Shown piece after piece: positions 1-64,000 of a DNA stretch of 64,000 nucleotides. Under the pieces are notes generated by a model that was not told the origin of the DNA, made no database searches, and saw nothing but the letters and a program-made list of their open reading frames with translations. This DNA is from Candidatus Cloacimonadota bacterium (GTDB taxonomy: Bacteria > Cloacimonadota > Cloacimonadia > Cloacimonadales > Cloacimonadaceae). Each line of letters begins with the position of its first letter. Within the stretch, counting starts at the first letter, position 1. Location: the NCBI GenBank assembly GCA_020532545.1, contig JAJBAW010000003.1, forward strand, positions 1 through 64,000. The letters are read 5' to 3'. Both the position numbers and the translations under genes were made by a program.

Positions 1-796
1 AAGTGTACACTCCCAGATAGGTCAAAATGCCAAAGAGGAGAGTGCCGAAGGAATTGAACAGAGTGTGCACCAAGGCTACTCTGCGGGCGGCATAGTTCGA
101 GCCCACCGAAGCTAACCAGGCGGTGATGGTGGTGCCGATATTATCTCCAAAAACCAGATACAGGGCACCTTCAAAAGGTATCAAGCCATTGGTAGCCAGC
201 ACGATGACGATTCCCACCGAAGCCGCGGAGCTCTGGATCATCATGGTAAAGATGGTTCCTACCAGAATACCCAAAAGCGGATTTGTGGAAATATGCACCA
301 GGAAGTCTTTCGCCATCTGCGAGTCGCGCAAGGGTACCACGGCATTGGTCATCTGGCCCAGTCCGATAAAGATCAGGCCAAAACCAATGATGATCAGGCT
401 CCAGCGCTCCATCTTACGACTTCTGCGGATCAGTAGTAAGATCACCCCCACGATGATGAAGGCAAAGGCATATTGACCGATATTAAAGGCAATCAATTGA
501 GCGGTGATGGTGGAGCCGATATTGGCCCCCATGATCACACCCACAGCCTGACTAAGGGTGAGAATTCCCGCATTTACAAAGCCGATCAGCATCACCGTGG
601 TAGCGGAGGAACTCTGGATCAAAGCGGTGACGGACATGCCTACGATCACACCCTTCAGCCGGGTATCGGTCAGCTTCTTCATAATGCGGCGCATTTCACT
701 GCCGGCCACAGCCTGAAGGTTATCGGTCATCTTGTTCATCCCAAAGATGAACAGAGCCAGGCCTCCGAAGAAGTTTATAATCTGTAATATCGTCAT
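1..796 (-). CDS. Na+/phosphate cotransporter family protein (3' part missing)
   Basis: This is a membrane transporter of the Na/Pi-cotransporter II (NptA/PF02690) family, which imports phosphate with sodium. I translated the minus strand from the ATG at 796; the frame stays open to the window edge, giving about 265 residues of N-terminal part. It starts MTILQIINFFGGLALFIFGM. The family signature occurs twice: the QSSSATT motif with GANIGST in the first half, and the QSSAAS motif with GDNIGTTITAW in the second. These are the inverted QSS repeats that form the transport site. Several hydrophobic helices are visible. GAGGA lies about 10 bases before the start. It is the last gene of its strand in the window and nothing links it to lysS except orientation. 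A C-terminal PhoU-like domain, common in the family, would lie outside the window. Confidence 0.88.
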   Translation of the reverse strand, partial: MTILQIINFFGGLALFIFGMNKMTDNLQAVAGSEMRRIMKKLTDTRLKGVIVGMSVTALIQSSSATTVMLIGFVNAGILTLSQAVGVIMGANIGSTITAQLIAFNIGQYAFAFIIVGVILLLIRRSRKMERWSLIIIGFGLIFIGLGQMTNAVVPLRDSQMAKDFLVHISTNPLLGILVGTIFTMMIQSSAASVGIVIVLATNGLIPFEGALYLVFGDNIGTTITAWLASVGSNYAARRVALVHTLFNSFGTLLFGILTYLGVYT

Positions 797-989
797 GTTT
801 TAAGTTTCCTCATGCTGTCGATAGGGTAATGTTCTTGCTGAGGGGATCTGGTCAAGGATTATATTTGCCAAGCGGCGCATTATCGGGTGAAGGGCGTTCA
901 AATCTGCTAACTATAGTATTGGTATTCTGGGGAAGGAGAGGTCTGTATACTTTGAGAAAAACAAGCTCTGAGACCTGGATCCGTAGCGC

Positions 990-1017
990 AAAAAACCCGG
1001 AATCAGTTTCCAGGTTT
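990..1017 (-). terminator. Intrinsic terminator of lysS
   Basis: On the minus strand AAACCTGGAA and TTCCGGGTTT pair over 10 bp (one G-T pair) around a 5-base loop, followed directly by a run of T. The left arm overlaps the last codons of lysS, so the gene and its terminator share sequence. Confidence 0.75.
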
Positions 1018-2496
1018 CATTTGGGGAAATAGTATTACTTCTTTGATGGAGTCATTCTCGGTGAGCAGCATTACCAAGCGGTCGATGCCGATACCCTGCC
1101 CTCCCATTGGCGGCATGCCATATTCGAGAGCTTCGAGAAAGTCTTCATCCACCACATTGGCTTCGTCATCGCCCAGTTCGCGCAATCTGGCCTGAGCTTC
1201 CAAACGCTCGCGTTGATCCAAGGGATCATTGAGCTCGCTGAAAGCATTGGCAAATTCACCTCCGGCAATGATGAGTTCAAAGCGGTCTGCCAGGAGCGGA
1301 TTGCCGGGCTTGGCTTTGGCCAGGGGGGAAATCTCCTTGGGGAAATCGCAGACAAAGGTGGGTTGAATCAAGGTATGCTCTACAAAGCGTTCGTAGATGA
1401 TCGCGATGAGCTTGCCTTTGGCACTGCCCGGAGGGATTTCCAGCTCGTGTTCTTTGCAGAATGCGGTGAGCTGTTCAGCCGTAGCTTCCATCACATCGAC
1501 TCCCGTAGCTTCCTGCACGAGGTCTGCCATAGCAGCCCGGCGCCAGGGCAGTGTGAGATTCACTTCATGACCGTGGTATTTATAAACGTCTTTGCCGATC
1601 ACTTCTGTGGCCAGATGCTTGATCATGGCTTCCACCAAGTCCATCATGCCTTCCAAATCCGAATAGGCTTCGTAGGATTCCAGCATGGTGAATTCCGGAT
1701 TGTGCGTGCGGTCCATCCCTTCATTGCGGAAGTTTTTCCCGATCTCATAAACCCGCTCAAATCCACCCACGATCAAACGCTTCAGATACAGCTCGACGGC
1801 GATTCTGAGGTATAGATCCACATCCAGAGTATTGTGATGGGTGATGAAGGGCCGGGCATTGGCCCCGCCATACAGGCTTTGCAGGATTGGGGTTTCCACT
1901 TCGATATAATCCCGCTCATCCAGGAATTTGCGGATGGCGGAGATAATCCGCGATCTGGTGGCAAAGACTTTGCGATGATCAGGGTTCAGCAGAAGGTCCA
2001 GATAGCGTTTGCGATAGCGCAGCTCGATATCGGAGAATTCATCGTAACGGATGGTTTTGCCATCCTCGATCTTCTCTTTCACCGCGGGCAAAGGCCGGAT
2101 GTTCTTTGTCAAGAGCTTGATAGAGGAGCATCTCAGGGAATATTCACCGGTATTGGTGAAAAAGGCAATCCCTGTGGCCTGCACAAAGTCTCCGGCATCA
2201 CAGAGCTTGAAGAGTTCGTAGTTCTCCTCGCCCAATTCTGCTTTGGAGACGTAAAGCTGGATTCTGCCGCTATCATCTTCGATATTGCCAAAGCCGATCT
2301 TACCCTGACGCCGCATAGCCACCAGACGGCCTGCCACGATGACTATTGTGGCATTTTCCACGAAGTCAGCTTGATCGGCTAAGACTTCGGCAATCTTGTG
2401 GCTACGTTCGCTTTTCACTGGATAGGGATCGATGCCGAGGGCACGAATCCTGGCCAGCTTCTCTTTACGGAGCTTGATAAATTGATTTTCGGACAT
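1003..2496 (-). CDS. lysS: Lysyl-tRNA synthetase, class II
   Basis: Charges tRNA-Lys with lysine in the cytoplasm. The 497-residue product has the usual class II layout: an N-terminal OB-fold anticodon-binding domain (about residues 50-150, with GRLVAMRRQGKIGF) and a C-terminal catalytic domain. Motif 2 appears as FRNEGMDRTHNPEFTMLE and motif 3 as GIGIDRLVMLLT near the C-terminus. Length matches bacterial LysS. The ATG start lies 6 bases after the stop of the S1-domain protein gene, so the two are probably one operon. Nothing in the sequence is unusual. Confidence 0.97.
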   Translation of the reverse strand: MSENQFIKLRKEKLARIRALGIDPYPVKSERSHKIAEVLADQADFVENATIVIVAGRLVAMRRQGKIGFGNIEDDSGRIQLYVSKAELGEENYELFKLCDAGDFVQATGIAFFTNTGEYSLRCSSIKLLTKNIRPLPAVKEKIEDGKTIRYDEFSDIELRYRKRYLDLLLNPDHRKVFATRSRIISAIRKFLDERDYIEVETPILQSLYGGANARPFITHHNTLDVDLYLRIAVELYLKRLIVGGFERVYEIGKNFRNEGMDRTHNPEFTMLESYEAYSDLEGMMDLVEAMIKHLATEVIGKDVYKYHGHEVNLTLPWRRAAMADLVQEATGVDVMEATAEQLTAFCKEHELEIPPGSAKGKLIAIIYERFVEHTLIQPTFVCDFPKEISPLAKAKPGNPLLADRFELIIAGGEFANAFSELNDPLDQRERLEAQARLRELGDDEANVVDEDFLEALEYGMPPMGGQGIGIDRLVMLLTENDSIKEVILFPQMKPGN

Positions 2497-2502
2497 TATG
2501 GT

Positions 2503-4059
2503 TTACAGGTCTTTAAAAGGATTGTCCTCGACCACAGCGCTCTTTTCATTGGCATATTTGCGCCATTCTTCGTCACGGCGTCCACCACGACGTCCACCAC
2601 CACCATAACCATCACGGTCACGATCGCGATAACCGCCATCACGGCCACCACCACTGCTGGCATCTCTAGGACCACCGCCACCACCACGATCTTGCGAACG
2701 CGGACGGCTGGCTGCAGCTATCTCTTCCGGAGTGCGGTCTGTGTAATCCAAAGTAATGCGATGACTTTCGCGATCGATGGCTGTAACCATCAATTGCACA
2801 GTGTCGCCACTTTTGAAATTATCTGTCATGCGCATTCTGGAGCGGGGAAGCAGGCCTGTGATGCCTTTGTTTATTGTGACGAAAACTCCGAAGTTTGTGG
2901 AGGATTCCACAATGCCTTCAAAGGGTTCTTCGATCTTGATGAGATCGGAGATATTGTCCCATGGATCAGGCTGTAAAGCCTTCAGAGAAAGGGATATCTT
3001 CTGAGTATCAGAATCTATTCTGATGACCTGCACCTGCACGTAATCTCCTTCTTTGAGGATTTCACGAGGGTGAGCAATATTGCGGCTGCGGCTCATCTCG
3101 GAAACGGGGATCAGTCCCTCGACTCCGGGTTTGAGCTCGGCAAAAGCGCCAAAATTGTGCAAACGCAGGACGCGGCAATTTACTTCATCGCCTTCTTTGA
3201 TCTCGCTCATCGCGGAGATAAAGGGGTTATCCTGCAGGGCTTTCAGTGATAAGGCTACCTTGTCTTCTTTGATGGAAAGGATTTTCACATCCAATTCCTG
3301 TCCAGACTTCAGCACATCCTGAGGCTTGATCACGTGTTGCCAGGAAATCTCGGAAACGTGCATCAGGCCTTCGACTCCGCCTATATCAATAAACGCGCCA
3401 AAAGAGGTCATACGCATTACTTTGCCGGGAACTACGTCCCCTTCGGAAAGCTTGGACAAAGCCTCAACTTTCTTCTCAAGAGCATCTTGCTCTGCTAATT
3501 GTCGGTGGGAAACTACGATCCTGCGACAATTTTCCGAACACTCTATCACTATAAAATCCAGGGTCTGACCGATGAACTTGGTAGTGTCATCGACCGGCCT
3601 TGCCGAAATCTGCGATACCGGGCAAAACGCTCGTGCGCCAAGGATATCGACGTTGAATCCACCTTTGGTTACCGAATATACCTTGCCTTGGACCGGAATC
3701 TTCTTTTCGAATGCATCACGGATGGACTCTTTGTCCACGTGTTGCTTAGTGAGGCTTTTGCCGACCACGAAGCCTTGATCATTTTGATCAATCACGTAGC
3801 CTTTGAGTGTGTCCCCAACCGCGAGATTGAGGATGCCTTTATCATCGGAATATTCGCTGATCTCAGCATAGGCATCGAATTTGCCACCGAGGTTTAGGAT
3901 CAAATAATTGTCCGTAATACTAACCACCGGCGCTTCGACTACATCGCCTTTCTTAATTTCTGCTGTGTTCTGAAAGGATTCCTCGAGCATACGAAGATAA
4001 TCTTCTTTCATTTCTTTTAAAGCAGCCTTGCTGCTGGTTTCTCGCACCATGTCTGACAT
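2503..4059 (-). CDS. rpsA: Ribosomal protein S1-like, five S1 domains plus RGG tail
   Basis: RNA-binding protein of the ribosomal S1 family, which helps load mRNA onto the 30S subunit. The 518 residues contain about five S1 (OB-fold) domains, roughly at 35-105, 120-190, 205-275, 290-365 and 375-445. The third and fourth are the best conserved (SFGAFIDIGGVEGLMHVSEI; NFGAFAELKPGVEGLIPVSE). After residue 455 the protein becomes a low-complexity tail rich in Arg, Gly and Asp, with GGGGG and repeated RDRD/GGRRGG stretches, unlike E. coli S1. Such RGG tails in other proteins bind RNA loosely. AGGAG precedes the ATG. Followed 6 bases later by lysS. I use rpsA for the family; the first two domains are divergent, as is usual for S1. 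Confidence 0.88.
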   Translation of the reverse strand: MSDMVRETSSKAALKEMKEDYLRMLEESFQNTAEIKKGDVVEAPVVSITDNYLILNLGGKFDAYAEISEYSDDKGILNLAVGDTLKGYVIDQNDQGFVVGKSLTKQHVDKESIRDAFEKKIPVQGKVYSVTKGGFNVDILGARAFCPVSQISARPVDDTTKFIGQTLDFIVIECSENCRRIVVSHRQLAEQDALEKKVEALSKLSEGDVVPGKVMRMTSFGAFIDIGGVEGLMHVSEISWQHVIKPQDVLKSGQELDVKILSIKEDKVALSLKALQDNPFISAMSEIKEGDEVNCRVLRLHNFGAFAELKPGVEGLIPVSEMSRSRNIAHPREILKEGDYVQVQVIRIDSDTQKISLSLKALQPDPWDNISDLIKIEEPFEGIVESSTNFGVFVTINKGITGLLPRSRMRMTDNFKSGDTVQLMVTAIDRESHRITLDYTDRTPEEIAAASRPRSQDRGGGGGPRDASSGGGRDGGYRDRDRDGYGGGGRRGGRRDEEWRKYANEKSAVVEDNPFKDL

Positions 4060-4393
4060 AAGTAACTCCTAACTACATTTCAGATTCCACAATTTGGGAC
4101 TGCGGTATTTTGTAAAGCCTTTTATTTGTTTGCATCAAAATAACATGGCGAATTAAGAGTTGAGAATGGAGAATTGAGAATTATGCAGGAAGTTTTGAGG
4201 TAGAGGAGCTGGTGCAAGATTGGGGAATAGTGGATGGAGAAAAGTGAAGACTTGGCAGCTTCTTTTTCCCGTGGGAATCCGATGAACCCGTACAATGCCA
4301 CCCCGATTTGTGCTTTGTAAAATCCTAAATCCAATCATCCATGGCTCTGCCCAACCCATAATTCTCCATTCTCCATTCTCAATTCTCCATTAA
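4060..4393. other. Gene-free gap with an inverted repeat
   Basis: 334 bases between nrdG and the S1-domain gene, containing the leader of the latter. A 25-base inverted repeat (24 of 25 match) lies at 4161-4185 and 4357-4381, built from ATTCTCC/GGAGAAT units, enclosing about 170 bases. The short reading frames here run through these units and look spurious. The 14-mer TTTGCATCAAAATA (4129-4142) occurs again at 7311-7324 upstream of nrdD. Confidence 0.6.
4161..4381. repeat. Inverted repeat pair of ATTCTCC-type units
   Basis: Arms at 4161-4185 and 4357-4381 are complementary at 24 of 25 positions. The right arm continues into further ATTCTCCATT units up to 4391, just before the nrdG stop. No transposase is inside, so any mobile origin is speculative. 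Confidence 0.6.
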
Positions 4394-5098
4394 TTAACCC
4401 CTCAGCTCGATCTTCACCCTATGCTTCTGGCCCCAATCCTGCAACTTCAGATATTCCCTGTTCTGTTTCAGGTCTGTTTCAGGCAATTCATGCCCTTTCA
4501 GATCATCCAAAGTGGTGGTATAGTGGCAGGGCTGGATGTAGTAGCGATCCCCTTGATTTAAGAGCTGATGGATATCAAAAAGGTCATCGCCAAAGAGGAT
4601 TTCCGGGGCCACTGTGGTGCGGAATTCATAGTCAAGACCGCTGAGCCGGATCAGTTCCATGCTGCGGATGATGTCTTCTTTCCTTACTTTGCTGCGGGTC
4701 AGCTTCTTGTAAAGGGGCAGTGGTGCTTTGATATCCATGGCTATGTAATCCGCCGCTCCGGCATAGATCACCTGGGCCAGCACATCGGGATGCGCACCGT
4801 TGGTATCCAATTTCACCTTATAGCGCATGGCCTTGAGAATCTTCAAAAAGGGCAGAAGATCTTCTTGCAGAGTGGGTTCTCCTCCTGTGACTACCACCGC
4901 ACTGAGTTTCTTGCGGCGGCGGTAGAGAAAGCGCAGCACCTTTTCGGTGTTGAGTAAAGGAGAGTACAGCTCAGGCCGGACTAATTCGGGATTATGACAA
5001 TAGGGGCAGCGAAAATTGCAGCCTTGGGTAAAGACGATGGCAGAAAGCTCTCCCGGATAGTCCAGCAGAGAAAACTTCTGAAAGCCGCCGATCTTCAT
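4394..5098 (-). CDS. nrdG: Anaerobic ribonucleotide reductase-activating protein (radical SAM)
   Basis: Radical-SAM activase that installs the glycyl radical on NrdD. The 234-residue product starts MKIGGFQKFSLLDYPGELSA and has the radical-SAM cysteine motif CNFRCPYC (CxxxCxxC) near residue 31, followed by a GGEPTLQ motif that binds SAM. The open frame runs upstream to 5353, but that part lies inside nrdD. The ATG at 5098 is preferred because it overlaps the nrdD stop by four bases (ATGA), which implies translational coupling. At about 234 residues it is longer than E. coli NrdG and closer to the TIGR02495-type activase. The neighbouring NrdD gives its partner. Confidence 0.94.
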   Translation of the reverse strand: MKIGGFQKFSLLDYPGELSAIVFTQGCNFRCPYCHNPELVRPELYSPLLNTEKVLRFLYRRRKKLSAVVVTGGEPTLQEDLLPFLKILKAMRYKVKLDTNGAHPDVLAQVIYAGAADYIAMDIKAPLPLYKKLTRSKVRKEDIIRSMELIRLSGLDYEFRTTVAPEILFGDDLFDIHQLLNQGDRYYIQPCHYTTTLDDLKGHELPETDLKQNREYLKLQDWGQKHRVKIELRG

Positions 5099-7215
5099 GC
5101 TAAAGAGAGGTCCTGGTGCTTGGTCTGATGATATTCTTTTTTGGTATCGAAGGTGGTACGCAGCTTGAATTCTGCTTTCTTCCCTTCGTTCCATTGCGAG
5201 ACTGGGCGCAAATAGCCCACGATGCGGGAGAAGATTTCGCAATTCTTTTTGCAAGTAGGGCAGAGCGCCTGTTCGCCAACCAGATAGCCATGCTCTGGGC
5301 AGATGCTGAAGGTGGGCGAAAAGGTGAAATACGGCAAGCGGTAGTTCGAACAAACGCTCTTCACCAGGTTTTTTACGCTTTCAGAATGCTCCAGGCGTTC
5401 GCCGCCAAAGATATGCAGGACAGTGCCTCCGGTATATTTCGTCTGCAATTCATCCTGCAAATCCAGCACTTCAAAGACGTCATCGGAAAAATTTACCGGC
5501 AATTGGCTGCTATTGGTATAAAAGGGAGTTTCCTCTTTGCTGTTTGCACTTTTGATGCCGGGGAAGCTCTGCCGGTCCAGAAGGGCAAGCCGATAGCTGG
5601 TTCCCTCTGCTGGAGTGGCTTCCAGGTTATAGTTGTTATTGGTGAGCGTTTGAAATTCGATGAGACGGCCGCGCAGATAGTCCATCACTCTCAGGGCAAA
5701 TTCGCGTCCCTTTTGCGAGCCCACGTTCACACCCAGGAAGTTTTCACAGGCTTCGTTCATGCCGATGATTCCGATGGTGGAAAAGTGGTTTTCCCAAAAC
5801 TTATCAAAGCGCGCTTTGACGCTCTTCAGATAAAAGCGGGTATAAGGATAAAGGCCGCTATTAGTATAAGTTTCCAGCACTTTGCGCTTGATCTCCAAAG
5901 AGGACATGGCCAGATTCAGGATTCTTTCAATACGGGCAAAGAAGTCCTCTTCGTTTTCGGCCAGATAGCCTACCCTAGGCAGATTGAGCGTCACCACTCC
6001 GATCGAGCCGGTGAGGGGATTCGCCCCAAAGAGACCGCCCCCTCTGGCTTGGAGCTTGCGGGTATCCAAACGCAGACGGCAACACATGCTGCGCGCGTCG
6101 TTGGGATCCATATCGCTATTTACGAAATTGGAAAAATAAGGAATGCCGTATTTTGCTGTGGCTTCCCAAAGGTATGCGATGGTGGGGTTTTCCCAGTCAA
6201 AATCCTTGGTGATATTATAGGTCGGGATGGGGAAGGTGAAGACCCGGCCCTTGGCGTCCCCTTCGATCATCACTTCCAAAAAGGCCTTGTTCAGCATATC
6301 CATTTCGGCCTGAAAGTCTGCATAGCACTTGTCTTGCGGCTTGCCACCGATGATCACCGGCTGGTCTTTGTAGAGCTTGGGCGGAAACAGATCGATGGTG
6401 ATATTCGTAAAGGGAGTCTGAAAACCCACCCGCGTAGGCACATTGATATTAAAGACAAACTCTTGCAGGGCCTGCTTGACTTCCGCGTAAGAAAGCTGGT
6501 CAAAATGGATAAAGGGCGCGAGCAAGGTATCAAAACTGGAAAAAGCCTGCGCTCCGGCTGCTTCACCTTGCAGGGTGTAAAAGAAATTAACGATCTGCCC
6601 CAAAGCGCTGCGGAAATGCTTTGCCGGCGCACTTTCCACTTTGCCTTCGGCTCCGCAAAAACCGGTCTGCAGAAGGTCCATCAGATCCCAACCCACACAA
6701 TAAACGCTGAGCTGTCCCAGATCGTGAATATGCAGATCTCCGGATACGTGTGCCTCACGAATCTCCGGGGGATAGATCTTATTGAGCCAATAGGTTTTAC
6801 TCACTTCCGAGGCGATATAATTGTTCAGTCCTTGCAGCGAATAGGCCATGTTCGAATTCTCATTCACCTGCCAATCCAGCTTGTCCAGATACTGATCGAT
6901 CAGCTTTACGCCGGCTTTGGAGACCATCTCCCGCATGCGGGCATGTTGGTCTCTATATATAATGAAGGCCTTGGCAGTTTGTTTATAGGGTGAGGCCAGT
7001 AGAACATCTTCCACCAGGTCCTGAATCTTTTCCACATCGGGGGTATCTTCGCTGATGGTCTGCAAGGCAAGGTTTATCACCCGCAAACATAATTTTGCGG
7101 CCATCTCGCAACCAAACTCTCCGCTGGCAGAGGCGGCTTTTTCAATGGCGCGCGTGATCTTACTTTGATCAAAATCTACTATCTGTCCGTTTCGTTTTCG
7201 GATTAAGGAAAACAT
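5095..7215 (-). CDS. nrdD: Anaerobic ribonucleoside-triphosphate reductase
   Basis: Class III ribonucleotide reductase, which makes dNTPs without oxygen using a glycyl radical. The 706 residues begin with an ATP-cone regulatory domain (IRKRNGQIVDFDQSKITRAI, about 5-95). The C-terminus has the zinc site (CPEH ... CPTC ... C) and the glycyl-radical motif RIVGYLRP with Gly667. Length fits the family. AAGGAG precedes the ATG. nrdG follows with a four-base overlap. The enzyme is destroyed by oxygen, so it supports an anaerobic lifestyle. No class I or II reductase is in the window. Confidence 0.97.
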   Translation of the reverse strand: MFSLIRKRNGQIVDFDQSKITRAIEKAASASGEFGCEMAAKLCLRVINLALQTISEDTPDVEKIQDLVEDVLLASPYKQTAKAFIIYRDQHARMREMVSKAGVKLIDQYLDKLDWQVNENSNMAYSLQGLNNYIASEVSKTYWLNKIYPPEIREAHVSGDLHIHDLGQLSVYCVGWDLMDLLQTGFCGAEGKVESAPAKHFRSALGQIVNFFYTLQGEAAGAQAFSSFDTLLAPFIHFDQLSYAEVKQALQEFVFNINVPTRVGFQTPFTNITIDLFPPKLYKDQPVIIGGKPQDKCYADFQAEMDMLNKAFLEVMIEGDAKGRVFTFPIPTYNITKDFDWENPTIAYLWEATAKYGIPYFSNFVNSDMDPNDARSMCCRLRLDTRKLQARGGGLFGANPLTGSIGVVTLNLPRVGYLAENEEDFFARIERILNLAMSSLEIKRKVLETYTNSGLYPYTRFYLKSVKARFDKFWENHFSTIGIIGMNEACENFLGVNVGSQKGREFALRVMDYLRGRLIEFQTLTNNNYNLEATPAEGTSYRLALLDRQSFPGIKSANSKEETPFYTNSSQLPVNFSDDVFEVLDLQDELQTKYTGGTVLHIFGGERLEHSESVKNLVKSVCSNYRLPYFTFSPTFSICPEHGYLVGEQALCPTCKKNCEIFSRIVGYLRPVSQWNEGKKAEFKLRTTFDTKKEYHQTKHQDLSLA

Positions 7216-7548
7216 GGCAACTCCTTGATTATATCATATCAATAAATACTTATATTATAGTCAGATACGAACCTCAGTGCGATATCTGTAAAGTCGCAAA
7301 CAGGACTCTATTTGCATCAAAATAGGTACTTAGCTTTCTGTCAAGGAGGACTTTCTTTAACGCTCGTAAATGAAGTTCGGAAAATCGGCAAGCTCATATT
7401 TGAAACAGGCTGACAGCGCAAAAAGAAAATTGATAACGAGGGCTAATTGTCTGCTTTTATTCGCAAGATCTCAGATGTCGATGTGAAAAAAGTGGGTAGA
7501 ATAAACAAGCCCCGGAGCAAATCCGGGGCTTATTCCATTAATTATGTC
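7216..7548. other. nrdD leader and terminator gap
   Basis: 333 bases. Next to nrdD is an AT-rich leader with TATAAT on the minus strand and a TTGACA (7339-7344) that has TTTGAT 17 bases on; either could serve as a promoter, but neither is a full match. I see no convincing NrdR box. The 14-mer TTTGCATCAAAATA lies at 7311-7324. The far end holds the terminator at 7507-7531. Confidence 0.5.
7507..7531 (-). terminator. Intrinsic terminator of the secreted-protein gene
   Basis: Perfect 10-bp stem AAGCCCCGGA / TCCGGGGCTT around a 5-base loop, 18 bases after the stop of the gene ending at 7549. The T run on the minus strand is short. Confidence 0.75.
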
Positions 7549-10500
7549 CTATTCCATGAGCAGCATCTTCTTGGTGGCATTGTATCTACCTGCGGTAAAA
7601 CGGTAGATATATACGCCGCTGCTGAGCTGTTTACCGCTCTCGTCACGAGCCTCAAATACGACGCTGTGATGCCCACTGCTCCTGGCTTCATTCAGCAGGC
7701 TGCGCACCTTTTGCCCTTTGACGTTATACACATCCAGGCGTACATTGCAGGGCTCCAGGATCTCATAGTAGATCGTGGTGGTGGGATTGAAGGGGTTCGG
7801 GCTGTTGCCTCTCAGTGCAGTTGCTACTACAGGGCTATTCTGGTCTTCGTTGGCGGATTCCCACAGGGTGATATCAAGCGTGGTAGTCTGGTAAGCCGAG
7901 ACACCTACGTTCTCGATTGTGACGGTGATAGCACCCGGGGCTGAGGCGGAAACGGTGTATATCCCCCAGAGCAGCTCCAGAGAATATGCACCCGTGACAT
8001 CCGTGAGAGCAACATGATCTGCAACAGCTACTGTGGCGTTTGGGAGACCATTGCCGTCCTGACTGCGGACGATGCCGACGATAGATCCGATGGGAGGACC
8101 TATCAATATAATATTGGACAGCGCAGCGGGAGAGCTGACGTCATCGGTGTAAACAGCCTTTACACCCCAACGGTAGATGCCGCCGTACAAGGTTTGCCAG
8201 GCCTGGTCTTCGTAGGTCAGAGTGTTGATCAGCGCGCTATTGAGCAAGGTCCAGCTTGCCTCATCCTCCTCCTGATTGGAACTAAAGCGATAGATCTTGT
8301 ATCCCAATAGAGCTCTGTCATCACGGTTTCTTGATAAGGCGGCAGATTTCACGCCGTTATTTGAAATGCTTTGAGACCAATTCTGAGGCTCATCCTCGAT
8401 GCTCCTGCGGATTCCGCTCGTATCTTGATACGGAGCTTCCCACTGCAGCACTGCAGCGGTGTTTGAGGAATTGACTTCTACCACTACATTGCGAGGGGGA
8501 TAAGCAGCTTCAGACATCGGCTGCATATTCACGTTGATCACCGCTTGTTCAGCATCTACCAGTACAAGTTCCACTGTCTGAGAGATGTATCCATGTTTGC
8601 TGAAAAGCACATTATAGGTATTCGGCAGAATATAGGGGATTAGATATTCGCCGGATGCATTGGTGGTGGTCGTATAGTTCAGGCCTTCGAACTCTACTGT
8701 TGCGCCTTCCAGAGGGGCATTATTGCTGCCGGTAGTCACGGTGCCGGAGAGTGACCCAGCTCTGACCTCATTGATAAAGAAAGTCGTTTTGGGGAAGGTA
8801 CCGGTTGGGTTTCCGTAGCTCGGAGGAGCCATCGGATCGAAGGCGTTACTATCAGTTTGTCTGTTGCGAGAGCGGTTTGTGCCTACAGTCTGCGCCAAAA
8901 AGACGTTTCTGAAGCTATAGTGCTGCGTGTCCATGGGACGGCTCGCATAGAGCACCAGATTGCCACTAAAGTAGTCAAAGGGCTCGGTCAAAAAGATGGT
9001 GATGGTATTGCGCCCGGCCGGAAAACTCATCGTGCCGTCATAGACCAGGGTGAGAGTGGCAGGATCGATCCAAGCTGCACTAAGATCTGGCTCGGTAGTA
9101 CTGCCCAGCCAGAGTGTAATGGGTTTATCCTCCAGCTCATCTGCAAAGTAGGTATAGAAGGACAGGCCGGTGATCTGCCCAAAGGCACCGATTTCATCAG
9201 GATAGTACAGGGTTTGGAACAGACTATTCTTAAATGAGAAATCCCAGGGAACGAGCCTGTCTTGCACACCGTCACCGACGGTCACAGCCACTGTGTCTTC
9301 AGATAAGATCAAGATATTCAGGGGCATTGTCGTGTCATTCATACCATTGATATCACCTGTCAGCAGCACTTTACCTGTGATCGTCTGGAAACCTTCGGTA
9401 GTGGGGGTGAAGGTAAGCGTCACAACCAGGGAATCACCGGCAGCTATGCTTGTTCCTGGGGCTGAGGCCAGGATCATGCCTGCATTATCCACGATCTGGA
9501 TCTGATAGTCTGCTTGGGTGGCGGTGCCGTTATTTAACACAGTCACCGCGTAATCCGAGGGAAGGTTGAGATTCGGGGTCGTGCTGCCAGCTATGGAGCT
9601 TGCCGCCAAATCATTTGGAGCGATCTCTTCAAAGATGACGTCATCTATGTAGATATGGCTGCCCATATATAGAGGAAGTCGCCGGATGGCGATGTGTCTT
9701 CCCAGCCCTGTATGCGCAGCAAGATTCACGGTGTACTGGGCCCATCCCTGTGGTACATAGACGGTTTCAAATAGCTCGAATGTGCTGGCATTTAGGGGAT
9801 CTACGATGGTTCCGATCTGAATCTGATTATTCTGTCCACCTTTCATCATCAGCTTGATACGCAGGGTATTCAGGTCTATCGCATCGCCAATCTTGGGTGA
9901 AATGATAGTCAATACAGCAGGAGTCTCACTGGGAATCTGCATCTCCACGCAGTTTGGTGAGCTGTAAGGCCACATGGCAGAGACCCTTGGGTACCAGGTA
10001 TTGGGCCCGTTGCTGTTTAGATACGACCATCCTGTAGGAAAAATTGGCACTATGGCAGCATCCCAATTTTCCAGGTATGGCAAGCTGTAGATAGTGGTGT
10101 TATGGCCTGTACCAGAAACGTTTATGGTGTGAACTACACGCGTGATATTATCGGTTACTAGAATTTGAGCAGTGTGCGTACCATCAGCACTGGGGCTAAA
10201 ATCCAGGCCGAAGACCAGGATATCTCCGGAGGCAAGGCTTGCGGGCAAGTCCGGGACATTCGTGAAGCTGAAAGCGGCATCTCCGGTGATGGAGATACTC
10301 TAAATGCCGAGTATTCCACCCCCTGCATTGGCGATAGAGAAATCCTGATGCGCGGGAGCAGAGACCAGCACCGTGCCAAAATCATAATCAGCCGGTGTAA
10401 CCGCAAACAGTGGTTCAGCAGTGAACGGAGCTATGTGGAACGTGGTCTTGGGGAAGGTGGAAAACAGGGTTCCTGGCTCCTGAGGGCTCATGAAGTTATA

Positions 10501-11871
10501 CAATACGCTGTTGCTTTGCAGCTTGCGGGCACGGTATTGTACAGAAGACTGCACCAGAAATCTGTCATCGTAATTATGCGAACTTGAAGCCATCGGATGA
10601 TTTGTGTAAAGCACCAGATTGCCACCGGTATAAGGATATAGCGTCTGTAGCGGGATCAGGATGGTGCTGGCTCCCAAGGGGAAATTCATAAATCCATCGA
10701 ACACCAGGGTCAGGGTGCCGGGATCGATCCAGCCAGCGGAAAGGTCTTCCTGAGTGGTGCTGCCCAGCCAGATCCGGATCGGCGTATTCACCAAGGGGAT
10801 AGCGAAGTCGCTGTAAAAGCTCAGCGCAGTGATGCTCCCCTGTATCCTCATTTCGTCCTGATAATACAGCCCCTGATACAGGCTGTTTCGATAGAAAAAA
10901 TCCCAGGGTACGCGTTCATATTCATCACCCTCACCGATGGTGAAAAACATGTTGTTGCCGGTGGTGAAGCTCCAGACCGGACAGGCCTGGGCGTCTCCGC
11001 TGGCGTTATAGGGGATTAGCTGCCAATAGTAGGTGGTATTATAATCCAAGGCGGGATCCGGAGTATAGCTGGTGGCATAGCCCAAATCCAGGTTGTTTTC
11101 GATATTGGAGGGCGGATAGTTCGTGCCAAAATTCAGCTTGAAGCCAGCGGGCACTCCACCTCCGGAAGTCCAGGAAAGTGAGGTGAGTGGCGATATCTGC
11201 GTGGCTACATTGGCAGGGGAGAGCAATGCTGCCGGATTGGGGGGATCCGTAAGCACAGATTCAGTTATATTAAAGCGGATATTGGCCCGGTGCAAGGACT
11301 GGTAGCCAGAGGTATCAGGCACATTATAACTATCTCTCTGGCAGCGCAATGAGCTATTAAATGTGGTAGGCGTATAATATGTAGAAGCATTCTGGGAGAA
11401 GTTCCCGGGGATCATACCGATTACGATCTCGACGAGGATATTCTCTACACCATTCCACGCGAAGGGCGTGTTGAACGTGTGAGTATTCCACCCGTTAACC
11501 GGGAGGAACCCGTTTGCAACGAATACTTCCTGGTAGGTGCCAGTTTCAAATACTGTGCTCAGCTCCGACTGATCGGTGTGTTTGAGCAGAATCCTAAAGT
11601 TCGGCATCTCATTACAGTTATTTACTGCCTGAACATGGAAAGCGAGCGAATTGATATTGCCGGAGGAGCCACCTGCATCCACGATTTCGCTGGCGCGAAA
11701 GAGATACTGTTGGCGGAAATTCTTATACCAGGTGCCGTAGGGGGTGGGCGCCCCGGTGGGGTTGTTTGCCGCAGTACCACGACCGATGGTCACGGTGATC
11801 TGGGCATCAAGCGTAGAGATTGCTCCCAAGACAAAAGCAAGGAGCAAGGTAAACAGGATCATCCTTTTCAT
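7549..11871 (-). pseudogene. Secreted multidomain protein with type IX sorting domain, broken by an in-frame TAG
   Basis: One reading frame of 1,441 codons interrupted by a TAG at codon 524 (10300-10302); both halves are in the same frame. The ATG at 11871 has AGGAG before it and gives a Sec signal (MKRMILFTLLLAFVLGAIS). Before the TAG: an N-terminal adhesion-like region, an FnIII-like segment, then a repeated beta module (VPWDFFYRNSLYQGLYY ... IRIWLGSTT ... GGNLVLYTNHPM). The TAG falls inside a choice-of-anchor D-type fold that continues in frame afterwards (SISITGDAAFSF). After it: a second copy of the beta module (VPWDFSFKNSLFQTLYY), carboxypeptidase-regulatory-like domains and an NPFNPTTTIYYE type A sorting domain at the end. 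Without readthrough, the product lacks the sorting domain and would not be displayed by the type IX system. Could be a pseudogene, a sequencing error or a phase-variable allele. A possible promoter (TTGACT, 17 bases, TTTATT) lies at 11962-11990. Confidence 0.85.
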
Positions 11872-12193
11872 GGTAGTCACTCCTAATGATCTTAGATGTT
11901 CGGGTGTGCTATTTCCCTGCTGCCAAATATCGCAAGGCGTTAAGTTCTTGAGTTCTCTGCGAATAAAGACCAGTTCCAAGCTTGAGTCAATTAAAAAGCA
12001 TAGCACTTTGGGTGCAAGAAATATTATCTCATGTGTTTATTGTAACATGCAAGTTTTGCGCCATAACATAGAAAGTGTTTGAAAATATATCAGGTAATGC
12101 AGGGGAAGATGGGGTGGGCAAAGCTTTCCCATGTTTGCTTCATCATTCTGGGTTCTCGATTCTCGGTCCTTCCTTGATAGTTCAACATGCTAC

Positions 12194-12265
12194 TAACGGG
12201 CGTTGAACTCGAGATGACTCGAGCGCCTGAGTCATCTCGTGTCGGAAGCGCATCAAAAGCAAGTT
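12194..12265. repeat. CTCGAG palindrome family, copy A
   Basis: Arms ACTCGAGATGACTC and GAGTCATCTCGTGT face each other around about 8 bases. The copy is followed by a CAAGTTCA segment that resembles the trailing CAAGT sequence after copies B (23801), C (36071) and D (63561). Confidence 0.75.
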
Positions 12266-12448
12266 CAGGGGTAAAGGGAGAGGAATCCGGGGCGGGAGAT
12301 CAAAAGTGGGGGAGAGCTGAGCTGGTAACTAAATTTTCTGAACAGCAAAAGGGTTTTCTAAGACTGAACAATTCGGCTATGGTCATGATGTTCTAACGGT
12401 AAGGAAAGGACTGGCCAGAATCTGCATAATGCAAAACCTACAATAAAG

Positions 12449-12474
12449 AAAAGCCCCAGCGAACTGGGGCTTTT
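12449..12474 (-). terminator. Intrinsic terminator of the AgmX-type operon
   Basis: Perfect 11-bp stem AAAAGCCCCAG / CTGGGGCTTTT with a CGAA tetraloop, 25 bases after the stop at 12500. It is symmetric enough to work from either strand. Confidence 0.85.
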
Positions 12475-12499
12475 CATATATGATTTGTGATTATTTTAC

Positions 12500-13897
12500 T
12501 TAACCGGCTCTTATCTTAAATTGATAGGCCAATTCTTCTTTTACGTTGAAAGTCCAGCCATCCACGATGCTCTTGATCCTGGCAACAAAGCTGCCGGGAT
12601 AACTGCCATTCGGCACAACCATGGATTCTCTTACAGAACCATTGGCTGAGATATACACTGTGATGGTAAAGCTGACTTTTTGGGTAATTTGACTTTCTCT
12701 ATAGGCTTGCTCGATTTGGCTTTGGCGAGCTTGGATCTGTTCACGGACAGTAGTGAATTTGGCTCTGGAGCCTTCGTCCATGCTACCGATGCTGCCTTCA
12801 GAGACAGTGCTGATTCCTCTGGCACTGTAAGAAGCTGCAATCTGTTTTTGCTTGCTTACGTCGCCCCAGGCTTTGCCGCTGGGTGCGAGTTTGCTGGCAT
12901 CACCCAGTACATGTACGCCTTGTGCGCCTGCTGGTGCTTGGGCATAACCACCTGTGGATGGGCCTTTGCCTACCACTGAGGCTACGTCTCCAAAGGAAGG
13001 GGTGAGAGCGGGGTTGTATGAAGAACCAGCGCCAGCGCCGCCTCCAATACCTGCACCACCGATTCCAGGACCTGCTCCTCCGCCGCCGCCGGGGCGACCT
13101 GCAGAGAATCCTTCTGCTACTGTGGCTATTTGAAGGGCTGGAGCAGTACCAACTGCGCCTGCATCAAAACCTTGCAGAGCTGAAGTGAGGCTGGATGATC
13201 CAGTGGCCTTACCAGTGCCGCCGGGACGACCTGTGGCCGTACCTTCGGTGGCCTTTTCGGCAGGCTTATCTGGCTCAGCAAATGCCGCTGCTCCGGGAGC
13301 TATATCCGGCAATACTTTCTGAGCTTCACTTTGCTGACTCTGCAGAATTTCTTCCACAGTTTGAATACTTTTGTATTCAGGTTTCAGGGCCAGGTCAAAG
13401 ATAGCTAAGAAGAGGACTGTCAAAATGATTACAATCCAGATTACCGTACGGTTAAATTTCGTGACTGAGTCCGGTTTGGACCTTCTGGCATATTGGGCAA
13501 CGATCGCTTTTTCTTCAGGAGTCAATACTGCCACCCAAGGTTCGCGGAAGTCAAAGTCCACACTCCAGTTTGGGGCCAGAGTGACGGTGCCTTTGATATC
13601 TTCTTTGAGTACCAGCTCGTTGCCGGAAAGAAGGTTGTTTTGTCTTAGATACTGTGAATCCAGAGTTTCATTGCCTCGTTCACAGACGACCTGTGAATCG
13701 GGTGGCAATTCCAATACATATTCGCCGCCTTTCTGTTTGATAAGCGTGTGCTTATCAGGAAATTCGGGCTCAAGGATCTGCCATTGTAAGAATTTATTTG
13801 AACCGATTACAAACTTTCTCTTGATTTCCTTGCCTTCTTTGGCGTAGTCAAGAAACTTGCCTTTGTAGTTCAATCTGAGACTTAATATTTTCGCCAT
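12500..13897 (-). CDS. Membrane-anchored AgmX/TonB-like energy transducer with FHA-like N-terminus
   Basis: Probably carries energy from the ExbB/ExbD channel to envelope partners. In the 465 residues I see a cytoplasmic N-terminal domain (about 1-135) with an FHA-like pattern (VIGSNKFLQWQI, then DKHTLIKQKGGEYVLEL), one membrane helix at about 151-168, a Gly/Ala/Pro-rich periplasmic linker (about 205-340, with GGGGGAGPGIGGAGIGGGAG) and a C-terminal domain (about 370-465) of the AgmX/PglI or TonB kind (VSFTITVYISANGSVRESMV). In Myxococcus, proteins with this C-terminal domain (AgmX/GltJ) work with AglRQS in gliding. GGAGATATT precedes the ATG. It is the last gene of the operon, 11 bases after exbD. 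The FHA-like call is tentative, since the usual Ser-Arg before His is Asp-Lys here. Gliding is not shown. Confidence 0.75.
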   Translation of the reverse strand: MAKILSLRLNYKGKFLDYAKEGKEIKRKFVIGSNKFLQWQILEPEFPDKHTLIKQKGGEYVLELPPDSQVVCERGNETLDSQYLRQNNLLSGNELVLKEDIKGTVTLAPNWSVDFDFREPWVAVLTPEEKAIVAQYARRSKPDSVTKFNRTVIWIVIILTVLFLAIFDLALKPEYKSIQTVEEILQSQQSEAQKVLPDIAPGAAAFAEPDKPAEKATEGTATGRPGGTGKATGSSSLTSALQGFDAGAVGTAPALQIATVAEGFSAGRPGGGGGAGPGIGGAGIGGGAGAGSSYNPALTPSFGDVASVVGKGPSTGGYAQAPAGAQGVHVLGDASKLAPSGKAWGDVSKQKQIAASYSARGISTVSEGSIGSMDEGSRAKFTTVREQIQARQSQIEQAYRESQITQKVSFTITVYISANGSVRESMVVPNGSYPGSFVARIKSIVDGWTFNVKEELAYQFKIRAG

Positions 13898-13908
13898 AAT
13901 ATCTCCAT

Positions 13909-14451
13909 TTACCTACCTGCAGCAGAACTGTATGATTTCAGCCAGTCTGCATCTTCTATGGTTGCAAAGTAAATATTTTGGTAACCGGTGTTTGTGCCTA
14001 CCCGAACAATCTCAGTGATAAAACCACAGGGTAAGTTGCCATCTGCTTGAACTATCAAGCAGGCATCATCCCATTTACTTTCAGGGATTCCGCTCCACTC
14101 ATTGCGGAAGAATTCTTGCATCATTTGGCGCTTGTTAACGTTTTCAATCAGGTCCTGAGGTGAACCCAGGTATAGATTGTCCACTCCCAATAAAACACGG
14201 TCTGTATAAAGCTTTACGGGTGTTACCATCGGATTTTCCATCAAGGCATCTTTGGTCATCGTGGTTGGATATCTCATATCCGGCAATTCGTTAATTTTCA
14301 CTGCTTCCATGGAGACATTCTTCATTAGAAACACCAAGATAATTGTAAGCACGTCCAAAAGAGAAGTGATGGAGAGTCCTTTCTGTTCTTCGTCTTTTTT
14401 ACGGACAACTCTTCTTCCTTTCTTCCTGCTATTATTCAAATTATAACTCAT
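13909..14451 (-). CDS. ExbD/TolR-family protein with intact membrane aspartate
   Basis: Component of a proton-driven motor with the ExbB-like channel. The 180 residues have a basic N-terminus (SRKKGRRVVRKK), one membrane helix and a periplasmic domain. The helix reads ITSLLDVLTIILVFLMKN; Asp33 aligns with the proton-carrying Asp25 of E. coli ExbD. The periplasmic part is longer than in classic ExbD and ends SYSSAAGR. GGGGAGGAAAAA lies before the ATG. It is 17 bases after the second ExbD gene, so the pair is co-transcribed. The periplasmic sequence is otherwise not familiar. Confidence 0.85.
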   Translation of the reverse strand: MSYNLNNSRKKGRRVVRKKDEEQKGLSITSLLDVLTIILVFLMKNVSMEAVKINELPDMRYPTTMTKDALMENPMVTPVKLYTDRVLLGVDNLYLGSPQDLIENVNKRQMMQEFFRNEWSGIPESKWDDACLIVQADGNLPCGFITEIVRVGTNTGYQNIYFATIEDADWLKSYSSAAGR

Positions 14452-14468
14452 TTTTTCCTCCCCAAATC

Positions 14469-14993
14469 CTAATAAAAGTAGACGTTTCTGGGGTTTTTAT
14501 AATGCACTGTGGGGAATCCATTTTGCTTGCAGAGGTCAATCGTGCGGATCAAGGTATCATACACAACTTCGGGGTGCACAATCACAGCTATTTCAGAGGT
14601 GTCGGGATGATTTTTCTTCAGATCCACCAGAATTCTATTCAGTCTGGGAAAATCATAGATCATCTCTTGGAGTACGGGTAGCTGGGTTTTAGTACCGTCA
14701 ATATCGCGTATTTCCATGCCCTGAAACAGTCCGGCTTCTGGTTTGTCGCGAAGCATTAGATGAATCTCGATTTGTTTTGCAGATTCACCACCGCCTCCGC
14801 CAGCACCGGCTGCACTTGGACCTCCGGCCGAGGTAAAATTCAAAGCCACAAGTGCTACCTGTGAGACCACGACCATCAGCATTAAGAATGGGATAATCGT
14901 GACAAACAAGTTCATGATGGGAACCAGGTTTGGTTCCTCAGGAGCAGTTTGTGACTTCTGTTGCCTCGCTTGGGAAGGCCGATATACTGCCAT
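14469..14993 (-). CDS. ExbD/TolR paralogue with Asn in place of the membrane aspartate
   Basis: Second ExbD-like protein of the cluster, 174 residues: short cytoplasmic tail, one membrane helix (about 22-52) and a periplasmic domain. The helix aligns with its neighbour and with E. coli ExbD, but reads NLVPIMNLFVTIIPFLM: Asn28 stands where the essential proton-carrying Asp is expected. The periplasmic domain is recognisable (NRILVDLKKNHPDTSEIAVI, VVYDTLIRTIDLCK) as the TolR/ExbD fold, preceded by a Gly-rich stretch (GAGGGGGES). Starts 4 bases after the exbB stop. The substitution suggests a structural or asymmetric role rather than proton transfer. Confidence 0.85.
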   Translation of the reverse strand: MAVYRPSQARQQKSQTAPEEPNLVPIMNLFVTIIPFLMLMVVVSQVALVALNFTSAGGPSAAGAGGGGGESAKQIEIHLMLRDKPEAGLFQGMEIRDIDGTKTQLPVLQEMIYDFPRLNRILVDLKKNHPDTSEIAVIVHPEVVYDTLIRTIDLCKQNGFPTVHYKNPRNVYFY

Positions 14994-14997
14994 GTTC

Positions 14998-15768
14998 TTA
15001 TTCCTTGATAAAGTTGTTGATATGATTTACCAATTTTACACTATACTCATCGATATTGCTAATCAGGGTAGTAGCACGTGTATAGAGACCACCTTTGATC
15101 AAGGTGAGAGGGATAGCACCCATCAAACCAAGAGCGGTGGTTCCGATAGCTACATAGATACCATCGGTAAGCGCTTTTTGCTGAGCTGCACCGGTGAGTC
15201 CACCGAGAGCTCCGAAGGCTTGGATCAAGCCAAAAATAGTTCCCAGAAGACCAAGGTATGTGGAGATCTGAGCTAAGGTATCGAACCAGAACAGGCCACC
15301 GTCAAGTTTGTGCACGGTCTGTAGCACTGCTTCGTCAAAAGCGTTTTGTACCGCAATACGGCCTTCTTCGCCTTTCTTTCCGGATTTACGAACGTCTTTG
15401 TACACGGTCATGCCGCTCCAAAAAATAAAGCCCATGGTAGTGCCCTTGAATTGGTCAGCGATTTTTGTGGCTTCATCGATTTGGTCGTTTTTCACAAAGT
15501 TTTTGAGCTTGAAGAAAAACTTCTCGGCATCGATTTTCTCACGGACAAATAGCTGAATGTAACGGACTACGGCCAATGCCAGACCGATCAGCAGGTTTGC
15601 TAATATCAAGTAGGCAAAGAACCCGCTAGTTGAGAACACCTCAATTAAATTTACTCCTCCACCGGAAGTAGGAGCTGTTGTCGCAGTCGCTACCGCCTCC
15701 TGCGCGAAGAGAAACCCTACACTGATTAACAGGGCGATCACAACGAGTATGCTATGTTTGCTTTTCAT
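14998..15768 (-). CDS. ExbB/TolQ/MotA-family proton channel protein
   Basis: Inner-membrane channel subunit that should pair with the two ExbD-like proteins. The 256 residues start with a cleavable-looking signal (MKSKHSILVVIALLISVGFLFAQ written here in part: MKSKHSILVVIALLISVGFL), then three membrane helices at about 48-68, 165-190 and 205-232. The family core is clear: TLAQISTYLGLLGTIFGLIQ, then GIYVAIGTTALGLMGAIPLT. Its four-base overlap (ATGA) with the small gene upstream, with AAGGAGTCAAA before the ATG, shows tight coupling. An extra N-terminal signal peptide is known in some ExbB proteins. Confidence 0.92.
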   Translation of the reverse strand: MKSKHSILVVIALLISVGFLFAQEAVATATTAPTSGGGVNLIEVFSTSGFFAYLILANLLIGLALAVVRYIQLFVREKIDAEKFFFKLKNFVKNDQIDEATKIADQFKGTTMGFIFWSGMTVYKDVRKSGKKGEEGRIAVQNAFDEAVLQTVHKLDGGLFWFDTLAQISTYLGLLGTIFGLIQAFGALGGLTGAAQQKALTDGIYVAIGTTALGLMGAIPLTLIKGGLYTRATTLISNIDEYSVKLVNHINNFIKE

Positions 15769-16055
15769 TTTGACTCCTTAAGCCATTTATTTAATAGTAA
15801 TTCACTGTTGTCTTCTATGATTTTTGCATCCAGGATAAAACGGTATTTGCCGGATGCCATAAAAGTATCTGATTTGGATTTGTAGATCCCCGATACCGGA
15901 GCCATAGACCGTACTTCGATCTCAATTACATCTTCGTCCACATAGACTCCCTGGGTATTTACCCGGGGTCTGATTGTGGTCTGTTGCGCTTGCTGGGCAA
16001 ACAGTGCGGAAGCCAGCAGCAGTAAAGTACATAGGATAATGATGTTCTTTTTCAT
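15765..16055 (-). CDS. Small exported protein of the ExbB/TPR operon
   Basis: Unrecognised 96-residue protein. A clear Sec signal (MKKNIIILCTLLLLASALFA) is followed by about 75 periplasmic residues (RPRVNTQGVYVDEDVIEIEV ... GKYRFILDAKIIEDNSELLL) with a likely beta pattern and no cysteine in the mature part. It overlaps the TPR gene and exbB by four bases (ATGA) at each end, and a very strong TAAGGAGGAAATCCG site lies inside the end of the TPR gene. This coupling suggests a small periplasmic subunit of the same machine. The function cannot be told from sequence. Confidence 0.8.
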   Translation of the reverse strand: MKKNIIILCTLLLLASALFAQQAQQTTIRPRVNTQGVYVDEDVIEIEVRSMAPVSGIYKSKSDTFMASGKYRFILDAKIIEDNSELLLNKWLKESK

Positions 16056-19000
16056 CGGATTTCCTCCTTACCGGCCTTTGCATAGACGATTGTAGCCAGA
16101 AAGCCGCGATAGGCTGAATTGTTGTTTACTACGAAACGGAGGACGTTTCTACCCATAACGACGTTTTGTGCGGGGATAGGAATCTGGCCGGGATAGACCA
16201 TGAAGGGCTCAGCATCATAATCGAAGTCAACGCTTCCGATGCTGGTTCCATTCAGGTAAACGGTTACGGATTCCGGTGCGACAAGATTTATCATGCCTTC
16301 TCTGAATTCTGTATCCAAGACAAACTCTGTTTCAAATATCATATCTTTAACAGGCCCTTCAAGCTCGGAAGTCCAGATTGGGCGAGCTGTATTTTCGTCC
16401 ATGTCTTCAATGCTTTTCCAGGGGATGTTCCACTCGTTAGCCTGAGTGGCAGAAGAGCTGATCTCTTCTTTTGTATTGGGATCGATTTTGACGATCTTCC
16501 ATCCGGTGCCGCTGCGCAGAGTGGTAATCACGGGCGGGACATTTGCCTGAAGACGCTGAAGGCTGGTCAGGAGCTGGAGATTCATTGCCATTTGCATTTC
16601 GTTCGAACTGTCGTTGGTAAATTCAATCTCTACGCTGTTGTCGCCTTCGGTAAAGAGTTCTCCAGGGATCATGAAGCTGTATCTCGTGGTCATCGCTTTA
16701 CCGGCTTCCAGGCTGTCTATAGGCACCCAGGCCGATTTTACCAGGCTGCCATTGAGCGTGACTTGCATATCCAGGGGATACATCACCTGCAAGTAAGCAA
16801 AATCAGGGGCCATATCAGCATTTACCACACGGCTCACACGCAGGGTGTTGCCAGCAGGAATTGCTGCACTGCCCAGTTTCTGTCCTTGCGGACTCTGTTT
16901 AGTGGAGAAACTCAAGGTCTGTCCGGAAGGCTGTAGCACTTGCTGCCAATCCTTATTCAGGATGTAATCCTTCTTGCGGTATTCGGAGAGGAGTCCCCGG
17001 GTTTCCAAAGCATTACGGGCAGCCATGCTGTAGGCATTTTGATATCCGGCCAGATGATACTGGCGGAATATCTCATATTGCCAGGAGACTTCATTGTTCA
17101 GATAGAAGCCAGTCTGCTGGAAAGTAAATTGAGCGATCAGGTTTTCAAGAGCATCACCCTTGTATTCCTGTCTGTAGAACGCAGCTTCATTGGTATCACG
17201 GAAGTATCTTTCGAGCTGAACGCCTACCACCACTGCTCCGCGGGCATAAAGCCTGGCGATCAGGTCCATGGCGCGTGTTCTTCTGTCATTATCTATATAG
17301 AATCCGCTTTCATTGGATTCTTTTACCAAAGCCAGGACTTTGTTCACTTCTGCTGTGACGACGCCTTCGTATTTGGGGATTCTGCGTTCGCCGGCATTAA
17401 GGTGTCTGTCCCAGGTAGTAGCGGAATTCACCCTGATCTGCTGGGCTGGTGAACTGGTGAAGACATTGGATTTGTTCAGTGCATCCAGACGTTTGTCATA
17501 GGCTGTCACATAGGCTTTACCACGTTGGATGTTGTCGTATTCTTTCTGAACAGCAATGAACACTTCATGCACTTTCTGGTTTTCAAATTTCAGGCCTTCT
17601 TTTTTGTATCCAGCCTCTACTGTATTGTAGTTATCACGCACTTTAAAGGCTTCAGTCCAGTCTTCATTGAGGTATGCGCTATCAAAATCTCCCGCAATCT
17701 TCTGCAGCTGGGTATCTGCTACATATTGGTAATAAGTACTTTTATCAGGGCTGAGCTTCATAATTCTGCGAGCGAGCTCTGTGTACTCATCCATTTCTTT
17801 GCGATCCAGATGACCTTTGGCCATGTATTCCATATAAGGGATCACATTCTCATGCTGCGGATAAAGCTCAATAAAGCGGTTACGCAGTTCGTATTCCTTG
17901 CTGGTGTTTGAAGTCTTGGCATACATCAGAATGGCGTCAGCCAAGAGGGCAGAAGCTTTTACTTCGCCAGCATCAATTTTGGAGGTGCGGACTTCTTCAA
18001 AGAGACCCAGGTAACCTTCAGCGGCAGCGGCAGGATTGCTTGCTGCGAGACCGTTGGTCTTGGCCAATCTGAGCAGGAAGGTATAGTTGCTGGCCGGATA
18101 TTTATCGGTAAATTCCGTTTCAATGCTATCTGCCAATTTGGTGTTGTTCATCATATCAGGTTTGCCCGCTATGTCTATTGCTTGTTTGTAGCGCGCGTAG
18201 ATGGCATCGATATTGGTATCTGTCTTGGCTATTTCCATGAGGAGGTCTATCGCTTCTTGATAAGCGCGGGCATTGATATAAGCCTGCACAGCGGCGACGC
18301 GATGACCCAGGATATCGGCACTTTTGGAAGGATCAAGCTCTGCTGCCAGACGGAGCCGTTCAGTGGCCTCGGTGGTGTAATCTCCACCAGCGGCTGCACC
18401 TTCATAGCTAGTCTGAATCTGTACCAGGACATCTTGTTGGATGCTGGCTTTTTCACTGGCTGAAGTGGCCAGGGGAAGGGCTTTGCGGAGCCACTGTTCG
18501 CCTTCGCTATTCTGGCCCTGGGAAATGTTCATATTGGCCAGCTTGAGATAGGTCTCGTATTTGTCTGTATTAGAGAGCAGATCTTCTTTCTGAAGTGCAT
18601 CGGTGTACAACTGGATGGCTTCGGGGTATTTCTTCCTATCCATCTGGATGTCCGCTAAGAGCAGTTGGATGTTTAAGGCTTCACGCTGTCTTTCAGGAGT
18701 GCTGTAAGGTTCTTTATTTGAGACCAGAATAAAGCGGTCTGCGCTGGCTTTGAGGATGGCATATGCTGCGTCCCCGGAGCCGGCAGATCCTTCTGGTTGC
18801 TCTTCTGACGTTTCCGTCAAAGAGGCGTACACGTTTCTGGCATAGATCATCGCACGTTGCTCGAGATCAAAGTATTGAGCATTGGTGGGATGGCTATCAT
18901 TGTAGCTATAGATCTTATTGATAGCGCTTTTATAGTTTTCCACAGTCCGGCTTTGGTCTGCCAATACTATATAGTTATCTACCAATACGCTATCTGCAGT

Positions 19001-21874
19001 TGCGCTGAAGGCTGCGTAATTATCATTATGTACTTTGGCAAAGGCATCATAATCTTGCATATAAGCTTGGTACGCAGTCAGATTATCAAGGTTTACCTCG
19101 CGGGCAAAGTTGTTATACAGTCTGATTCTTCTTTGCTCATAGGCATTATCCACGATTTGCATCTGTTTAGTGATGTCACTGTTGCTGTTTGTCTTGTACC
19201 ATCTGGATTCGTGGTTATAATCCACGATGATCTTCTGATACATCTCTTGGGTAATCTCATCCAGGTCAGCACCTTCTCTGAGTTTCTGACCGGAATTGTG
19301 GTAAAGCACCAAGATTGAATCTTGCAGGATGGGGTTTATCAAAGCCATAGGAAAGCTCTGAATACGATAATTTAAGAAGTCAGCAGCCTGGACCGAGACA
19401 CCCATATCCAGCTTATGCTGGATTGCTTTGTCCACAACCTGACGAATGACGTCTTCGTTATTATAATCTTCAAAGACAACATCTACTGCTGCCACACCAC
19501 GGGAGAGCGTATTGAAGTTCGTTCCGTCCAGGGCAATAAGGCAATAGGCTATGTTATCGATGGCATCGGTTTTGTAGTCTTGTGCCAATTGCGGATCCGA
19601 GATCTTCCCGGAATCTGAAGCTATCAGGATTTCCAAAAAGTCGCTCATCGCCTGTTTCAGTTCGGTTTCATCAAAGCTGTTCAAGCGTACCCAGCCTCTC
19701 TGATAAAGCGCCTCATAATATAAGGGACTTTCAGGTCTGGCAACGATCTGATTAAACTGCTCAATAGCCATAGCATGGTATTGGGCAGGGGTAGAGGAAT
19801 CATCTGCAAAGCTGAAGTATAAGAGTCCCAAGCGATATACGGCTTCCTCATGCATTTTGGAATCTGGGTATTCACTTACGATCTCATTCAGAGCATCCAG
19901 GGTCTCGCGGAAATTCGCTTCGGAATAAAGGCTATTGGCGGGAGGCTCATCTGCTGATCTGGCTGTTGCCAGGAAATTGATCTTGTTTTGGTCGAGCTCC
20001 ACGCGTTTGAGATCACTGGTGATGAAGGCTACATTATATAAGGCCAGGTCTCGTTCCGGCAGATCAGCGTCCAGAGCAATAGCTCTGCGATAGCTGATGA
20101 GGGCCGGCCGAAGGTCTGCGGGATATGCATAATACTGCAATTCTCCCAGTTTATAGTACAGGTCTGCAGAACCTACGAGATTGCTGCCACCCGGCTGTTC
20201 AAAGGCATTAAAGCTGGGATTATCGGCAAGGAAGCCTTCGATGTCAGAGATCATGGCAAGCTGTTTCTGTCTGTAACTCTGTTGTGCAGCTAAGCGCTCA
20301 TCATCGGTAAGCGTGGCCTGGGTATCAAGGTATTCATTGTATTGAGCCATCAAATCACGATAACTGAGGTGCAGGCTGATGAAGTCTATATGGGAAAGGT
20401 AGCTGCCATAACCGCTGGTGATGTCTTGGATGCGACCATTTGCACCGCGAAGGTCGCTGACACTAGTTGAAACGTCGGCAAGGATTTTGTTTTCTTGCTC
20501 TTCACTAACCATGGTGCGGATTTCGGTGCGCACATAGTCGTCAATCTCATCCGTCAAGTGAGTGAGATCCTTACTGTCCTTCAGGAGCTCATCGTATTCA
20601 GCCAAAATAGCCAGCAACTGCTCTTGATCCGCCGCATTGGTGTACTGCAGGTCCGACATATACTTCGCTCTCACAAGCTCAGTTTCAGCTTTTTGCTGCA
20701 TGATCCAATTGCGTTCTTCATTCAAGCGCTGGGTTTGGTCAGTATATTCACCGCTGGCCAACAGGCCATCGATGTCATAAAGCATTTCTTCATAAATGGC
20801 GATGGTGCGATCGGTCTGGTAGATCCTATCCAAAAACAGGTCTGCAGTATATACCGCTTCGCCTCCAGCGCCTTCACTGCTCAGACGCAGGAAGTTTTGC
20901 TGCAAGAGATTGTCAAAATTCTGTAATACTCTATCATAATAGGCGATATTCGCTCTAACGCCTTTGATCATTTCTAAGGCAGGTCCGAGTTCATCGCGCA
21001 CTGTAAGGCTGGTATTGGAAAAGGCGGTGAGGGAATCCTTGAGCTCGTTCAGTTTTTTCATCTCATAGTCATGGGCCTCTACGATGGAATCCAAAAACAG
21101 CATGCCTTGCATTGAGGCAATTTCGCTATTGATCATCGTAAGGTCGGTCATAATCTGGTTTATACTAGAGATTAGAACTTTATATTCGCTGTCTGTGGGA
21201 TTTTCAAAATAGGAAGCCAAATTAAGGTTGTCCAAGCCTCGTAAAACCTGTTGTTTGGCCGGAAGCAGGGTGTTTAGCACCAGCTCTCGGTTCAAATTGT
21301 AGGTGTAAATCAGGTTCAGGACATCTTCATAGTTCCTGTTATCCGCGCTCAGATCAGAGTAAAGATAAAGGAAGGAAGGGAAGTACTCTCCGGTATTGTA
21401 ATATTCAAAAACTATATGTTTTAAAAAATCTCTTGCCGATTTGCGATCTCCAGACTCAAGCATATTGGCGAGTCTGTGATACAGGACAAGATTAAGCATC
21501 TTACGCGCATCTGCGTTGAGGCTGGTTCTGAGCAGCGAGTCAAATATAGGTATAGCCCTGTCGTCTTCGCCGATCCTGGCATACATGTGCCCCAAAAGGT
21601 AAGATATGTCGTCTTCCCCCATAGAGTTTATAATGCTGCTAAATAACTGTAATTGATTGTTCGCTTCCTGGGGATCCAGCTCGATAAGGGCAGGCAATTC
21701 GTCCACCAGAAATTCTTTTGCAGCTTCTCTGATTAGCCTCTTCTGGACGCGGATGTCTTCCTTATACTGCTCAATAACAAGTTGCTCTTCCGCACTAACG
21801 GCCTGGGCAACAAGGTTGGATATGCAAGTTATCGAAAAGACCACGAGCAAAACCAAAAATAAATACTTTTTCAT
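16052..21874 (-). CDS. Giant exported TPR-repeat protein
   Basis: Exported protein of 1,940 residues, likely periplasmic or attached to the outer membrane. The ATG at 21874 gives a Sec signal (MKKYLFLVLLVVFSITCISN); an in-frame ATG at 21937 lacks a ribosome site. Most of the protein is helical. Early parts (about 200-550) look like coiled coil; then tetratricopeptide-like units recur (MHEEAVYRLGLLYFSFADDS; YPEAIQLYTDALQKEDLL; KYETYLKLANMNISQGQNSE). The last 250 residues turn to beta sheet, with two similar sandwich-like stretches (FMIPGELFTEGDNSVEIEFT; IPAQNVVMGRNVLRFVVNNN). TPR proteins also accompany the Agl/Glt motor of Myxococcus, but I cannot show orthology. Probably a scaffold connecting the motor to the cell surface. 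Confidence 0.85.
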   Translation of the reverse strand: MKKYLFLVLLVVFSITCISNLVAQAVSAEEQLVIEQYKEDIRVQKRLIREAAKEFLVDELPALIELDPQEANNQLQLFSSIINSMGEDDISYLLGHMYARIGEDDRAIPIFDSLLRTSLNADARKMLNLVLYHRLANMLESGDRKSARDFLKHIVFEYYNTGEYFPSFLYLYSDLSADNRNYEDVLNLIYTYNLNRELVLNTLLPAKQQVLRGLDNLNLASYFENPTDSEYKVLISSINQIMTDLTMINSEIASMQGMLFLDSIVEAHDYEMKKLNELKDSLTAFSNTSLTVRDELGPALEMIKGVRANIAYYDRVLQNFDNLLQQNFLRLSSEGAGGEAVYTADLFLDRIYQTDRTIAIYEEMLYDIDGLLASGEYTDQTQRLNEERNWIMQQKAETELVRAKYMSDLQYTNAADQEQLLAILAEYDELLKDSKDLTHLTDEIDDYVRTEIRTMVSEEQENKILADVSTSVSDLRGANGRIQDITSGYGSYLSHIDFISLHLSYRDLMAQYNEYLDTQATLTDDERLAAQQSYRQKQLAMISDIEGFLADNPSFNAFEQPGGSNLVGSADLYYKLGELQYYAYPADLRPALISYRRAIALDADLPERDLALYNVAFITSDLKRVELDQNKINFLATARSADEPPANSLYSEANFRETLDALNEIVSEYPDSKMHEEAVYRLGLLYFSFADDSSTPAQYHAMAIEQFNQIVARPESPLYYEALYQRGWVRLNSFDETELKQAMSDFLEILIASDSGKISDPQLAQDYKTDAIDNIAYCLIALDGTNFNTLSRGVAAVDVVFEDYNNEDVIRQVVDKAIQHKLDMGVSVQAADFLNYRIQSFPMALINPILQDSILVLYHNSGQKLREGADLDEITQEMYQKIIVDYNHESRWYKTNSNSDITKQMQIVDNAYEQRRIRLYNNFAREVNLDNLTAYQAYMQDYDAFAKVHNDNYAAFSATADSVLVDNYIVLADQSRTVENYKSAINKIYSYNDSHPTNAQYFDLEQRAMIYARNVYASLTETSEEQPEGSAGSGDAAYAILKASADRFILVSNKEPYSTPERQREALNIQLLLADIQMDRKKYPEAIQLYTDALQKEDLLSNTDKYETYLKLANMNISQGQNSEGEQWLRKALPLATSASEKASIQQDVLVQIQTSYEGAAAGGDYTTEATERLRLAAELDPSKSADILGHRVAAVQAYINARAYQEAIDLLMEIAKTDTNIDAIYARYKQAIDIAGKPDMMNNTKLADSIETEFTDKYPASNYTFLLRLAKTNGLAASNPAAAAEGYLGLFEEVRTSKIDAGEVKASALLADAILMYAKTSNTSKEYELRNRFIELYPQHENVIPYMEYMAKGHLDRKEMDEYTELARRIMKLSPDKSTYYQYVADTQLQKIAGDFDSAYLNEDWTEAFKVRDNYNTVEAGYKKEGLKFENQKVHEVFIAVQKEYDNIQRGKAYVTAYDKRLDALNKSNVFTSSPAQQIRVNSATTWDRHLNAGERRIPKYEGVVTAEVNKVLALVKESNESGFYIDNDRRTRAMDLIARLYARGAVVVGVQLERYFRDTNEAAFYRQEYKGDALENLIAQFTFQQTGFYLNNEVSWQYEIFRQYHLAGYQNAYSMAARNALETRGLLSEYRKKDYILNKDWQQVLQPSGQTLSFSTKQSPQGQKLGSAAIPAGNTLRVSRVVNADMAPDFAYLQVMYPLDMQVTLNGSLVKSAWVPIDSLEAGKAMTTRYSFMIPGELFTEGDNSVEIEFTNDSSNEMQMAMNLQLLTSLQRLQANVPPVITTLRSGTGWKIVKIDPNTKEEISSSATQANEWNIPWKSIEDMDENTARPIWTSELEGPVKDMIFETEFVLDTEFREGMINLVAPESVTVYLNGTSIGSVDFDYDAEPFMVYPGQIPIPAQNVVMGRNVLRFVVNNNSAYRGFLATIVYAKAGKEEIR

Positions 21875-21943
21875 AACACCGCTCACTTTAGACTCTTTCT
21901 CTCTTGTATAATTAGTCACTATTTCATTTTTTTTCATTAGTAG

Positions 21944-21976
21944 GATGGCCAGGATGTCGTTGCATCCTGGCTCACT
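21944..21976 (-). promoter_or_regulatory. Hairpin in the leader of the TPR operon
   Basis: GCCAGGATG (21948-21956) pairs perfectly with CATCCTGGC (21963-21971), and the stem can be extended by AGTAG/CTACT. On the minus strand it is not followed by a T run. It sits between the outer-membrane protein gene and the TPR start, and may be a weak terminator or attenuator that sets the ratio between them. Confidence 0.45.
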
Positions 21977-22033
21977 ACTTTTATATAAAGGAAGGTATGA
22001 TTCTTAAACTTCACTATCTAAGATACTGCGATC

Positions 22034-23164
22034 TTAATTCTTCTTGCTTTTAAGCTGGTCGATCCAGATACGCAGATCATCAAGTGATTTCTGGGCTTTT
22101 TCGCGTTCAGTTCTAAGCGCACGCAACTCTTCCAAGAGGTCTCTTACGTCTGGAGAGAGCTGAGCTTGAGAAGCACTGGATCCGCTTCCGGTAAGGCCAG
22201 GGGTCTCGATAGTCGTGCTGGTGGAGCCTCCTGTAGGAGGTACTACCACGACTTGAGGTCCACTGGTATCGGTAGGTGGGATCATCACGCCATCTTCATC
22301 GGGACCTGTGCCCAAGTCAACAACGTAAGGATCGTCCATGTGGTGGTCTTTGGCATAGAGGCCGAGGTCTGGACGACGCTTTGTTTCTGCGTACTTATCC
22401 AGCAAATAAGAGATACCAAAGGCTACTCTGAGGTTGTCTTCATATCCGTTATCTTTGGCCAGGTCTTCTATGGCTTGCGCGCCCACTTTGAAGCCCCAGT
22501 TTTTCCAGCTGTATTTGATGCCGGAGTTAAATTCATGACCGTCAAATTCCACCTGAATCGCTAAATCGCGGAGAGGTGAAAGTTCGGCAGAGGTGAACAG
22601 GCCATTAAAGATACGGGAGCGGCCAACCTGACCGGTGAAGCGATGAGCACCAAAACCCAGATTAAACATAAAGGGCATACCAGCGATCACAGCCTGTTTG
22701 GAGGCTACAGCATAGGGAGAAAGCATCTCGTAAGCTGCTTTATCAGGATGATTGTAGAAATCATCTCCGGGTTCCAAATCTTCTATACTGGTCTTGGCCA
22801 ATGGGGACAGGATATTATCTACACCGACTGTTAATTGCGGGAGAAAGAGAGTCTCCTGCAGGATTTTTCCTTTTACATTCAAAAAATAAACCAAGGGCTC
22901 GTCTTCGATTTTGTCGCCGAGAAACAGGCCTAATTCGACTCTGTCCATAATGCCAACTCCAGCCATCAAATAAGGCGTGAAGCCATCGTACTGAACTGGT
23001 TTGGCAACGTCTCTGTAATATCCAACTAACATAAATTCGGCAGCCATATGTGGTAGCACATAGGCATCCGGGGTGCGTAGCATACCCAGAGTCTGGAATG
23101 GCGCAGCATCCAGCAATCCGAACATCGCTACAACAACGATTACACTTAAAATAACTTTTTTCAT
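22034..23164 (-). CDS. Outer-membrane protein with C-terminal coiled coil
   Basis: Probable outer-membrane beta-barrel, 376 residues. The ATG at 23164 has GGAGGG before it and gives a signal peptide (MKKVILSVIVVVAMFGLLDA). The middle has alternating beta strands (YLMAGVGIMDRVELGLFLGD; LRDLAIQVEFDGHEFNSGIK; WGFKVGAQAIEDLAKD). A Pro/Thr/Gly/Ser linker (about 290-335) leads to a C-terminal helical stretch (LLEELRALRTEREKAQKSL) likely to form a coiled coil in the periplasm. The open frame extends to 23308 but overlaps the divergent yraN. It is upstream of the TPR gene on the same strand, so it may be the outer-membrane partner of the ExbB/AgmX machine. No specific family recognised. Confidence 0.75.
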   Translation of the reverse strand: MKKVILSVIVVVAMFGLLDAAPFQTLGMLRTPDAYVLPHMAAEFMLVGYYRDVAKPVQYDGFTPYLMAGVGIMDRVELGLFLGDKIEDEPLVYFLNVKGKILQETLFLPQLTVGVDNILSPLAKTSIEDLEPGDDFYNHPDKAAYEMLSPYAVASKQAVIAGMPFMFNLGFGAHRFTGQVGRSRIFNGLFTSAELSPLRDLAIQVEFDGHEFNSGIKYSWKNWGFKVGAQAIEDLAKDNGYEDNLRVAFGISYLLDKYAETKRRPDLGLYAKDHHMDDPYVVDLGTGPDEDGVMIPPTDTSGPQVVVVPPTGGSTSTTIETPGLTGSGSSASQAQLSPDVRDLLEELRALRTEREKAQKSLDDLRIWIDQLKSKKN

Positions 23165-23210
23165 ACTTCCCTCCACCTTTCGGTGTGATTTTTCATAATT
23201 CATGATTCCA

Positions 23211-23238
23211 TTAATATCGTTGACAAATAATCCGTCAA
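23211..23238 (-). promoter_or_regulatory. Candidate promoter of the outer-membrane protein gene
   Basis: TTGACG (23233-23238) and TATTAA (23211-23216), 16 bases apart on the minus strand, would start transcription about 40 bases before the ATG at 23164. Confidence 0.4.
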
Positions 23239-23253
23239 GCTTTTTCTTGCGGC

Positions 23254-23640
23254 ATGGTTCAAATATCAAAACAAGATTTAGCCCGTATGGGAGAAAACGT
23301 TGCTGCAAGCTATCTGGTAACCGATGGCTATAGTGTCGTTTGCAGGAACTTCCGCGTCAAACAAGGCGAAATTGATCTGATTGTGGAAAAGAATCAACAG
23401 CTAATATTTGTTGAAGTAAAAACACGATCTTATCACTCTATAGTTAGCGCTCTGGCCAACGTGAATTATCGAAAACAGGTCCACATCACTAGAGTCGCAC
23501 TAGAATATTGTAGGCAGAATCCTCAATTTGACAACTACAATACTCGATTTGATGTCATAATAGTCCTTCGAGATAAGCGAAATGATAGCTTTAGTGTGAA
23601 ACACTTCAGTGATGCATTTCTTCCTGTACTAGGTGATTAG
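23254..23640 (+). CDS. yraN: YraN/UPF0102 family protein
   Basis: Small conserved protein of the UPF0102 family, with an endonuclease-like fold; its role in most bacteria is unknown. The 128 residues show the family pattern: GENVAASYLVTDGYSVVCRN at the start, then QGEIDLIVEKNQQLIFVEVK, which contains the D-ExK residues of the PD-(D/E)xK fold. Length is normal. It starts at 23254, divergent from the outer-membrane protein gene with about 90 bases between them. Confidence 0.9.
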   Translation: MVQISKQDLARMGENVAASYLVTDGYSVVCRNFRVKQGEIDLIVEKNQQLIFVEVKTRSYHSIVSALANVNYRKQVHITRVALEYCRQNPQFDNYNTRFDVIIVLRDKRNDSFSVKHFSDAFLPVLGD

Positions 23641-23962
23641 GATATCTGCTTGTCTATGAATATTTGGGCTAAAAATAATTTATTGCTTCTTTTGGGAAAA
23701 TGTGAAAGAGACTAATCACAAATCCTGGGTTTGAGCCGCAGCATTGAGTCAACCGCCAAATGATACCTTGACTCTTGCTTTATCGTTCACTGCGCTGTCA
23801 ACGGGCTTTTAACTCGAGTTGACTTGAATTCTCAAGTGAACTCGAGTCTAAACTTCGTTAGAGACAAGTCGATGGCACAGGCAAGGGCAGGGTGTTGCCT
23901 GGCTGGCAGACATATTGCTTCATGCCATTATAGCACAGAAGCTTGCAACTTCCCAATTTGGG
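23641..23962. other. Gene-free gap with a palindrome
   Basis: 322 bases between convergent genes. The only structure I see is palindrome copy B (23801-23870). The 63- and 111-codon frames starting here run into the DUF975 gene on the other strand and are shadows. Confidence 0.6.
23801..23870. repeat. CTCGAG palindrome family, copy B
   Basis: ACTCGAGTTGACTTGA faces TCAAGTGAACTCGAGT (one mismatch in 16) with almost no loop. It is followed by TTCGTTAGAGACAAGTC, like the ends of the other copies. This copy has the GTTCACTT type of inner arm instead of GATGACTC. Confidence 0.75.
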
Positions 23963-24544
23963 CTACGAAAGAGGGCTGGACTGCAACTGTTTCAGATCTG
24001 CATAGAAGACCGTGAGCGCTGTAGAGAAATAGGGCGTCACATAGATCAGTGCGATCCCGAAACTGAGCAAACACAGGATAAACCAGCCGATGAAGCTAAA
24101 CCACAGATCAAACAATCTCCATTTATGCCCATACATCATCCGCTTGCTGGCCTCCATGGCTTCCTGGGCGGAAAATTGGGGATTCTCTTCCATAATATAG
24201 AAGGTCATACTATAGGAGAAAGCTGCGATGATGCCGGGTATGATGAGTAACAAGCTCCAGAGAAAGACATATAGACTGATGAGCAATCCGGCAACAAAGC
24301 TGCGTGAAAAGTCCTCAAAACCAGAAAAGAGCATCTCAATGCCGATCTTTTCTTCATCCAATACCTTTAATAAGACTTTGGCCAAGCCCAAAGACAGCGG
24401 TCCAGAGAGCAGTAATGTTCCAATGACTACGACCGAATTCGCAAAAGACATCATGATGCCATACACAAACAGCACGAGAATCAGCATGCCCATCTGCGTG
24501 TTCATCAATCTACGGGCTTCGGCGCGCATCTGAAAGCTATTCAT
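23963..24544 (-). CDS. DUF975-family membrane protein
   Basis: Integral membrane protein, 193 residues, of the DUF975 family (unknown function). I see about five hydrophobic segments and the family signature LLIIPGIIAAFSYSMTFYIM followed by SAQEAMEASKRMMYGHKWRL and a final PYFSTALTVFYADL. The ATG at 24544 has AAGGG before it; a TTG at 24550 is possible but less likely. The start overlaps the end of the upstream membrane-protein gene by 8 bases, so the two are coupled. Confidence 0.8.
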   Translation of the reverse strand: MNSFQMRAEARRLMNTQMGMLILVLFVYGIMMSFANSVVVIGTLLLSGPLSLGLAKVLLKVLDEEKIGIEMLFSGFEDFSRSFVAGLLISLYVFLWSLLLIIPGIIAAFSYSMTFYIMEENPQFSAQEAMEASKRMMYGHKWRLFDLWFSFIGWFILCLLSFGIALIYVTPYFSTALTVFYADLKQLQSSPLS

Positions 24545-25181
24545 TTTCAACCCTTCTAAAAGCCTTGTTTATTTCCAGGGCTATATAAAGGAAGGCAAGA
24601 GCCAAGAATAAGGCAAAAGCGCCCATGGCTAGCGAGGGCAGGATGCCGTACATTGAAAACATGACGCCGGCTTCGTTTTGCATGAAAAATAGCAAAGCTC
24701 TGATGGCCGAATACATTTCAAAAGCCGAGGCTGCAAACCAGAATATGGCAAGAAACCAATACTCAAATTCCGGCAGCACAGGCACCTGGTATTCGGGATC
24801 CTTGAACTGGATGATGGCGCGGATGCCGTTTCCAACGTAGAGCATGGAGATGATCAAGGCAAAGGCTCCCCAGATCATGATGATAGTGGAAGACTGAATC
24901 TGATAAAATTTGGCATGAATCTGCAAATAGAAAATAGTCAAGGCGATGCCGATGACAACGCCGAGCAGATTCCACAAGCGGATTGTGCTGCGCTTTTTTA
25001 TTTTCGGAGATTCGGTAATCAGGAGATCGGACTCCGGCTCAAAATCATAGCCGCGGTGGGTCAGCTCCAGCATGATGGCGCTGTAAGCCTCGCTATCGGT
25101 TTCTGCTTGCTCAAAGAGCCTTTTGAGATCGTGATCCTCACAAGAGCTGTAATCTGGATATTGTTCTTCTTCGTAATTCAT
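24537..25181 (-). CDS. Four-helix membrane protein of unknown function
   Basis: Unrecognised 214-residue protein. The first 65 residues are acidic and soluble (NYEEEQYPDYSSCEDHDLKR), with a helix resembling an adaptor segment (LKRLFEQAETDSEAYSAIML). After a basic patch (KIKKRS) come four hydrophobic helices and a short charged end (NKAFRRVENE). The ATG at 25181 has AAGGA before it; the open frame extends by five codons to a TTG. Coupled by overlap with the DUF975 gene, so they may act together in the membrane. Confidence 0.7.
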   Translation of the reverse strand: MNYEEEQYPDYSSCEDHDLKRLFEQAETDSEAYSAIMLELTHRGYDFEPESDLLITESPKIKKRSTIRLWNLLGVVIGIALTIFYLQIHAKFYQIQSSTIIMIWGAFALIISMLYVGNGIRAIIQFKDPEYQVPVLPEFEYWFLAIFWFAASAFEMYSAIRALLFFMQNEAGVMFSMYGILPSLAMGAFALFLALAFLYIALEINKAFRRVENE

Positions 25182-25399
25182 ATGCCTATCCTTCAACTTA
25201 GTAGAGGCAAGATAATCGTTCTTGCAATGCTGTCAAGCAGAGACTTGAATTGCTTGATTTTTGTATGGGGTGATCACGGTATTTGTCAGAGAATATGCCC
25301 CAAAAAAGAACTGTGGAAATTGCAAGGTTTTGCGGAATTGTAGTTGACACATATCTGCTGTTTCAAATCATGAACTGCAAGATAACGATGGAGAAAAAG

Positions 25400-28300
25400 A
25401 TGCCCTTTGTACATTTACACAATCACACGCAATACAGTTTGTTAGACGGCGCTTGCCGGGTTGATCGCATGGTGAAATTGGCCAAAGAGCTATCTATGCC
25501 TGCCGTGGCAATCACGGATCATGGCAATCTCTTTGGCGTGATAGATTTTTATCATGCGGCCAAAAAAGCCGGCATCAAGCCTATAGTCGGCATTGAGGCG
25601 TATATCATCAATGGTGATATCGGCTCTGAATTCAGCAAAAATGACACCCGCTACCACCTCGTGCTGCTGGCTCAGAATTATCAGGGTTACAAGAACCTGA
25701 TGAAGCTATCTTCGGCATCTTATATCAATGGATTTTATTACAAGCCCCGCATCTCGAAGGCTATGCTCGCGGAGTATAATGAAGGGCTGATCTGTCTTTC
25801 CGCCTGTGTGAAAGGCGAGATTCCCTCTCTGCTGCTGGCCGGGCGTGAGCAGCAGGCCAAAGAGGCTGTGCTCTGGTACAAGGAGCTTTTTGGGGATCGC
25901 TACTATCTGGAGATTCAAAATCACGGTCTTGACATGGAAAAAACGGCGATGCCCCAAGTGATCGCTCTGGCCAAAGAATGTGAAGTCCCGCTGGTGTTGA
26001 CCAATGACTGCCACTATCTGCATCAGGAAGATCATGAGGCTCACGATATCCTGCTCTGCATCCAAACCGGAAAGCTGCTCAACGATCCCGGACGCATGCG
26101 CTATAATACCACACAGCTGTATTTTAAGACCTCCGAGGAGATGAAAGAAATCTTCCCCGAAGTGCCCGAGGCCTATGAAAACACGCTGAAAATAGCCGAT
26201 CGCATCAATCTGGAGCTTTCTTATGACAGCTTCCTGCTGCCGGAAGTTGAGACCCCGCCAGAGTTTAGCAGCATGGGCGCATATCTGAAGCATCTCTGCT
26301 ATGAGGCGGCCCAGAAGAAGTATCCGGACTTTGGCGACAAGGTGCGGGAGCGCATCGAATACGAACTTGATGTGATCGGACGGATGGGCTTTGATGGCTA
26401 TTTTTTGGTGGTGAAGGACATCATCGATAATGCCCGTAAACAGGATGTGGCAGTGGGGCCGGGACGCGGTTCTGCAGCCGGCAGCATCATCGCCTATCTG
26501 CTGGATATTACCAAGATTGACCCTCTGAAATACGGCCTTCTTTTTGAAAGATTCCTGAATCCGGATCGCATCAGCATGCCGGATATTGACATCGACTTCT
26601 GCGCGCACGATCGCGGTAAAGTAATAGATTACATGGTACAAAGATACAATCGTGAGAGCGTTACCCAGATCATCACCTTCGGCACCCTGGGTGCAAAAAG
26701 TGTGATCAAAGATGTGGCGCGCGTGCTTTCCCTGCCTGCCTCGGATGCCAATGCCATCACCAAGACCATTCCCGGAGTGGTGAAAAGCCTGGAAGATGCC
26801 CTCAAGCAGTTCCCCGAATTTGCCAAACTGATCAACCAAAACGAGCTTTACAAAAGCATCCTCAAACACTCCATTGTTCTGGAAGGCTTGATCCGCCAGA
26901 CCGGTATTCATGCCGCCGGAGTGGTGATAGCCCCCGGAGATCTCACAGACTATGTGCCTCTGGCTTGCAGCGGGCAAAAAGATGGTGAAAAGGTGATCCT
27001 CGTTCAGTATGAAGGTAAGTGGCTGGACGAGCTCAAAATGCTCAAAATGGATATCCTGGGCCTGAAAACCCTTACCTTAATAAAGAAGACCATCGAACTG
27101 GTAAAACGGAGCCACAATGTGGACCTCGATATTGACACCATCCCCCTGGATGACAGGAAGGTTTTTACCCTGCTTAGCAAGGGAGAAACGGATGGAGTTT
27201 TCCAGTTTGAAAGCGATGGCATGCGCAAATATCTCATCGATCTAAAGCCGAATATCTTTGAAGACCTCATCGCCATGGTGGCGCTTTACCGGCCCGGCCC
27301 CATGCAGTTTATCGATAGTTTCATCGCGCGCAAACATGGTCGGGAAAAAGTGCAGTATGACCATCCTCTGGTAGAAAATGCCCTGAAGGAAACCTATGGG
27401 GTCACCGTTTATCAAGAGCAGGTGATGCGCATATCTCGTGAACTGGGCGGACTTTCCGGTGGCGAGGCAGATACCCTGCGTAAGGCTATCAGTAAGAAGA
27501 AGACCTCGCTGATGATGAAGTTCCAAGAGAAGATCATCGAAGGAGCTTCCAAAAACCAGGTGCCGCGGGCTACGATCGATAAGATCTGGCAGGATTGGCT
27601 GAAGTTTGCCGAATATGCTTTCAATAAGAGTCATGCTACCTGCTACGCTCTGGTGGCCTATCAGACCGCCTGGCTGAAGGCGCATTACCCGGTAGAATTT
27701 ATGGCCGCGCTGCTCTCTCTGGAAGATGATTCCAGCGCTATCCCAAACAAGATTGAAGTGTGTAAAAACATGGGTATCAATATCATCCCGCCCAATATCA
27801 ATCGCAGTGATGCCGAATTTAGCGTGCATGGCCGCGATGTGCTGTTTGGACTGCGGGCCATCAAAAACTTAGGAGAAGCCGCTATGCGGGCCATCATCGA
27901 AGACCGCGAGCAAAACGGCATCTATAATAATATCTTCAATTTCTGCTCTCGTCTGGACAGCTCTTCAGTGAATAAGACCGTATTGGAAAGCCTGATCGCA
28001 GCCGGCGCCATGGACGAGATGGAAGGCAGCCGGGCCCAAAAATGGGAAGTGATCGAACAGGCTTTGGCGCTTTCTTCCGGTGACCAGCGAGACCGTAAAC
28101 GGGGGCAGACTTCCCTCTTTGATCTGATTTCAGATGAAGATGATGACGACTTTTTCCCGCCTCTGCCTGCTGTGGAAGACTGGAGCTATCTGTATAAATT
28201 GGACCAGGAAAAGGCTGTACTGGGCTTTTACATGAGCGGGCATCCTCTGTTTGAGTATCGCGCCTTGATGAGGCATCTGACAAATGCTGATTCCAGAACG

Positions 28301-28840
28301 GGCAAGAACAAGACTTCTGACATTGCCATGGTGGGCATTGTGGCCAATATCTCCCGGAAGAAGGATTCCAAAGGCAACCCCATCGCTTTTGTGGAGATGG
28401 AAGATACCAGCGGGAGATTCGAAGTACCGCTTTTTAACCGTGATTTTGCCAAATACATCGCAAGTCTGCATATCGGGGGCGTCTATCTGATTTTGGGCAG
28501 CCGAAGTCAATACAATGGTAATGACGATGGCATCCTCAGGATCATGCCCAATGCTCTGATTGCCTTGGAAGATCTGCCCCGGGTGCTGAAAGGGCGCCTG
28601 CGGATCACGCTCAAAGCGAATCAGGTCAAAAAGGAGCTCCTGGCAGAAATTGCTTCCTGGGGCAAAAAGCTACCGGGAAATATAGTACTGCAATTGGAAG
28701 TAGAGGCCACGGATCTGGAGAAATACCAATTGGAAACCAAGGCCGGCATCTTCCCGGACAATGCTGCTTTGGCCTGGCTCGACAGTCAGGCTGTGGACTT
28801 TAGAATTGATTACAATAACAATGGCGAAGAAACTATTTAG
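25400..28840 (+). CDS. dnaE: DNA polymerase III alpha subunit
   Basis: Main replicative polymerase, 1,146 residues. The N-terminal PHP domain is clear (VHLHNHTQYSLLDG, ITDHGNLFG). The palm has PDIDIDF (about residues 394-400), two of the metal-binding aspartates, and VGPGRGSAAGSIIAYLLDIT just before. The finger/thumb region carries YQEQVMRISRELGGLSGGEA and FNKSHATCYALVAYQTAWLK. Near the C-terminus is an OB-fold (VGIVANISRKKDSKGNPIAF). The ATG at 25400 has GGAG before it and gives the expected start just before the PHP domain; the frame is open further up without homology. Its end is overlapped by 20 bases by the next gene. Confidence 0.97.
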   Translation: MPFVHLHNHTQYSLLDGACRVDRMVKLAKELSMPAVAITDHGNLFGVIDFYHAAKKAGIKPIVGIEAYIINGDIGSEFSKNDTRYHLVLLAQNYQGYKNLMKLSSASYINGFYYKPRISKAMLAEYNEGLICLSACVKGEIPSLLLAGREQQAKEAVLWYKELFGDRYYLEIQNHGLDMEKTAMPQVIALAKECEVPLVLTNDCHYLHQEDHEAHDILLCIQTGKLLNDPGRMRYNTTQLYFKTSEEMKEIFPEVPEAYENTLKIADRINLELSYDSFLLPEVETPPEFSSMGAYLKHLCYEAAQKKYPDFGDKVRERIEYELDVIGRMGFDGYFLVVKDIIDNARKQDVAVGPGRGSAAGSIIAYLLDITKIDPLKYGLLFERFLNPDRISMPDIDIDFCAHDRGKVIDYMVQRYNRESVTQIITFGTLGAKSVIKDVARVLSLPASDANAITKTIPGVVKSLEDALKQFPEFAKLINQNELYKSILKHSIVLEGLIRQTGIHAAGVVIAPGDLTDYVPLACSGQKDGEKVILVQYEGKWLDELKMLKMDILGLKTLTLIKKTIELVKRSHNVDLDIDTIPLDDRKVFTLLSKGETDGVFQFESDGMRKYLIDLKPNIFEDLIAMVALYRPGPMQFIDSFIARKHGREKVQYDHPLVENALKETYGVTVYQEQVMRISRELGGLSGGEADTLRKAISKKKTSLMMKFQEKIIEGASKNQVPRATIDKIWQDWLKFAEYAFNKSHATCYALVAYQTAWLKAHYPVEFMAALLSLEDDSSAIPNKIEVCKNMGINIIPPNINRSDAEFSVHGRDVLFGLRAIKNLGEAAMRAIIEDREQNGIYNNIFNFCSRLDSSSVNKTVLESLIAAGAMDEMEGSRAQKWEVIEQALALSSGDQRDRKRGQTSLFDLISDEDDDDFFPPLPAVEDWSYLYKLDQEKAVLGFYMSGHPLFEYRALMRHLTNADSRTGKNKTSDIAMVGIVANISRKKDSKGNPIAFVEMEDTSGRFEVPLFNRDFAKYIASLHIGGVYLILGSRSQYNGNDDGILRIMPNALIALEDLPRVLKGRLRITLKANQVKKELLAEIASWGKKLPGNIVLQLEVEATDLEKYQLETKAGIFPDNAALAWLDSQAVDFRIDYNNNGEETI

Positions 28841-29939
28841 CCTGCTGCTTTGGGGGCTGTTCCTGCTGCCGCTGCTGGCGCAGGAGATCATCTTCGAGCG
28901 CTATGAAAGCGGGATCGATATCTGGATTATCCTGCCTTACGAGCTGATCCTTTTTGGCGCGGAAGATGCAGGTGCCGAATATCAGGTTTCCACTCAGATC
29001 AAAGACTCCCGAGGCAAGCAGGTAGCGGTGAATGAACAGACTTTGGAGATCCCGAAGCGGGATTGGCTTCAGGATGCTGCCATCCCGGTCCAGCAGACCC
29101 ACAATCTGCCAACTGGAAGCTATACCTTGAATGTCACCCTGCGGAACCGCAAACTGGGTGATAAACAGAATTACGAGCGCAGCTTCAATGTAGGTTCGCA
29201 GGCCACCGAAATCGGACAGGCCTATCTGATCGCAGAGCGTGAAGGCTTCCACTATATTCCTAGTACCATGGCACTGGACAAACTGCAGAGCCTGTTGCTC
29301 AGGATCAGCTTCGCCGTGGATGTCCAGAGCCTGAGACTGACTATCGATGGCAGCCGGAACGATTTTGACCTACTGGAAAGCCCCTTTGAGATAGACCTCA
29401 AGGAACTTGCTCAGCGGGATACTATCGAGGACCTGAACATTGCCCTCACCGAAATGAATATCCGCTATCAGTTGGAGCCGCTTTTATATAGGCCCTGGTT
29501 TTCCTTTGGCACACGCTACTCGCTCAAAGATCAATTGAATCAGTTGCGCTATGTCGCCAGCCAGAACGATTGGAGGGTGCTCAGCAGAGTGCCCAAGAAC
29601 AAATACCACAATGCCATAGAGAGCTTTTGGCAGGCCAATGACCCCACCCCCGGCACGATCCGCAATGAAAACCGTGAGCTCTTCAATCAAAGGGTGCTGC
29701 AGGCCGATGAAAAGTTTACTCTCCACAAACGCCTACAGGGCTGGAAGTCCGATCGCGGGCGCATCTATATCAAGTTTGGCGATCCGGATCAGATCACCAC
29801 GGAAGCATTTCCTATCGGACGCGCACCCAGCATCAGCTGGCATTACTTCAGGCTGAACCGGGTCTTCGTCTTTGCGGATGAACGTGGCTTCGGCCAATAT
29901 ACTTTGAGGAACAAAGATGAAGAATACTACGATTTATAG
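28821..29939 (+). CDS. GWxTD domain-containing exported protein 1
   Basis: Exported protein of 372 residues with a C-terminal GWxTD domain, a domain of unknown function seen in Acidobacteria, Cloacimonadota and relatives. The ATG at 28821 gives a signal peptide (MAKKLFSLLLWGLFLLPLLA). The middle is mostly beta. The domain reads LQGWKSDRGRIYIKFGDPDQ, then ISWHYFRLNRVFVFADERGF near the end. The start lies 20 bases inside dnaE, and the end overlaps the next GWxTD gene by 23 bases, so the three genes are transcribed together. The longer frame from 28761 lies inside dnaE. Confidence 0.88.
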   Translation: MAKKLFSLLLWGLFLLPLLAQEIIFERYESGIDIWIILPYELILFGAEDAGAEYQVSTQIKDSRGKQVAVNEQTLEIPKRDWLQDAAIPVQQTHNLPTGSYTLNVTLRNRKLGDKQNYERSFNVGSQATEIGQAYLIAEREGFHYIPSTMALDKLQSLLLRISFAVDVQSLRLTIDGSRNDFDLLESPFEIDLKELAQRDTIEDLNIALTEMNIRYQLEPLLYRPWFSFGTRYSLKDQLNQLRYVASQNDWRVLSRVPKNKYHNAIESFWQANDPTPGTIRNENRELFNQRVLQADEKFTLHKRLQGWKSDRGRIYIKFGDPDQITTEAFPIGRAPSISWHYFRLNRVFVFADERGFGQYTLRNKDEEYYDL

Positions 29940-31266
29940 ACGGCTGCTTATCACCCTTTTTTGCCTGGGGATGCTGGCCTCTCTTGTGGCTCAGGAAACT
30001 CTGAATATGCATTTGGATCACAGCCGGTTTTTGGATGCCAAGGGCAAGACCATCGTGCTGCTGGACTATCAGATTCCCTATCGCAGCCTGATCTTTTTGG
30101 CGCAGAGCGGGGCCTATTTTGCCCAGGTGGAGGTCCTGCTGGAGATCGCGAATCAAGACTCTGTGGTTTACTCACACACCGTGACGGACAACATCGGAAT
30201 CAGCAGCAAATACGACGCTTTATCACAGCAAAAGTCTTATCTGAACCGCCTCAGTTTCCAGATGCAGGAAGAGGACTACGAGGTCCGCTTTTCCGCCACC
30301 GATCTGAATTCGGAGAAGGTCTTTAACTGGGAGTTTAAGGTCTCTCCATTGCCTGCTGGCAGCCGCATCAGCGATCTTGAGCTCAATAGCAGAGTTTATG
30401 CCGATAGCAGTGCCTTCCTGAAGAAGTTTCGCCGGGGCGACTTGGTTTACGAGCCTGTGCCTTCGATAATCCTGAACCGGCAATATCACGAACAGGCGAT
30501 TCTGTATCTGGAGCTTTATACCCCTCAGGCCGAACTGCAGGAGCTCCAACTGCTGATGCTCAGTCTGGAACAAGATGGACAACTGGTGATGGATGAATAC
30601 ATGGATACCGCGGTATCGAGTGGTACAGAAGCCATCACTCTGAAGATTCCCCTGACTGACCTGAAAGCCGGTAAATATCAGGGCACAGTCAGCCTGCAAG
30701 CCGGTGACAACCTGCAAAGTCGGGACTTCGAATTTGTGCTCTCCGAAGAACAAGAGACCCTGCTGAGCCTGTTTCCAGATCTCGATGATGAATACAAGCT
30801 CATGCGCTGTTTCATGACTAGCCGGGCTTTGTCCAATTGGGAGACCCTCAGCGAAGACGCCAAACGCCGCTATGTCAGCAATTTCTGGAGCAGTATGGCG
30901 CTCAGCACCCGGATGTCCGAACAAGGCATCCTGGATCTCATCCACGAAAGGGTGGAGTATGCCAACCGCTACTTTTCCTCTCAGAGCCCGGGCTGGCTCA
31001 GTGATATGGGCCGCATCTACATCCGCAATGGCGCTCCTGCCGAGATTGAAAAAGACCAGACTTCAGACGACACCCGTTTTGTACGCAAAGATTACCAGAT
31101 CTGGAAATACCGTACCGGCAACAGATCCGTTTACGTCTTTCTGGACCAGCAGATGAGCAACAACTTCCGCCTGATTTACGTGACCAACGACGATATGGAA
31201 ATCTCCAATCCTGATTGGCTGCGGCTGATAGGCCGGGACTTTGACGAAAGTCTTTTGAGAAATTAA
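29917..31266 (+). CDS. GWxTD domain-containing exported protein 2
   Basis: Paralogue of the gene before it, 449 residues. Signal peptide MKNTTIYRRLLITLFCLGML, then beta-rich domains, a helical segment (SNWETLSEDAKRRYVSNFWS) and the C-terminal domain, where the motif is SPGWLSDMGRIYIRNGAPAE. Here the GWxTD core reads GWLSD. The end has DYQIWKYRTGNRSVYVFLDQ, the family's usual closing strand. Longer than its partner by about 80 residues. Coupling by overlap suggests the pair works as a unit on the outer face of the cell or in the periplasm; the role is unknown. Confidence 0.88.
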   Translation: MKNTTIYRRLLITLFCLGMLASLVAQETLNMHLDHSRFLDAKGKTIVLLDYQIPYRSLIFLAQSGAYFAQVEVLLEIANQDSVVYSHTVTDNIGISSKYDALSQQKSYLNRLSFQMQEEDYEVRFSATDLNSEKVFNWEFKVSPLPAGSRISDLELNSRVYADSSAFLKKFRRGDLVYEPVPSIILNRQYHEQAILYLELYTPQAELQELQLLMLSLEQDGQLVMDEYMDTAVSSGTEAITLKIPLTDLKAGKYQGTVSLQAGDNLQSRDFEFVLSEEQETLLSLFPDLDDEYKLMRCFMTSRALSNWETLSEDAKRRYVSNFWSSMALSTRMSEQGILDLIHERVEYANRYFSSQSPGWLSDMGRIYIRNGAPAEIEKDQTSDDTRFVRKDYQIWKYRTGNRSVYVFLDQQMSNNFRLIYVTNDDMEISNPDWLRLIGRDFDESLLRN

Positions 31267-31274
31267 GCCCTCAT

Positions 31275-31369
31275 TGTAGCGCAGGACGCCGTTCCTGCGA
31301 AAGAATATCAGTGCAAGAACATCAGTGCAAGAATATCAGCGTTCCGCAGGAACGGCGTCCTGCGCTACA
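31275..31369. repeat. Perfect 25-base inverted repeat around a short tandem repeat
   Basis: Arms at 31275-31299 and 31345-31369 are exactly complementary (TGTAGCGCAGGACGCCGTTC at the left). Each arm is itself a hairpin. Between them ATCAGTGCAAGA-type units repeat. It lies right after the second GWxTD gene and could end its transcript. Confidence 0.85.
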
Positions 31370-31378
31370 TGCCTTCAT

Positions 31379-31411
31379 AAAAAGGCCCCTTCTATCGGAT
31401 AGAAGGGGCCT
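31379..31411 (-). terminator. Intrinsic terminator of the PDZ-protein gene
   Basis: GGCCCCTTCTAT and ATAGAAGGGGCC form a perfect 12-bp stem with a 3-base loop, followed on the minus strand by TTTTT. It is 37 bases after the stop at 31448. Confidence 0.88.
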
Positions 31412-31447
31412 GGATGTTTAGGGAGTTTGCTTTTTGGGAAATCTTAT

Positions 31448-32602
31448 TTAGAAGCCGAACCAGGGGCCAATGCTGAGGGTCAGGCCTTCATACTTCGTAT
31501 CGGGTGAATTGGTGACTTCGTAGCTCTCATTTTCCAGGCCTTGCACACGCCAATCCTGAGTGAGGGGGTAGCCATAGGCATAGCCCGCTTCTGCTCTCAG
31601 GCCCAGCCAGGGCAGAAACCGGTACATCAGTTCCACTCTGGGCTGAACTACGAGGTAGTTTTTCTTCAGCCGGAAATGGGTGTTGTTTGAGCTTGCAATG
31701 GTATTGGGGAGGTCGTTCCAATCATAATTTGAATCTGTATTCAAAAACTCCAGTTCATGATTTGCTCCACCTACCATCAGTCCCACACTGCTGATGAAGT
31801 TTTGGGTAATCGGGATGCGACGGTCCAGGGTCACCCCTCCCATCATATTTTGCTGTTTCAACCAGATATGATAGGTGCCATCGGAGGCATTGGTTTTCTT
31901 TTTGATATCGCTGTAAGTGGTCACCTGTCCACCCAGGAAGAAACCCTTCCCAATGGAAAGTTTGCCGCCCAAGCCTTGTTGAAGCACGCCATTTTCTCTG
32001 GTCTTGTTAAAGCCCAGGGTAGAATCTGTGATTAAGTCATTGATATCAACCATATCCAGGTGCACCCACATGGGAATCCAGGAGCCGCCGCCATAGCCAG
32101 GGCTCAGTTTTTTCTTTTGGACTTTGATCGGAGAAGTGGATGTGGTGATGCTAGAGCTGCGGGAGCCCAGGGTCATATCCAGGCTTTCCACCTTGCCATC
32201 CCGGAAGATGGCGATAGAGACCTGATCACCTGCTCTGAAGCTTTGTAGAATCTTATCCATGGTGGCGTTATTTGTGGTCTGCCTGCCACCGATTTGCATG
32301 ATGATGTCATCTTGACGCAGACGGTAATGCCAACTGGGGGAGTCTTTTACCACTCCGGTAATCAGCACGCCATAGGTGTGGGGATAGCTGAGTTCCTGAG
32401 CTTTGGGAAAGGTGAGATCTTCGAGATACAAGCCAAAATAGGCGGCATCGTCGGACTCACCAAGGATGCTTTCATTGATCAACATCGGGGTGTCCGCGTC
32501 TTTTGCGATGGATCCCCTCATTTCTGCATTTGTTGCTTCCTGCGCAGTCAGCGTGAGGCTGAAAGCCACAAGAACGAGTAAGATATACGTAAACTTTTTC
32601 AT
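31448..32602 (-). CDS. Exported PDZ-domain protein with C-terminal outer-membrane barrel
   Basis: Exported protein of 384 residues. The ATG at 32602 has AAAGGAG before it and gives the signal MKKFTYILLVLVAFSLTLTA. A PDZ domain occupies about residues 55-150 (YGVLITGVVKDSPSWHYRLR, QDDIIMQIGGRQT, AGDQVSIAIFRDGK). There is no protease domain before it. The second half has alternating beta strands (VQPRVELMYRFLPWLGLRAE) and ends in GPWFGF; a terminal Phe is typical of outer-membrane barrels recognised by the BAM machine. A barrel with a PDZ domain facing the periplasm would be a plausible chaperone or scaffold. The protein has its own terminator and seems to be a single-gene unit. Confidence 0.75.
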   Translation of the reverse strand: MKKFTYILLVLVAFSLTLTAQEATNAEMRGSIAKDADTPMLINESILGESDDAAYFGLYLEDLTFPKAQELSYPHTYGVLITGVVKDSPSWHYRLRQDDIIMQIGGRQTTNNATMDKILQSFRAGDQVSIAIFRDGKVESLDMTLGSRSSSITTSTSPIKVQKKKLSPGYGGGSWIPMWVHLDMVDINDLITDSTLGFNKTRENGVLQQGLGGKLSIGKGFFLGGQVTTYSDIKKKTNASDGTYHIWLKQQNMMGGVTLDRRIPITQNFISSVGLMVGGANHELEFLNTDSNYDWNDLPNTIASSNNTHFRLKKNYLVVQPRVELMYRFLPWLGLRAEAGYAYGYPLTQDWRVQGLENESYEVTNSPDTKYEGLTLSIGPWFGF

Positions 32603-32908
32603 CGGTTTCTCCTTTATTTTTTGTCTGTCGATTGCCTGATAGTAATGCAATCCCTGTGCCAATCCCAGAAATTAACATAAGTTGCACATAGCCAGTTAGA
32701 TACGAATAGAGCATTTCACCACCATCTTTGGAATCATATCATTTTGATATGGCTGTATATGAAGAATAGATGGTAGAGCCTGAAGCAAGAGCCGGCGCGC
32801 CCTCACCAGACCCCGCCAGCCCAGATCTGGCCAAAGCATAATAATAAGCTGTAATATGGAATATGACTTGCATGATAAATAGCTATCCAATAAGAAATGG
32901 AGCTTACT
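32603..32908. other. Divergent promoter region
   Basis: 306 bases between the divergent PDZ-protein and peptidase genes. It must hold both promoters, but I find no clear -35/-10 pair. The small frames here are unsupported. Confidence 0.5.
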
Positions 32909-35773
32909 ATGAAAAAGACCTTACTGATCATTAGCCTTTTAGCTGGCTTTGCGCTTTTGCTTTCGGCAAGCCTGCCCTTGGCGGTGAAAGCTGCTCCGGC
33001 AGCAGCCGATAGACACGCTGAGGTTTTGCGCCTGGCGGATCTTGGCGCGGAAATATACTATTATAATGCAGACTACATCCTGGCGCGGATAGACTCTGCC
33101 AAACACACGGGCTTCAGCCCGATAGATCAGCCCAAAGGCCAGGAAAGGCTGTATCTGCTTGCAGACGTATTGCCTCAGGAACTGCCTGCGCTGAAAGCAA
33201 AAGGCCGCTGTCTGCAGCAAATGGGCTCCGATCTACTCTATGCCAGCAGCTTGGACGAAGTAGGCCTGAGAGCCATCTGCAAGTCTTCCTTTGTAGAACT
33301 GAAGCGTCCCCTCAGCCTCCTTAGCGGGAGTTTGATGCCGGACTATCTGGCTCAGACCAGGCAGGATATCGGGCAATTAGTATCGCAAGTCTCCGCGGAT
33401 AGCATCCTCTTTTTCATCCAGTCCTTGCAAGATATGGGCACCCGTTATGCTTTGGCAGACAATCGCCTGACCGTGGCCACCTGGATCAAGGATACCTTTG
33501 CCCGTTTTGGTATTGGCAACGCCCACTTACAGGAATTTACCTGGAATGGCACTTCTCAATACAATGTGGTCGCCGAGATCACCGGAACTCAGTACCCTGA
33601 TCAATATATCGTGATCGGCGGGCATCATGATTCCATCACCTACACTACGCCTTATGTCCTGGCCCCTGGAGCAGATGACAATGCCTCTGGTGCGACGGCT
33701 GCCTTGGAGATTGCCCGGGTCCTGCAAGCGGCGAATTATCAGCCCAAATGCAGCATCCGTTTTGTGACCTTTGCCGCGGAAGAATTTGGTCTGCATGGCT
33801 CAAATTTCAACGCCCAGCAGTCTGTGAATGCAGGCACAAACATCCGTCTGATGATAAATCACGATATGATCGCCAACCAGAATCCGGGCACCACCACAGT
33901 GCGTCTGATGCCTTATGACGGCTGTTGGGAGGAAACTCTCCATGCATTGAATATGACGTCTTTATATTCGGATTTGGAGGCTATTTTTGGCGATTCCAAT
34001 AGCCGGAGCAGCGATTCTTTTGCTTATTGGAGCCGTGCATTTCCCACGATCTATTTCTTTGAAACCGATTTTAGCCCCGTCTATCACAGCGATCAAGATC
34101 TGGTGGTCAATCTTGATCCCGCTTATTGTGCCCAAGTGATTCGCGCCTCGCTGGCCACCGCGGTTAGCTTTGCCAATATGCCCTCTGCGCCGCAAAATCT
34201 TCAGGTTTGCGATCTGGGCACTGGCAGCGCCTTGCAGCTTTCCTGGGATGCCTTGACGGATCCTGATATCGATCACTATCTGGTTTATCATGGAGTGAAT
34301 AGCTTGGGCGAGAATCCCCCTATTCAGTTGAATGCCAACCAGTACATTCTGCAAAACTTAAGCGAAGGAATCCAGTATCAGCTTGCCGTAAGCAGCGTGG
34401 ATGCAGAGGGCCATGAAAGCTATCAGGTCTCTGCCACTGGCAGTTCCCGGAATCTTCCCCGTATGCCCCAAGGCTTTTCTGTGATGCCGGAACTGGATCA
34501 CATCGCGCTCTCCTGGCAGGCAAATACCGAGCTTGATCTGCAGGGCTATATCATCTACCGTAGCAATGCTTTAGGTGAAACCGGCGCTCAGCTTAATAAT
34601 GACATTCTTACCGCTACGCAGTTTTCGGATGCAGACGTGGTGGGCGAGATTGGTAACTATTATTACTACCGGGTAGCAGCCATTGATACAGATGGCAATC
34701 TCAGTGAAAGCACCCAGGTGATCAGATCCCGTCCTGTGAGTCTGAATTGCGGTGTCCTGATCGTGGATGAAAGTGCAGATTTTGCCGGCAGCAATCCCTT
34801 CCAACCAACTGATGAAATGGTAGATAGCTTTTTTGCCGGCATCATGACTGATTTTAGCGTCCATGAGCTCGATTTAGCCACTACCACCGAGGGTTTGCGC
34901 CTTTCTGATATCGGCATTTATTCCTCGATCCTCTGGCATGGTATGGATCCTTCCGAAACCACGGCTCCCTATGTACTGCGCGAGCAGTTCCAAAGCTATA
35001 TCCAGTTGGGTGGAAAGCTCTTCTACACCGGCTATTTCCCCTCCAAAGCCTGGGGGCTGAATAGCGGCTATCCGGCCAATTTTGCAAACGATGATTTTCT
35101 GACTCAGGTTTTGGGAATAGGCGCTGCTGATTATGGCTCTGCCACCCGCTTCAAAGCCGCCAATCCTCAGCTCGCTGCCTATCCACTCCTCGAAGTAGAT
35201 CCAGACAAGACCTTTCCGGCTTTTGATGGCCATATCCTCAAAGTGGAAAGCATTTCTGCTTCCACATACGGCACAGATATCTATCATTTTGCGTCCGATT
35301 TTGCCTCCGACACCGGACAGGGATTGCTAAACGGTATGCCCGTAGGCGTTTATGCTGAATATGGAGCCGGTAAAAGCTTCGTGACCAGCGTGCCTTTGTA
35401 TCATATCAAAACCGACCAAGCCACCGCTTTGACCAATTATGTTTTCCACAATGTCTTTAATGAACCGCTCTCCAATGACGATTCCCAAAACAATGTGCCA
35501 GCGATGATGAGCATGGGTTCCGCTTATCCCAATCCCTTCCGTCAAAGCACCCAAATAGAGGTGAAGGGAGCCGATCCAGCCTCTGAAATCACGGTGAAAG
35601 TCTATAACCTCAAAGGCCAGTTGGTGCAGAGTCTGCATCAAGGTAAATCCCTCCCTGTGTACAATTGGGATGGCCGGAATGAGAAAGGCCAGGCTGTGAG
35701 TAGCGGGATATATTTGATCCGGGCCGAGCAAGGCGGGAAAGCACTGAGCCGTAAGGTGATCAGGTTTAGATAG
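32909..35773 (+). CDS. Secreted M28-family aminopeptidase with type IX sorting domain
   Basis: Secreted zinc peptidase, 954 residues. The ATG at 32909 has GGAG before it and gives a signal (MKKTLLIISLLAGFALLLSA). The M28 domain spans about 150-425; zinc ligands appear in GGHHDS (about 236-241), GADDNASG (about 254-261) and AEE (about 289). Two fibronectin type III-like domains follow (about 435-620), then an unrecognised domain with VLIVDESADFAGSNPF (about 620-860). The C-terminus is a type A sorting domain (SAYPNPFRQSTQIEVKG ... SSGIYLIRAEQGGKALSRKV), so the type IX system should carry it to the cell surface. Probably degrades peptides outside the cell. A TTTAGAGGG-type array begins at its stop codon. 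Confidence 0.92.
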   Translation: MKKTLLIISLLAGFALLLSASLPLAVKAAPAAADRHAEVLRLADLGAEIYYYNADYILARIDSAKHTGFSPIDQPKGQERLYLLADVLPQELPALKAKGRCLQQMGSDLLYASSLDEVGLRAICKSSFVELKRPLSLLSGSLMPDYLAQTRQDIGQLVSQVSADSILFFIQSLQDMGTRYALADNRLTVATWIKDTFARFGIGNAHLQEFTWNGTSQYNVVAEITGTQYPDQYIVIGGHHDSITYTTPYVLAPGADDNASGATAALEIARVLQAANYQPKCSIRFVTFAAEEFGLHGSNFNAQQSVNAGTNIRLMINHDMIANQNPGTTTVRLMPYDGCWEETLHALNMTSLYSDLEAIFGDSNSRSSDSFAYWSRAFPTIYFFETDFSPVYHSDQDLVVNLDPAYCAQVIRASLATAVSFANMPSAPQNLQVCDLGTGSALQLSWDALTDPDIDHYLVYHGVNSLGENPPIQLNANQYILQNLSEGIQYQLAVSSVDAEGHESYQVSATGSSRNLPRMPQGFSVMPELDHIALSWQANTELDLQGYIIYRSNALGETGAQLNNDILTATQFSDADVVGEIGNYYYYRVAAIDTDGNLSESTQVIRSRPVSLNCGVLIVDESADFAGSNPFQPTDEMVDSFFAGIMTDFSVHELDLATTTEGLRLSDIGIYSSILWHGMDPSETTAPYVLREQFQSYIQLGGKLFYTGYFPSKAWGLNSGYPANFANDDFLTQVLGIGAADYGSATRFKAANPQLAAYPLLEVDPDKTFPAFDGHILKVESISASTYGTDIYHFASDFASDTGQGLLNGMPVGVYAEYGAGKSFVTSVPLYHIKTDQATALTNYVFHNVFNEPLSNDDSQNNVPAMMSMGSAYPNPFRQSTQIEVKGADPASEITVKVYNLKGQLVQSLHQGKSLPVYNWDGRNEKGQAVSSGIYLIRAEQGGKALSRKVIRFR

Positions 35774-35955
35774 TTTAGAAGGTTGAGAGGGTTTAGAGGG
35801 TTGAGAGGGTTGAGAGGTCTCGTTGTAATACGGCATCACGCCGATTTTGCCGGGTTGAGAGGGTTTAGAGGGTTGAGAGGGTTTAGAGGGTTGAGAGGGT
35901 TTAGAGGGTTGAGAGGGTTTAGAGGGTTTAGAAGGTTTAGGTAGTTTAGAGGGTG
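35774..35955. repeat. 9-base array TTTAGAGGG/TTGAGAGGG
   Basis: TTGAGAGGG and TTTAGAGGG units alternate, giving an 18-base higher order, interrupted once by about 35 bases (35817-35852). It begins directly at the stop codon of the peptidase gene. The minus strand gives a meaningless SKPSQPSKPSQPSK frame. Confidence 0.85.
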
Positions 35956-35982
35956 CTGAAGTTCTGGAGTGCGGGTTTTTTC

Positions 35983-36008
35983 GTAGTGGCGGACTCCGTT
36001 CCGCCTAC
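35983..36008. repeat. GTAG hairpin element, copy 1
   Basis: GTAGTGGCGGACTCCGTTCC followed by GCCTAC: the GGCGGA arm pairs with TCCGCC, and outside them GTA can pair with TAC. Near-identical copies lie at 53807, 53882 and 54085. Confidence 0.75.
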
Positions 36009-36070
36009 AGTTATATTCCAGCTTTCCCGGATAAAAGCATAGCCCTTGCCGAAGCTCCCAATTCGGTTTT

Positions 36071-36140
36071 AACGCGTCTTTGACTCGAGATGACTCGAAA
36101 TCTCAAGTGAACTCGAGTCGAAGACTCGTTAAAGCCAAGT
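36071..36140. repeat. CTCGAG palindrome family, copy C
   Basis: Arms at 36071-36098 and 36103-36130 match in 23 of 28 positions when paired. The left arm is of the GATGACTCGA type (copies A, D) and the right of the CAAGTGAACTCGAG type (copy B), so this copy looks like a hybrid. It is followed by AAAGCCAAGTCCAAGGCT. Confidence 0.78.
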
Positions 36141-36409
36141 CCAAGGCTTGACGGGGAAATGGGGCCGAATCGTCCTAAGCAAAGTTGACATCTCAGCCAA
36201 AGATGCGCTATCTAACATGAGTTGGCATCCAAGCGAAAATAGAGGGATTGTAAATCTGCAATCTCCCAAGCAAGATTTACAGCCTGCCCAAAGACATGGA
36301 GATTGTAGAATGTGCGCGATCATAAATTGAGCTTTCCCCACAATTCCACCCTGTCTCAGTGCACGATTTATCAGCCAGCCCGAGACATGCCATCATAGTT
36401 CAAACCTTC

Positions 36410-36825
36410 CTTGAAAGACTATAGGCCGAGGCTTTAGCCGTGGTGTCACAAGGCATTATCCAGCCAAGACGTTTTCCCGGTCTTTTAAGGCCGGGCACAA
36501 CGCAGCTCAAGCTTTTATCCCACGATTTATCCTGCTTTGGCAGAGGTCAAGAATTTACACCCCAGCCAAATTCTTTCTTCCATAAAATATCAATCCACCC
36601 ACATCGCAAAAGATAGTCTATCAATATGACAGAGTAGGGTTTACGTTGCTTTAGAGGCTGGCATATGACCAGATGAGTTTTCAGCCTGGAACGCGCTGCT
36701 GAGAGCTCTGGTAAATGTGTTCATAGAGCTACGGGTGCCTGGCCTTAAAAGGCCAGAAAACGTCTTATCACGGGTGATAGCTCGTGGTGTGGCGGTTAAA
36801 ACCGCCACCTAAAGTCTTTCAAGGC
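36410..36825. repeat. Pair of decayed inverted repeats
   Basis: The stretch at 36410-36499 (with CCTTGAAAGACT and AAGACGTTTTCCCGG) reappears inverted at 36736-36825 (CCGCCAC... with CTGGCCTTAAAAGGCCAG). Similarity is patchy; both hold small hairpins. The inner 235 bases show nothing recognisable. Confidence 0.5.
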
Positions 36826-36907
36826 AGATATTGGTTAAATCAGCGTTATTTCGCAAACTATCTTTCTTCTTTCAAGGAAGATGGGAGATAGAGGCATTGT
36901 TTTCGGC

Positions 36908-37091
36908 GTTTGCTCAGAACAATGTTTAGCCCAATCAAAAGCCAGAAGACATCTAATTCGTGTTTAGCCAAACGGGATCCGGCCTTGTGATAAAGCCTTT
37001 AAAACTTGAAAGCTTCCTACCAAGGTTTGCTCAGAACAATGTCTAGCCCAATTTAAAACCAGAAGACATCCAACTCGTGTTTGGCGTAATT
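36908..37091. repeat. Direct repeat of about 67 bases
   Basis: The stretch starting GTTTGCTCAGAACAATGT at 36908 recurs at 37025 with few differences (AGCCCAAT, CCAGAAGACATC and TTCGTGTTT or CTCGTGTTT are kept), an offset of 117 bases. Confidence 0.7.
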
Positions 37092-37227
37092 GGACACGAT
37101 ACCTACGAAAAACCCTAAAACTCTAAAACGTCAAAACTTCCTGAATCCAAGTGTTGGCGGAACAGCCTTCCGCTACAACGAAAAAGCGCGGATGCAAATC
37201 CGCGCTTCAACTTTTAACGTTTAACTC

Positions 37228-37757
37228 TTAACTTGTAGGCTTCACTGGACACGAGACGTATCCAATCCAGCACCGACAACTCGTAACTCGTAACTCGTAA
37301 CTCGTAACTCGTAACTTGTAGGCTTCACTGGACACGAGACGTATCCAATCCAGCACCGACAACTCGTAACTCGTAACTTGTAACTCGTAACTCGTAACTC
37401 GTAGGCTGCACTGGACACGAGACGTATCCAATCCAGCACTAACAACTCGTAACTTGTAACTCGTAACTCGTAACTCGTAGGCTTCACTGGACACGAGACG
37501 TATCCAATCCAGCACCGACAACTCGTAACTCGTAACTCGTAACTCGTAACTCGTAACTCGTAACTCGTAACTCGTAACTCGTAACTCGTAACTCGTAACT
37601 CGTAACTCGTAACTTGTAGGCTTCACTGGACACGAGACGTATCCAATCCAGCACTGACAACTCGTAACTCGTAACTTGTAACTCGTAACTCGTAGGCTTC
37701 ACTGGACACGAGACGTATCCAATCCAGCACTAACAACTCGTAACTTGTAACTCGTAA
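37228..37757. repeat. Composite 7-base array with six hairpin inserts
   Basis: AACTCGT units in runs of about 4 to 15 are separated by six copies of a 40-base insert that contains the hairpin GGACACGAGACGTATCC. The array ends at the stop codon of the minus-strand reductase gene (37759). Because 7 is not a multiple of 3, all minus frames read TSYELRV peptides; these are not genes. Confidence 0.92.
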
Positions 37758-37758
37758 C

Positions 37759-40230
37759 TCAAATAAACAGATTCACATTACTCTTCTCTGCTTCTTCCAG
37801 ATAAGTCGCCACTCCACCGATGGTTACACCATCCAGGAGTTCACTGGCATCCACGCCCATGATATCCATACTCATCTGACAAGCGATCATCTGAACTCCA
37901 GCTCGCTTGGCTTGCATGATCATGCTTTCCAGGGAGTCCACATTCTTATCTTTCATACGTTTACGCATCATGGCTCCGCCTATTCCACCGAAATTGATCT
38001 TGGAGAGGCCCAGGCCTTGGGAGTTCTTGGGCATCATCATGCCAAACATCTTGCCCATGAGGTCTTTATCCGCCAAAGGCACTCCGGGTTTCTTGATCAC
38101 ATTGAGTCCCCAGAAGGTGAAGAACATGGTTACTTTACTGCCCGTGGCTGCGGCGCCATTGGCGATCACAAAAGAGGCCAGGGCGCGATCCAGATCATCG
38201 CTGAAGACGATCAGGGTCTTGTTTTTGATCCCGACGCTTTCCATGATCTTCTGCTTTTTATCGCAGGCACATTTTTGGATGGTGGCAACGATCTTTTTGT
38301 CTTCAGTCTTGAGGTCCAGGAGTCTGCTCTTGGTCATGTTGCACCAGGATTGCACGTCTTTGGCAAAGCCGGGATCTGTGGCTGCAATCACCAGGACATC
38401 ACCATCCTGGATCTTATCCATTTCCTGTTTGAGACGCATGATGGGCCCGGGGCACTGTAGTCCGCAGGCATCCACATCAATTATTGTAGCCTGGGAGAGA
38501 GGTGCGCAGGGGTCTTTACCTTGATAAATATGGTCGTCCTTGCCCACATAGTCACCGGCGAAGATGTCTTCATTGCTCTGCTTTTGGGTGGCGGTTTCAT
38601 AGGTGATGTAGCCGCCGCTGAGATTGTAAACTTCATCAAAGCCATGTTGCATGAGGATGCGCGCAGCTATATAGGAGCGAGCGCCGGTGCCGCAGAAGAC
38701 GATGATCTTCTTGTCTTTGGGGATCTCATCCAGGTGGGCACGAATCTCATCCACCTCTATATTCACATAGCCTTCGATGCTGCCAAGAGCCACTTCATCA
38801 GGGGTTCTCACATCCAGTAAGACCATGTCTTTCAGATTGAGCTGACGGATCTCATCCCAGTGCACGATCTTCACCACGCCTTTCAGGATGTTTTCTGCCA
38901 CCAATCCGGCTACCTGGACTGGGTCCTTGGCGCTGGAATAAGGTGGGGCATAGGCGTGTTCGATCTCCTGCATTTCGTAGATGGTCTCGCCGTGTTTGAT
39001 GATGTGTGCCAGCATATCTGTGCGTTTGTCCACACCGTCGAAGCCCACTACCTGCGCGCCCAAAAGCTTGCCGGTATCAGGGGCGAAAACGATCTTGATG
39101 GTCATGGGCAGGGCATTGGGATAGTATCCGGCATGGGAGCCGGCAGAAATAATGGATGAGATATAGGGGATATTGGATTTTTTAAGCACTTTCTCCGAGA
39201 TTCCGGTGGCGCCCACGGTGATGTCAAAGACCTTGGCGATAGCGGTGGCGATGCTGCCCTTGTATTTGCGCACATTGCCGCCTACGATGTTATCTGCCAC
39301 TATCCTGCCTTGTTTGTTGGCAGGACCGGCCAGATAGGTAAGGCTTTCCTCGCCTGTGATGGGGCTGGGAAAAACTATGGCATCGCCCAGCGCGTAGATA
39401 TCTTCATCGCTGGTCTGCAAATATTCATTGACCCGGATGCCTTTATTGAGGCCCAAATCCAGGCCTGCTTCTTCAGCCAGTTTGCTATCCGGACGTACGC
39501 CAATGGAGAGGATCACCATATCGGTGGGCAAGGAGCGCCCACTTTTCAGGCGTACCTGCAGGCCGTTTTTCTCGCGGACAAAAGAGCCCACTCCATCTTT
39601 GAGATAAAATTCTACATTCTTGGTCTTGAGGTGCTGATGCACAGCCGCGGCCATTTCATAATCCAGAGGAGTCATGACCTGCTCTGCCATCTCCACGATG
39701 GTGACTTTGATGCCCAGATGGTGCAGGTTTTCCGCCATCTCCAGACCGATGAATCCAGCGCCCACGATCACGGCATGCTTGACCAGGTGTTTGTCCACAT
39801 AGTCTTTGATCTTGTCCGTATCCGGCACATTTCTCATGGTGAAAATCACTTCATCCTGAATGCCTGGAATGGGGGGTCTGAGCGGCTCTGCGCCAGGGGA
39901 AAGCACCAGTTTATCGTAGTCTTCGTAATACTCTGTACCGTCTGCCTTGTGTACCAGGACTGTTTTGGCAGTGCGGTCTATGCTCATCACTTCTTCCTGG
40001 ATGCGCACATCGATATTGAGGCGGGCCTTGAAACTTTCCGGGGTCTGCACAAAGAGGCGATCCCGATCTTCGATTACTCCGCCTATGTAATAGGGCAAAC
40101 CGCAATTTGCATAAGAGATGTATTTTCCGCGTTCGAACATGATGATTTCGGCATGTTCGTCCAAACGTCTGAGCCGGGCTGCGGTGGTGGCTCCACCCGC
40201 TACTCCGCCAACTATAAGATATTTCGCCAT
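37759..40230 (-). CDS. CoA-disulfide reductase fused to rhodanese, TusA and DsrE domains
   Basis: FAD- and NAD(P)H-dependent reductase of thiol or polysulfide substrates fused to three sulfur-carrier domains; 823 residues. Residues 1-450 are the pyridine nucleotide-disulfide oxidoreductase part with GGVAGGATTAARLRRL (FAD site) and the single active cysteine Cys43 in YANCGLPYYIGG. A rhodanese domain (about 460-545) has Cys513 in VFCGTGARSY. A TusA-like domain (about 583-655) has Cys589 and Cys593 in CGLQCPGP. A DsrE-like domain fills about 665-823. CoADR-rhodanese forms are known and such longer fusions occur in anaerobes; together they suggest passing sulfane sulfur from domain to domain. GGAGG precedes the ATG. 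It stands alone, and its stop touches the 7-base array. Confidence 0.92.
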   Translation of the reverse strand: MAKYLIVGGVAGGATTAARLRRLDEHAEIIMFERGKYISYANCGLPYYIGGVIEDRDRLFVQTPESFKARLNIDVRIQEEVMSIDRTAKTVLVHKADGTEYYEDYDKLVLSPGAEPLRPPIPGIQDEVIFTMRNVPDTDKIKDYVDKHLVKHAVIVGAGFIGLEMAENLHHLGIKVTIVEMAEQVMTPLDYEMAAAVHQHLKTKNVEFYLKDGVGSFVREKNGLQVRLKSGRSLPTDMVILSIGVRPDSKLAEEAGLDLGLNKGIRVNEYLQTSDEDIYALGDAIVFPSPITGEESLTYLAGPANKQGRIVADNIVGGNVRKYKGSIATAIAKVFDITVGATGISEKVLKKSNIPYISSIISAGSHAGYYPNALPMTIKIVFAPDTGKLLGAQVVGFDGVDKRTDMLAHIIKHGETIYEMQEIEHAYAPPYSSAKDPVQVAGLVAENILKGVVKIVHWDEIRQLNLKDMVLLDVRTPDEVALGSIEGYVNIEVDEIRAHLDEIPKDKKIIVFCGTGARSYIAARILMQHGFDEVYNLSGGYITYETATQKQSNEDIFAGDYVGKDDHIYQGKDPCAPLSQATIIDVDACGLQCPGPIMRLKQEMDKIQDGDVLVIAATDPGFAKDVQSWCNMTKSRLLDLKTEDKKIVATIQKCACDKKQKIMESVGIKNKTLIVFSDDLDRALASFVIANGAAATGSKVTMFFTFWGLNVIKKPGVPLADKDLMGKMFGMMMPKNSQGLGLSKINFGGIGGAMMRKRMKDKNVDSLESMIMQAKRAGVQMIACQMSMDIMGVDASELLDGVTIGGVATYLEEAEKSNVNLFI

Positions 40231-42606
<2,376 letters not shown>

Positions 42607-42617
42607 TGGAGTATTAA

Positions 42618-45272
42618 ATGTCTGATAATCATAATAGAATAATCCCCACTCAAATCGAAGAACACCTTAAACAGGCCTATCTGGACTATTCCATGAGCGT
42701 GATCGTAGCGCGCGCCCTACCGGATATCAGAGACGGGCTGAAACCTTCTCAAAGACGCATTATATTCGCAATGCACGAGCTGAATCTCACCCCCGGCGGC
42801 CACTTCAGAAAGTGCGCCAAGATCGCCGGTGACACCTCTGGAAACTATCACCCCCACGGTGAACAGGTGGTGTATCCCACCCTCGTGCGTTTGGCCCAGC
42901 CCTGGAATATGCGCTATCAACTGATCGATGGCCAGGGAAACTTTGGTTCCATCGATGGCGATCCACCTGCAGCCATGCGTTATACCGAAGCCCGCATGCA
43001 AAAGGTGACCCTGGAGCTGATGGCTGAGCTGGAAAAAGATACCGTAGATTTCAAACAGAACTATGATGATACCCGCAAAGAGCCAGTGGTGTTTCCCAGC
43101 CGGATTCCCAATCTACTGATCAATGGTTCTTCCGGTATCGCAGTGGGTATGGCCACCAATATGGCGCCGCACAATCTCTCCGAGATCTCCGATGCCATCA
43201 TCGCGCTGATCGACAATCCAGAGCTGCAGCCTTTGGACCTTCTGCAATATATCAAGGGTCCGGACTTCCCCATGGGAGGCGTAGTCCTGGGTACAGACGG
43301 CATCCACGACTATTTTGAGACCGGACGTGGAAGACTTCTGGTGCGCGGTGAAGCAGATATAGAGGTGATGCCGAACGAAAGTGAACACATCATCATCCGC
43401 TCCATCCCTTATCAGGTAAGCACATCGCTGCTGATCGCCCGCATGGTGGAACTGGTCAAAAACAAAAAGATCGAAGGCATCAGCGATATTCGTGATGAAT
43501 CCGGACGGGATGGCATGCGCGTGGTGATCATTGTGAAGCGCAACCACTCTGCCCACGTGGTGCTGAATCTGCTCTATAAGTATTCGCAATTGCAATCCAC
43601 CTTTGGCGTGATCAACCTCTGCCTGATAGACGGTATTCCGCAGGTAGTGAACATGAAAGACATGGTCACAAACTTCATCGAATTCCGCCATGACGTAGTG
43701 CTCAGACGCAGCGAATTCGAGCTACGCAATGCTGAGGCCAGGATGCACATCTTGGAAGGCTTCCGCATCGCTCTGGATCATCTGGACGAAGTGATCGCCA
43801 CCATCCGCGGCTCCAATACTCCTGCCGAGGCCAATGAGCAGTTGCAAGCGAAATTCGGCTTCTCCGAGATTCAGGCCAAAGCTATCCTGGATATGAGGCT
43901 GCAACGCCTCACCGGCATGGAACTGGAAAAGATCGAAACCGAATACAATGAACTCAAGAAACTCATCGATTATCTAAAGAGCCTGGTTGCCAGCCGCGAC
44001 GAACGTATGCGCGTGGTGAAAGAAGAGACTCAGGAAATCAAGGATAAGTTTGGAGATGCCCGCCGCACCACCATCATGGAAGGCCAGGGCGGCAGCTTTA
44101 ATATGGAAGACCTTATTGCCGATGAAATGATGGTGGTTACCATCACGCACGACGGCTATGTAAAGCGTCTGCCGGTCGATACTTACAAAGTACAAATGCG
44201 GGGTGGAAAAGGACTGAACTCCACAAACTTGAAGGATGCTGACTTTATTCAGTATCTCTTTGTGGCCTCCGCACATTCCTATATTCTGCTCTTTACCGAT
44301 CACGGTATGTGTCACTGGCTCAAGGTCTATGAGATCCCAGAAGCCAGCCGCACCGCCCGCGGTAAAGCGATAGTGAATCTGGTGAATTTTGCCGAAGGTG
44401 AGAAGATTAAAGCCTTTGTGACCCTGAAAGACTTCCTGGAAGATCAAAAGATCGTGATGTGCACCAGACGCGGTCTCATCAAGAAGACAGATCTTACGGC
44501 TTATTCCCGTCCGCGCAAAAGCGGTATCCGTGCTATCAGACTGATGGAAGGCGATGAACTCATCGATGCCAGAATCTCTGAAGGCACAGACGACATCCTG
44601 CTGGCCACCCACAATGGCTACTGCAATCGCTTCAGCGAAGAGAATATCCGCAGCCTGGGCAGAGTAGCCCGTGGCGTGAAAGGCATCAGCCTCAGAGAAG
44701 GGGATTATGTGATCTCCATGGCCCTGGTAACCGCTGAGCAGATGATGGAAAATGAGGATCCCAATCCCGCCACCATCCTGGCAGTGAGCGAACATGGCTA
44801 TGGCAAGCGCACCGATATCGCCAGCTATCCCACCACGAAGCGCGGTTCCAAGGGCGTGATCACTCTGAAGACCAGTAAACGCAACGGCCATCTGGCTTCC
44901 TTGCTCCTGGTGACCGATGAAGATGATCTGATGATTATCACCCATGACGGTATGATCATCCGTCAGGCCGTGAAGGACATCTCCGTAATCAGCCGCAATA
45001 CACAGGGCGTGCGCCTGATCAATCTCTCCAAGGGAGACAGAGTGCATGATATCACTTGCGTTCCCCCGGAAGAGCCCGATGATGCAACTCTGGATAAAGA
45101 AGTGGAAGCGATCAAGAAAGCTCCCAAGCTCGATCTGACTAAACTCAAAACTAATAAAGAAGTCGAAGACGATGATGACTATGAAGAAGACATGATCGGA
45201 GACTTTGACGAAGATATGGACGATGACAACGATCAGGAATCTGCTGAAGACACTGAAGATACTGACGAGTAG
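42618..45272 (+). CDS. gyrA: DNA gyrase subunit A
   Basis: DNA-cutting subunit, 884 residues. The winged-helix region has AAMRYTEARM with Tyr122 as the catalytic tyrosine, the same number as in E. coli. The C-terminal beta-pinwheel has QMRGGKG, a variant of the GyrA box QRRGGKG, which favours gyrase over topoisomerase IV. The last 45 residues are strongly acidic (DDDDYEEDMIGDFDEDMDDD). Acidic GyrA tails regulate wrapping in other species. The ATG is at 42618. The 3' end is overlapped by a lipoprotein gene. The gene ends with TAG, important for the broken genes elsewhere in the window. Confidence 0.98.
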   Translation: MSDNHNRIIPTQIEEHLKQAYLDYSMSVIVARALPDIRDGLKPSQRRIIFAMHELNLTPGGHFRKCAKIAGDTSGNYHPHGEQVVYPTLVRLAQPWNMRYQLIDGQGNFGSIDGDPPAAMRYTEARMQKVTLELMAELEKDTVDFKQNYDDTRKEPVVFPSRIPNLLINGSSGIAVGMATNMAPHNLSEISDAIIALIDNPELQPLDLLQYIKGPDFPMGGVVLGTDGIHDYFETGRGRLLVRGEADIEVMPNESEHIIIRSIPYQVSTSLLIARMVELVKNKKIEGISDIRDESGRDGMRVVIIVKRNHSAHVVLNLLYKYSQLQSTFGVINLCLIDGIPQVVNMKDMVTNFIEFRHDVVLRRSEFELRNAEARMHILEGFRIALDHLDEVIATIRGSNTPAEANEQLQAKFGFSEIQAKAILDMRLQRLTGMELEKIETEYNELKKLIDYLKSLVASRDERMRVVKEETQEIKDKFGDARRTTIMEGQGGSFNMEDLIADEMMVVTITHDGYVKRLPVDTYKVQMRGGKGLNSTNLKDADFIQYLFVASAHSYILLFTDHGMCHWLKVYEIPEASRTARGKAIVNLVNFAEGEKIKAFVTLKDFLEDQKIVMCTRRGLIKKTDLTAYSRPRKSGIRAIRLMEGDELIDARISEGTDDILLATHNGYCNRFSEENIRSLGRVARGVKGISLREGDYVISMALVTAEQMMENEDPNPATILAVSEHGYGKRTDIASYPTTKRGSKGVITLKTSKRNGHLASLLLVTDEDDLMIITHDGMIIRQAVKDISVISRNTQGVRLINLSKGDRVHDITCVPPEEPDDATLDKEVEAIKKAPKLDLTKLKTNKEVEDDDDYEEDMIGDFDEDMDDDNDQESAEDTEDTDE

Positions 45273-45807
45273 TCTACTCCTTCTGGTACTGGCTGCCTGC
45301 GCTATGAAGGCGTGGCAGCCTGTGCCGGGGGATTATCATCAGGAAGAAGGGTATATCGTGCTGAGGACAGATAGTCTGCAGATTGCCCTGCGTCCGGAGA
45401 CCTATCGGGGTTCCCGCCAGGGTCAGGGTTCGGAATTCTTTGCTATCTATTTGCAGATCAAGAATATCAGCGGGAAGATGCTGGTGATCCCCAGCACCGC
45501 TTTTGCCATCGTGACCGAAGGCCGGCAATTTGATCATATTCCGCTGTCTTATGTGCTGGATGATGCCCGGGACCGGATGTACTTTAATCAGTGGCAGGAT
45601 CCCTTTCATGAGCCGCCCACCGTGGTGGATGAGCGCCAAAAGCTGCGGGATGAGTACTATGAACTGCTGGCGAATTACTTCAGCTTTGGGGAATTGCTCC
45701 CTTCTGCTACCAAGCAGGGTTATCTCTTTTATCCCAGAGCTTTGGGCAGGGCAGACAGCCTGTCTATCGATGCTTTGGGTAAGTGGGTGAGTTTTAAGCG
45801 GCGCTGA
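45223..45807 (+). CDS. Lipoprotein overlapping the end of gyrA
   Basis: Unrecognised lipoprotein, 194 residues. The ATG at 45223 gives a signal that ends in the lipobox LAAC (SSLLLLVLAAC), so it should be cleaved and lipid-modified by Lsp. The mature part has beta-like patterns (GYIVLRTDSLQIALRPETYR; FFAIYLQIKNISGKMLVIP) resembling immunoglobulin-like lipoprotein folds, and ends LGKWVSFKRR. The first 50 bases lie inside gyrA, in the part coding its acidic tail, in another frame. The frame also opens at a TTG at 45205. Downstream of gyrA by coupling only; no functional tie is visible. Confidence 0.75.
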   Translation: MTTIRNLLKTLKILTSSLLLLVLAACAMKAWQPVPGDYHQEEGYIVLRTDSLQIALRPETYRGSRQGQGSEFFAIYLQIKNISGKMLVIPSTAFAIVTEGRQFDHIPLSYVLDDARDRMYFNQWQDPFHEPPTVVDERQKLRDEYYELLANYFSFGELLPSATKQGYLFYPRALGRADSLSIDALGKWVSFKRR

Positions 45808-45834
45808 TAAGCGGACTGCTAAAAAGAACTGTCC

Positions 45835-47157
45835 TTACGGCCTGCCAATTCCGTAATAAGTAAAGCCCAATCCTCTGACCTGAGGCGGATCATACTGATT
45901 GCGTCCATCAAAGATCACGGGCTGTTTCATCAGCTTGATCATGCGCTCAAAATCCGGATAGCGGAATTGCCGCCATTCGGTGATCAGGAGCATGGCATCG
46001 CTTTCATTGAGGGCGTCATATTCGCTGGCGCAGAGGGTGAGTCCGGCTCTATCGCCAAAGATCTTGCGGGCCTGATCCATAGCTATGGGATCGAAGGCTT
46101 TGATCCTGGCTCCGGCTTCCAAAAGGGCATTGATAATCACGATCGAGGGTGCTTCGCGCATATCATCGGTTTGGGGCTTGAAAGAGAGTCCCCAAATGGC
46201 CAGATTCAGGCCAGTCAAGTCCTCACCAAAGTGCGAAATCACCTTATCGATCAAGAGTCTTTTTTGATCTGTATTCACGGCTTCCACAGCTTTCAGAATG
46301 CGGCTGTCAAAACCCACCTGGGAAGACATATGAATCAAGGCTTTGATGTCTTTGGGGAAACAGCTTCCACCATAGCCCACTCCGGGATAGATGAATTTGT
46401 AGCCGATGCGGCTGTCGCTGCCGATGCCACTGCGAACTTCTTCCACATCAGCACCATAGGCGTCGCAAAGGCGAGAGATTTCGTTGATAAAGGAGATCTT
46501 GGTGGCCAGGAAAGAATTGGCGGCATACTTGGTCATTTCCGCGGAACGGATGCTCATCCTGATCACACGATCGTTGGTGCGGCAAAAGGGGGAATACAGT
46601 GTGTGCATGTGCTGGGCGGCTTTTTCGCTATCGGTGCCGATCACCACACGATCCGGCTTCATAAAGTCCTCGATAGCAGCGCCTTCCTTGAGAAATTCCG
46701 GGTTGGAGACGACATCGAATTCCACCTCTACTCCTCTGGCATCCAGGACTTCCTGGATCTGGGCTTTCACCAGATCTGCAGTGCCTACGGGGACGGTGGA
46801 TTTGTCCACGATAATCCTGTATTCATTGATGTGCTGGGCGATCTGGCGAGCTGCAGTGAGTACATGGGAGAGATCTGCCGAGCCGTCTTCTTCGGGAGGC
46901 GTGCCCACGGCGATAAAGAGGATCAGGGATTCCTGCACGGCAGTGGCCAGGTCCGTGGAAAAGCTCAAACGGCCTTCCTCTACATTACGGCAAACCATGG
47001 CCTGGAGGCCGGGCTCATAGATGGGGACTTTGCCTTCTTTGAGCTGTTTGATCTTGGAGGCGTCGTTGTCCACGCAGATCACGTTATTGCCCATATCTGC
47101 AAAACAGGCGCCACTGGTGAGGCCCACATATCCGGAGCCGATTACTGCCAGGTTCAT
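45835..47157 (-). CDS. ugd: UDP-glucose 6-dehydrogenase
   Basis: Oxidises UDP-glucose to UDP-glucuronate with NAD, a precursor of surface polysaccharides. The 440 residues show the Rossmann start MNLAVIGSGYVGLTSGACFA, the central helix region and the catalytic cysteine Cys266 in GYGGSCFPKD. The length is normal for the family. It overlaps the upstream epimerase by four bases (ATGA). Together with the epimerase and the NusG-like factor it suggests a start of a sugar-nucleotide operon, although no glycosyltransferases follow: the next gene downstream is on the opposite strand. Confidence 0.95.
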   Translation of the reverse strand: MNLAVIGSGYVGLTSGACFADMGNNVICVDNDASKIKQLKEGKVPIYEPGLQAMVCRNVEEGRLSFSTDLATAVQESLILFIAVGTPPEEDGSADLSHVLTAARQIAQHINEYRIIVDKSTVPVGTADLVKAQIQEVLDARGVEVEFDVVSNPEFLKEGAAIEDFMKPDRVVIGTDSEKAAQHMHTLYSPFCRTNDRVIRMSIRSAEMTKYAANSFLATKISFINEISRLCDAYGADVEEVRSGIGSDSRIGYKFIYPGVGYGGSCFPKDIKALIHMSSQVGFDSRILKAVEAVNTDQKRLLIDKVISHFGEDLTGLNLAIWGLSFKPQTDDMREAPSIVIINALLEAGARIKAFDPIAMDQARKIFGDRAGLTLCASEYDALNESDAMLLITEWRQFRYPDFERMIKLMKQPVIFDGRNQYDPPQVRGLGFTYYGIGRP

Positions 47158-48098
47158 AGCTTTTCTCCTAAAAACTTCTTGTAATAATCTATCACTTCAG
47201 CGATGCCTTCACTGAGGCCGTACTGAGGTTCCCAGCCCAGATCACGCCTGGCTTTGTCGATATTGAGCATGGACCGCTTCAGGTCTCCTTTACGGGCCGG
47301 AGCCTCCAGGGGCTGGATGTCTTTGCCCAATTGACGCGCGATCTCATTATACAGAGCCCGGGTGGTGGTGGGAATGCAGGTGCCGATATTGAAGGCCTGC
47401 CCGCTGCCTTTGGTGAAGGCGGTAAGATTGGCTTTGATCACGTCTTTCACAAAGACATAATCCCGGATCATGCCTTGGGGTTCTCCGGAATAAAGATTGA
47501 GGGTGGGGGTCTCATTGGCCAGCAGTTTCTCCACAAAGATGGAGACCACTCCCGCTTCGCCATGAGAGACCTGTCTGGGGCCAAAGACATTGGCATAGCG
47601 GAGCACTGTGAAATCCAGGCCGTACTGCTGGTTGTAAAAGTAGAGATAATCCTCGCCCACCATTTTGTTGATGGCATAGACAGATAAGGGGCGGGGATTG
47701 TAAGTCTCGGAAGTGGGATACTCATCCGCTTCGCCATACATGGCTCCACCCGAGGAGATATAGACCACTTTCCGGACCTTATGTTTGCTGGCAGCTTGCA
47801 GGATGTTGATCAGACCTTTCACGTTGATTTCAGCATCGGTAAGCGGGTCTTCGATAGAAAGCGGTACTGAGATTTGCGCAGCATGATGATCCACAATATC
47901 AGGCTTTTCTTTCGCAAAAATCTCTTCTACAGCGGGATCGCAAATATCGATATTATAGAACCTGGCCTGGGGATTCAGATTGCGCTTGTAGCCGGTTCTG
48001 AGATTGTCCAAAATTACAACTTCGTGTCCTGCAGCGATGCAGGCATCTGCCAGATGGGAGGCGATAAAGCCTGCGGCTCCGGTGATCAGTATCTTCAT
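47154..48098 (-). CDS. NAD-dependent nucleotide-sugar epimerase/dehydratase
   Basis: Extended short-chain dehydrogenase of the GalE family, 314 residues. The NAD site is MKILITGAAGFIASHLADAC, with catalytic Tyr141 and Lys145 in YAINK and SSGGAMYG before. It resembles UDP-glucose 4-epimerases and UDP-glucuronate 4-epimerases. The direct coupling with ugd would fit an enzyme acting on UDP-glucuronate, but substrate specificity cannot be read from the sequence. AGAGGAATAAAA precedes the ATG, overlapping the end of the NusG-like gene. Confidence 0.88.
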   Translation of the reverse strand: MKILITGAAGFIASHLADACIAAGHEVVILDNLRTGYKRNLNPQARFYNIDICDPAVEEIFAKEKPDIVDHHAAQISVPLSIEDPLTDAEINVKGLINILQAASKHKVRKVVYISSGGAMYGEADEYPTSETYNPRPLSVYAINKMVGEDYLYFYNQQYGLDFTVLRYANVFGPRQVSHGEAGVVSIFVEKLLANETPTLNLYSGEPQGMIRDYVFVKDVIKANLTAFTKGSGQAFNIGTCIPTTTRALYNEIARQLGKDIQPLEAPARKGDLKRSMLNIDKARRDLGWEPQYGLSEGIAEVIDYYKKFLGEKL

Positions 48099-48100
48099 TT

Positions 48101-48670
48101 TTATTCCTCTACCACTTCATATTCGCCGATTATTTTCACATCTTTGGGATCGACCTTGACCATCACTGCCTGTCGCAGCATTTCCACTTGCAAGCGGACT
48201 TCGGAAGCTTTATCATGGCTTTCGATAATGCCGCGGGTGCCGATTAGCGGCCCGGAAATGATCTCGACTTCCAGACCTTTGGACAGCCACAAGACGTTTT
48301 CTATGGGCACTTCTTTCTTGGTGACGCCAAAGAGGCGCCCAAGATCGTTCAAGAGTTCCTGTTGATGGCTTACATAAAGGAACTGCACGGCCATGCCGGT
48401 GACTGCGATAGTTTGCTTTTCGGCCGCTGAAAGCACCATAAAGATGTATCCGGAAAACATGGGGACAGTGGTCACCACCTTGCGTCTCTGATACTTTCTT
48501 TCGTGCTTGATTTGGGGTAAATAGTACTGGATCAAGCTTTTACTGGCATAATCCGCCAGCTTTTTCTCGGCCCGGGGCTTCGTACGCACCACAGTCCAGC
48601 GCTGGTGTTCGGGCGGAACTATCAGTTCGCCAAAGAGTTCGTTGATGATTACAGGTTTATGTGTGGCCAA
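48101..48670 (-). CDS. NusG-family antiterminator (RfaH/UpxY-like), TTG start
   Basis: Specialised paralogue of NusG, 189 residues. The NGN domain (about 22-120) starts RWTVVRTKPRAEKKLADYAS and has VPMFSGYIFM; a C-terminal KOW domain (about 128-178) has LEVEIISGPLIGTRGIIESH. Such factors (RfaH, UpxY, LoaP) allow transcription through long polysaccharide operons. Translation seems to start at a TTG with GAGGT six bases before; no ATG is found before residue 71, inside the NGN domain. It is 15 bases after ahcY and two bases before the epimerase gene, so the four genes may be one transcript. The downstream sugar genes fit its expected target. Confidence 0.88.
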   Translation of the reverse strand: MATHKPVIINELFGELIVPPEHQRWTVVRTKPRAEKKLADYASKSLIQYYLPQIKHERKYQRRKVVTTVPMFSGYIFMVLSAAEKQTIAVTGMAVQFLYVSHQQELLNDLGRLFGVTKKEVPIENVLWLSKGLEVEIISGPLIGTRGIIESHDKASEVRLQVEMLRQAVMVKVDPKDVKIIGEYEVVEE

Positions 48671-48685
48671 GCTTTACCTCAAGTT

Positions 48686-50089
48686 TTAGTAGCGATATAG
48701 ATCGGATTTGTATGGCCCTTCGATAGGCACTCCGATGTATTCGGCCTGGCGCACAGTGAGACGTGTAAGTTGCACACCCAGTTTGGGCAGGTGCAGGCGC
48801 GCCACATCTTCATCCAGATGTTTGGGCAGGGTATAGACCCCGATCTCATGCTCGTTTTGCCAGAGTTCGATCTGGGCCAGAACCTGATTCGCAAAGGAGC
48901 AGCTCATCACAAAGGATGGATGCCCGGTGGCATTACCCAGATTCACCAATCTGCCTTCAGAAAGCAGGATGATGGCTCTGTCATTGGGCAGCATAATCTG
49001 GTCCACTTGGGGCTTGATATTCACCTTTTCCACGCCATCCAGTTCATAGAGTTTATTCACTTGGATTTCGTTGTCAAAATGGCCGATATTGCAGACGATG
49101 GCGTTGTTTTTCATCTTCATCATGTGGTCCACGCGGATCACATCGCAATTGCCAGTGGCGGTCACAAAGATATCCGCAGTCTCCACCATGTCGTCCAAAG
49201 GCAGCACTTCATAGCCTTCCATGGCGGCTTGCAAAGCGCAGATGGGATCTATTTCGCTGATCACCACTCGGGCACCAAAATTGCGCATGGATTGGGCACA
49301 GCCTTTGCCTACATCGCCGTATCCGCAGACCATTACGATCTTGCCGGCGATCATCACATCCGTGCCGCGCTTGATGCCATCTGCCAGGGATTCTCTACAG
49401 CCGTAGAGGTTGTCAAATTTGCTTTTGGTCACGCTGTCATTCACGTTGATAGCGGGGAAGAGGAGTTCGCCTTTTTGCATCATCTGATACAATCTGTGCA
49501 CTCCGGTGGTGGTTTCTTCGCTGGCGCCTTTGAGGTTCTTTACAGTGCGTTGCCAGCGGGTGGGATCTTCCGCAAGATGGGAGATCAAGAGCTCTTGCAC
49601 GAGGCGAAATTCTTCGTTATCAGATTCCGCTTCCGGCAGTTTGCCCTCTTCTTGATAAAGCTTTTCCAGGCGGTAGCCTTCGTGCACCATCAAAGTGGCG
49701 TCTCCACCATCATCGACGATGAGATCGCAAGCTCCCTGGGGCCAATTCATGGCCTGAAAAGTGCATTCCCAATATTCCTGTAGGTTTTCGCCCTTCCAGG
49801 CAAAGACGGGAACGCCTTCATCCACCATTGCGGCTGCTGCATGGTCCTGAGTGCTGAAGATATTGCAGCTTGCCCATCTGAGCTCTGCTCCCAGCGCCAT
49901 CAGGGTCTTCATCAGGACGGCGGTTTGAATAGTCATATGCAGGCTTCCGGTGATCTGGGCACCTGCCAAAGGTTGGGCCTGGGCATAACGATCACGCAGT
50001 GCCATCAGTCCGGGCATTTCGATCTCGGCCAGCTCTATTTCCTTGTGCCCAAAGGCTGCCAGGGAAAGATCTTTGATTTTGTAATCCAT
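48686..50089 (-). CDS. ahcY: Adenosylhomocysteinase
   Basis: Splits S-adenosylhomocysteine into adenosine and homocysteine, removing the product that inhibits methyltransferases. The 467 residues show the family start ([20 protein letters not shown]), the NAD-binding [20 protein letters not shown], and the expected C-terminal end PYKSDLYRY. Length is normal. AGAGGAT precedes the ATG. No SAH riboswitch structure is apparent in the 80-base leader. Serves the methyltransferases, such as those at 54.2 and 55.1 kb, in a general way. Confidence 0.97.
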
Positions 50090-50112
50090 TGTATCCTCTT
50101 GGCTATCAAATT

Positions 50113-50145
50113 AGAGCGCAGTCCAAGATCTGAACTGCGCCCTCT
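50113..50145 (-). terminator. Terminator after pnp
   Basis: AGAGCGCAGT and ACTGCGCCCTCT form a stem (one mismatch) in the 82-base gap between pnp and ahcY. The T run after it is weak, so it may only reduce readthrough. Confidence 0.55.
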
Positions 50146-50171
50146 ATATTAATGTTTAGTATTTTTAGGTT

Positions 50172-52394
50172 TTATCTGCGAAAGCGGTCTCTGCTTCCGC
50201 CTCTGTTGTCACGTCCACCATCTCTGCCACCGCGATCATCTCTACGGGGAGGAGCAGGTCTTTCAGGAGCATTGGGATCGGGCTCTGGATTGCCGGGAAT
50301 GCCTTTCATGGTGAGAGACAGTTTGCCCTTATCCATGCCCAAAGCTTTTACTTTCACGATGTCGCCAAGCTTGACCATATCGCTCGGATGTCCCACCCTG
50401 GAAGTGTGCATCTGAGATACGTGTACCATACCTTCTTTGGCCCCACCGAGCACTTTTACAAATACTCCGTAGTCTTCGATGCGGGTGACGGGGCCTTCAA
50501 ATTCTTGGCCTGGTTCAGGATCGATCGCGATGCCTTTGATGATATTTTTGGCTTTTTCGATCGAGGCTTTGTCCGGAGAAAGGATTCTCACGGTGCCGTC
50601 GTCTTGAATATCAATACCCACCTGACAGCTTTCGATGATGGATTTGATCATCTTGCCAGCCGGCCCTATGATCTCGCCAATCTTGTCGATGGGCACCTTG
50701 AAGCTTTCGATTCTGGGTGCTGTGGGAGCCAGATCTTCTCTGGGCACGCTGATGCATTTGGCCATTTCACCCAGGATGTGCATGCGGGCGGCTTTAGCCT
50801 TTTCCAGAGCGATGCGCATGATGTCTTTGGTGATGCCTTCGATCTTGATATCCATCTGCATGGCGGTGATGCCGTCTTTGGTACCGGCACACTTGAAATC
50901 CATGTCGCCCAGGTGATCTTCCAGTCCCACGATGTCTGTGAGTACCACATACTTATCGCCTTCCATGATGAGGCCATTGGCGATACCAGCTACAGGAGCC
51001 TTGATCGGTACGCCGGCGGCCATCATAGCCAGGCAGCCACTGCAGACAGAGGCCATGGATGAGGAACCGTTTGATTCCAGGATATCGGATACGATACGCA
51101 TGGTATAGGGGAAGGATTCATTGTCTGGAAGCACGGCTTTGAGGGCGCGTTCGGCCAGATTGCCATGACCCAGTTCTCTGCGGCCGGTGGGCCCCATACG
51201 TCCTGCTTCGCCCACGCTGTAGGGTGGGAAATTGTAATGCAGGTAGAAGCTCTTTTTATATTCTTCTTCCAAGGTGTCGATGATCTGTTCGTCACTGCCG
51301 CCACCCAGGGTTACTGTACCCAGGGATTGGGTCTCGCCTCTGGTAAAGAGGGCTGAGCCATGCACGCGAGGCAGAAGGTCGATTTCGCAAGTGATATCGC
51401 GAACATCGTCCAGACCGCGGCCATCCACACGGAAATGCTTGTCCAAAATCGAGGCGCGCACAAATTGGCGGATCAATTCTTCAAAGGCCTGTTTGTAAGT
51501 CTTTTCGGTCTCGTCGTAAAGTTCCTGGCCATCTTTTTCAAGATGAGCGGCCAGCATCTCTGCTTCGAGTGCGTCGAAGGCATCCTGACGTTCCTGTTTA
51601 CCCATGATCACAGCGGAATCAGCGATGCGCTGGCCATAGCTGGCTTTCATTTCGGTAAGCATGTTGTCGGGGAAACCCAGAAGCTTGACTTCTACTTTTT
51701 CTTTGCCGCAAGCTTTGATGAAATCTTCTTGCAATGCGCAGAGGGCTTTCACCGCTTCATGACCGGTATAGACCGCATCCAGCATGATCTCTTCGGAGAG
51801 TTCGCTGGCAGCGGATTCGATCATCACCACACTGGTGGCCGAGCCGGCTACAGTGAGGTTCAGCTTGGATTCTGTCTTTATCTGAAGGATATCGGGATTG
51901 ATCACAAATTTGTCGTCAATATATCCCACAGTAAGACCGGCGATGGGGCCATGGAACGGAATATCCGAGATCGAAAGCGCCAGTGAGGCACCAAAGACGC
52001 CCAGATTGGCCGGATCTACTTCGCCATCATAGGATAGAACGTTGAGCACCACGTGTACCTGATTGCGGAATCCATCTGGAAAAAGCGGACGGATCGAGCG
52101 ATCGATCACGCGCGCCTGCAATGTGGCATCGGTGGAAGGCTTGGCTTCGCGTTTGAAGAATCCGCCGGGGATCTTGCCCGCGGCATACATCTTTTCGATG
52201 AAATCTACTGTGAGTGGGAAGAAGTCCTGATTCTCAGAGGCTTCTTTGCTCATGGTGGCAGTTACCAGAACTGCGGTATCGCCGAGCTTGATAAAGACGC
52301 TGCCATTTGCTTGCTTGGCCATCTTTCCGGTCTCGACGATGAGCTTGCGTCCGTGAAAGTCCATTTCACGACGGGTAATGTTGAAATTATGCAT
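50172..52394 (-). CDS. pnp: Polyribonucleotide nucleotidyltransferase with RGG tail
   Basis: 3'-to-5' exoribonuclease and part of RNA turnover complexes, 740 residues. Two RNase PH domains (about 1-225 and 310-540), a KH domain (GEIIGPAGKMIKSIIESCQV) and an S1 domain (GPVTRIEDYGVFVKVLGGAK). The C-terminus goes on with a Pro/Arg/Gly-rich tail (DDRGGRDGGRDNRGGSRDRF), similar to the tail of the S1 protein at 2.5 kb. The ATG at 52394 has AAGGAG before it; the frame extends to 52433 without homology. It follows rpsO, the classic rpsO-pnp arrangement. Confidence 0.97.
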   Translation of the reverse strand: MHNFNITRREMDFHGRKLIVETGKMAKQANGSVFIKLGDTAVLVTATMSKEASENQDFFPLTVDFIEKMYAAGKIPGGFFKREAKPSTDATLQARVIDRSIRPLFPDGFRNQVHVVLNVLSYDGEVDPANLGVFGASLALSISDIPFHGPIAGLTVGYIDDKFVINPDILQIKTESKLNLTVAGSATSVVMIESAASELSEEIMLDAVYTGHEAVKALCALQEDFIKACGKEKVEVKLLGFPDNMLTEMKASYGQRIADSAVIMGKQERQDAFDALEAEMLAAHLEKDGQELYDETEKTYKQAFEELIRQFVRASILDKHFRVDGRGLDDVRDITCEIDLLPRVHGSALFTRGETQSLGTVTLGGGSDEQIIDTLEEEYKKSFYLHYNFPPYSVGEAGRMGPTGRRELGHGNLAERALKAVLPDNESFPYTMRIVSDILESNGSSSMASVCSGCLAMMAAGVPIKAPVAGIANGLIMEGDKYVVLTDIVGLEDHLGDMDFKCAGTKDGITAMQMDIKIEGITKDIMRIALEKAKAARMHILGEMAKCISVPREDLAPTAPRIESFKVPIDKIGEIIGPAGKMIKSIIESCQVGIDIQDDGTVRILSPDKASIEKAKNIIKGIAIDPEPGQEFEGPVTRIEDYGVFVKVLGGAKEGMVHVSQMHTSRVGHPSDMVKLGDIVKVKALGMDKGKLSLTMKGIPGNPEPDPNAPERPAPPRRDDRGGRDGGRDNRGGSRDRFRR

Positions 52395-52511
52395 TTTGTC
52401 TCCTTGCACTGTGTATCTGGGGAGAAGAAGCAATAGGCATAAGAGCCTTGTGGCCCCTGTGCTTATTGCTAATTACTCCCCGGTACATCGTTATTTAGTC
52501 CTAAAACAAAG

Positions 52512-52546
52512 AAAAGTGGACCCCTTTTGCGCAGGCATCCACTTTC
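52512..52546 (-). terminator. Terminator/attenuator between rpsO and pnp
   Basis: AAAGTGGA and TCCACTTT form an 8-bp stem with a 17-base loop, followed on the minus strand by a TTCTTTGTTTT tail. A second imperfect hairpin at about 52434-52472 could be the pnp leader structure. In E. coli the same gap is a processing and autoregulation site. Confidence 0.6.
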
Positions 52547-52574
52547 CATGATTCATATTATCTTGGCTGGTTTA

Positions 52575-52844
52575 TTACTTTCTGATGCCAAGCGCTTTGA
52601 TGATTTCGCGATAGCGATTGATGTCTTTCGACTTCATATAATCAAGCAAGCGCCTGCGCTGCCCGATCAGTTTCAATAGTCCCCTACGCGTAGAGAAATC
52701 CTTGGGATGTTCTTTGAGGTGCATAGTAATGTCTTTGATGCGTTTGGAAAGCATCGCGACCTGCACTTCAGGGGAACCAGTGTCTGATTCATGGAGTCTA
52801 AACTCTGCCATGATAGCCGTTTTGGCCTCAGGTGTTAAAGGCAT
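52575..52844 (-). CDS. rpsO: 30S ribosomal protein S15
   Basis: Small-subunit protein that binds the central domain of 16S rRNA early in assembly. The 89 residues are typical (FRLHESDTGSPEVQVAMLSK; HLKEHPKDFSTRRGLLKLIG; RRRLLDYMKSKDINRYREII). Length matches the family. GGAGG lies just before the ATG. pnp follows on the same strand after a terminator or attenuator. Confidence 0.98.
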   Translation of the reverse strand: MPLTPEAKTAIMAEFRLHESDTGSPEVQVAMLSKRIKDITMHLKEHPKDFSTRRGLLKLIGQRRRLLDYMKSKDINRYREIIKALGIRK

Positions 52845-53314
52845 TCATCCTCCCAGATGATGTGGTTTGTCCAGGCTCTAGCCTGATGATTGGCCTGCCG
52901 ATACGATATGCTATCAGCTTGTGCCGCTATTATGAGGTCATTCTTTTGAGTAGCTGGAATCTGTCCAGTTTTTTAATCTTTTGGCAAAAGCTACAGGATT
53001 GCAGGCGTCTCGCCTGCAGAGCACGAAAGTGCTCTCTTTGAAACAAGTCTGTTAGTTTTTAAAAGTTTGCTTCCTTGAAGCGAAGCTGTTCGTGTTTATT
53101 ACAAGCCCTGCGACCTTACTGGACGCGAGACGCATCCAATCCAGTTACTACAGGATTGCAGGCGTCTCGCCTGCAGAGCACGAAAGTGCTCTCTTTGAAA
53201 CAAGTCTGTTAGTTTTTAAAAGTTTGCTTCCTTGAAGCGAAGCTGTTCGTGTTTATTACAAGCCCTACGACCTTACTGGACGCGAGACGCATCCAATCCT
53301 GAAAGTACCCGAAA
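52845..53314. other. Gap between rpsO and tmRNA, largely a tandem duplication
   Basis: 470 bases. The first 145 hold the rpsO leader; the rest is the 157-base-period duplication described separately. No gene is seen. Confidence 0.6.
52991..53299. repeat. Tandem duplication of 152 bases
   Basis: Copies at 52991-53142 and 53148-53299 differ at one position that I see (CCCTGCGACC or CCCTACGACC). Each contains the hairpins GCAGGCGTCTCGCCTGC and GAGCACGAAAGTGCTC, plus the GGACGCGAGACGCATCC hairpin at its end. The near identity points to a recent event. Confidence 0.92.
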
Positions 53315-53667
53315 TGGTGGAGGTGGCGGGGATCGAACCCGCGTCCAAAGAACAGCACCATAAAGATTCTACACGCTTAGTTGTCTTTAGTTGTCGGCGC
53401 TTACGGCAAAGACAATCAGACCCGTAAGAGCTTAGCCAATAGTCTTATCGCATTAATATTAGCAGTCAAAACGCGAGCAGCCATACTGTTTCGACGCCCA
53501 AGCCCTTCCCGATGGCACGGAAGGGTTGAACGTTAGCTGCGCTTAGGCAGCTAAGAGTAAGTTATCGTTTGCAGTTAATTTGCATTTGCTACTTGATAAC
53601 GGAGGAGATAGCATCTCCGACGTGCCTCTTTACCACACTGATTCCCTGTCGAAACCATTTCACCCCC
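53315..53667 (-). ncRNA. ssrA: tmRNA, tag ANDNLLLAA
   Basis: Rescues stalled ribosomes and tags the incomplete protein. The 5' end GGGGGTGAAATGGTTTCGAC and the 3' end (GGTTCGATCCCCGCC and CACCTCCACCA) form the tRNA-like part; the first seven bases pair with CACCTCC. The tag frame at 53543-53572 reads GCA AAC GAT AAC TTA CTC TTA GCT GCC TAA, giving ANDNLLLAA. Length is about 353 bases, normal for one-piece tmRNA. The CCA end is encoded. Confidence 0.95.
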
Positions 53668-53691
53668 TATATACTTCAAAGATCTAAAGAC

Positions 53692-53719
53692 AGTATAATC
53701 GGATGGCGTTCTGTGTCAA
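53692..53719 (-). promoter_or_regulatory. tmRNA promoter
   Basis: Perfect TTGACA (53714-53719) and TATACT (53692-53697) separated by 16 bases on the minus strand. Transcription would start some 18-20 bases before the mature 5' end, leaving a short leader for RNase P to remove. Confidence 0.75.
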
Positions 53720-54238
53720 GGCTTTTTACGGTGCTGTTTTTAATAGAACGCGGATCGGGCGGATGGGATGGATTTATTGGATTAAAAGTGGTTTTGGGGT
53801 TTTATCGTAGTGGCGGACGCCTGTTCCGCCTACAGCTATATTTCTGAGTTTAGAAAGTTTAGAAAGTATAGAGGGTTTAATGTAGTGGCGGACTCCCGTT
53901 CCGCCTTCAGCTCTATCTGGAACTTATTGAATTATAATGGTTCTAGCGCATTTGTCCCATGACCTGCAGCGCTCTCTCTGCATAGGATGTCGTGGAGATG
54001 ACGTGTAGATAGGAGTATTTATTCCTGCTATCTGCACAGCATATTCACGATAACAAATAGGGATCAAAGGAGAATGAGCATACCGTAGTGGCGGACGCCT
54101 GTTCCGCCTGCAGCTCTATCTCTGAGTTTAGAGAGTCTAAGAAGTCTAGAAAGTTTAGAAGGTTTAACCTAGTGGCAAAATCTGTTCCACCACAGCTCTG
54201 CTTAAAGTTTATTGGAGTATGCTGCCAAATATATCGGC
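53720..54238. other. Repeat-rich gap with three GTAG hairpins
   Basis: 519 bases without a gene. GTAG hairpin copies lie at 53807-53833, 53882-53908 and 54085-54113; two are followed by a CTGAGTTTAGA and then TTTAGAAAG-type units at about 53843-53880 and 54117-54168. The 70-90 codon frames here read through these elements. Confidence 0.7.
53807..54113. repeat. GTAG hairpin elements, copies 2 to 4
   Basis: Copies at 53807-53833, 53882-53908 and 54085-54113, all of the form GTAGTGGCGGAC-x-GTTCCGCC, differ only in the loop (GCCT or TCCC) and the last bases (TAC, TTC, TGC). CAGCTATA or CAGCTCTA follows each. Confidence 0.8.
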
Positions 54239-54940
54239 CTACAACTTCCGTGCCCTCACCCAAAGGATTGCCGCTCCATCATCTACCGGTATCAGTTCAT
54301 CAACCAAAAAGGGTTGATACAAATACCCACTCTGCGGTTTTGCGCTTACTCGCCAGGAACTGATCTCATAACCGGCAAAAAAGCTCTCCCGCAGCCAGGT
54401 CTCGCAGAGAGAATGCGGCTCCGCCTTGGTCCTGGCCTCATTCAGATTGAAGCTGCCGATCAGCTCTCCGCCTGGTTTCAGGATGCGCCGGATCTCATCT
54501 GCCATCAGCTCAATATCCGCCACATGGTCAAAGGCGTTGAGGGTGAAGATTGTGTCCAGATAGGCATCGGGAATGGGGATCAGCTTTTCGGTGGAATTCA
54601 CATAGATCATGCCCTGCGTTTTCATTACAGCCGGGAAATGGCGTAAATACGCTGTTGCCAAAAGATCTATCCCGATCTTCGTATCAGTAGAATGCACCCA
54701 AGACAGACTGCCCCTGGGTCCACAGCCAAAATCGGCAATCTTTAGACCTCTCAGAAAGCCATCATCAGTTTCGCCTGCCATTGCCAAAAGCAGTTTCTGA
54801 TAGTGCTCATTCTGGAAGCTTTTGCCCTCTTTGCGGAAGCACTTTTTCCAGTAGCCCAGTTCCGCCTCTTCTTTGGAGCGGAAGAGGTAAAAGAGCCTTC
54901 TGCCAATTTGTTTGAACCAGTGGTGTCTTGCGTGTGTCAT
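54239..54940 (-). CDS. SAM-dependent methyltransferase, class I
   Basis: Small-molecule or protein methyltransferase, about 233 residues, with the motif ADFGCGPRGSLSWV that binds SAM, then IGIDLLATAYLRHFP, TLNAFDHV and ILKPGGELIGSFN. The target is unknown. I use the ATG at 54940, which has AAAGGAG 13 bases before it; the frame continues to a GTG at 54988 with no visible ribosome site. Divergent from the OvoA-like gene with 150 bases between them; whether they are related is unclear. Confidence 0.8.
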   Translation of the reverse strand: MTHARHHWFKQIGRRLFYLFRSKEEAELGYWKKCFRKEGKSFQNEHYQKLLLAMAGETDDGFLRGLKIADFGCGPRGSLSWVHSTDTKIGIDLLATAYLRHFPAVMKTQGMIYVNSTEKLIPIPDAYLDTIFTLNAFDHVADIELMADEIRRILKPGGELIGSFNLNEARTKAEPHSLCETWLRESFFAGYEISSWRVSAKPQSGYLYQPFLVDELIPVDDGAAILWVRARKL

Positions 54941-55089
54941 CTGCTGCAGGTTTCTCCTTTTATTCTCTAAATATCTTCTGGAGATCACTCTACAGATCCA
55001 TGGGAAATCGTCAATCTATTTTCGCAAATTCTGTTTTTTGGATTATCTTTTAATTCGAGAATTAATATATACGTCCAAAGGAGATTGAA

Positions 55090-57177
55090 ATGAGCAATCA
55101 GTTGAATAAAACCAAGACTTTGATCTTGAACCGCGGCTCTGGCGAAGAGCTGAGGCAAGAGATACGTGAGTATTTTGACCAAACTTTTACCATAAATGAG
55201 AAGCTATACGAATTGCTGGCTGATGAAGCCGCCTTTTACCTGCGTCCGGATCCTCTGCGGCATCCCTTAATTTTCTACCTTGGGCACACCGCAGTTTTTT
55301 TCATAAATAAGTTCAATATCGCCGGCATCAGCCACCAGCGCATCAATCCTGAATATGAATCGATGTTTGCCGTGGGCGTGGATGAAATGAGCTGGGATGA
55401 TCTGAATGAAGCACATTACGATTGGCCGCCTGTGGCCCAGGTTTTGGAGTATCGTGCTCTGGTGCGCCAGCATGTGAATAAGCTCATCGACACCCTGCCT
55501 GCTCCTGAAGGCGGAGTTACCTGGGACAGCCCCTGGTGGGCGATCATGATGGGCATCGAACATGAGCGTATTCATGTGGAAACCTCTTCGGTGCTCATCC
55601 GGCAATTGCCCCTCTACAAGGTGAAAGCCATGGATCACTGGAACCCCTGTCAGCACCATGGTGCAGCTCCTCCAAACGAGCTTTTGCCCGTGAAAGGTGG
55701 CACGATCATCCTGGGCAAAGATTTCGCTGACCCCATCTATGGCTGGGATCTGGAATACGGCAAGCAACGCTTTGATGTACAAGATTTTGAAGCTTCCCGC
55801 TATCTGGTCTCCAATAGGGAATTCCGTGAGTTCGTGGATGCTGGTGGCTATCACAAAGAGGAGTATTGGACTCCCGAAGGCTGGGCCTGGAAGAACTACG
55901 CGAAAGCAGAGCATCCCCGGTTTTGGTTCATCAATGAAAAGGGTGAGTATTGGCTGCGTTTGATCGCAGAGCGCATACTCATGCCCTGGAACCATCCTGC
56001 GGAAGTGAACTATCTGGAGGCCAAGGCCTTCTGCAATTGGAAAGCGAAGCTCACCGGCAAGAAAATCCGCATGCCTACCGAAGCGGAATGGCAGCTCTTC
56101 CGGGATAGAAATCTGGATACCGATCAACCGTATTGGGCCAAGGCTCCGGGTAATATCAATCTGGAATATTGGACTTCGGCCTGTCCAGTAGACCGCTTTG
56201 CCTTCGGGGAGTTTTATGATGTCATCGGCAACGTCTGGCAGTGGACAGAGACCCCGATTTCCGCCTTCCCAGGCTTCAAAACGCATCCCTATTACGATGA
56301 TTTCAGCGTTCCCACCTTCGATACACGTCACAATATCATCAAAGGTGGCAGCTTCATCTCCACCGGCAATGAGGCCACCCGCCATGCGCGTTATGCCTTC
56401 CGCCGGCATTTCTACCAACACGCAGGCTTTCGCTATATCAGCAGTGAAGCCGAACTGAAAGTAGAGGACAATCTCTATGAAGACAATCCCGATGTGGTGA
56501 CCTGGTGCGATCTGGATTGGGAGAGCGACTTTGCCGTAGATCTGCTCAAAACCATCCAGGAATCCGGGATCGAGCTCAGCGGGAAACACGCCCTTAATAT
56601 GGGCTGCAAAACCGGACGGCTCAGCTTCGAGCTTGCCAAAACTTTTGAAAAAGTCACCGGTTTGGACTTTACTACCCGCATCATCCAGATGGCTGTGAAG
56701 ATGAAGGAATCAGGCTTCATTCGCTATACGCAAAAGGATGAGGGAGAGATCATTCAGACCAAAGAACAGAGTCTGGCAGAGAAGAAGCTGGAACATCTGG
56801 CTGAAAAAGTAGAATTCTGGCAGGCCGATGCCTCCAATCTGCTCACGAAATTCACCGGTTATGATGCTGTGTTTGCGGTCAATACCCTGGAAGAAGCCTT
56901 CGATCCTGAGGCCTTTTTGAAGACGATTCCTCAGCGCATGAACCCAGGTGGCATCCTGATCATAGCGGATAGCTATCTCTGGAAGACCAAGAATCCTCCT
57001 GCCGGTATTCGCAAAGACGGCGAGCCCTATCGCGGCCTGGATTGGCTGAAGGATGCGCTGCACAAGGACTTTGAACAAATCGGCGAACCCTGTGAAATCA
57101 GGCAGGATATCCGCCAAAGTAAACGCCTGAATGAAAGCAGGTTGCTCGAAATCACCTTCTGGAAAAAGAAGGATTGA
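55090..57177 (+). CDS. ovoA: OvoA-type 5-histidylcysteine sulfoxide synthase / mercaptohistidine methyltransferase
   Basis: Ovothiol biosynthesis enzyme that joins cysteine and histidine with iron and oxygen, then methylates the product. The 695 residues have all three parts. DinB-like domain (about 20-185) with His66 and HERIH (His158, His162), the three iron-binding histidines. FGE-sulfatase domain (about 190-465) with MPTEAEWQLFRDR and RRHFYQHAGFRY. C-terminal methyltransferase (about 490-690) with LNMGCKTGRLSFELAK. The total length and the RRHF(Y)QHAGFRY signature fit OvoA better than EgtB, which is shorter and lacks this C-terminal methyltransferase. AAAGGAG precedes the ATG. Reaction chemistry needs oxygen in studied enzymes, odd next to NrdD. 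Confidence 0.9.
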   Translation: MSNQLNKTKTLILNRGSGEELRQEIREYFDQTFTINEKLYELLADEAAFYLRPDPLRHPLIFYLGHTAVFFINKFNIAGISHQRINPEYESMFAVGVDEMSWDDLNEAHYDWPPVAQVLEYRALVRQHVNKLIDTLPAPEGGVTWDSPWWAIMMGIEHERIHVETSSVLIRQLPLYKVKAMDHWNPCQHHGAAPPNELLPVKGGTIILGKDFADPIYGWDLEYGKQRFDVQDFEASRYLVSNREFREFVDAGGYHKEEYWTPEGWAWKNYAKAEHPRFWFINEKGEYWLRLIAERILMPWNHPAEVNYLEAKAFCNWKAKLTGKKIRMPTEAEWQLFRDRNLDTDQPYWAKAPGNINLEYWTSACPVDRFAFGEFYDVIGNVWQWTETPISAFPGFKTHPYYDDFSVPTFDTRHNIIKGGSFISTGNEATRHARYAFRRHFYQHAGFRYISSEAELKVEDNLYEDNPDVVTWCDLDWESDFAVDLLKTIQESGIELSGKHALNMGCKTGRLSFELAKTFEKVTGLDFTTRIIQMAVKMKESGFIRYTQKDEGEIIQTKEQSLAEKKLEHLAEKVEFWQADASNLLTKFTGYDAVFAVNTLEEAFDPEAFLKTIPQRMNPGGILIIADSYLWKTKNPPAGIRKDGEPYRGLDWLKDALHKDFEQIGEPCEIRQDIRQSKRLNESRLLEITFWKKKD

Positions 57178-57310
57178 TCCGCAGATAATAAACAGGCCAG
57201 ATTGGCCTTGACAAAAATAGCTGGATTGGCACATTCGTGACATTGACTCACGGATGTGCCCCAACTACTCAGGGTCTAAAGCTCAAAAACATTATCAAGG
57301 AAGGAATCAG

Positions 57311-58369
57311 ATGGCAGATAGCTCCAAAGAACTGCGTTGGATACGCATCTTACTCACCATTATCGCAATACCGGTAGTGGTCATTATTTTCAGGACTTTA
57401 AAGTCCATATTTATCCCCTTGGTCTTTGCCGTTTTCCTCAGCTTCGTCTTTGCTCCCTTAAATAAGTTCCTGCGCAAGAAAAACGTGCACATTAGCTTGG
57501 TAATGGCTATCATGTTGGTGATTATCGTGCTTTTGATGGTCTCATCCACCATGCTGCTCACGGCGGCGACCAATTCACTGGTTACCGGATTTCCTCGCTA
57601 TCAGGTCAATCTCATGCTGCGTATGCAGAATTGGGTGGGCAGGTTCTCCGAGATTTCGGATAGATTTGCCCTCACTATTGAGCGTTATCCCCAATTTGAC
57701 ATCAGCCAAATGCTTTCTACGGGTAGCTTCTCGATCTCCAAAGCGATCTCAAACGTCGCTACCACCACCATGGGAGTGGGTTGGAATTTCATGCTGATTA
57801 TGATCTTTCTGATGTTTATCGTGGCTCAGGATGGGCGCCTCATCACGAAGCTCAAGGATGTGCTGAAACCTGATGATCAACAGCGTACTATCAGTGCCAT
57901 GCGCAATATTCAAAGCCAGATCCAGAAATACCTGCTTACCAAAACCGTGATCAGCCTTAGCACCGCCGTGGTGGGAATGATCCTGATGCTGCTCTTCGGG
58001 GTGGATTTTGTCCTGGTCTGTGGTATCCTGCTCTTTGTGCTGAATTTCATCCCCAATATTGGCAGCATCATCGCCAGTGGAGTGCCGGTTTTGATTAGTT
58101 TTTTACAAAGCGGGCTGGATTTCAGGACCATCGTTTTTGGCCTCTTGATCATAGGCACACAGATGCTTTTCGGCAATATCATCGAGCCCAAAATGCAGGG
58201 GTCCAGGCTGAATCTAAGCCCGATCATGGTCCTGGTATCCTTGATCTTTTGGGGCTGGGTCTGGGGCATAGTGGGCATGGTACTGGCTGTGCCGATCACC
58301 TCTGCCATCAATATCATGCTGATCCAGCTCGATGAGAAGAACCTGATTTCGGCGATTATTAGCTCTTAA
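57311..58369 (+). CDS. AI-2E family transporter (PerM-like)
   Basis: Integral membrane protein of 352 residues, family PF01594 (AI-2E transporter; despite the name, members are varied and include Na+/H+ antiporters). The ATG at 57311 has AAGGAAGGA before it; the frame opens earlier at 57254 without homology. Seven or eight hydrophobic helices. The family core reads LLFGVDFVLVCGILLFVLNF-IPNIGSI, followed by GNIIEPKMQGSRLNLSPIMV and FWGWVWGIVGMVLAVP. The substrate is unknown. It is 130 bases after ovoA on the same strand. Confidence 0.9.
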   Translation: MADSSKELRWIRILLTIIAIPVVVIIFRTLKSIFIPLVFAVFLSFVFAPLNKFLRKKNVHISLVMAIMLVIIVLLMVSSTMLLTAATNSLVTGFPRYQVNLMLRMQNWVGRFSEISDRFALTIERYPQFDISQMLSTGSFSISKAISNVATTTMGVGWNFMLIMIFLMFIVAQDGRLITKLKDVLKPDDQQRTISAMRNIQSQIQKYLLTKTVISLSTAVVGMILMLLFGVDFVLVCGILLFVLNFIPNIGSIIASGVPVLISFLQSGLDFRTIVFGLLIIGTQMLFGNIIEPKMQGSRLNLSPIMVLVSLIFWGWVWGIVGMVLAVPITSAINIMLIQLDEKNLISAIISS

Positions 58370-58813
58370 ACTCAGAAAAGTCGCGCGCAGATCTCGCAGA
58401 TTCCGCAGATTGTTGGGTAAAAGGGGCTGGATTTGCGCGTTGCTGGATTGGCGGGGTGCTGGATTGGATGCGTCTCGCGTCCACTAAGGCTGGAGGCCTT
58501 GATAGTAAGGGTCTCTCACAGATCACACAGATTCCGCAGATTGTTGGGTAAAAGGGGCTGGATTGGCGGGGTGCTGGATTGGCGGGGTGCTGGATTGGAT
58601 GCGTCTCGCGTCCACTAAGGCTGGAGGCCTTGATAGTAAGGGTCTCTCACAGATCACACAGATTCCGCAGATTATTAGAAAAGAGCTGGACATTGTGTCC
58701 AGCTCTGCGTTAAAACGCTAAAACGCTAAAACGTTAAAACGTTAAAACGTTAAAACGCTAAAACGCTAAAACGTTAAAACGTTAAAACGTTAAAACGCTA
58801 AAACGTTAAAACG
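58370..58813. other. Repeat-filled gap with terminator
   Basis: 444 bases between convergent genes. Two copies of a 131-base unit (about 58400-58530 and 58531-58672) with CAGATTCCGCAGATTGTTGG and the GGATGCGTCTCGCGTCC hairpin (58466-58482 and 58597-58613), then the terminator at 58678-58706 and the 8-base array. Confidence 0.75.
58678..58706 (-). terminator. Intrinsic terminator of the outer-membrane protein gene
   Basis: Perfect 11-bp stem AGAGCTGGACA / TGTCCAGCTCT with a 3-base loop, followed on the minus strand by TTTTCT. The 8-base array lies between it and the gene's stop, so the array is part of the mRNA. Confidence 0.85.
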
Positions 58814-58818
58814 CTAAA
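58707..58818. repeat. 8-base array TAAAACG(C/T)
   Basis: About 13 units in which TAAAACGC and TAAAACGT alternate irregularly. It runs into the stop codon (58814-58816) of the minus-strand gene, which the array appears to supply. Confidence 0.92.
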
Positions 58819-60397
58819 AACTGAATTCCACTCCAAAGGCAAAAGATGTGATTCTCTCATTCTTGCCACGAATCTTCCCATCACCATTGGCATCTGTGTA
58901 GATCTCGCTATAGCGTCCCACCAAATCCGTATTCCCGGAAAGGTTGTAACCCACTCTTCCGGAGACCGTGGAATTGTTGCTGGGAAGGTTGCGGAAGCTG
59001 ATATAGGGCGCATGAACCTGGCTGTAGAGAATGCTGGCTTCTTTGAGCTTGGGCAGCACTACGGGATGCACGGTGGCACTGGCCCAGAGCGATTTCCCCG
59101 TACTCATATCCTTGCCATACATGTCCTGGTAGGCCACTTTGATGTTACCAATATTCAGGATATTGGCACGCAGATAGCCAAACCAACCCACAGAACTGCG
59201 GGCTGTCTTGAGCAAATCCTCTTTGGTGGCCAGGCCGTAGATCGTCCTGCCATCAGCCTGGGTAATGGAAACCGAGGCGCGCTTTTCCTCATAAAGACGG
59301 TCAAAATAGCCCGGCAGGAATTCATCGGAGAAACTGCGCATCTCCAGCTTGGCATCAAAGATGAAGAATTTACTGGAAAAACCGGGGAAGATGATGCCCT
59401 TGCCATACTTATTAATCATGGCATATTCGCCATAGTGGTCCAGGGTAAAGACCGGGCTTTCCACCAAAGGCAAGAGATAATCCACGCTATACACGGTGAT
59501 ATCTCTCCGACCGCTGTAAACCAGCGCCGAATCCTGCACCACTATCGTATTGAAATCTGCCAGGTCTGCACCGACTAAAATATTGGGATAGTGCTCTGCC
59601 ACCCAGGGATTTATGTCCGGGTGATCGATGAGGCCGGTGCCGTTGATGTCGCTATCCATATTATCCGGAATGCCATCGCCATCGGTATCCAGCCAGGAGT
59701 AGGGGTCGCTCGGGAATTTATCATAGATATCCGGCACCCCGTCGTTGTCACTATCGGGATATTTACCGTACTGATTGCGGTCCATACCGATGTTTATGCC
59801 CAGCTTAAGATCTTCCAAGACAGGGAAATGGGCATAGAGAAAGGGATTTGCATGCAGACGGGCTGCGATGACCTCGTTTTTGTGGATATTATGCGTAAAA
59901 ACCTCAAATCCAGCTCCCGAAAAAGGTGTATTGATACCCATGTATCCACCAACGTTTTTCACCTCAGGATAGCGCAGGACATTGGAATATTGGTCAAAGA
60001 TAAGCCCATGCCCCAAGGTGTAGGCAGGGAGGCAGCCAATCTTGAAATAGAAAGGATCCCGCCGGTTTGCCCAACGGATAAAATAGATCTTATCCAGATA
60101 GCTCTGCCAGGAATCCCAGTCTTCCTTGCGCACATTGCCATCACCATCGATGAGAAAGTCTATATCCAGGCCAAAACCGAATTTCCCCAGATTGAGCTCA
60201 GGACGCAGCCGGACCTGGGAATAGGTTTCACCATTGAGATTGATGGCTCCCACCATCCCGCTCATGCCATAGTTCAGAGCTTCGGAATCCTCATAGTCCT
60301 CATCGCTGGCAGGGTCTCCGGGAATCACCTGTTGGATTCCCTGTCCCCAGATCAGCATGGGCAAAAGCAGCAATACTGCCAAGTACCATTTTCGCAT
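58814..60397 (-). CDS. Outer-membrane protein with thrombospondin type 3-like calcium repeats
   Basis: Exported protein of 527 residues. Signal peptide MRKWYLAVLLLLPMLIWGQ; GGGAGG lies before the ATG. Many amphipathic strands (FGFGLDIDFLIDGDGNVRKE; FDAKLEMRSFSDEFLPGYFD) and the terminal Phe (FGVEFSF) point to an outer-membrane barrel. About residues 215-260 hold calcium-type repeats (DSDNDGVPDIYDKFPSDPYS; LDTDGDGIPDNMDSDINGTG) as in thrombospondin type 3 repeats, probably a surface loop. A second Asp-rich turn (DANGDGKIRG) lies near the end. A good -35 (TTGACA, 60447-60452) is upstream, with an unclear -10. Confidence 0.82.
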   Translation of the reverse strand: MRKWYLAVLLLLPMLIWGQGIQQVIPGDPASDEDYEDSEALNYGMSGMVGAINLNGETYSQVRLRPELNLGKFGFGLDIDFLIDGDGNVRKEDWDSWQSYLDKIYFIRWANRRDPFYFKIGCLPAYTLGHGLIFDQYSNVLRYPEVKNVGGYMGINTPFSGAGFEVFTHNIHKNEVIAARLHANPFLYAHFPVLEDLKLGINIGMDRNQYGKYPDSDNDGVPDIYDKFPSDPYSWLDTDGDGIPDNMDSDINGTGLIDHPDINPWVAEHYPNILVGADLADFNTIVVQDSALVYSGRRDITVYSVDYLLPLVESPVFTLDHYGEYAMINKYGKGIIFPGFSSKFFIFDAKLEMRSFSDEFLPGYFDRLYEEKRASVSITQADGRTIYGLATKEDLLKTARSSVGWFGYLRANILNIGNIKVAYQDMYGKDMSTGKSLWASATVHPVVLPKLKEASILYSQVHAPYISFRNLPSNNSTVSGRVGYNLSGNTDLVGRYSEIYTDANGDGKIRGKNERITSFAFGVEFSF

Positions 60398-60494
60398 ATT
60401 ATCCTCCCTTTTGGATAGGGATATGTAAAAGCGCTTTCGCGTATTGTGTCAAGAAGATTCTGCCGGGACTCAGTGAAGAATGCATAATTTAAGG

Positions 60495-60532
60495 GGACAC
60501 TGGAGCCCAAGATACTAAGGGCTCCAGTGTCC
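60495..60532. terminator. Strong hairpin between convergent transcripts' ends
   Basis: Perfect 14-bp stem GGACACTGGAGCCC / GGGCTCCAGTGTCC with a 10-base loop, 90 bases after the stop at 60623. The T run is poor on both strands, so it could also be an mRNA-end stabiliser. Confidence 0.55.
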
Positions 60533-60622
60533 TGTTGAAGGTTTTACACTTCGTCGTCTCACATTCCCGACTACAAATGGACTTACAGCTAGGCCTTGCG
60601 GGATAGAAGAAGCACAATTACC

Positions 60623-62278
60623 TTAGTTTTTCACCGCGATGACCCGGTAAAACTTGCTGTCAGGATTCAGGGTTGTATCCGTGTATGAATATTGTATAGC
60701 TGTGAGGGTAACCAGGTCCGACCAATCGCTGTTGTTCTCGCTGATCTCGATTTTATATGCGTCAGGGGTCAGGGGCTGGTTGTTCGTATCCTCAGTGACT
60801 GGATTCCAGCTAATAATCACGTTAAGTCCGTTCCTTTGGATCAGCAGGTTTTGCGGGAATTTGGGAATTGGATTTGATCCCGATGAACCCAGCTTGGCCA
60901 CGAAGATGTCCGATATTCCGTTGCTGTTCAGGGCATGCGTGCCGAAGGAGGAGGCGATTCCACCCCAATCTCCAAAACTACCGGTGAGATAGACAGAGCC
61001 AGAATTATCCACGGCGATGCTTTCGCATTCTTCACTATTGATGCCGCCGCCTCTTTGTGCCCAGAGCTAATTGCCTGAGCTATCCAGTTTTGCCACGAAG
61101 GCATCGCTCTGGCCGCTGCAAACCAGGGAAATAGTGCCAAAGGTGGAAGTATCTTCTTCAGACATTCCAAAATAACCGGCAAGATAGATATTGTTCGCGC
61201 TATCCACGGCTATATCCATGCTATGATCGCCACTTTCTCCTCCGGCTTGCTTGGCCCAGACCCAGTTGCCATCACTATCCAGCTTGGCAACGAAGATGTC
61301 CTCCATCCCTTCGCCAGTAAGCTCGAAGCTGCCAAAGCTGCTGTCGCCTCCACCCCAATCTCCAAAACTTCCGGTGAGATAGACGGAGCCGGCGCTATCC
61401 ACAGCTATGCCTCTGCTATAATCAGAGCTTAGTCCTCCGGCACCCTTTGCCCAGAGCCAACTGCCGGAGCTATTCAGCTTGGCTACGAAGATGTCAGTCC
61501 ATCCGACGCTGGTCAGGGTAGTACTGCCGATTGAGATGATTCCTAGTTCCCAACCGCCAAAATAGCCAGTCAGATAGACATTACCGGTGCTATCTACAGC
61601 TATATCTTCGCCATAGGCTCCACATTCACCGCCTGCTCGTTTTGCCCAGAGCCAGTTGCCGTTGGTATCCAATTTTGCTATGAAGATGTCCGAGTTTCCG
61701 TCGCTGGTCAGTTGAATAGTGCCGAAGGTAGCTGTCCCTTGAAAACTACCGGTAAGATAAACGTTGGACAAATCATCCACGGTTATGCCCTCACCCGATT
61801 CAGGACCTGTTCCCCCGGCACTCTTTGCCCAAAGCCAATTGCCATTGCTGTCCAGTTTGGCCACGAAGAGATCAGTCCATCCGTGGTTGGTTAGGGTGAT
61901 GTTACCAAAGAGGGCTGTCTGCCAAAATCTACCAGTCACATAGACATTACCGTTGTTGTCCACGGCGATGTCCATGCCAAAATCTTCATCTGTCCCTCCG
62001 GCTCCTTTGGCCCAAAGCCAGTTGCCCTCTGGATCCAGTTTGGCTACGAAGATGTCACGATCTCCACTGCCGGCGCTGCTGATGGTGGTGCTGCCGAAGG
62101 TGACTGTTCCATCAAACCAACCGGTCACATAAGTGTTGCCATTGTTGTCCACTGCTACGGCGTAGCCGTGATCATGATTTGTCCCGCCTGCACTCTGAGC
62201 CCAGAGCCAATCAGGGGTTTGTGCTACCACAATGCTCATGAACATAAGCATCAAGAATAGAATCGTGCATTTTTTCAT
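60623..62278 (-). pseudogene. Exported SBBP-repeat beta-propeller protein, broken by an in-frame TAG
   Basis: A frame of 552 codons with one TAG at codon 404 (61067-61069); both halves are in frame. Signal peptide MKKCTILFLMLMFMSIVVAQ. Seven SBBP-type repeats of about 55 residues, each like GNWLWAKGAGGTDEDFGMDI followed by NVYVTG and IFVAKLD, could form a seven-bladed propeller. The TAG takes the place of the first Trp of repeat seven: six others have NWLW, SWLW or NWVW, here N-TAG-LW. This fits a single TGG to TAG change. After repeat seven comes a fibronectin type III-like domain. Repeats five and seven share SVYLTGSFGDWGG, so they were recently copied. Truncation would leave six blades. 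No type A sorting domain is seen. Confidence 0.87.
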
Positions 62279-62430
62279 AATAGGATCTCCGTTTGATGTA
62301 GATTTGTGGTGAAGAATTGCTGTGTAAACGCGAAGGTAGACCCTGCCTCTTCAGAGCGGCGGTAAATATGCTCTAAGCACTTGTTTGACAAAGAGTAGTC
62401 AAAACAATCATAAAAAGAGTCAACTTTCAT
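62275..62430 (-). CDS. Possible small coupled reading frame before the propeller gene
   Basis: 51 codons from an ATG at 62430 with AAAGGAG five bases before it, ending in a four-base overlap (ATGA) with the propeller gene. The product MKVDSFYDCFDYSLSNKCLE... has two cysteines, no signal peptide and no family I know. The site and overlap make translation plausible as a leader; the sequence alone does not prove it. Confidence 0.35.
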   Translation of the reverse strand: MKVDSFYDCFDYSLSNKCLEHIYRRSEEAGSTFAFTQQFFTTNLHQTEILL

Positions 62431-62625
62431 AAAAACTCCTTTGGCTGTGGTCGATGGCGCTGAAAATATCCAGATTACGACCATTTTGCCAGTTTAGCTT
62501 TAGGCGGTCCCGAAGGCTCTAAAGCTATCTTGACTAAGCTTTTTGAGAAGCTGTAAAATGTCAAGATTAAAGTGAAGTTGGCATAGTGTCAGATCAATTT
62601 TATCAGATCGAAAAGCAAAAAGTCT
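62279..62625. other. Leader of the propeller gene
   Basis: 347 bases. The only content I can support is the small possible frame at 62275-62430. The part from 62431 to 62625 shows no repeat or clear promoter. Confidence 0.5.
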
Positions 62626-63228
62626 CTACAGTTCATTCTCAGCCAGGAAGGCATTTATCAGCATCAGTGCCTTGTTGTTTGCTTGATTGATGGAGTCTCC
62701 AATTACTATTTCGTCTTGTTCACCAGATGAGGTTACATCGGCACTAGTGCTAATGCGTTTGTGAGTCTCTTGTCCATCTTTTGTGAGAGTGAGTACCAAG
62801 GATAGCTTGGCGCTGCTGAGGTGATTGGACTCCACGTCGGCCAGGATATTGAGAGCTTGCATGCCGGCGGTGTCTGTGGGGTAGTATTCCACATAGAAAT
62901 CGACCAATTTGATCTCCAGGGATATTGGCGAAGTCTCTGATATTTCCAGGAACTTGTTCTCGATATATTCTTTCAACATTGTACTCAGGGTGGCATTCTC
63001 ATCACAGATATAGCTTTCAGACTTTTTCCCGCTCTTATTCTTGCCATACAGGGGCAGTTTGGTGCCTGTTAAGTCTGTGGAGAACGTGTAGTTAATACCT
63101 TTTTGACTTGATGTTTTGATGTTCATCAGCACATACTCATTAATACTGGTCTTCATGGGGATGTTTTGCGCACATCCAGTGCAGAGTAGGATCACGGCCA
63201 ATAGAGTCAAGAGACTTAAGCTTTTCAT
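62626..63228 (-). CDS. Lipoprotein of unknown function
   Basis: Unrecognised lipoprotein, 200 residues. The signal ends in the lipobox LCTGC (MKSLSLLTLLAVILLCTGC). The mature protein has YVLMNIKTSSQKGINYTFST, an alpha/beta-looking middle (LEIKLVDFYVEYYPTDTAGM; SAKLSLVLTLTKDG) and a C-terminal helix (INQANNKALMLINAFLAENE). This pattern resembles YajG/LptE-like lipoproteins in general shape, but I would not assign it. AAGGA lies seven bases before the ATG. A single gene. Confidence 0.75.
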   Translation of the reverse strand: MKSLSLLTLLAVILLCTGCAQNIPMKTSINEYVLMNIKTSSQKGINYTFSTDLTGTKLPLYGKNKSGKKSESYICDENATLSTMLKEYIENKFLEISETSPISLEIKLVDFYVEYYPTDTAGMQALNILADVESNHLSSAKLSLVLTLTKDGQETHKRISTSADVTSSGEQDEIVIGDSINQANNKALMLINAFLAENEL

Positions 63229-63560
63229 TGAGCATCCTTATCATTATTAAGGTTGAAGCTGCGCGGTTTCAGGCATAAAACTACAGCTCACTGGTCAAGG
63301 CTAATTTATTACCTGAGGGCTTCAAGGGGCACAAGCAGCCTTACACAATCTATGTTTTAATAAATATGATCAGGTTTCACTATATTTTCAATCGAATTAT
63401 TCGTCAACATATTTATCGCTGCCGTGGCTGAGTACTTTTTGCTATCTTGCCAGACTGCTGGATTTATGGCGTTATGCCCAACGCCCCTACGAGCATTGCG
63501 CTATGATCGACGGAATGTTCTGGCTCTTATACTCAACGCCCGGGACATTGATTCGCTTTT

Positions 63561-63630
63561 AGCGCGTCTTCGACTCGAGATGACTCGAAGATCTGAGTCA
63601 TCTCGAGTCGAAAACGTGTTAAACACAAGT
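63561..63630. repeat. CTCGAG palindrome family, copy D
   Basis: AGCGCGTCTTCGACTCGAGA at the left and TCTCGAGTCGAAAACGTGTT at the right pair with few mismatches; inner arms GATGACTC/GAGTCATC are perfect. Followed by AAACACAAGTTAAAGGCT, as in copy C. Confidence 0.8.
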
Positions 63631-63853
63631 TAAAGGCTAAAGCGAGGGCTAAGATATAGCAAGAATAGAGCTTTGACGGCTAAAAAGAGCTAGCTTTTAT
63701 CTTGGGTAAACTGACTATATCTCTCAGATAGTCAGATAAGGGTTGACAAATATTACACGATCGTAAGATTGACACACAGGTTAGCTAAGGCAAGCCCAAA
63801 CACAGACTCAACTGACTGTCCTGCGTCAAGATAAGAAAAACATAAGCCTATCC

Positions 63854-63891
63854 CGCTTGTGCTTTTTCTGCTTGATAAGCAGGGCACAGCG
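63854..63891. promoter_or_regulatory. Nested hairpin before the TetR-type gene
   Basis: CTGCTT/AAGCAG (loop GAT) lies inside TGTGC/GCACA, with CGC/GCG outside, 50 bases before the start. As TetR proteins usually control their own gene by binding a dyad, this may be an operator, or it may act as RNA. Confidence 0.35.
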
Positions 63892-63940
63892 AATAAGAAA
63901 AAGAATTGCAGGAGTTAAACAAGTAAAAGAGAATGTTATT

Positions 63941-64000
63941 ATGAATCAAGCAAAAGATAAAAAACAGATAATCCTCGATATAGCCACGAGGCTTTTTTCA
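63941..64000 (+). CDS. TetR-family regulator, first 20 codons only
   Basis: The ATG at 63941 opens MNQAKDKKQIILDIATRLFS, matching the start of TetR/AcrR regulators (helix 1, xxILdaAxxLFxexG). The window ends here, so no target or ligand domain can be seen. Divergent from nothing in the window; the previous gene is 700 bases away. Confidence 0.75.
   Translation, partial: MNQAKDKKQIILDIATRLFS

Follow-up and report, generated by a model that had tools for sequence, protein, structure and literature searches.

The window, a stretch of 64,000 nucleotides from a Candidatus Cloacimonadota bacterium, harbours seven genes that form a real, single operon. Their products probably constitute a trans-envelope force machine driven by the proton motive force, of the AglRQS-GltG core-complex family, and we hold this reading, including the mechanism given below, with good confidence. 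One of the two ExbD proteins encoded in the operon, ExbD1, lacks the proton-carrying Asp, which is a new observation and was absent from the first-pass annotation. Homology of the motor comes from sequence comparison; force transfer, stoichiometry and cargo are what we infer.

All seven open reading frames are present on the minus strand at the positions first given for them. The operon starts with a predicted outer-membrane beta-barrel protein with a C-terminal coiled coil (OMP, 22034-23164; the barrel is a prediction), followed by a giant exported TPR protein with C-terminal jelly-roll domains (16052-21937) and a small exported protein of 96 aa (15765-16055), a conserved gene. The genes encoding the AglR-type subunit ExbB (14998-15768), ExbD1 (14469-14993), ExbD2 (13909-14451) and a transducer similar to GltG/PglI, the FHA protein (12500-13897), complete the set. 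The last six genes had been described as overlapping or separated by fewer than 20 bases, and this is the case, with overlaps of 4 bases between the TPR and small protein genes and between the small protein and ExbB genes, and gaps of 4, 17 and 11 bases from ExbB to ExbD1, ExbD2 and the FHA gene. Pfam agrees with the earlier naming of ExbB (PF01618, E 2e-20), of both ExbDs (PF02472, E about 4e-8) and of the TPR repeats. Genes encoding YraN, DnaE and two GWxTD-domain proteins (23254-31266) are conserved upstream neighbours of the operon in most relatives. Just downstream, at 7549-10248, lies the gene for a large exported protein that combines carboxypeptidase-regulatory domains with a Por secretion/FlgD-Ig tail at its C-terminus.

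Conservation of the gene order in relatives had been proposed as a check on the cluster, and the order is kept across the phylum. The arrangement OMP-TPR-(small)-ExbB-ExbD1-ExbD2-FHA was found in all 20 regions first fetched, and the same order was present in nearly all of 20 further regions, including genomes outside the taxonomic order. The FHA protein was found in 34 out of 40 genomes and ExbD1 in 72 out of 104 genomes of the phylum. Together with the kept gene order, these counts argue that the cluster is not a chance array. In outlying families the giant TPR protein is split between two genes, one of about 680 aa and the other of 1300-1500 aa. The search for ExbD1 on plasmids gave no match. 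In one genome (G100) the cluster occurs twice, on separate contigs (L279, L280), and another (G026, L285 8309-9925) possesses a divergent second ExbB-ExbD1-ExbD2 set, in which Gly replaces the Asn/Asp of ExbD1.

Genomes of Myxococcota and of the Geobacter type were reached via an MglA probe; the Myxococcus probe sequence was confirmed by matches at 99% identity. A record that bears the name Comamonas sp. KCTC 72670 (L086), apparently in error, encodes an MglA with 98% likeness to the Myxococcus probe, along with a close GltG. In most of the Myxococcota and Geobacter-type genomes, the top matches of the window ExbB profile were loci with two TolR genes. In a tree of 43 ExbB sequences, the window family fell together with the AglR-type rows in one group (support 99/95), with TolQ, ExbB and the paralogues of the source genome itself outside of it. 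The Minicystis rows lie inside this group, and an AU test on a subset that lacked them was set aside. The channel threonines T170, T177, T210 and T211 of ExbB are invariant.

The two ExbD proteins match the two TolR-like subunits of AglRQS one to one, ExbD1 with AglQ and ExbD2 with AglS, and in the same gene order. In seven AglRQS-type triplets, the first TolR scored 46-64 bits with the ExbD1 model and the second scored 30-51 bits with the ExbD2 model. The TolR/ExbD proteins of other systems reached at most 11 bits with these models, two Minicystis loci being intermediate. The triplet of Myxococcus sp. CA023 (L197) is none other than AglRQS; the AglQ there is 162 aa long and carries Asp28, in agreement with the AglQ described as MXAN_6861 (PMC3169522) and with the work on aglQ D28N (PMC3858216). 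The first-pass annotation had noted a likeness in kind to AglRQS-Glt; for the motor, the ExbB tree and the selective matches of ExbD1 and ExbD2 to AglQ and AglS show at the sequence level that the likeness to Myxococcus AglRQS also reflects common descent. Because of this tree, these one-to-one matches and the GltG/PglI layout of the last gene, we assign the whole set to the AglRQS-GltG core-complex family.

ExbD1 carries the motif LxPIMNLF, with Asn where ExbD, TolR and AglQ carry Asp, and N28 of the window ExbD1 aligns with D28 of AglQ. At this position 48 of the 49 ExbD1 copies have Asn, the remaining one, a divergent paralogue, having Gly. ExbD2 retains Asp in all 49 copies, at position 33 in the window protein. 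Both TonB-type ExbDs of the source genome (L210) also have Asp. In the window pair, only one TolR-like subunit thus has the transmembrane Asp that has been described for both AglQ and AglS (PMC9389320). Among eight AglQ-type relatives for which the alignment was read, however, seven have Asp and one, from Nannocystis, has Asn too, so we treat the presence of Asp in both subunits as a variable feature of the family and not as a defining one. In Myxococcus, the AglQ substitution D28N abolished proton conductance, motility and sporulation (PMC3858216). The motor of the window probably runs on a single proton carrier, located in ExbD2. Most simply, the two would form a heterodimer with proton transport confined to ExbD2, the pairing of ExbD1 with ExbD2 and its stoichiometry being what we infer. 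Alternatively, ExbD1 and ExbD2 could form separate homodimers, one of them inactive.

The AlphaFold2 model of the FHA protein comprises an FHA fold (residues 1-120), a transmembrane helix (144-171), a disordered segment (194-335) and an alpha/beta end, with a TonB-like C-terminus at residues 375-464. Pfam gave no match to an FHA domain in this protein. Nonetheless, a Foldseek search with the fold retrieved Rv1747 FHA-1 (E 4e-4) and ArnA (E 9e-4), and the earlier call of an FHA-like cytoplasmic domain is thus right by fold, though not by Pfam. The AgmX/PglI C-terminal domain (NF033768) was detected in 20 out of 21 members (best E 3.4e-8), and TonB_C matched weakly in four of the 21. The layout is that of GltG, with an FHA domain, one transmembrane helix and an AgmX/PglI C-terminus. 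The last gene had been described as AgmX/TonB-like, but its counterpart is GltG/PglI, which combines FHA with a TonB-like end, and not AgmX/GltJ. The individual matches between the FHA-protein model and GltG of Myxococcota are weak, and the best match of the whole profile in Corallococcus, also weak (E 0.006), is the GltG of a gltD-E-F-G-H cluster. A contact between AglR and GltG has been published from two-hybrid work. The usual Arg of phosphothreonine binders is absent from the FHA domain, where Ser33 is found in 20 of 21 members; phospho-dependent control is therefore unlikely.

The TPR protein has 1961 aa if counted from the first ATG and 1940 aa if counted from the internal Met at which the signal peptide begins, the latter being the length of 1,940 residues reported for it before. 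Its last 417 aa were modelled as helices and jelly rolls (AlphaFold2, pLDDT 89), for which Foldseek found jelly rolls of lectin and beta-galactosidase as well as BcsB; there are also weak CBM-like Pfam matches. The modelled jelly rolls hint at contact with glycans. The top match of the TPR model in Myxococcota is GltD (E 6e-8), although this match is non-specific, as TPRs resemble each other. Of the 21 OMP members, 13 matched YjbH weakly, with a best E of 4e-4. The first-pass annotation had proposed a search of each protein against Glt proteins, which revealed no sequence homology for OMP or the small exported protein. OMP was rejected as a GltH homologue, its model being without a match to GltH/NfsH. 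The small exported protein was rejected as a homologue of GltF, since the signal to GltF/NfsF, near the top with full-length models, was gone without the signal peptide. It is a positional counterpart of GltF and occupies the place of the GltF-like protein of Nannocystis, but the mature parts do not match.

In the proposed mechanism, five ExbB subunits would surround one ExbD1 and one ExbD2 helix, and protons would pass only via Asp33 of ExbD2. ExbD1, its carrier site dead with Asn28, would support its partner structurally or by gripping the peptidoglycan. As the ExbD pair rotates or tilts, it would pull on the FHA protein, whose long flexible linker may traverse the peptidoglycan and whose TonB-like end may grip the periplasmic TPR scaffold and, via it, the outer-membrane protein. 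As a result, surface or outer-membrane cargo would be moved or reorganised. By analogy, this cargo is most likely a polysaccharide or a surface protein, as the outer-membrane complexes moved by Glt and by Nfs are linked to slime and to spore-coat Exo polysaccharide, respectively.

The machine might instead power type IX-like (SprA) protein secretion or surface-adhesin transport, acting in place of GldLM. SprA was identified in 29 out of 30 genomes, including the source genome, a Por-tail protein is encoded near the operon, and a search for GldM (TIGR03517), run without a positive control, gave no match above chance in 40 genomes. With SprA present and GldM undetected, protein transport is a possible job of the machine, albeit an unproven one. 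However, the SprA gene is unlinked to the operon, and two near-complete genomes (G031, G032) possess SprA and lack the FHA protein and ExbD1, so SprA can be retained without the machine; overall we regard this reading as unlikely. Improbable, too, is its more specific form, an asymmetric 5:1:1 motor with a single proton-carrying ExbD, phylum-wide, that drives SprA-type export or surface protein transport and replaces GldLM. The SprA gene of the source genome (G000:C4, L306 1377-7619) lies beside a pantothenate-kinase-like gene, and SprA also occurs in 28 of the 29 relatives. In the literature, type IX secretion has been described as confined to Bacteroidota. Gliding motility as in Myxococcus would be in keeping with the AglRQS-type motor and the GltG-type transducer, yet MglA was found in none of 30 genomes (E 1e-5), which makes Myxococcus-style gliding unlikely. 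The core complex, moreover, is also present in non-gliders and is insufficient for gliding (PMC3169522), and the window OMP has no GltH/NfsH match, so that we give a gliding motor very little credence.

ExbB, ExbD and TonB-like components, together with the weak TonB_C matches, would also suit a TonB-type system energising an uptake receptor. The operon lacks a receptor, however, and another locus of the same genome (L210 4528-9874) holds a receptor, ExbB, two Asp-bearing ExbDs and TonB. The window ExbB groups with AglR, apart from the ExbB of that locus, and the transmembrane-helix His of TonB/TolA was not found in the transducers of the 21 members. The separate cluster agrees with the earlier view that the set does not resemble a TonB system for uptake, and we consider such a role highly improbable. 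An outer-membrane stabilising system similar to Tol-Pal finds some support in the best NCBIfam name for ExbB, tolQ, which lies far under the cut-off. On the other hand, no match to TolB or Pal was obtained with any of the seven genes, the genome encodes a separate set similar to TolQ-TolR-TonB/TolA (L209), and TolQ is placed apart from the window ExbB in the tree; this reading is scarcely credible.

Returning to the asymmetric core-complex motor, the division into an Asn-bearing and an Asp-bearing subunit across the phylum is evidence, supplied by nature, for a heterodimer and for one carrier being enough. With a residue that is essential in the Myxococcus motor lost naturally, the working of such motors can be tested directly. 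The asymmetric pair provides a ready test object for stepping models and bears on how the work is shared in ExbD-type pairs within a five-fold ring. Where GldM was not found, the question arises of what powers SprA secretion.

Compared with AglRQS-Glt of Myxococcus (core AglR, AglQ, AglS, GltC, GltD, GltE and GltG), the operon shares the AglR-type ExbB and the AglQ/AglS-type ExbDs in the same order, as well as the FHA-TM-TonB-like transducer, large TPR protein(s), a small exported protein and an outer-membrane protein. It differs in having Asn instead of Asp28 in the AglQ equivalent, in its single operon and in the absence of MglA. The window family also possesses a giant single TPR protein with jelly rolls and an FHA domain without canonical phosphothreonine-binding residues, and its OMP and small protein are not homologous by sequence. 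The Agl-Nfs spore-coat machine of Myxococcus has the same motor type, and the Nfs D-E-F-G-H set consists of the same kinds of proteins; in contrast, the window offers no sporulation context, and homology to NfsF and NfsH was not found.

Clusters of the PVC group (PMC12204202) likewise combine a TPR gene, one TolQ, two unlike TolRs and a single-TM transducer, although that transducer has a vWA-fold end and keeps the SHLS histidine, neither of which is present in the window transducer. The core complexes of non-gliders (Luciano 2011: Geobacter, Gammaproteobacteria and one Fibrobacter) are encoded, as in the window, by a single operon, and the Agl-type core complex is here packed into one compact operon. 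In Citrifermentans, the order of TPR, small exported, ExbB, ExbD1, ExbD2 and TonB-like genes matches that of the window, but the first TolR keeps Asp and the transducer has a predicted coiled coil at its start in place of FHA. The ExbB-ExbD-ExbD-AgmX cluster of Nannocystis (L206 8494-11925) differs from the window in having a recognisable GltF-like protein just upstream, and similar to the window its first ExbD carries Asn and its second Asp.
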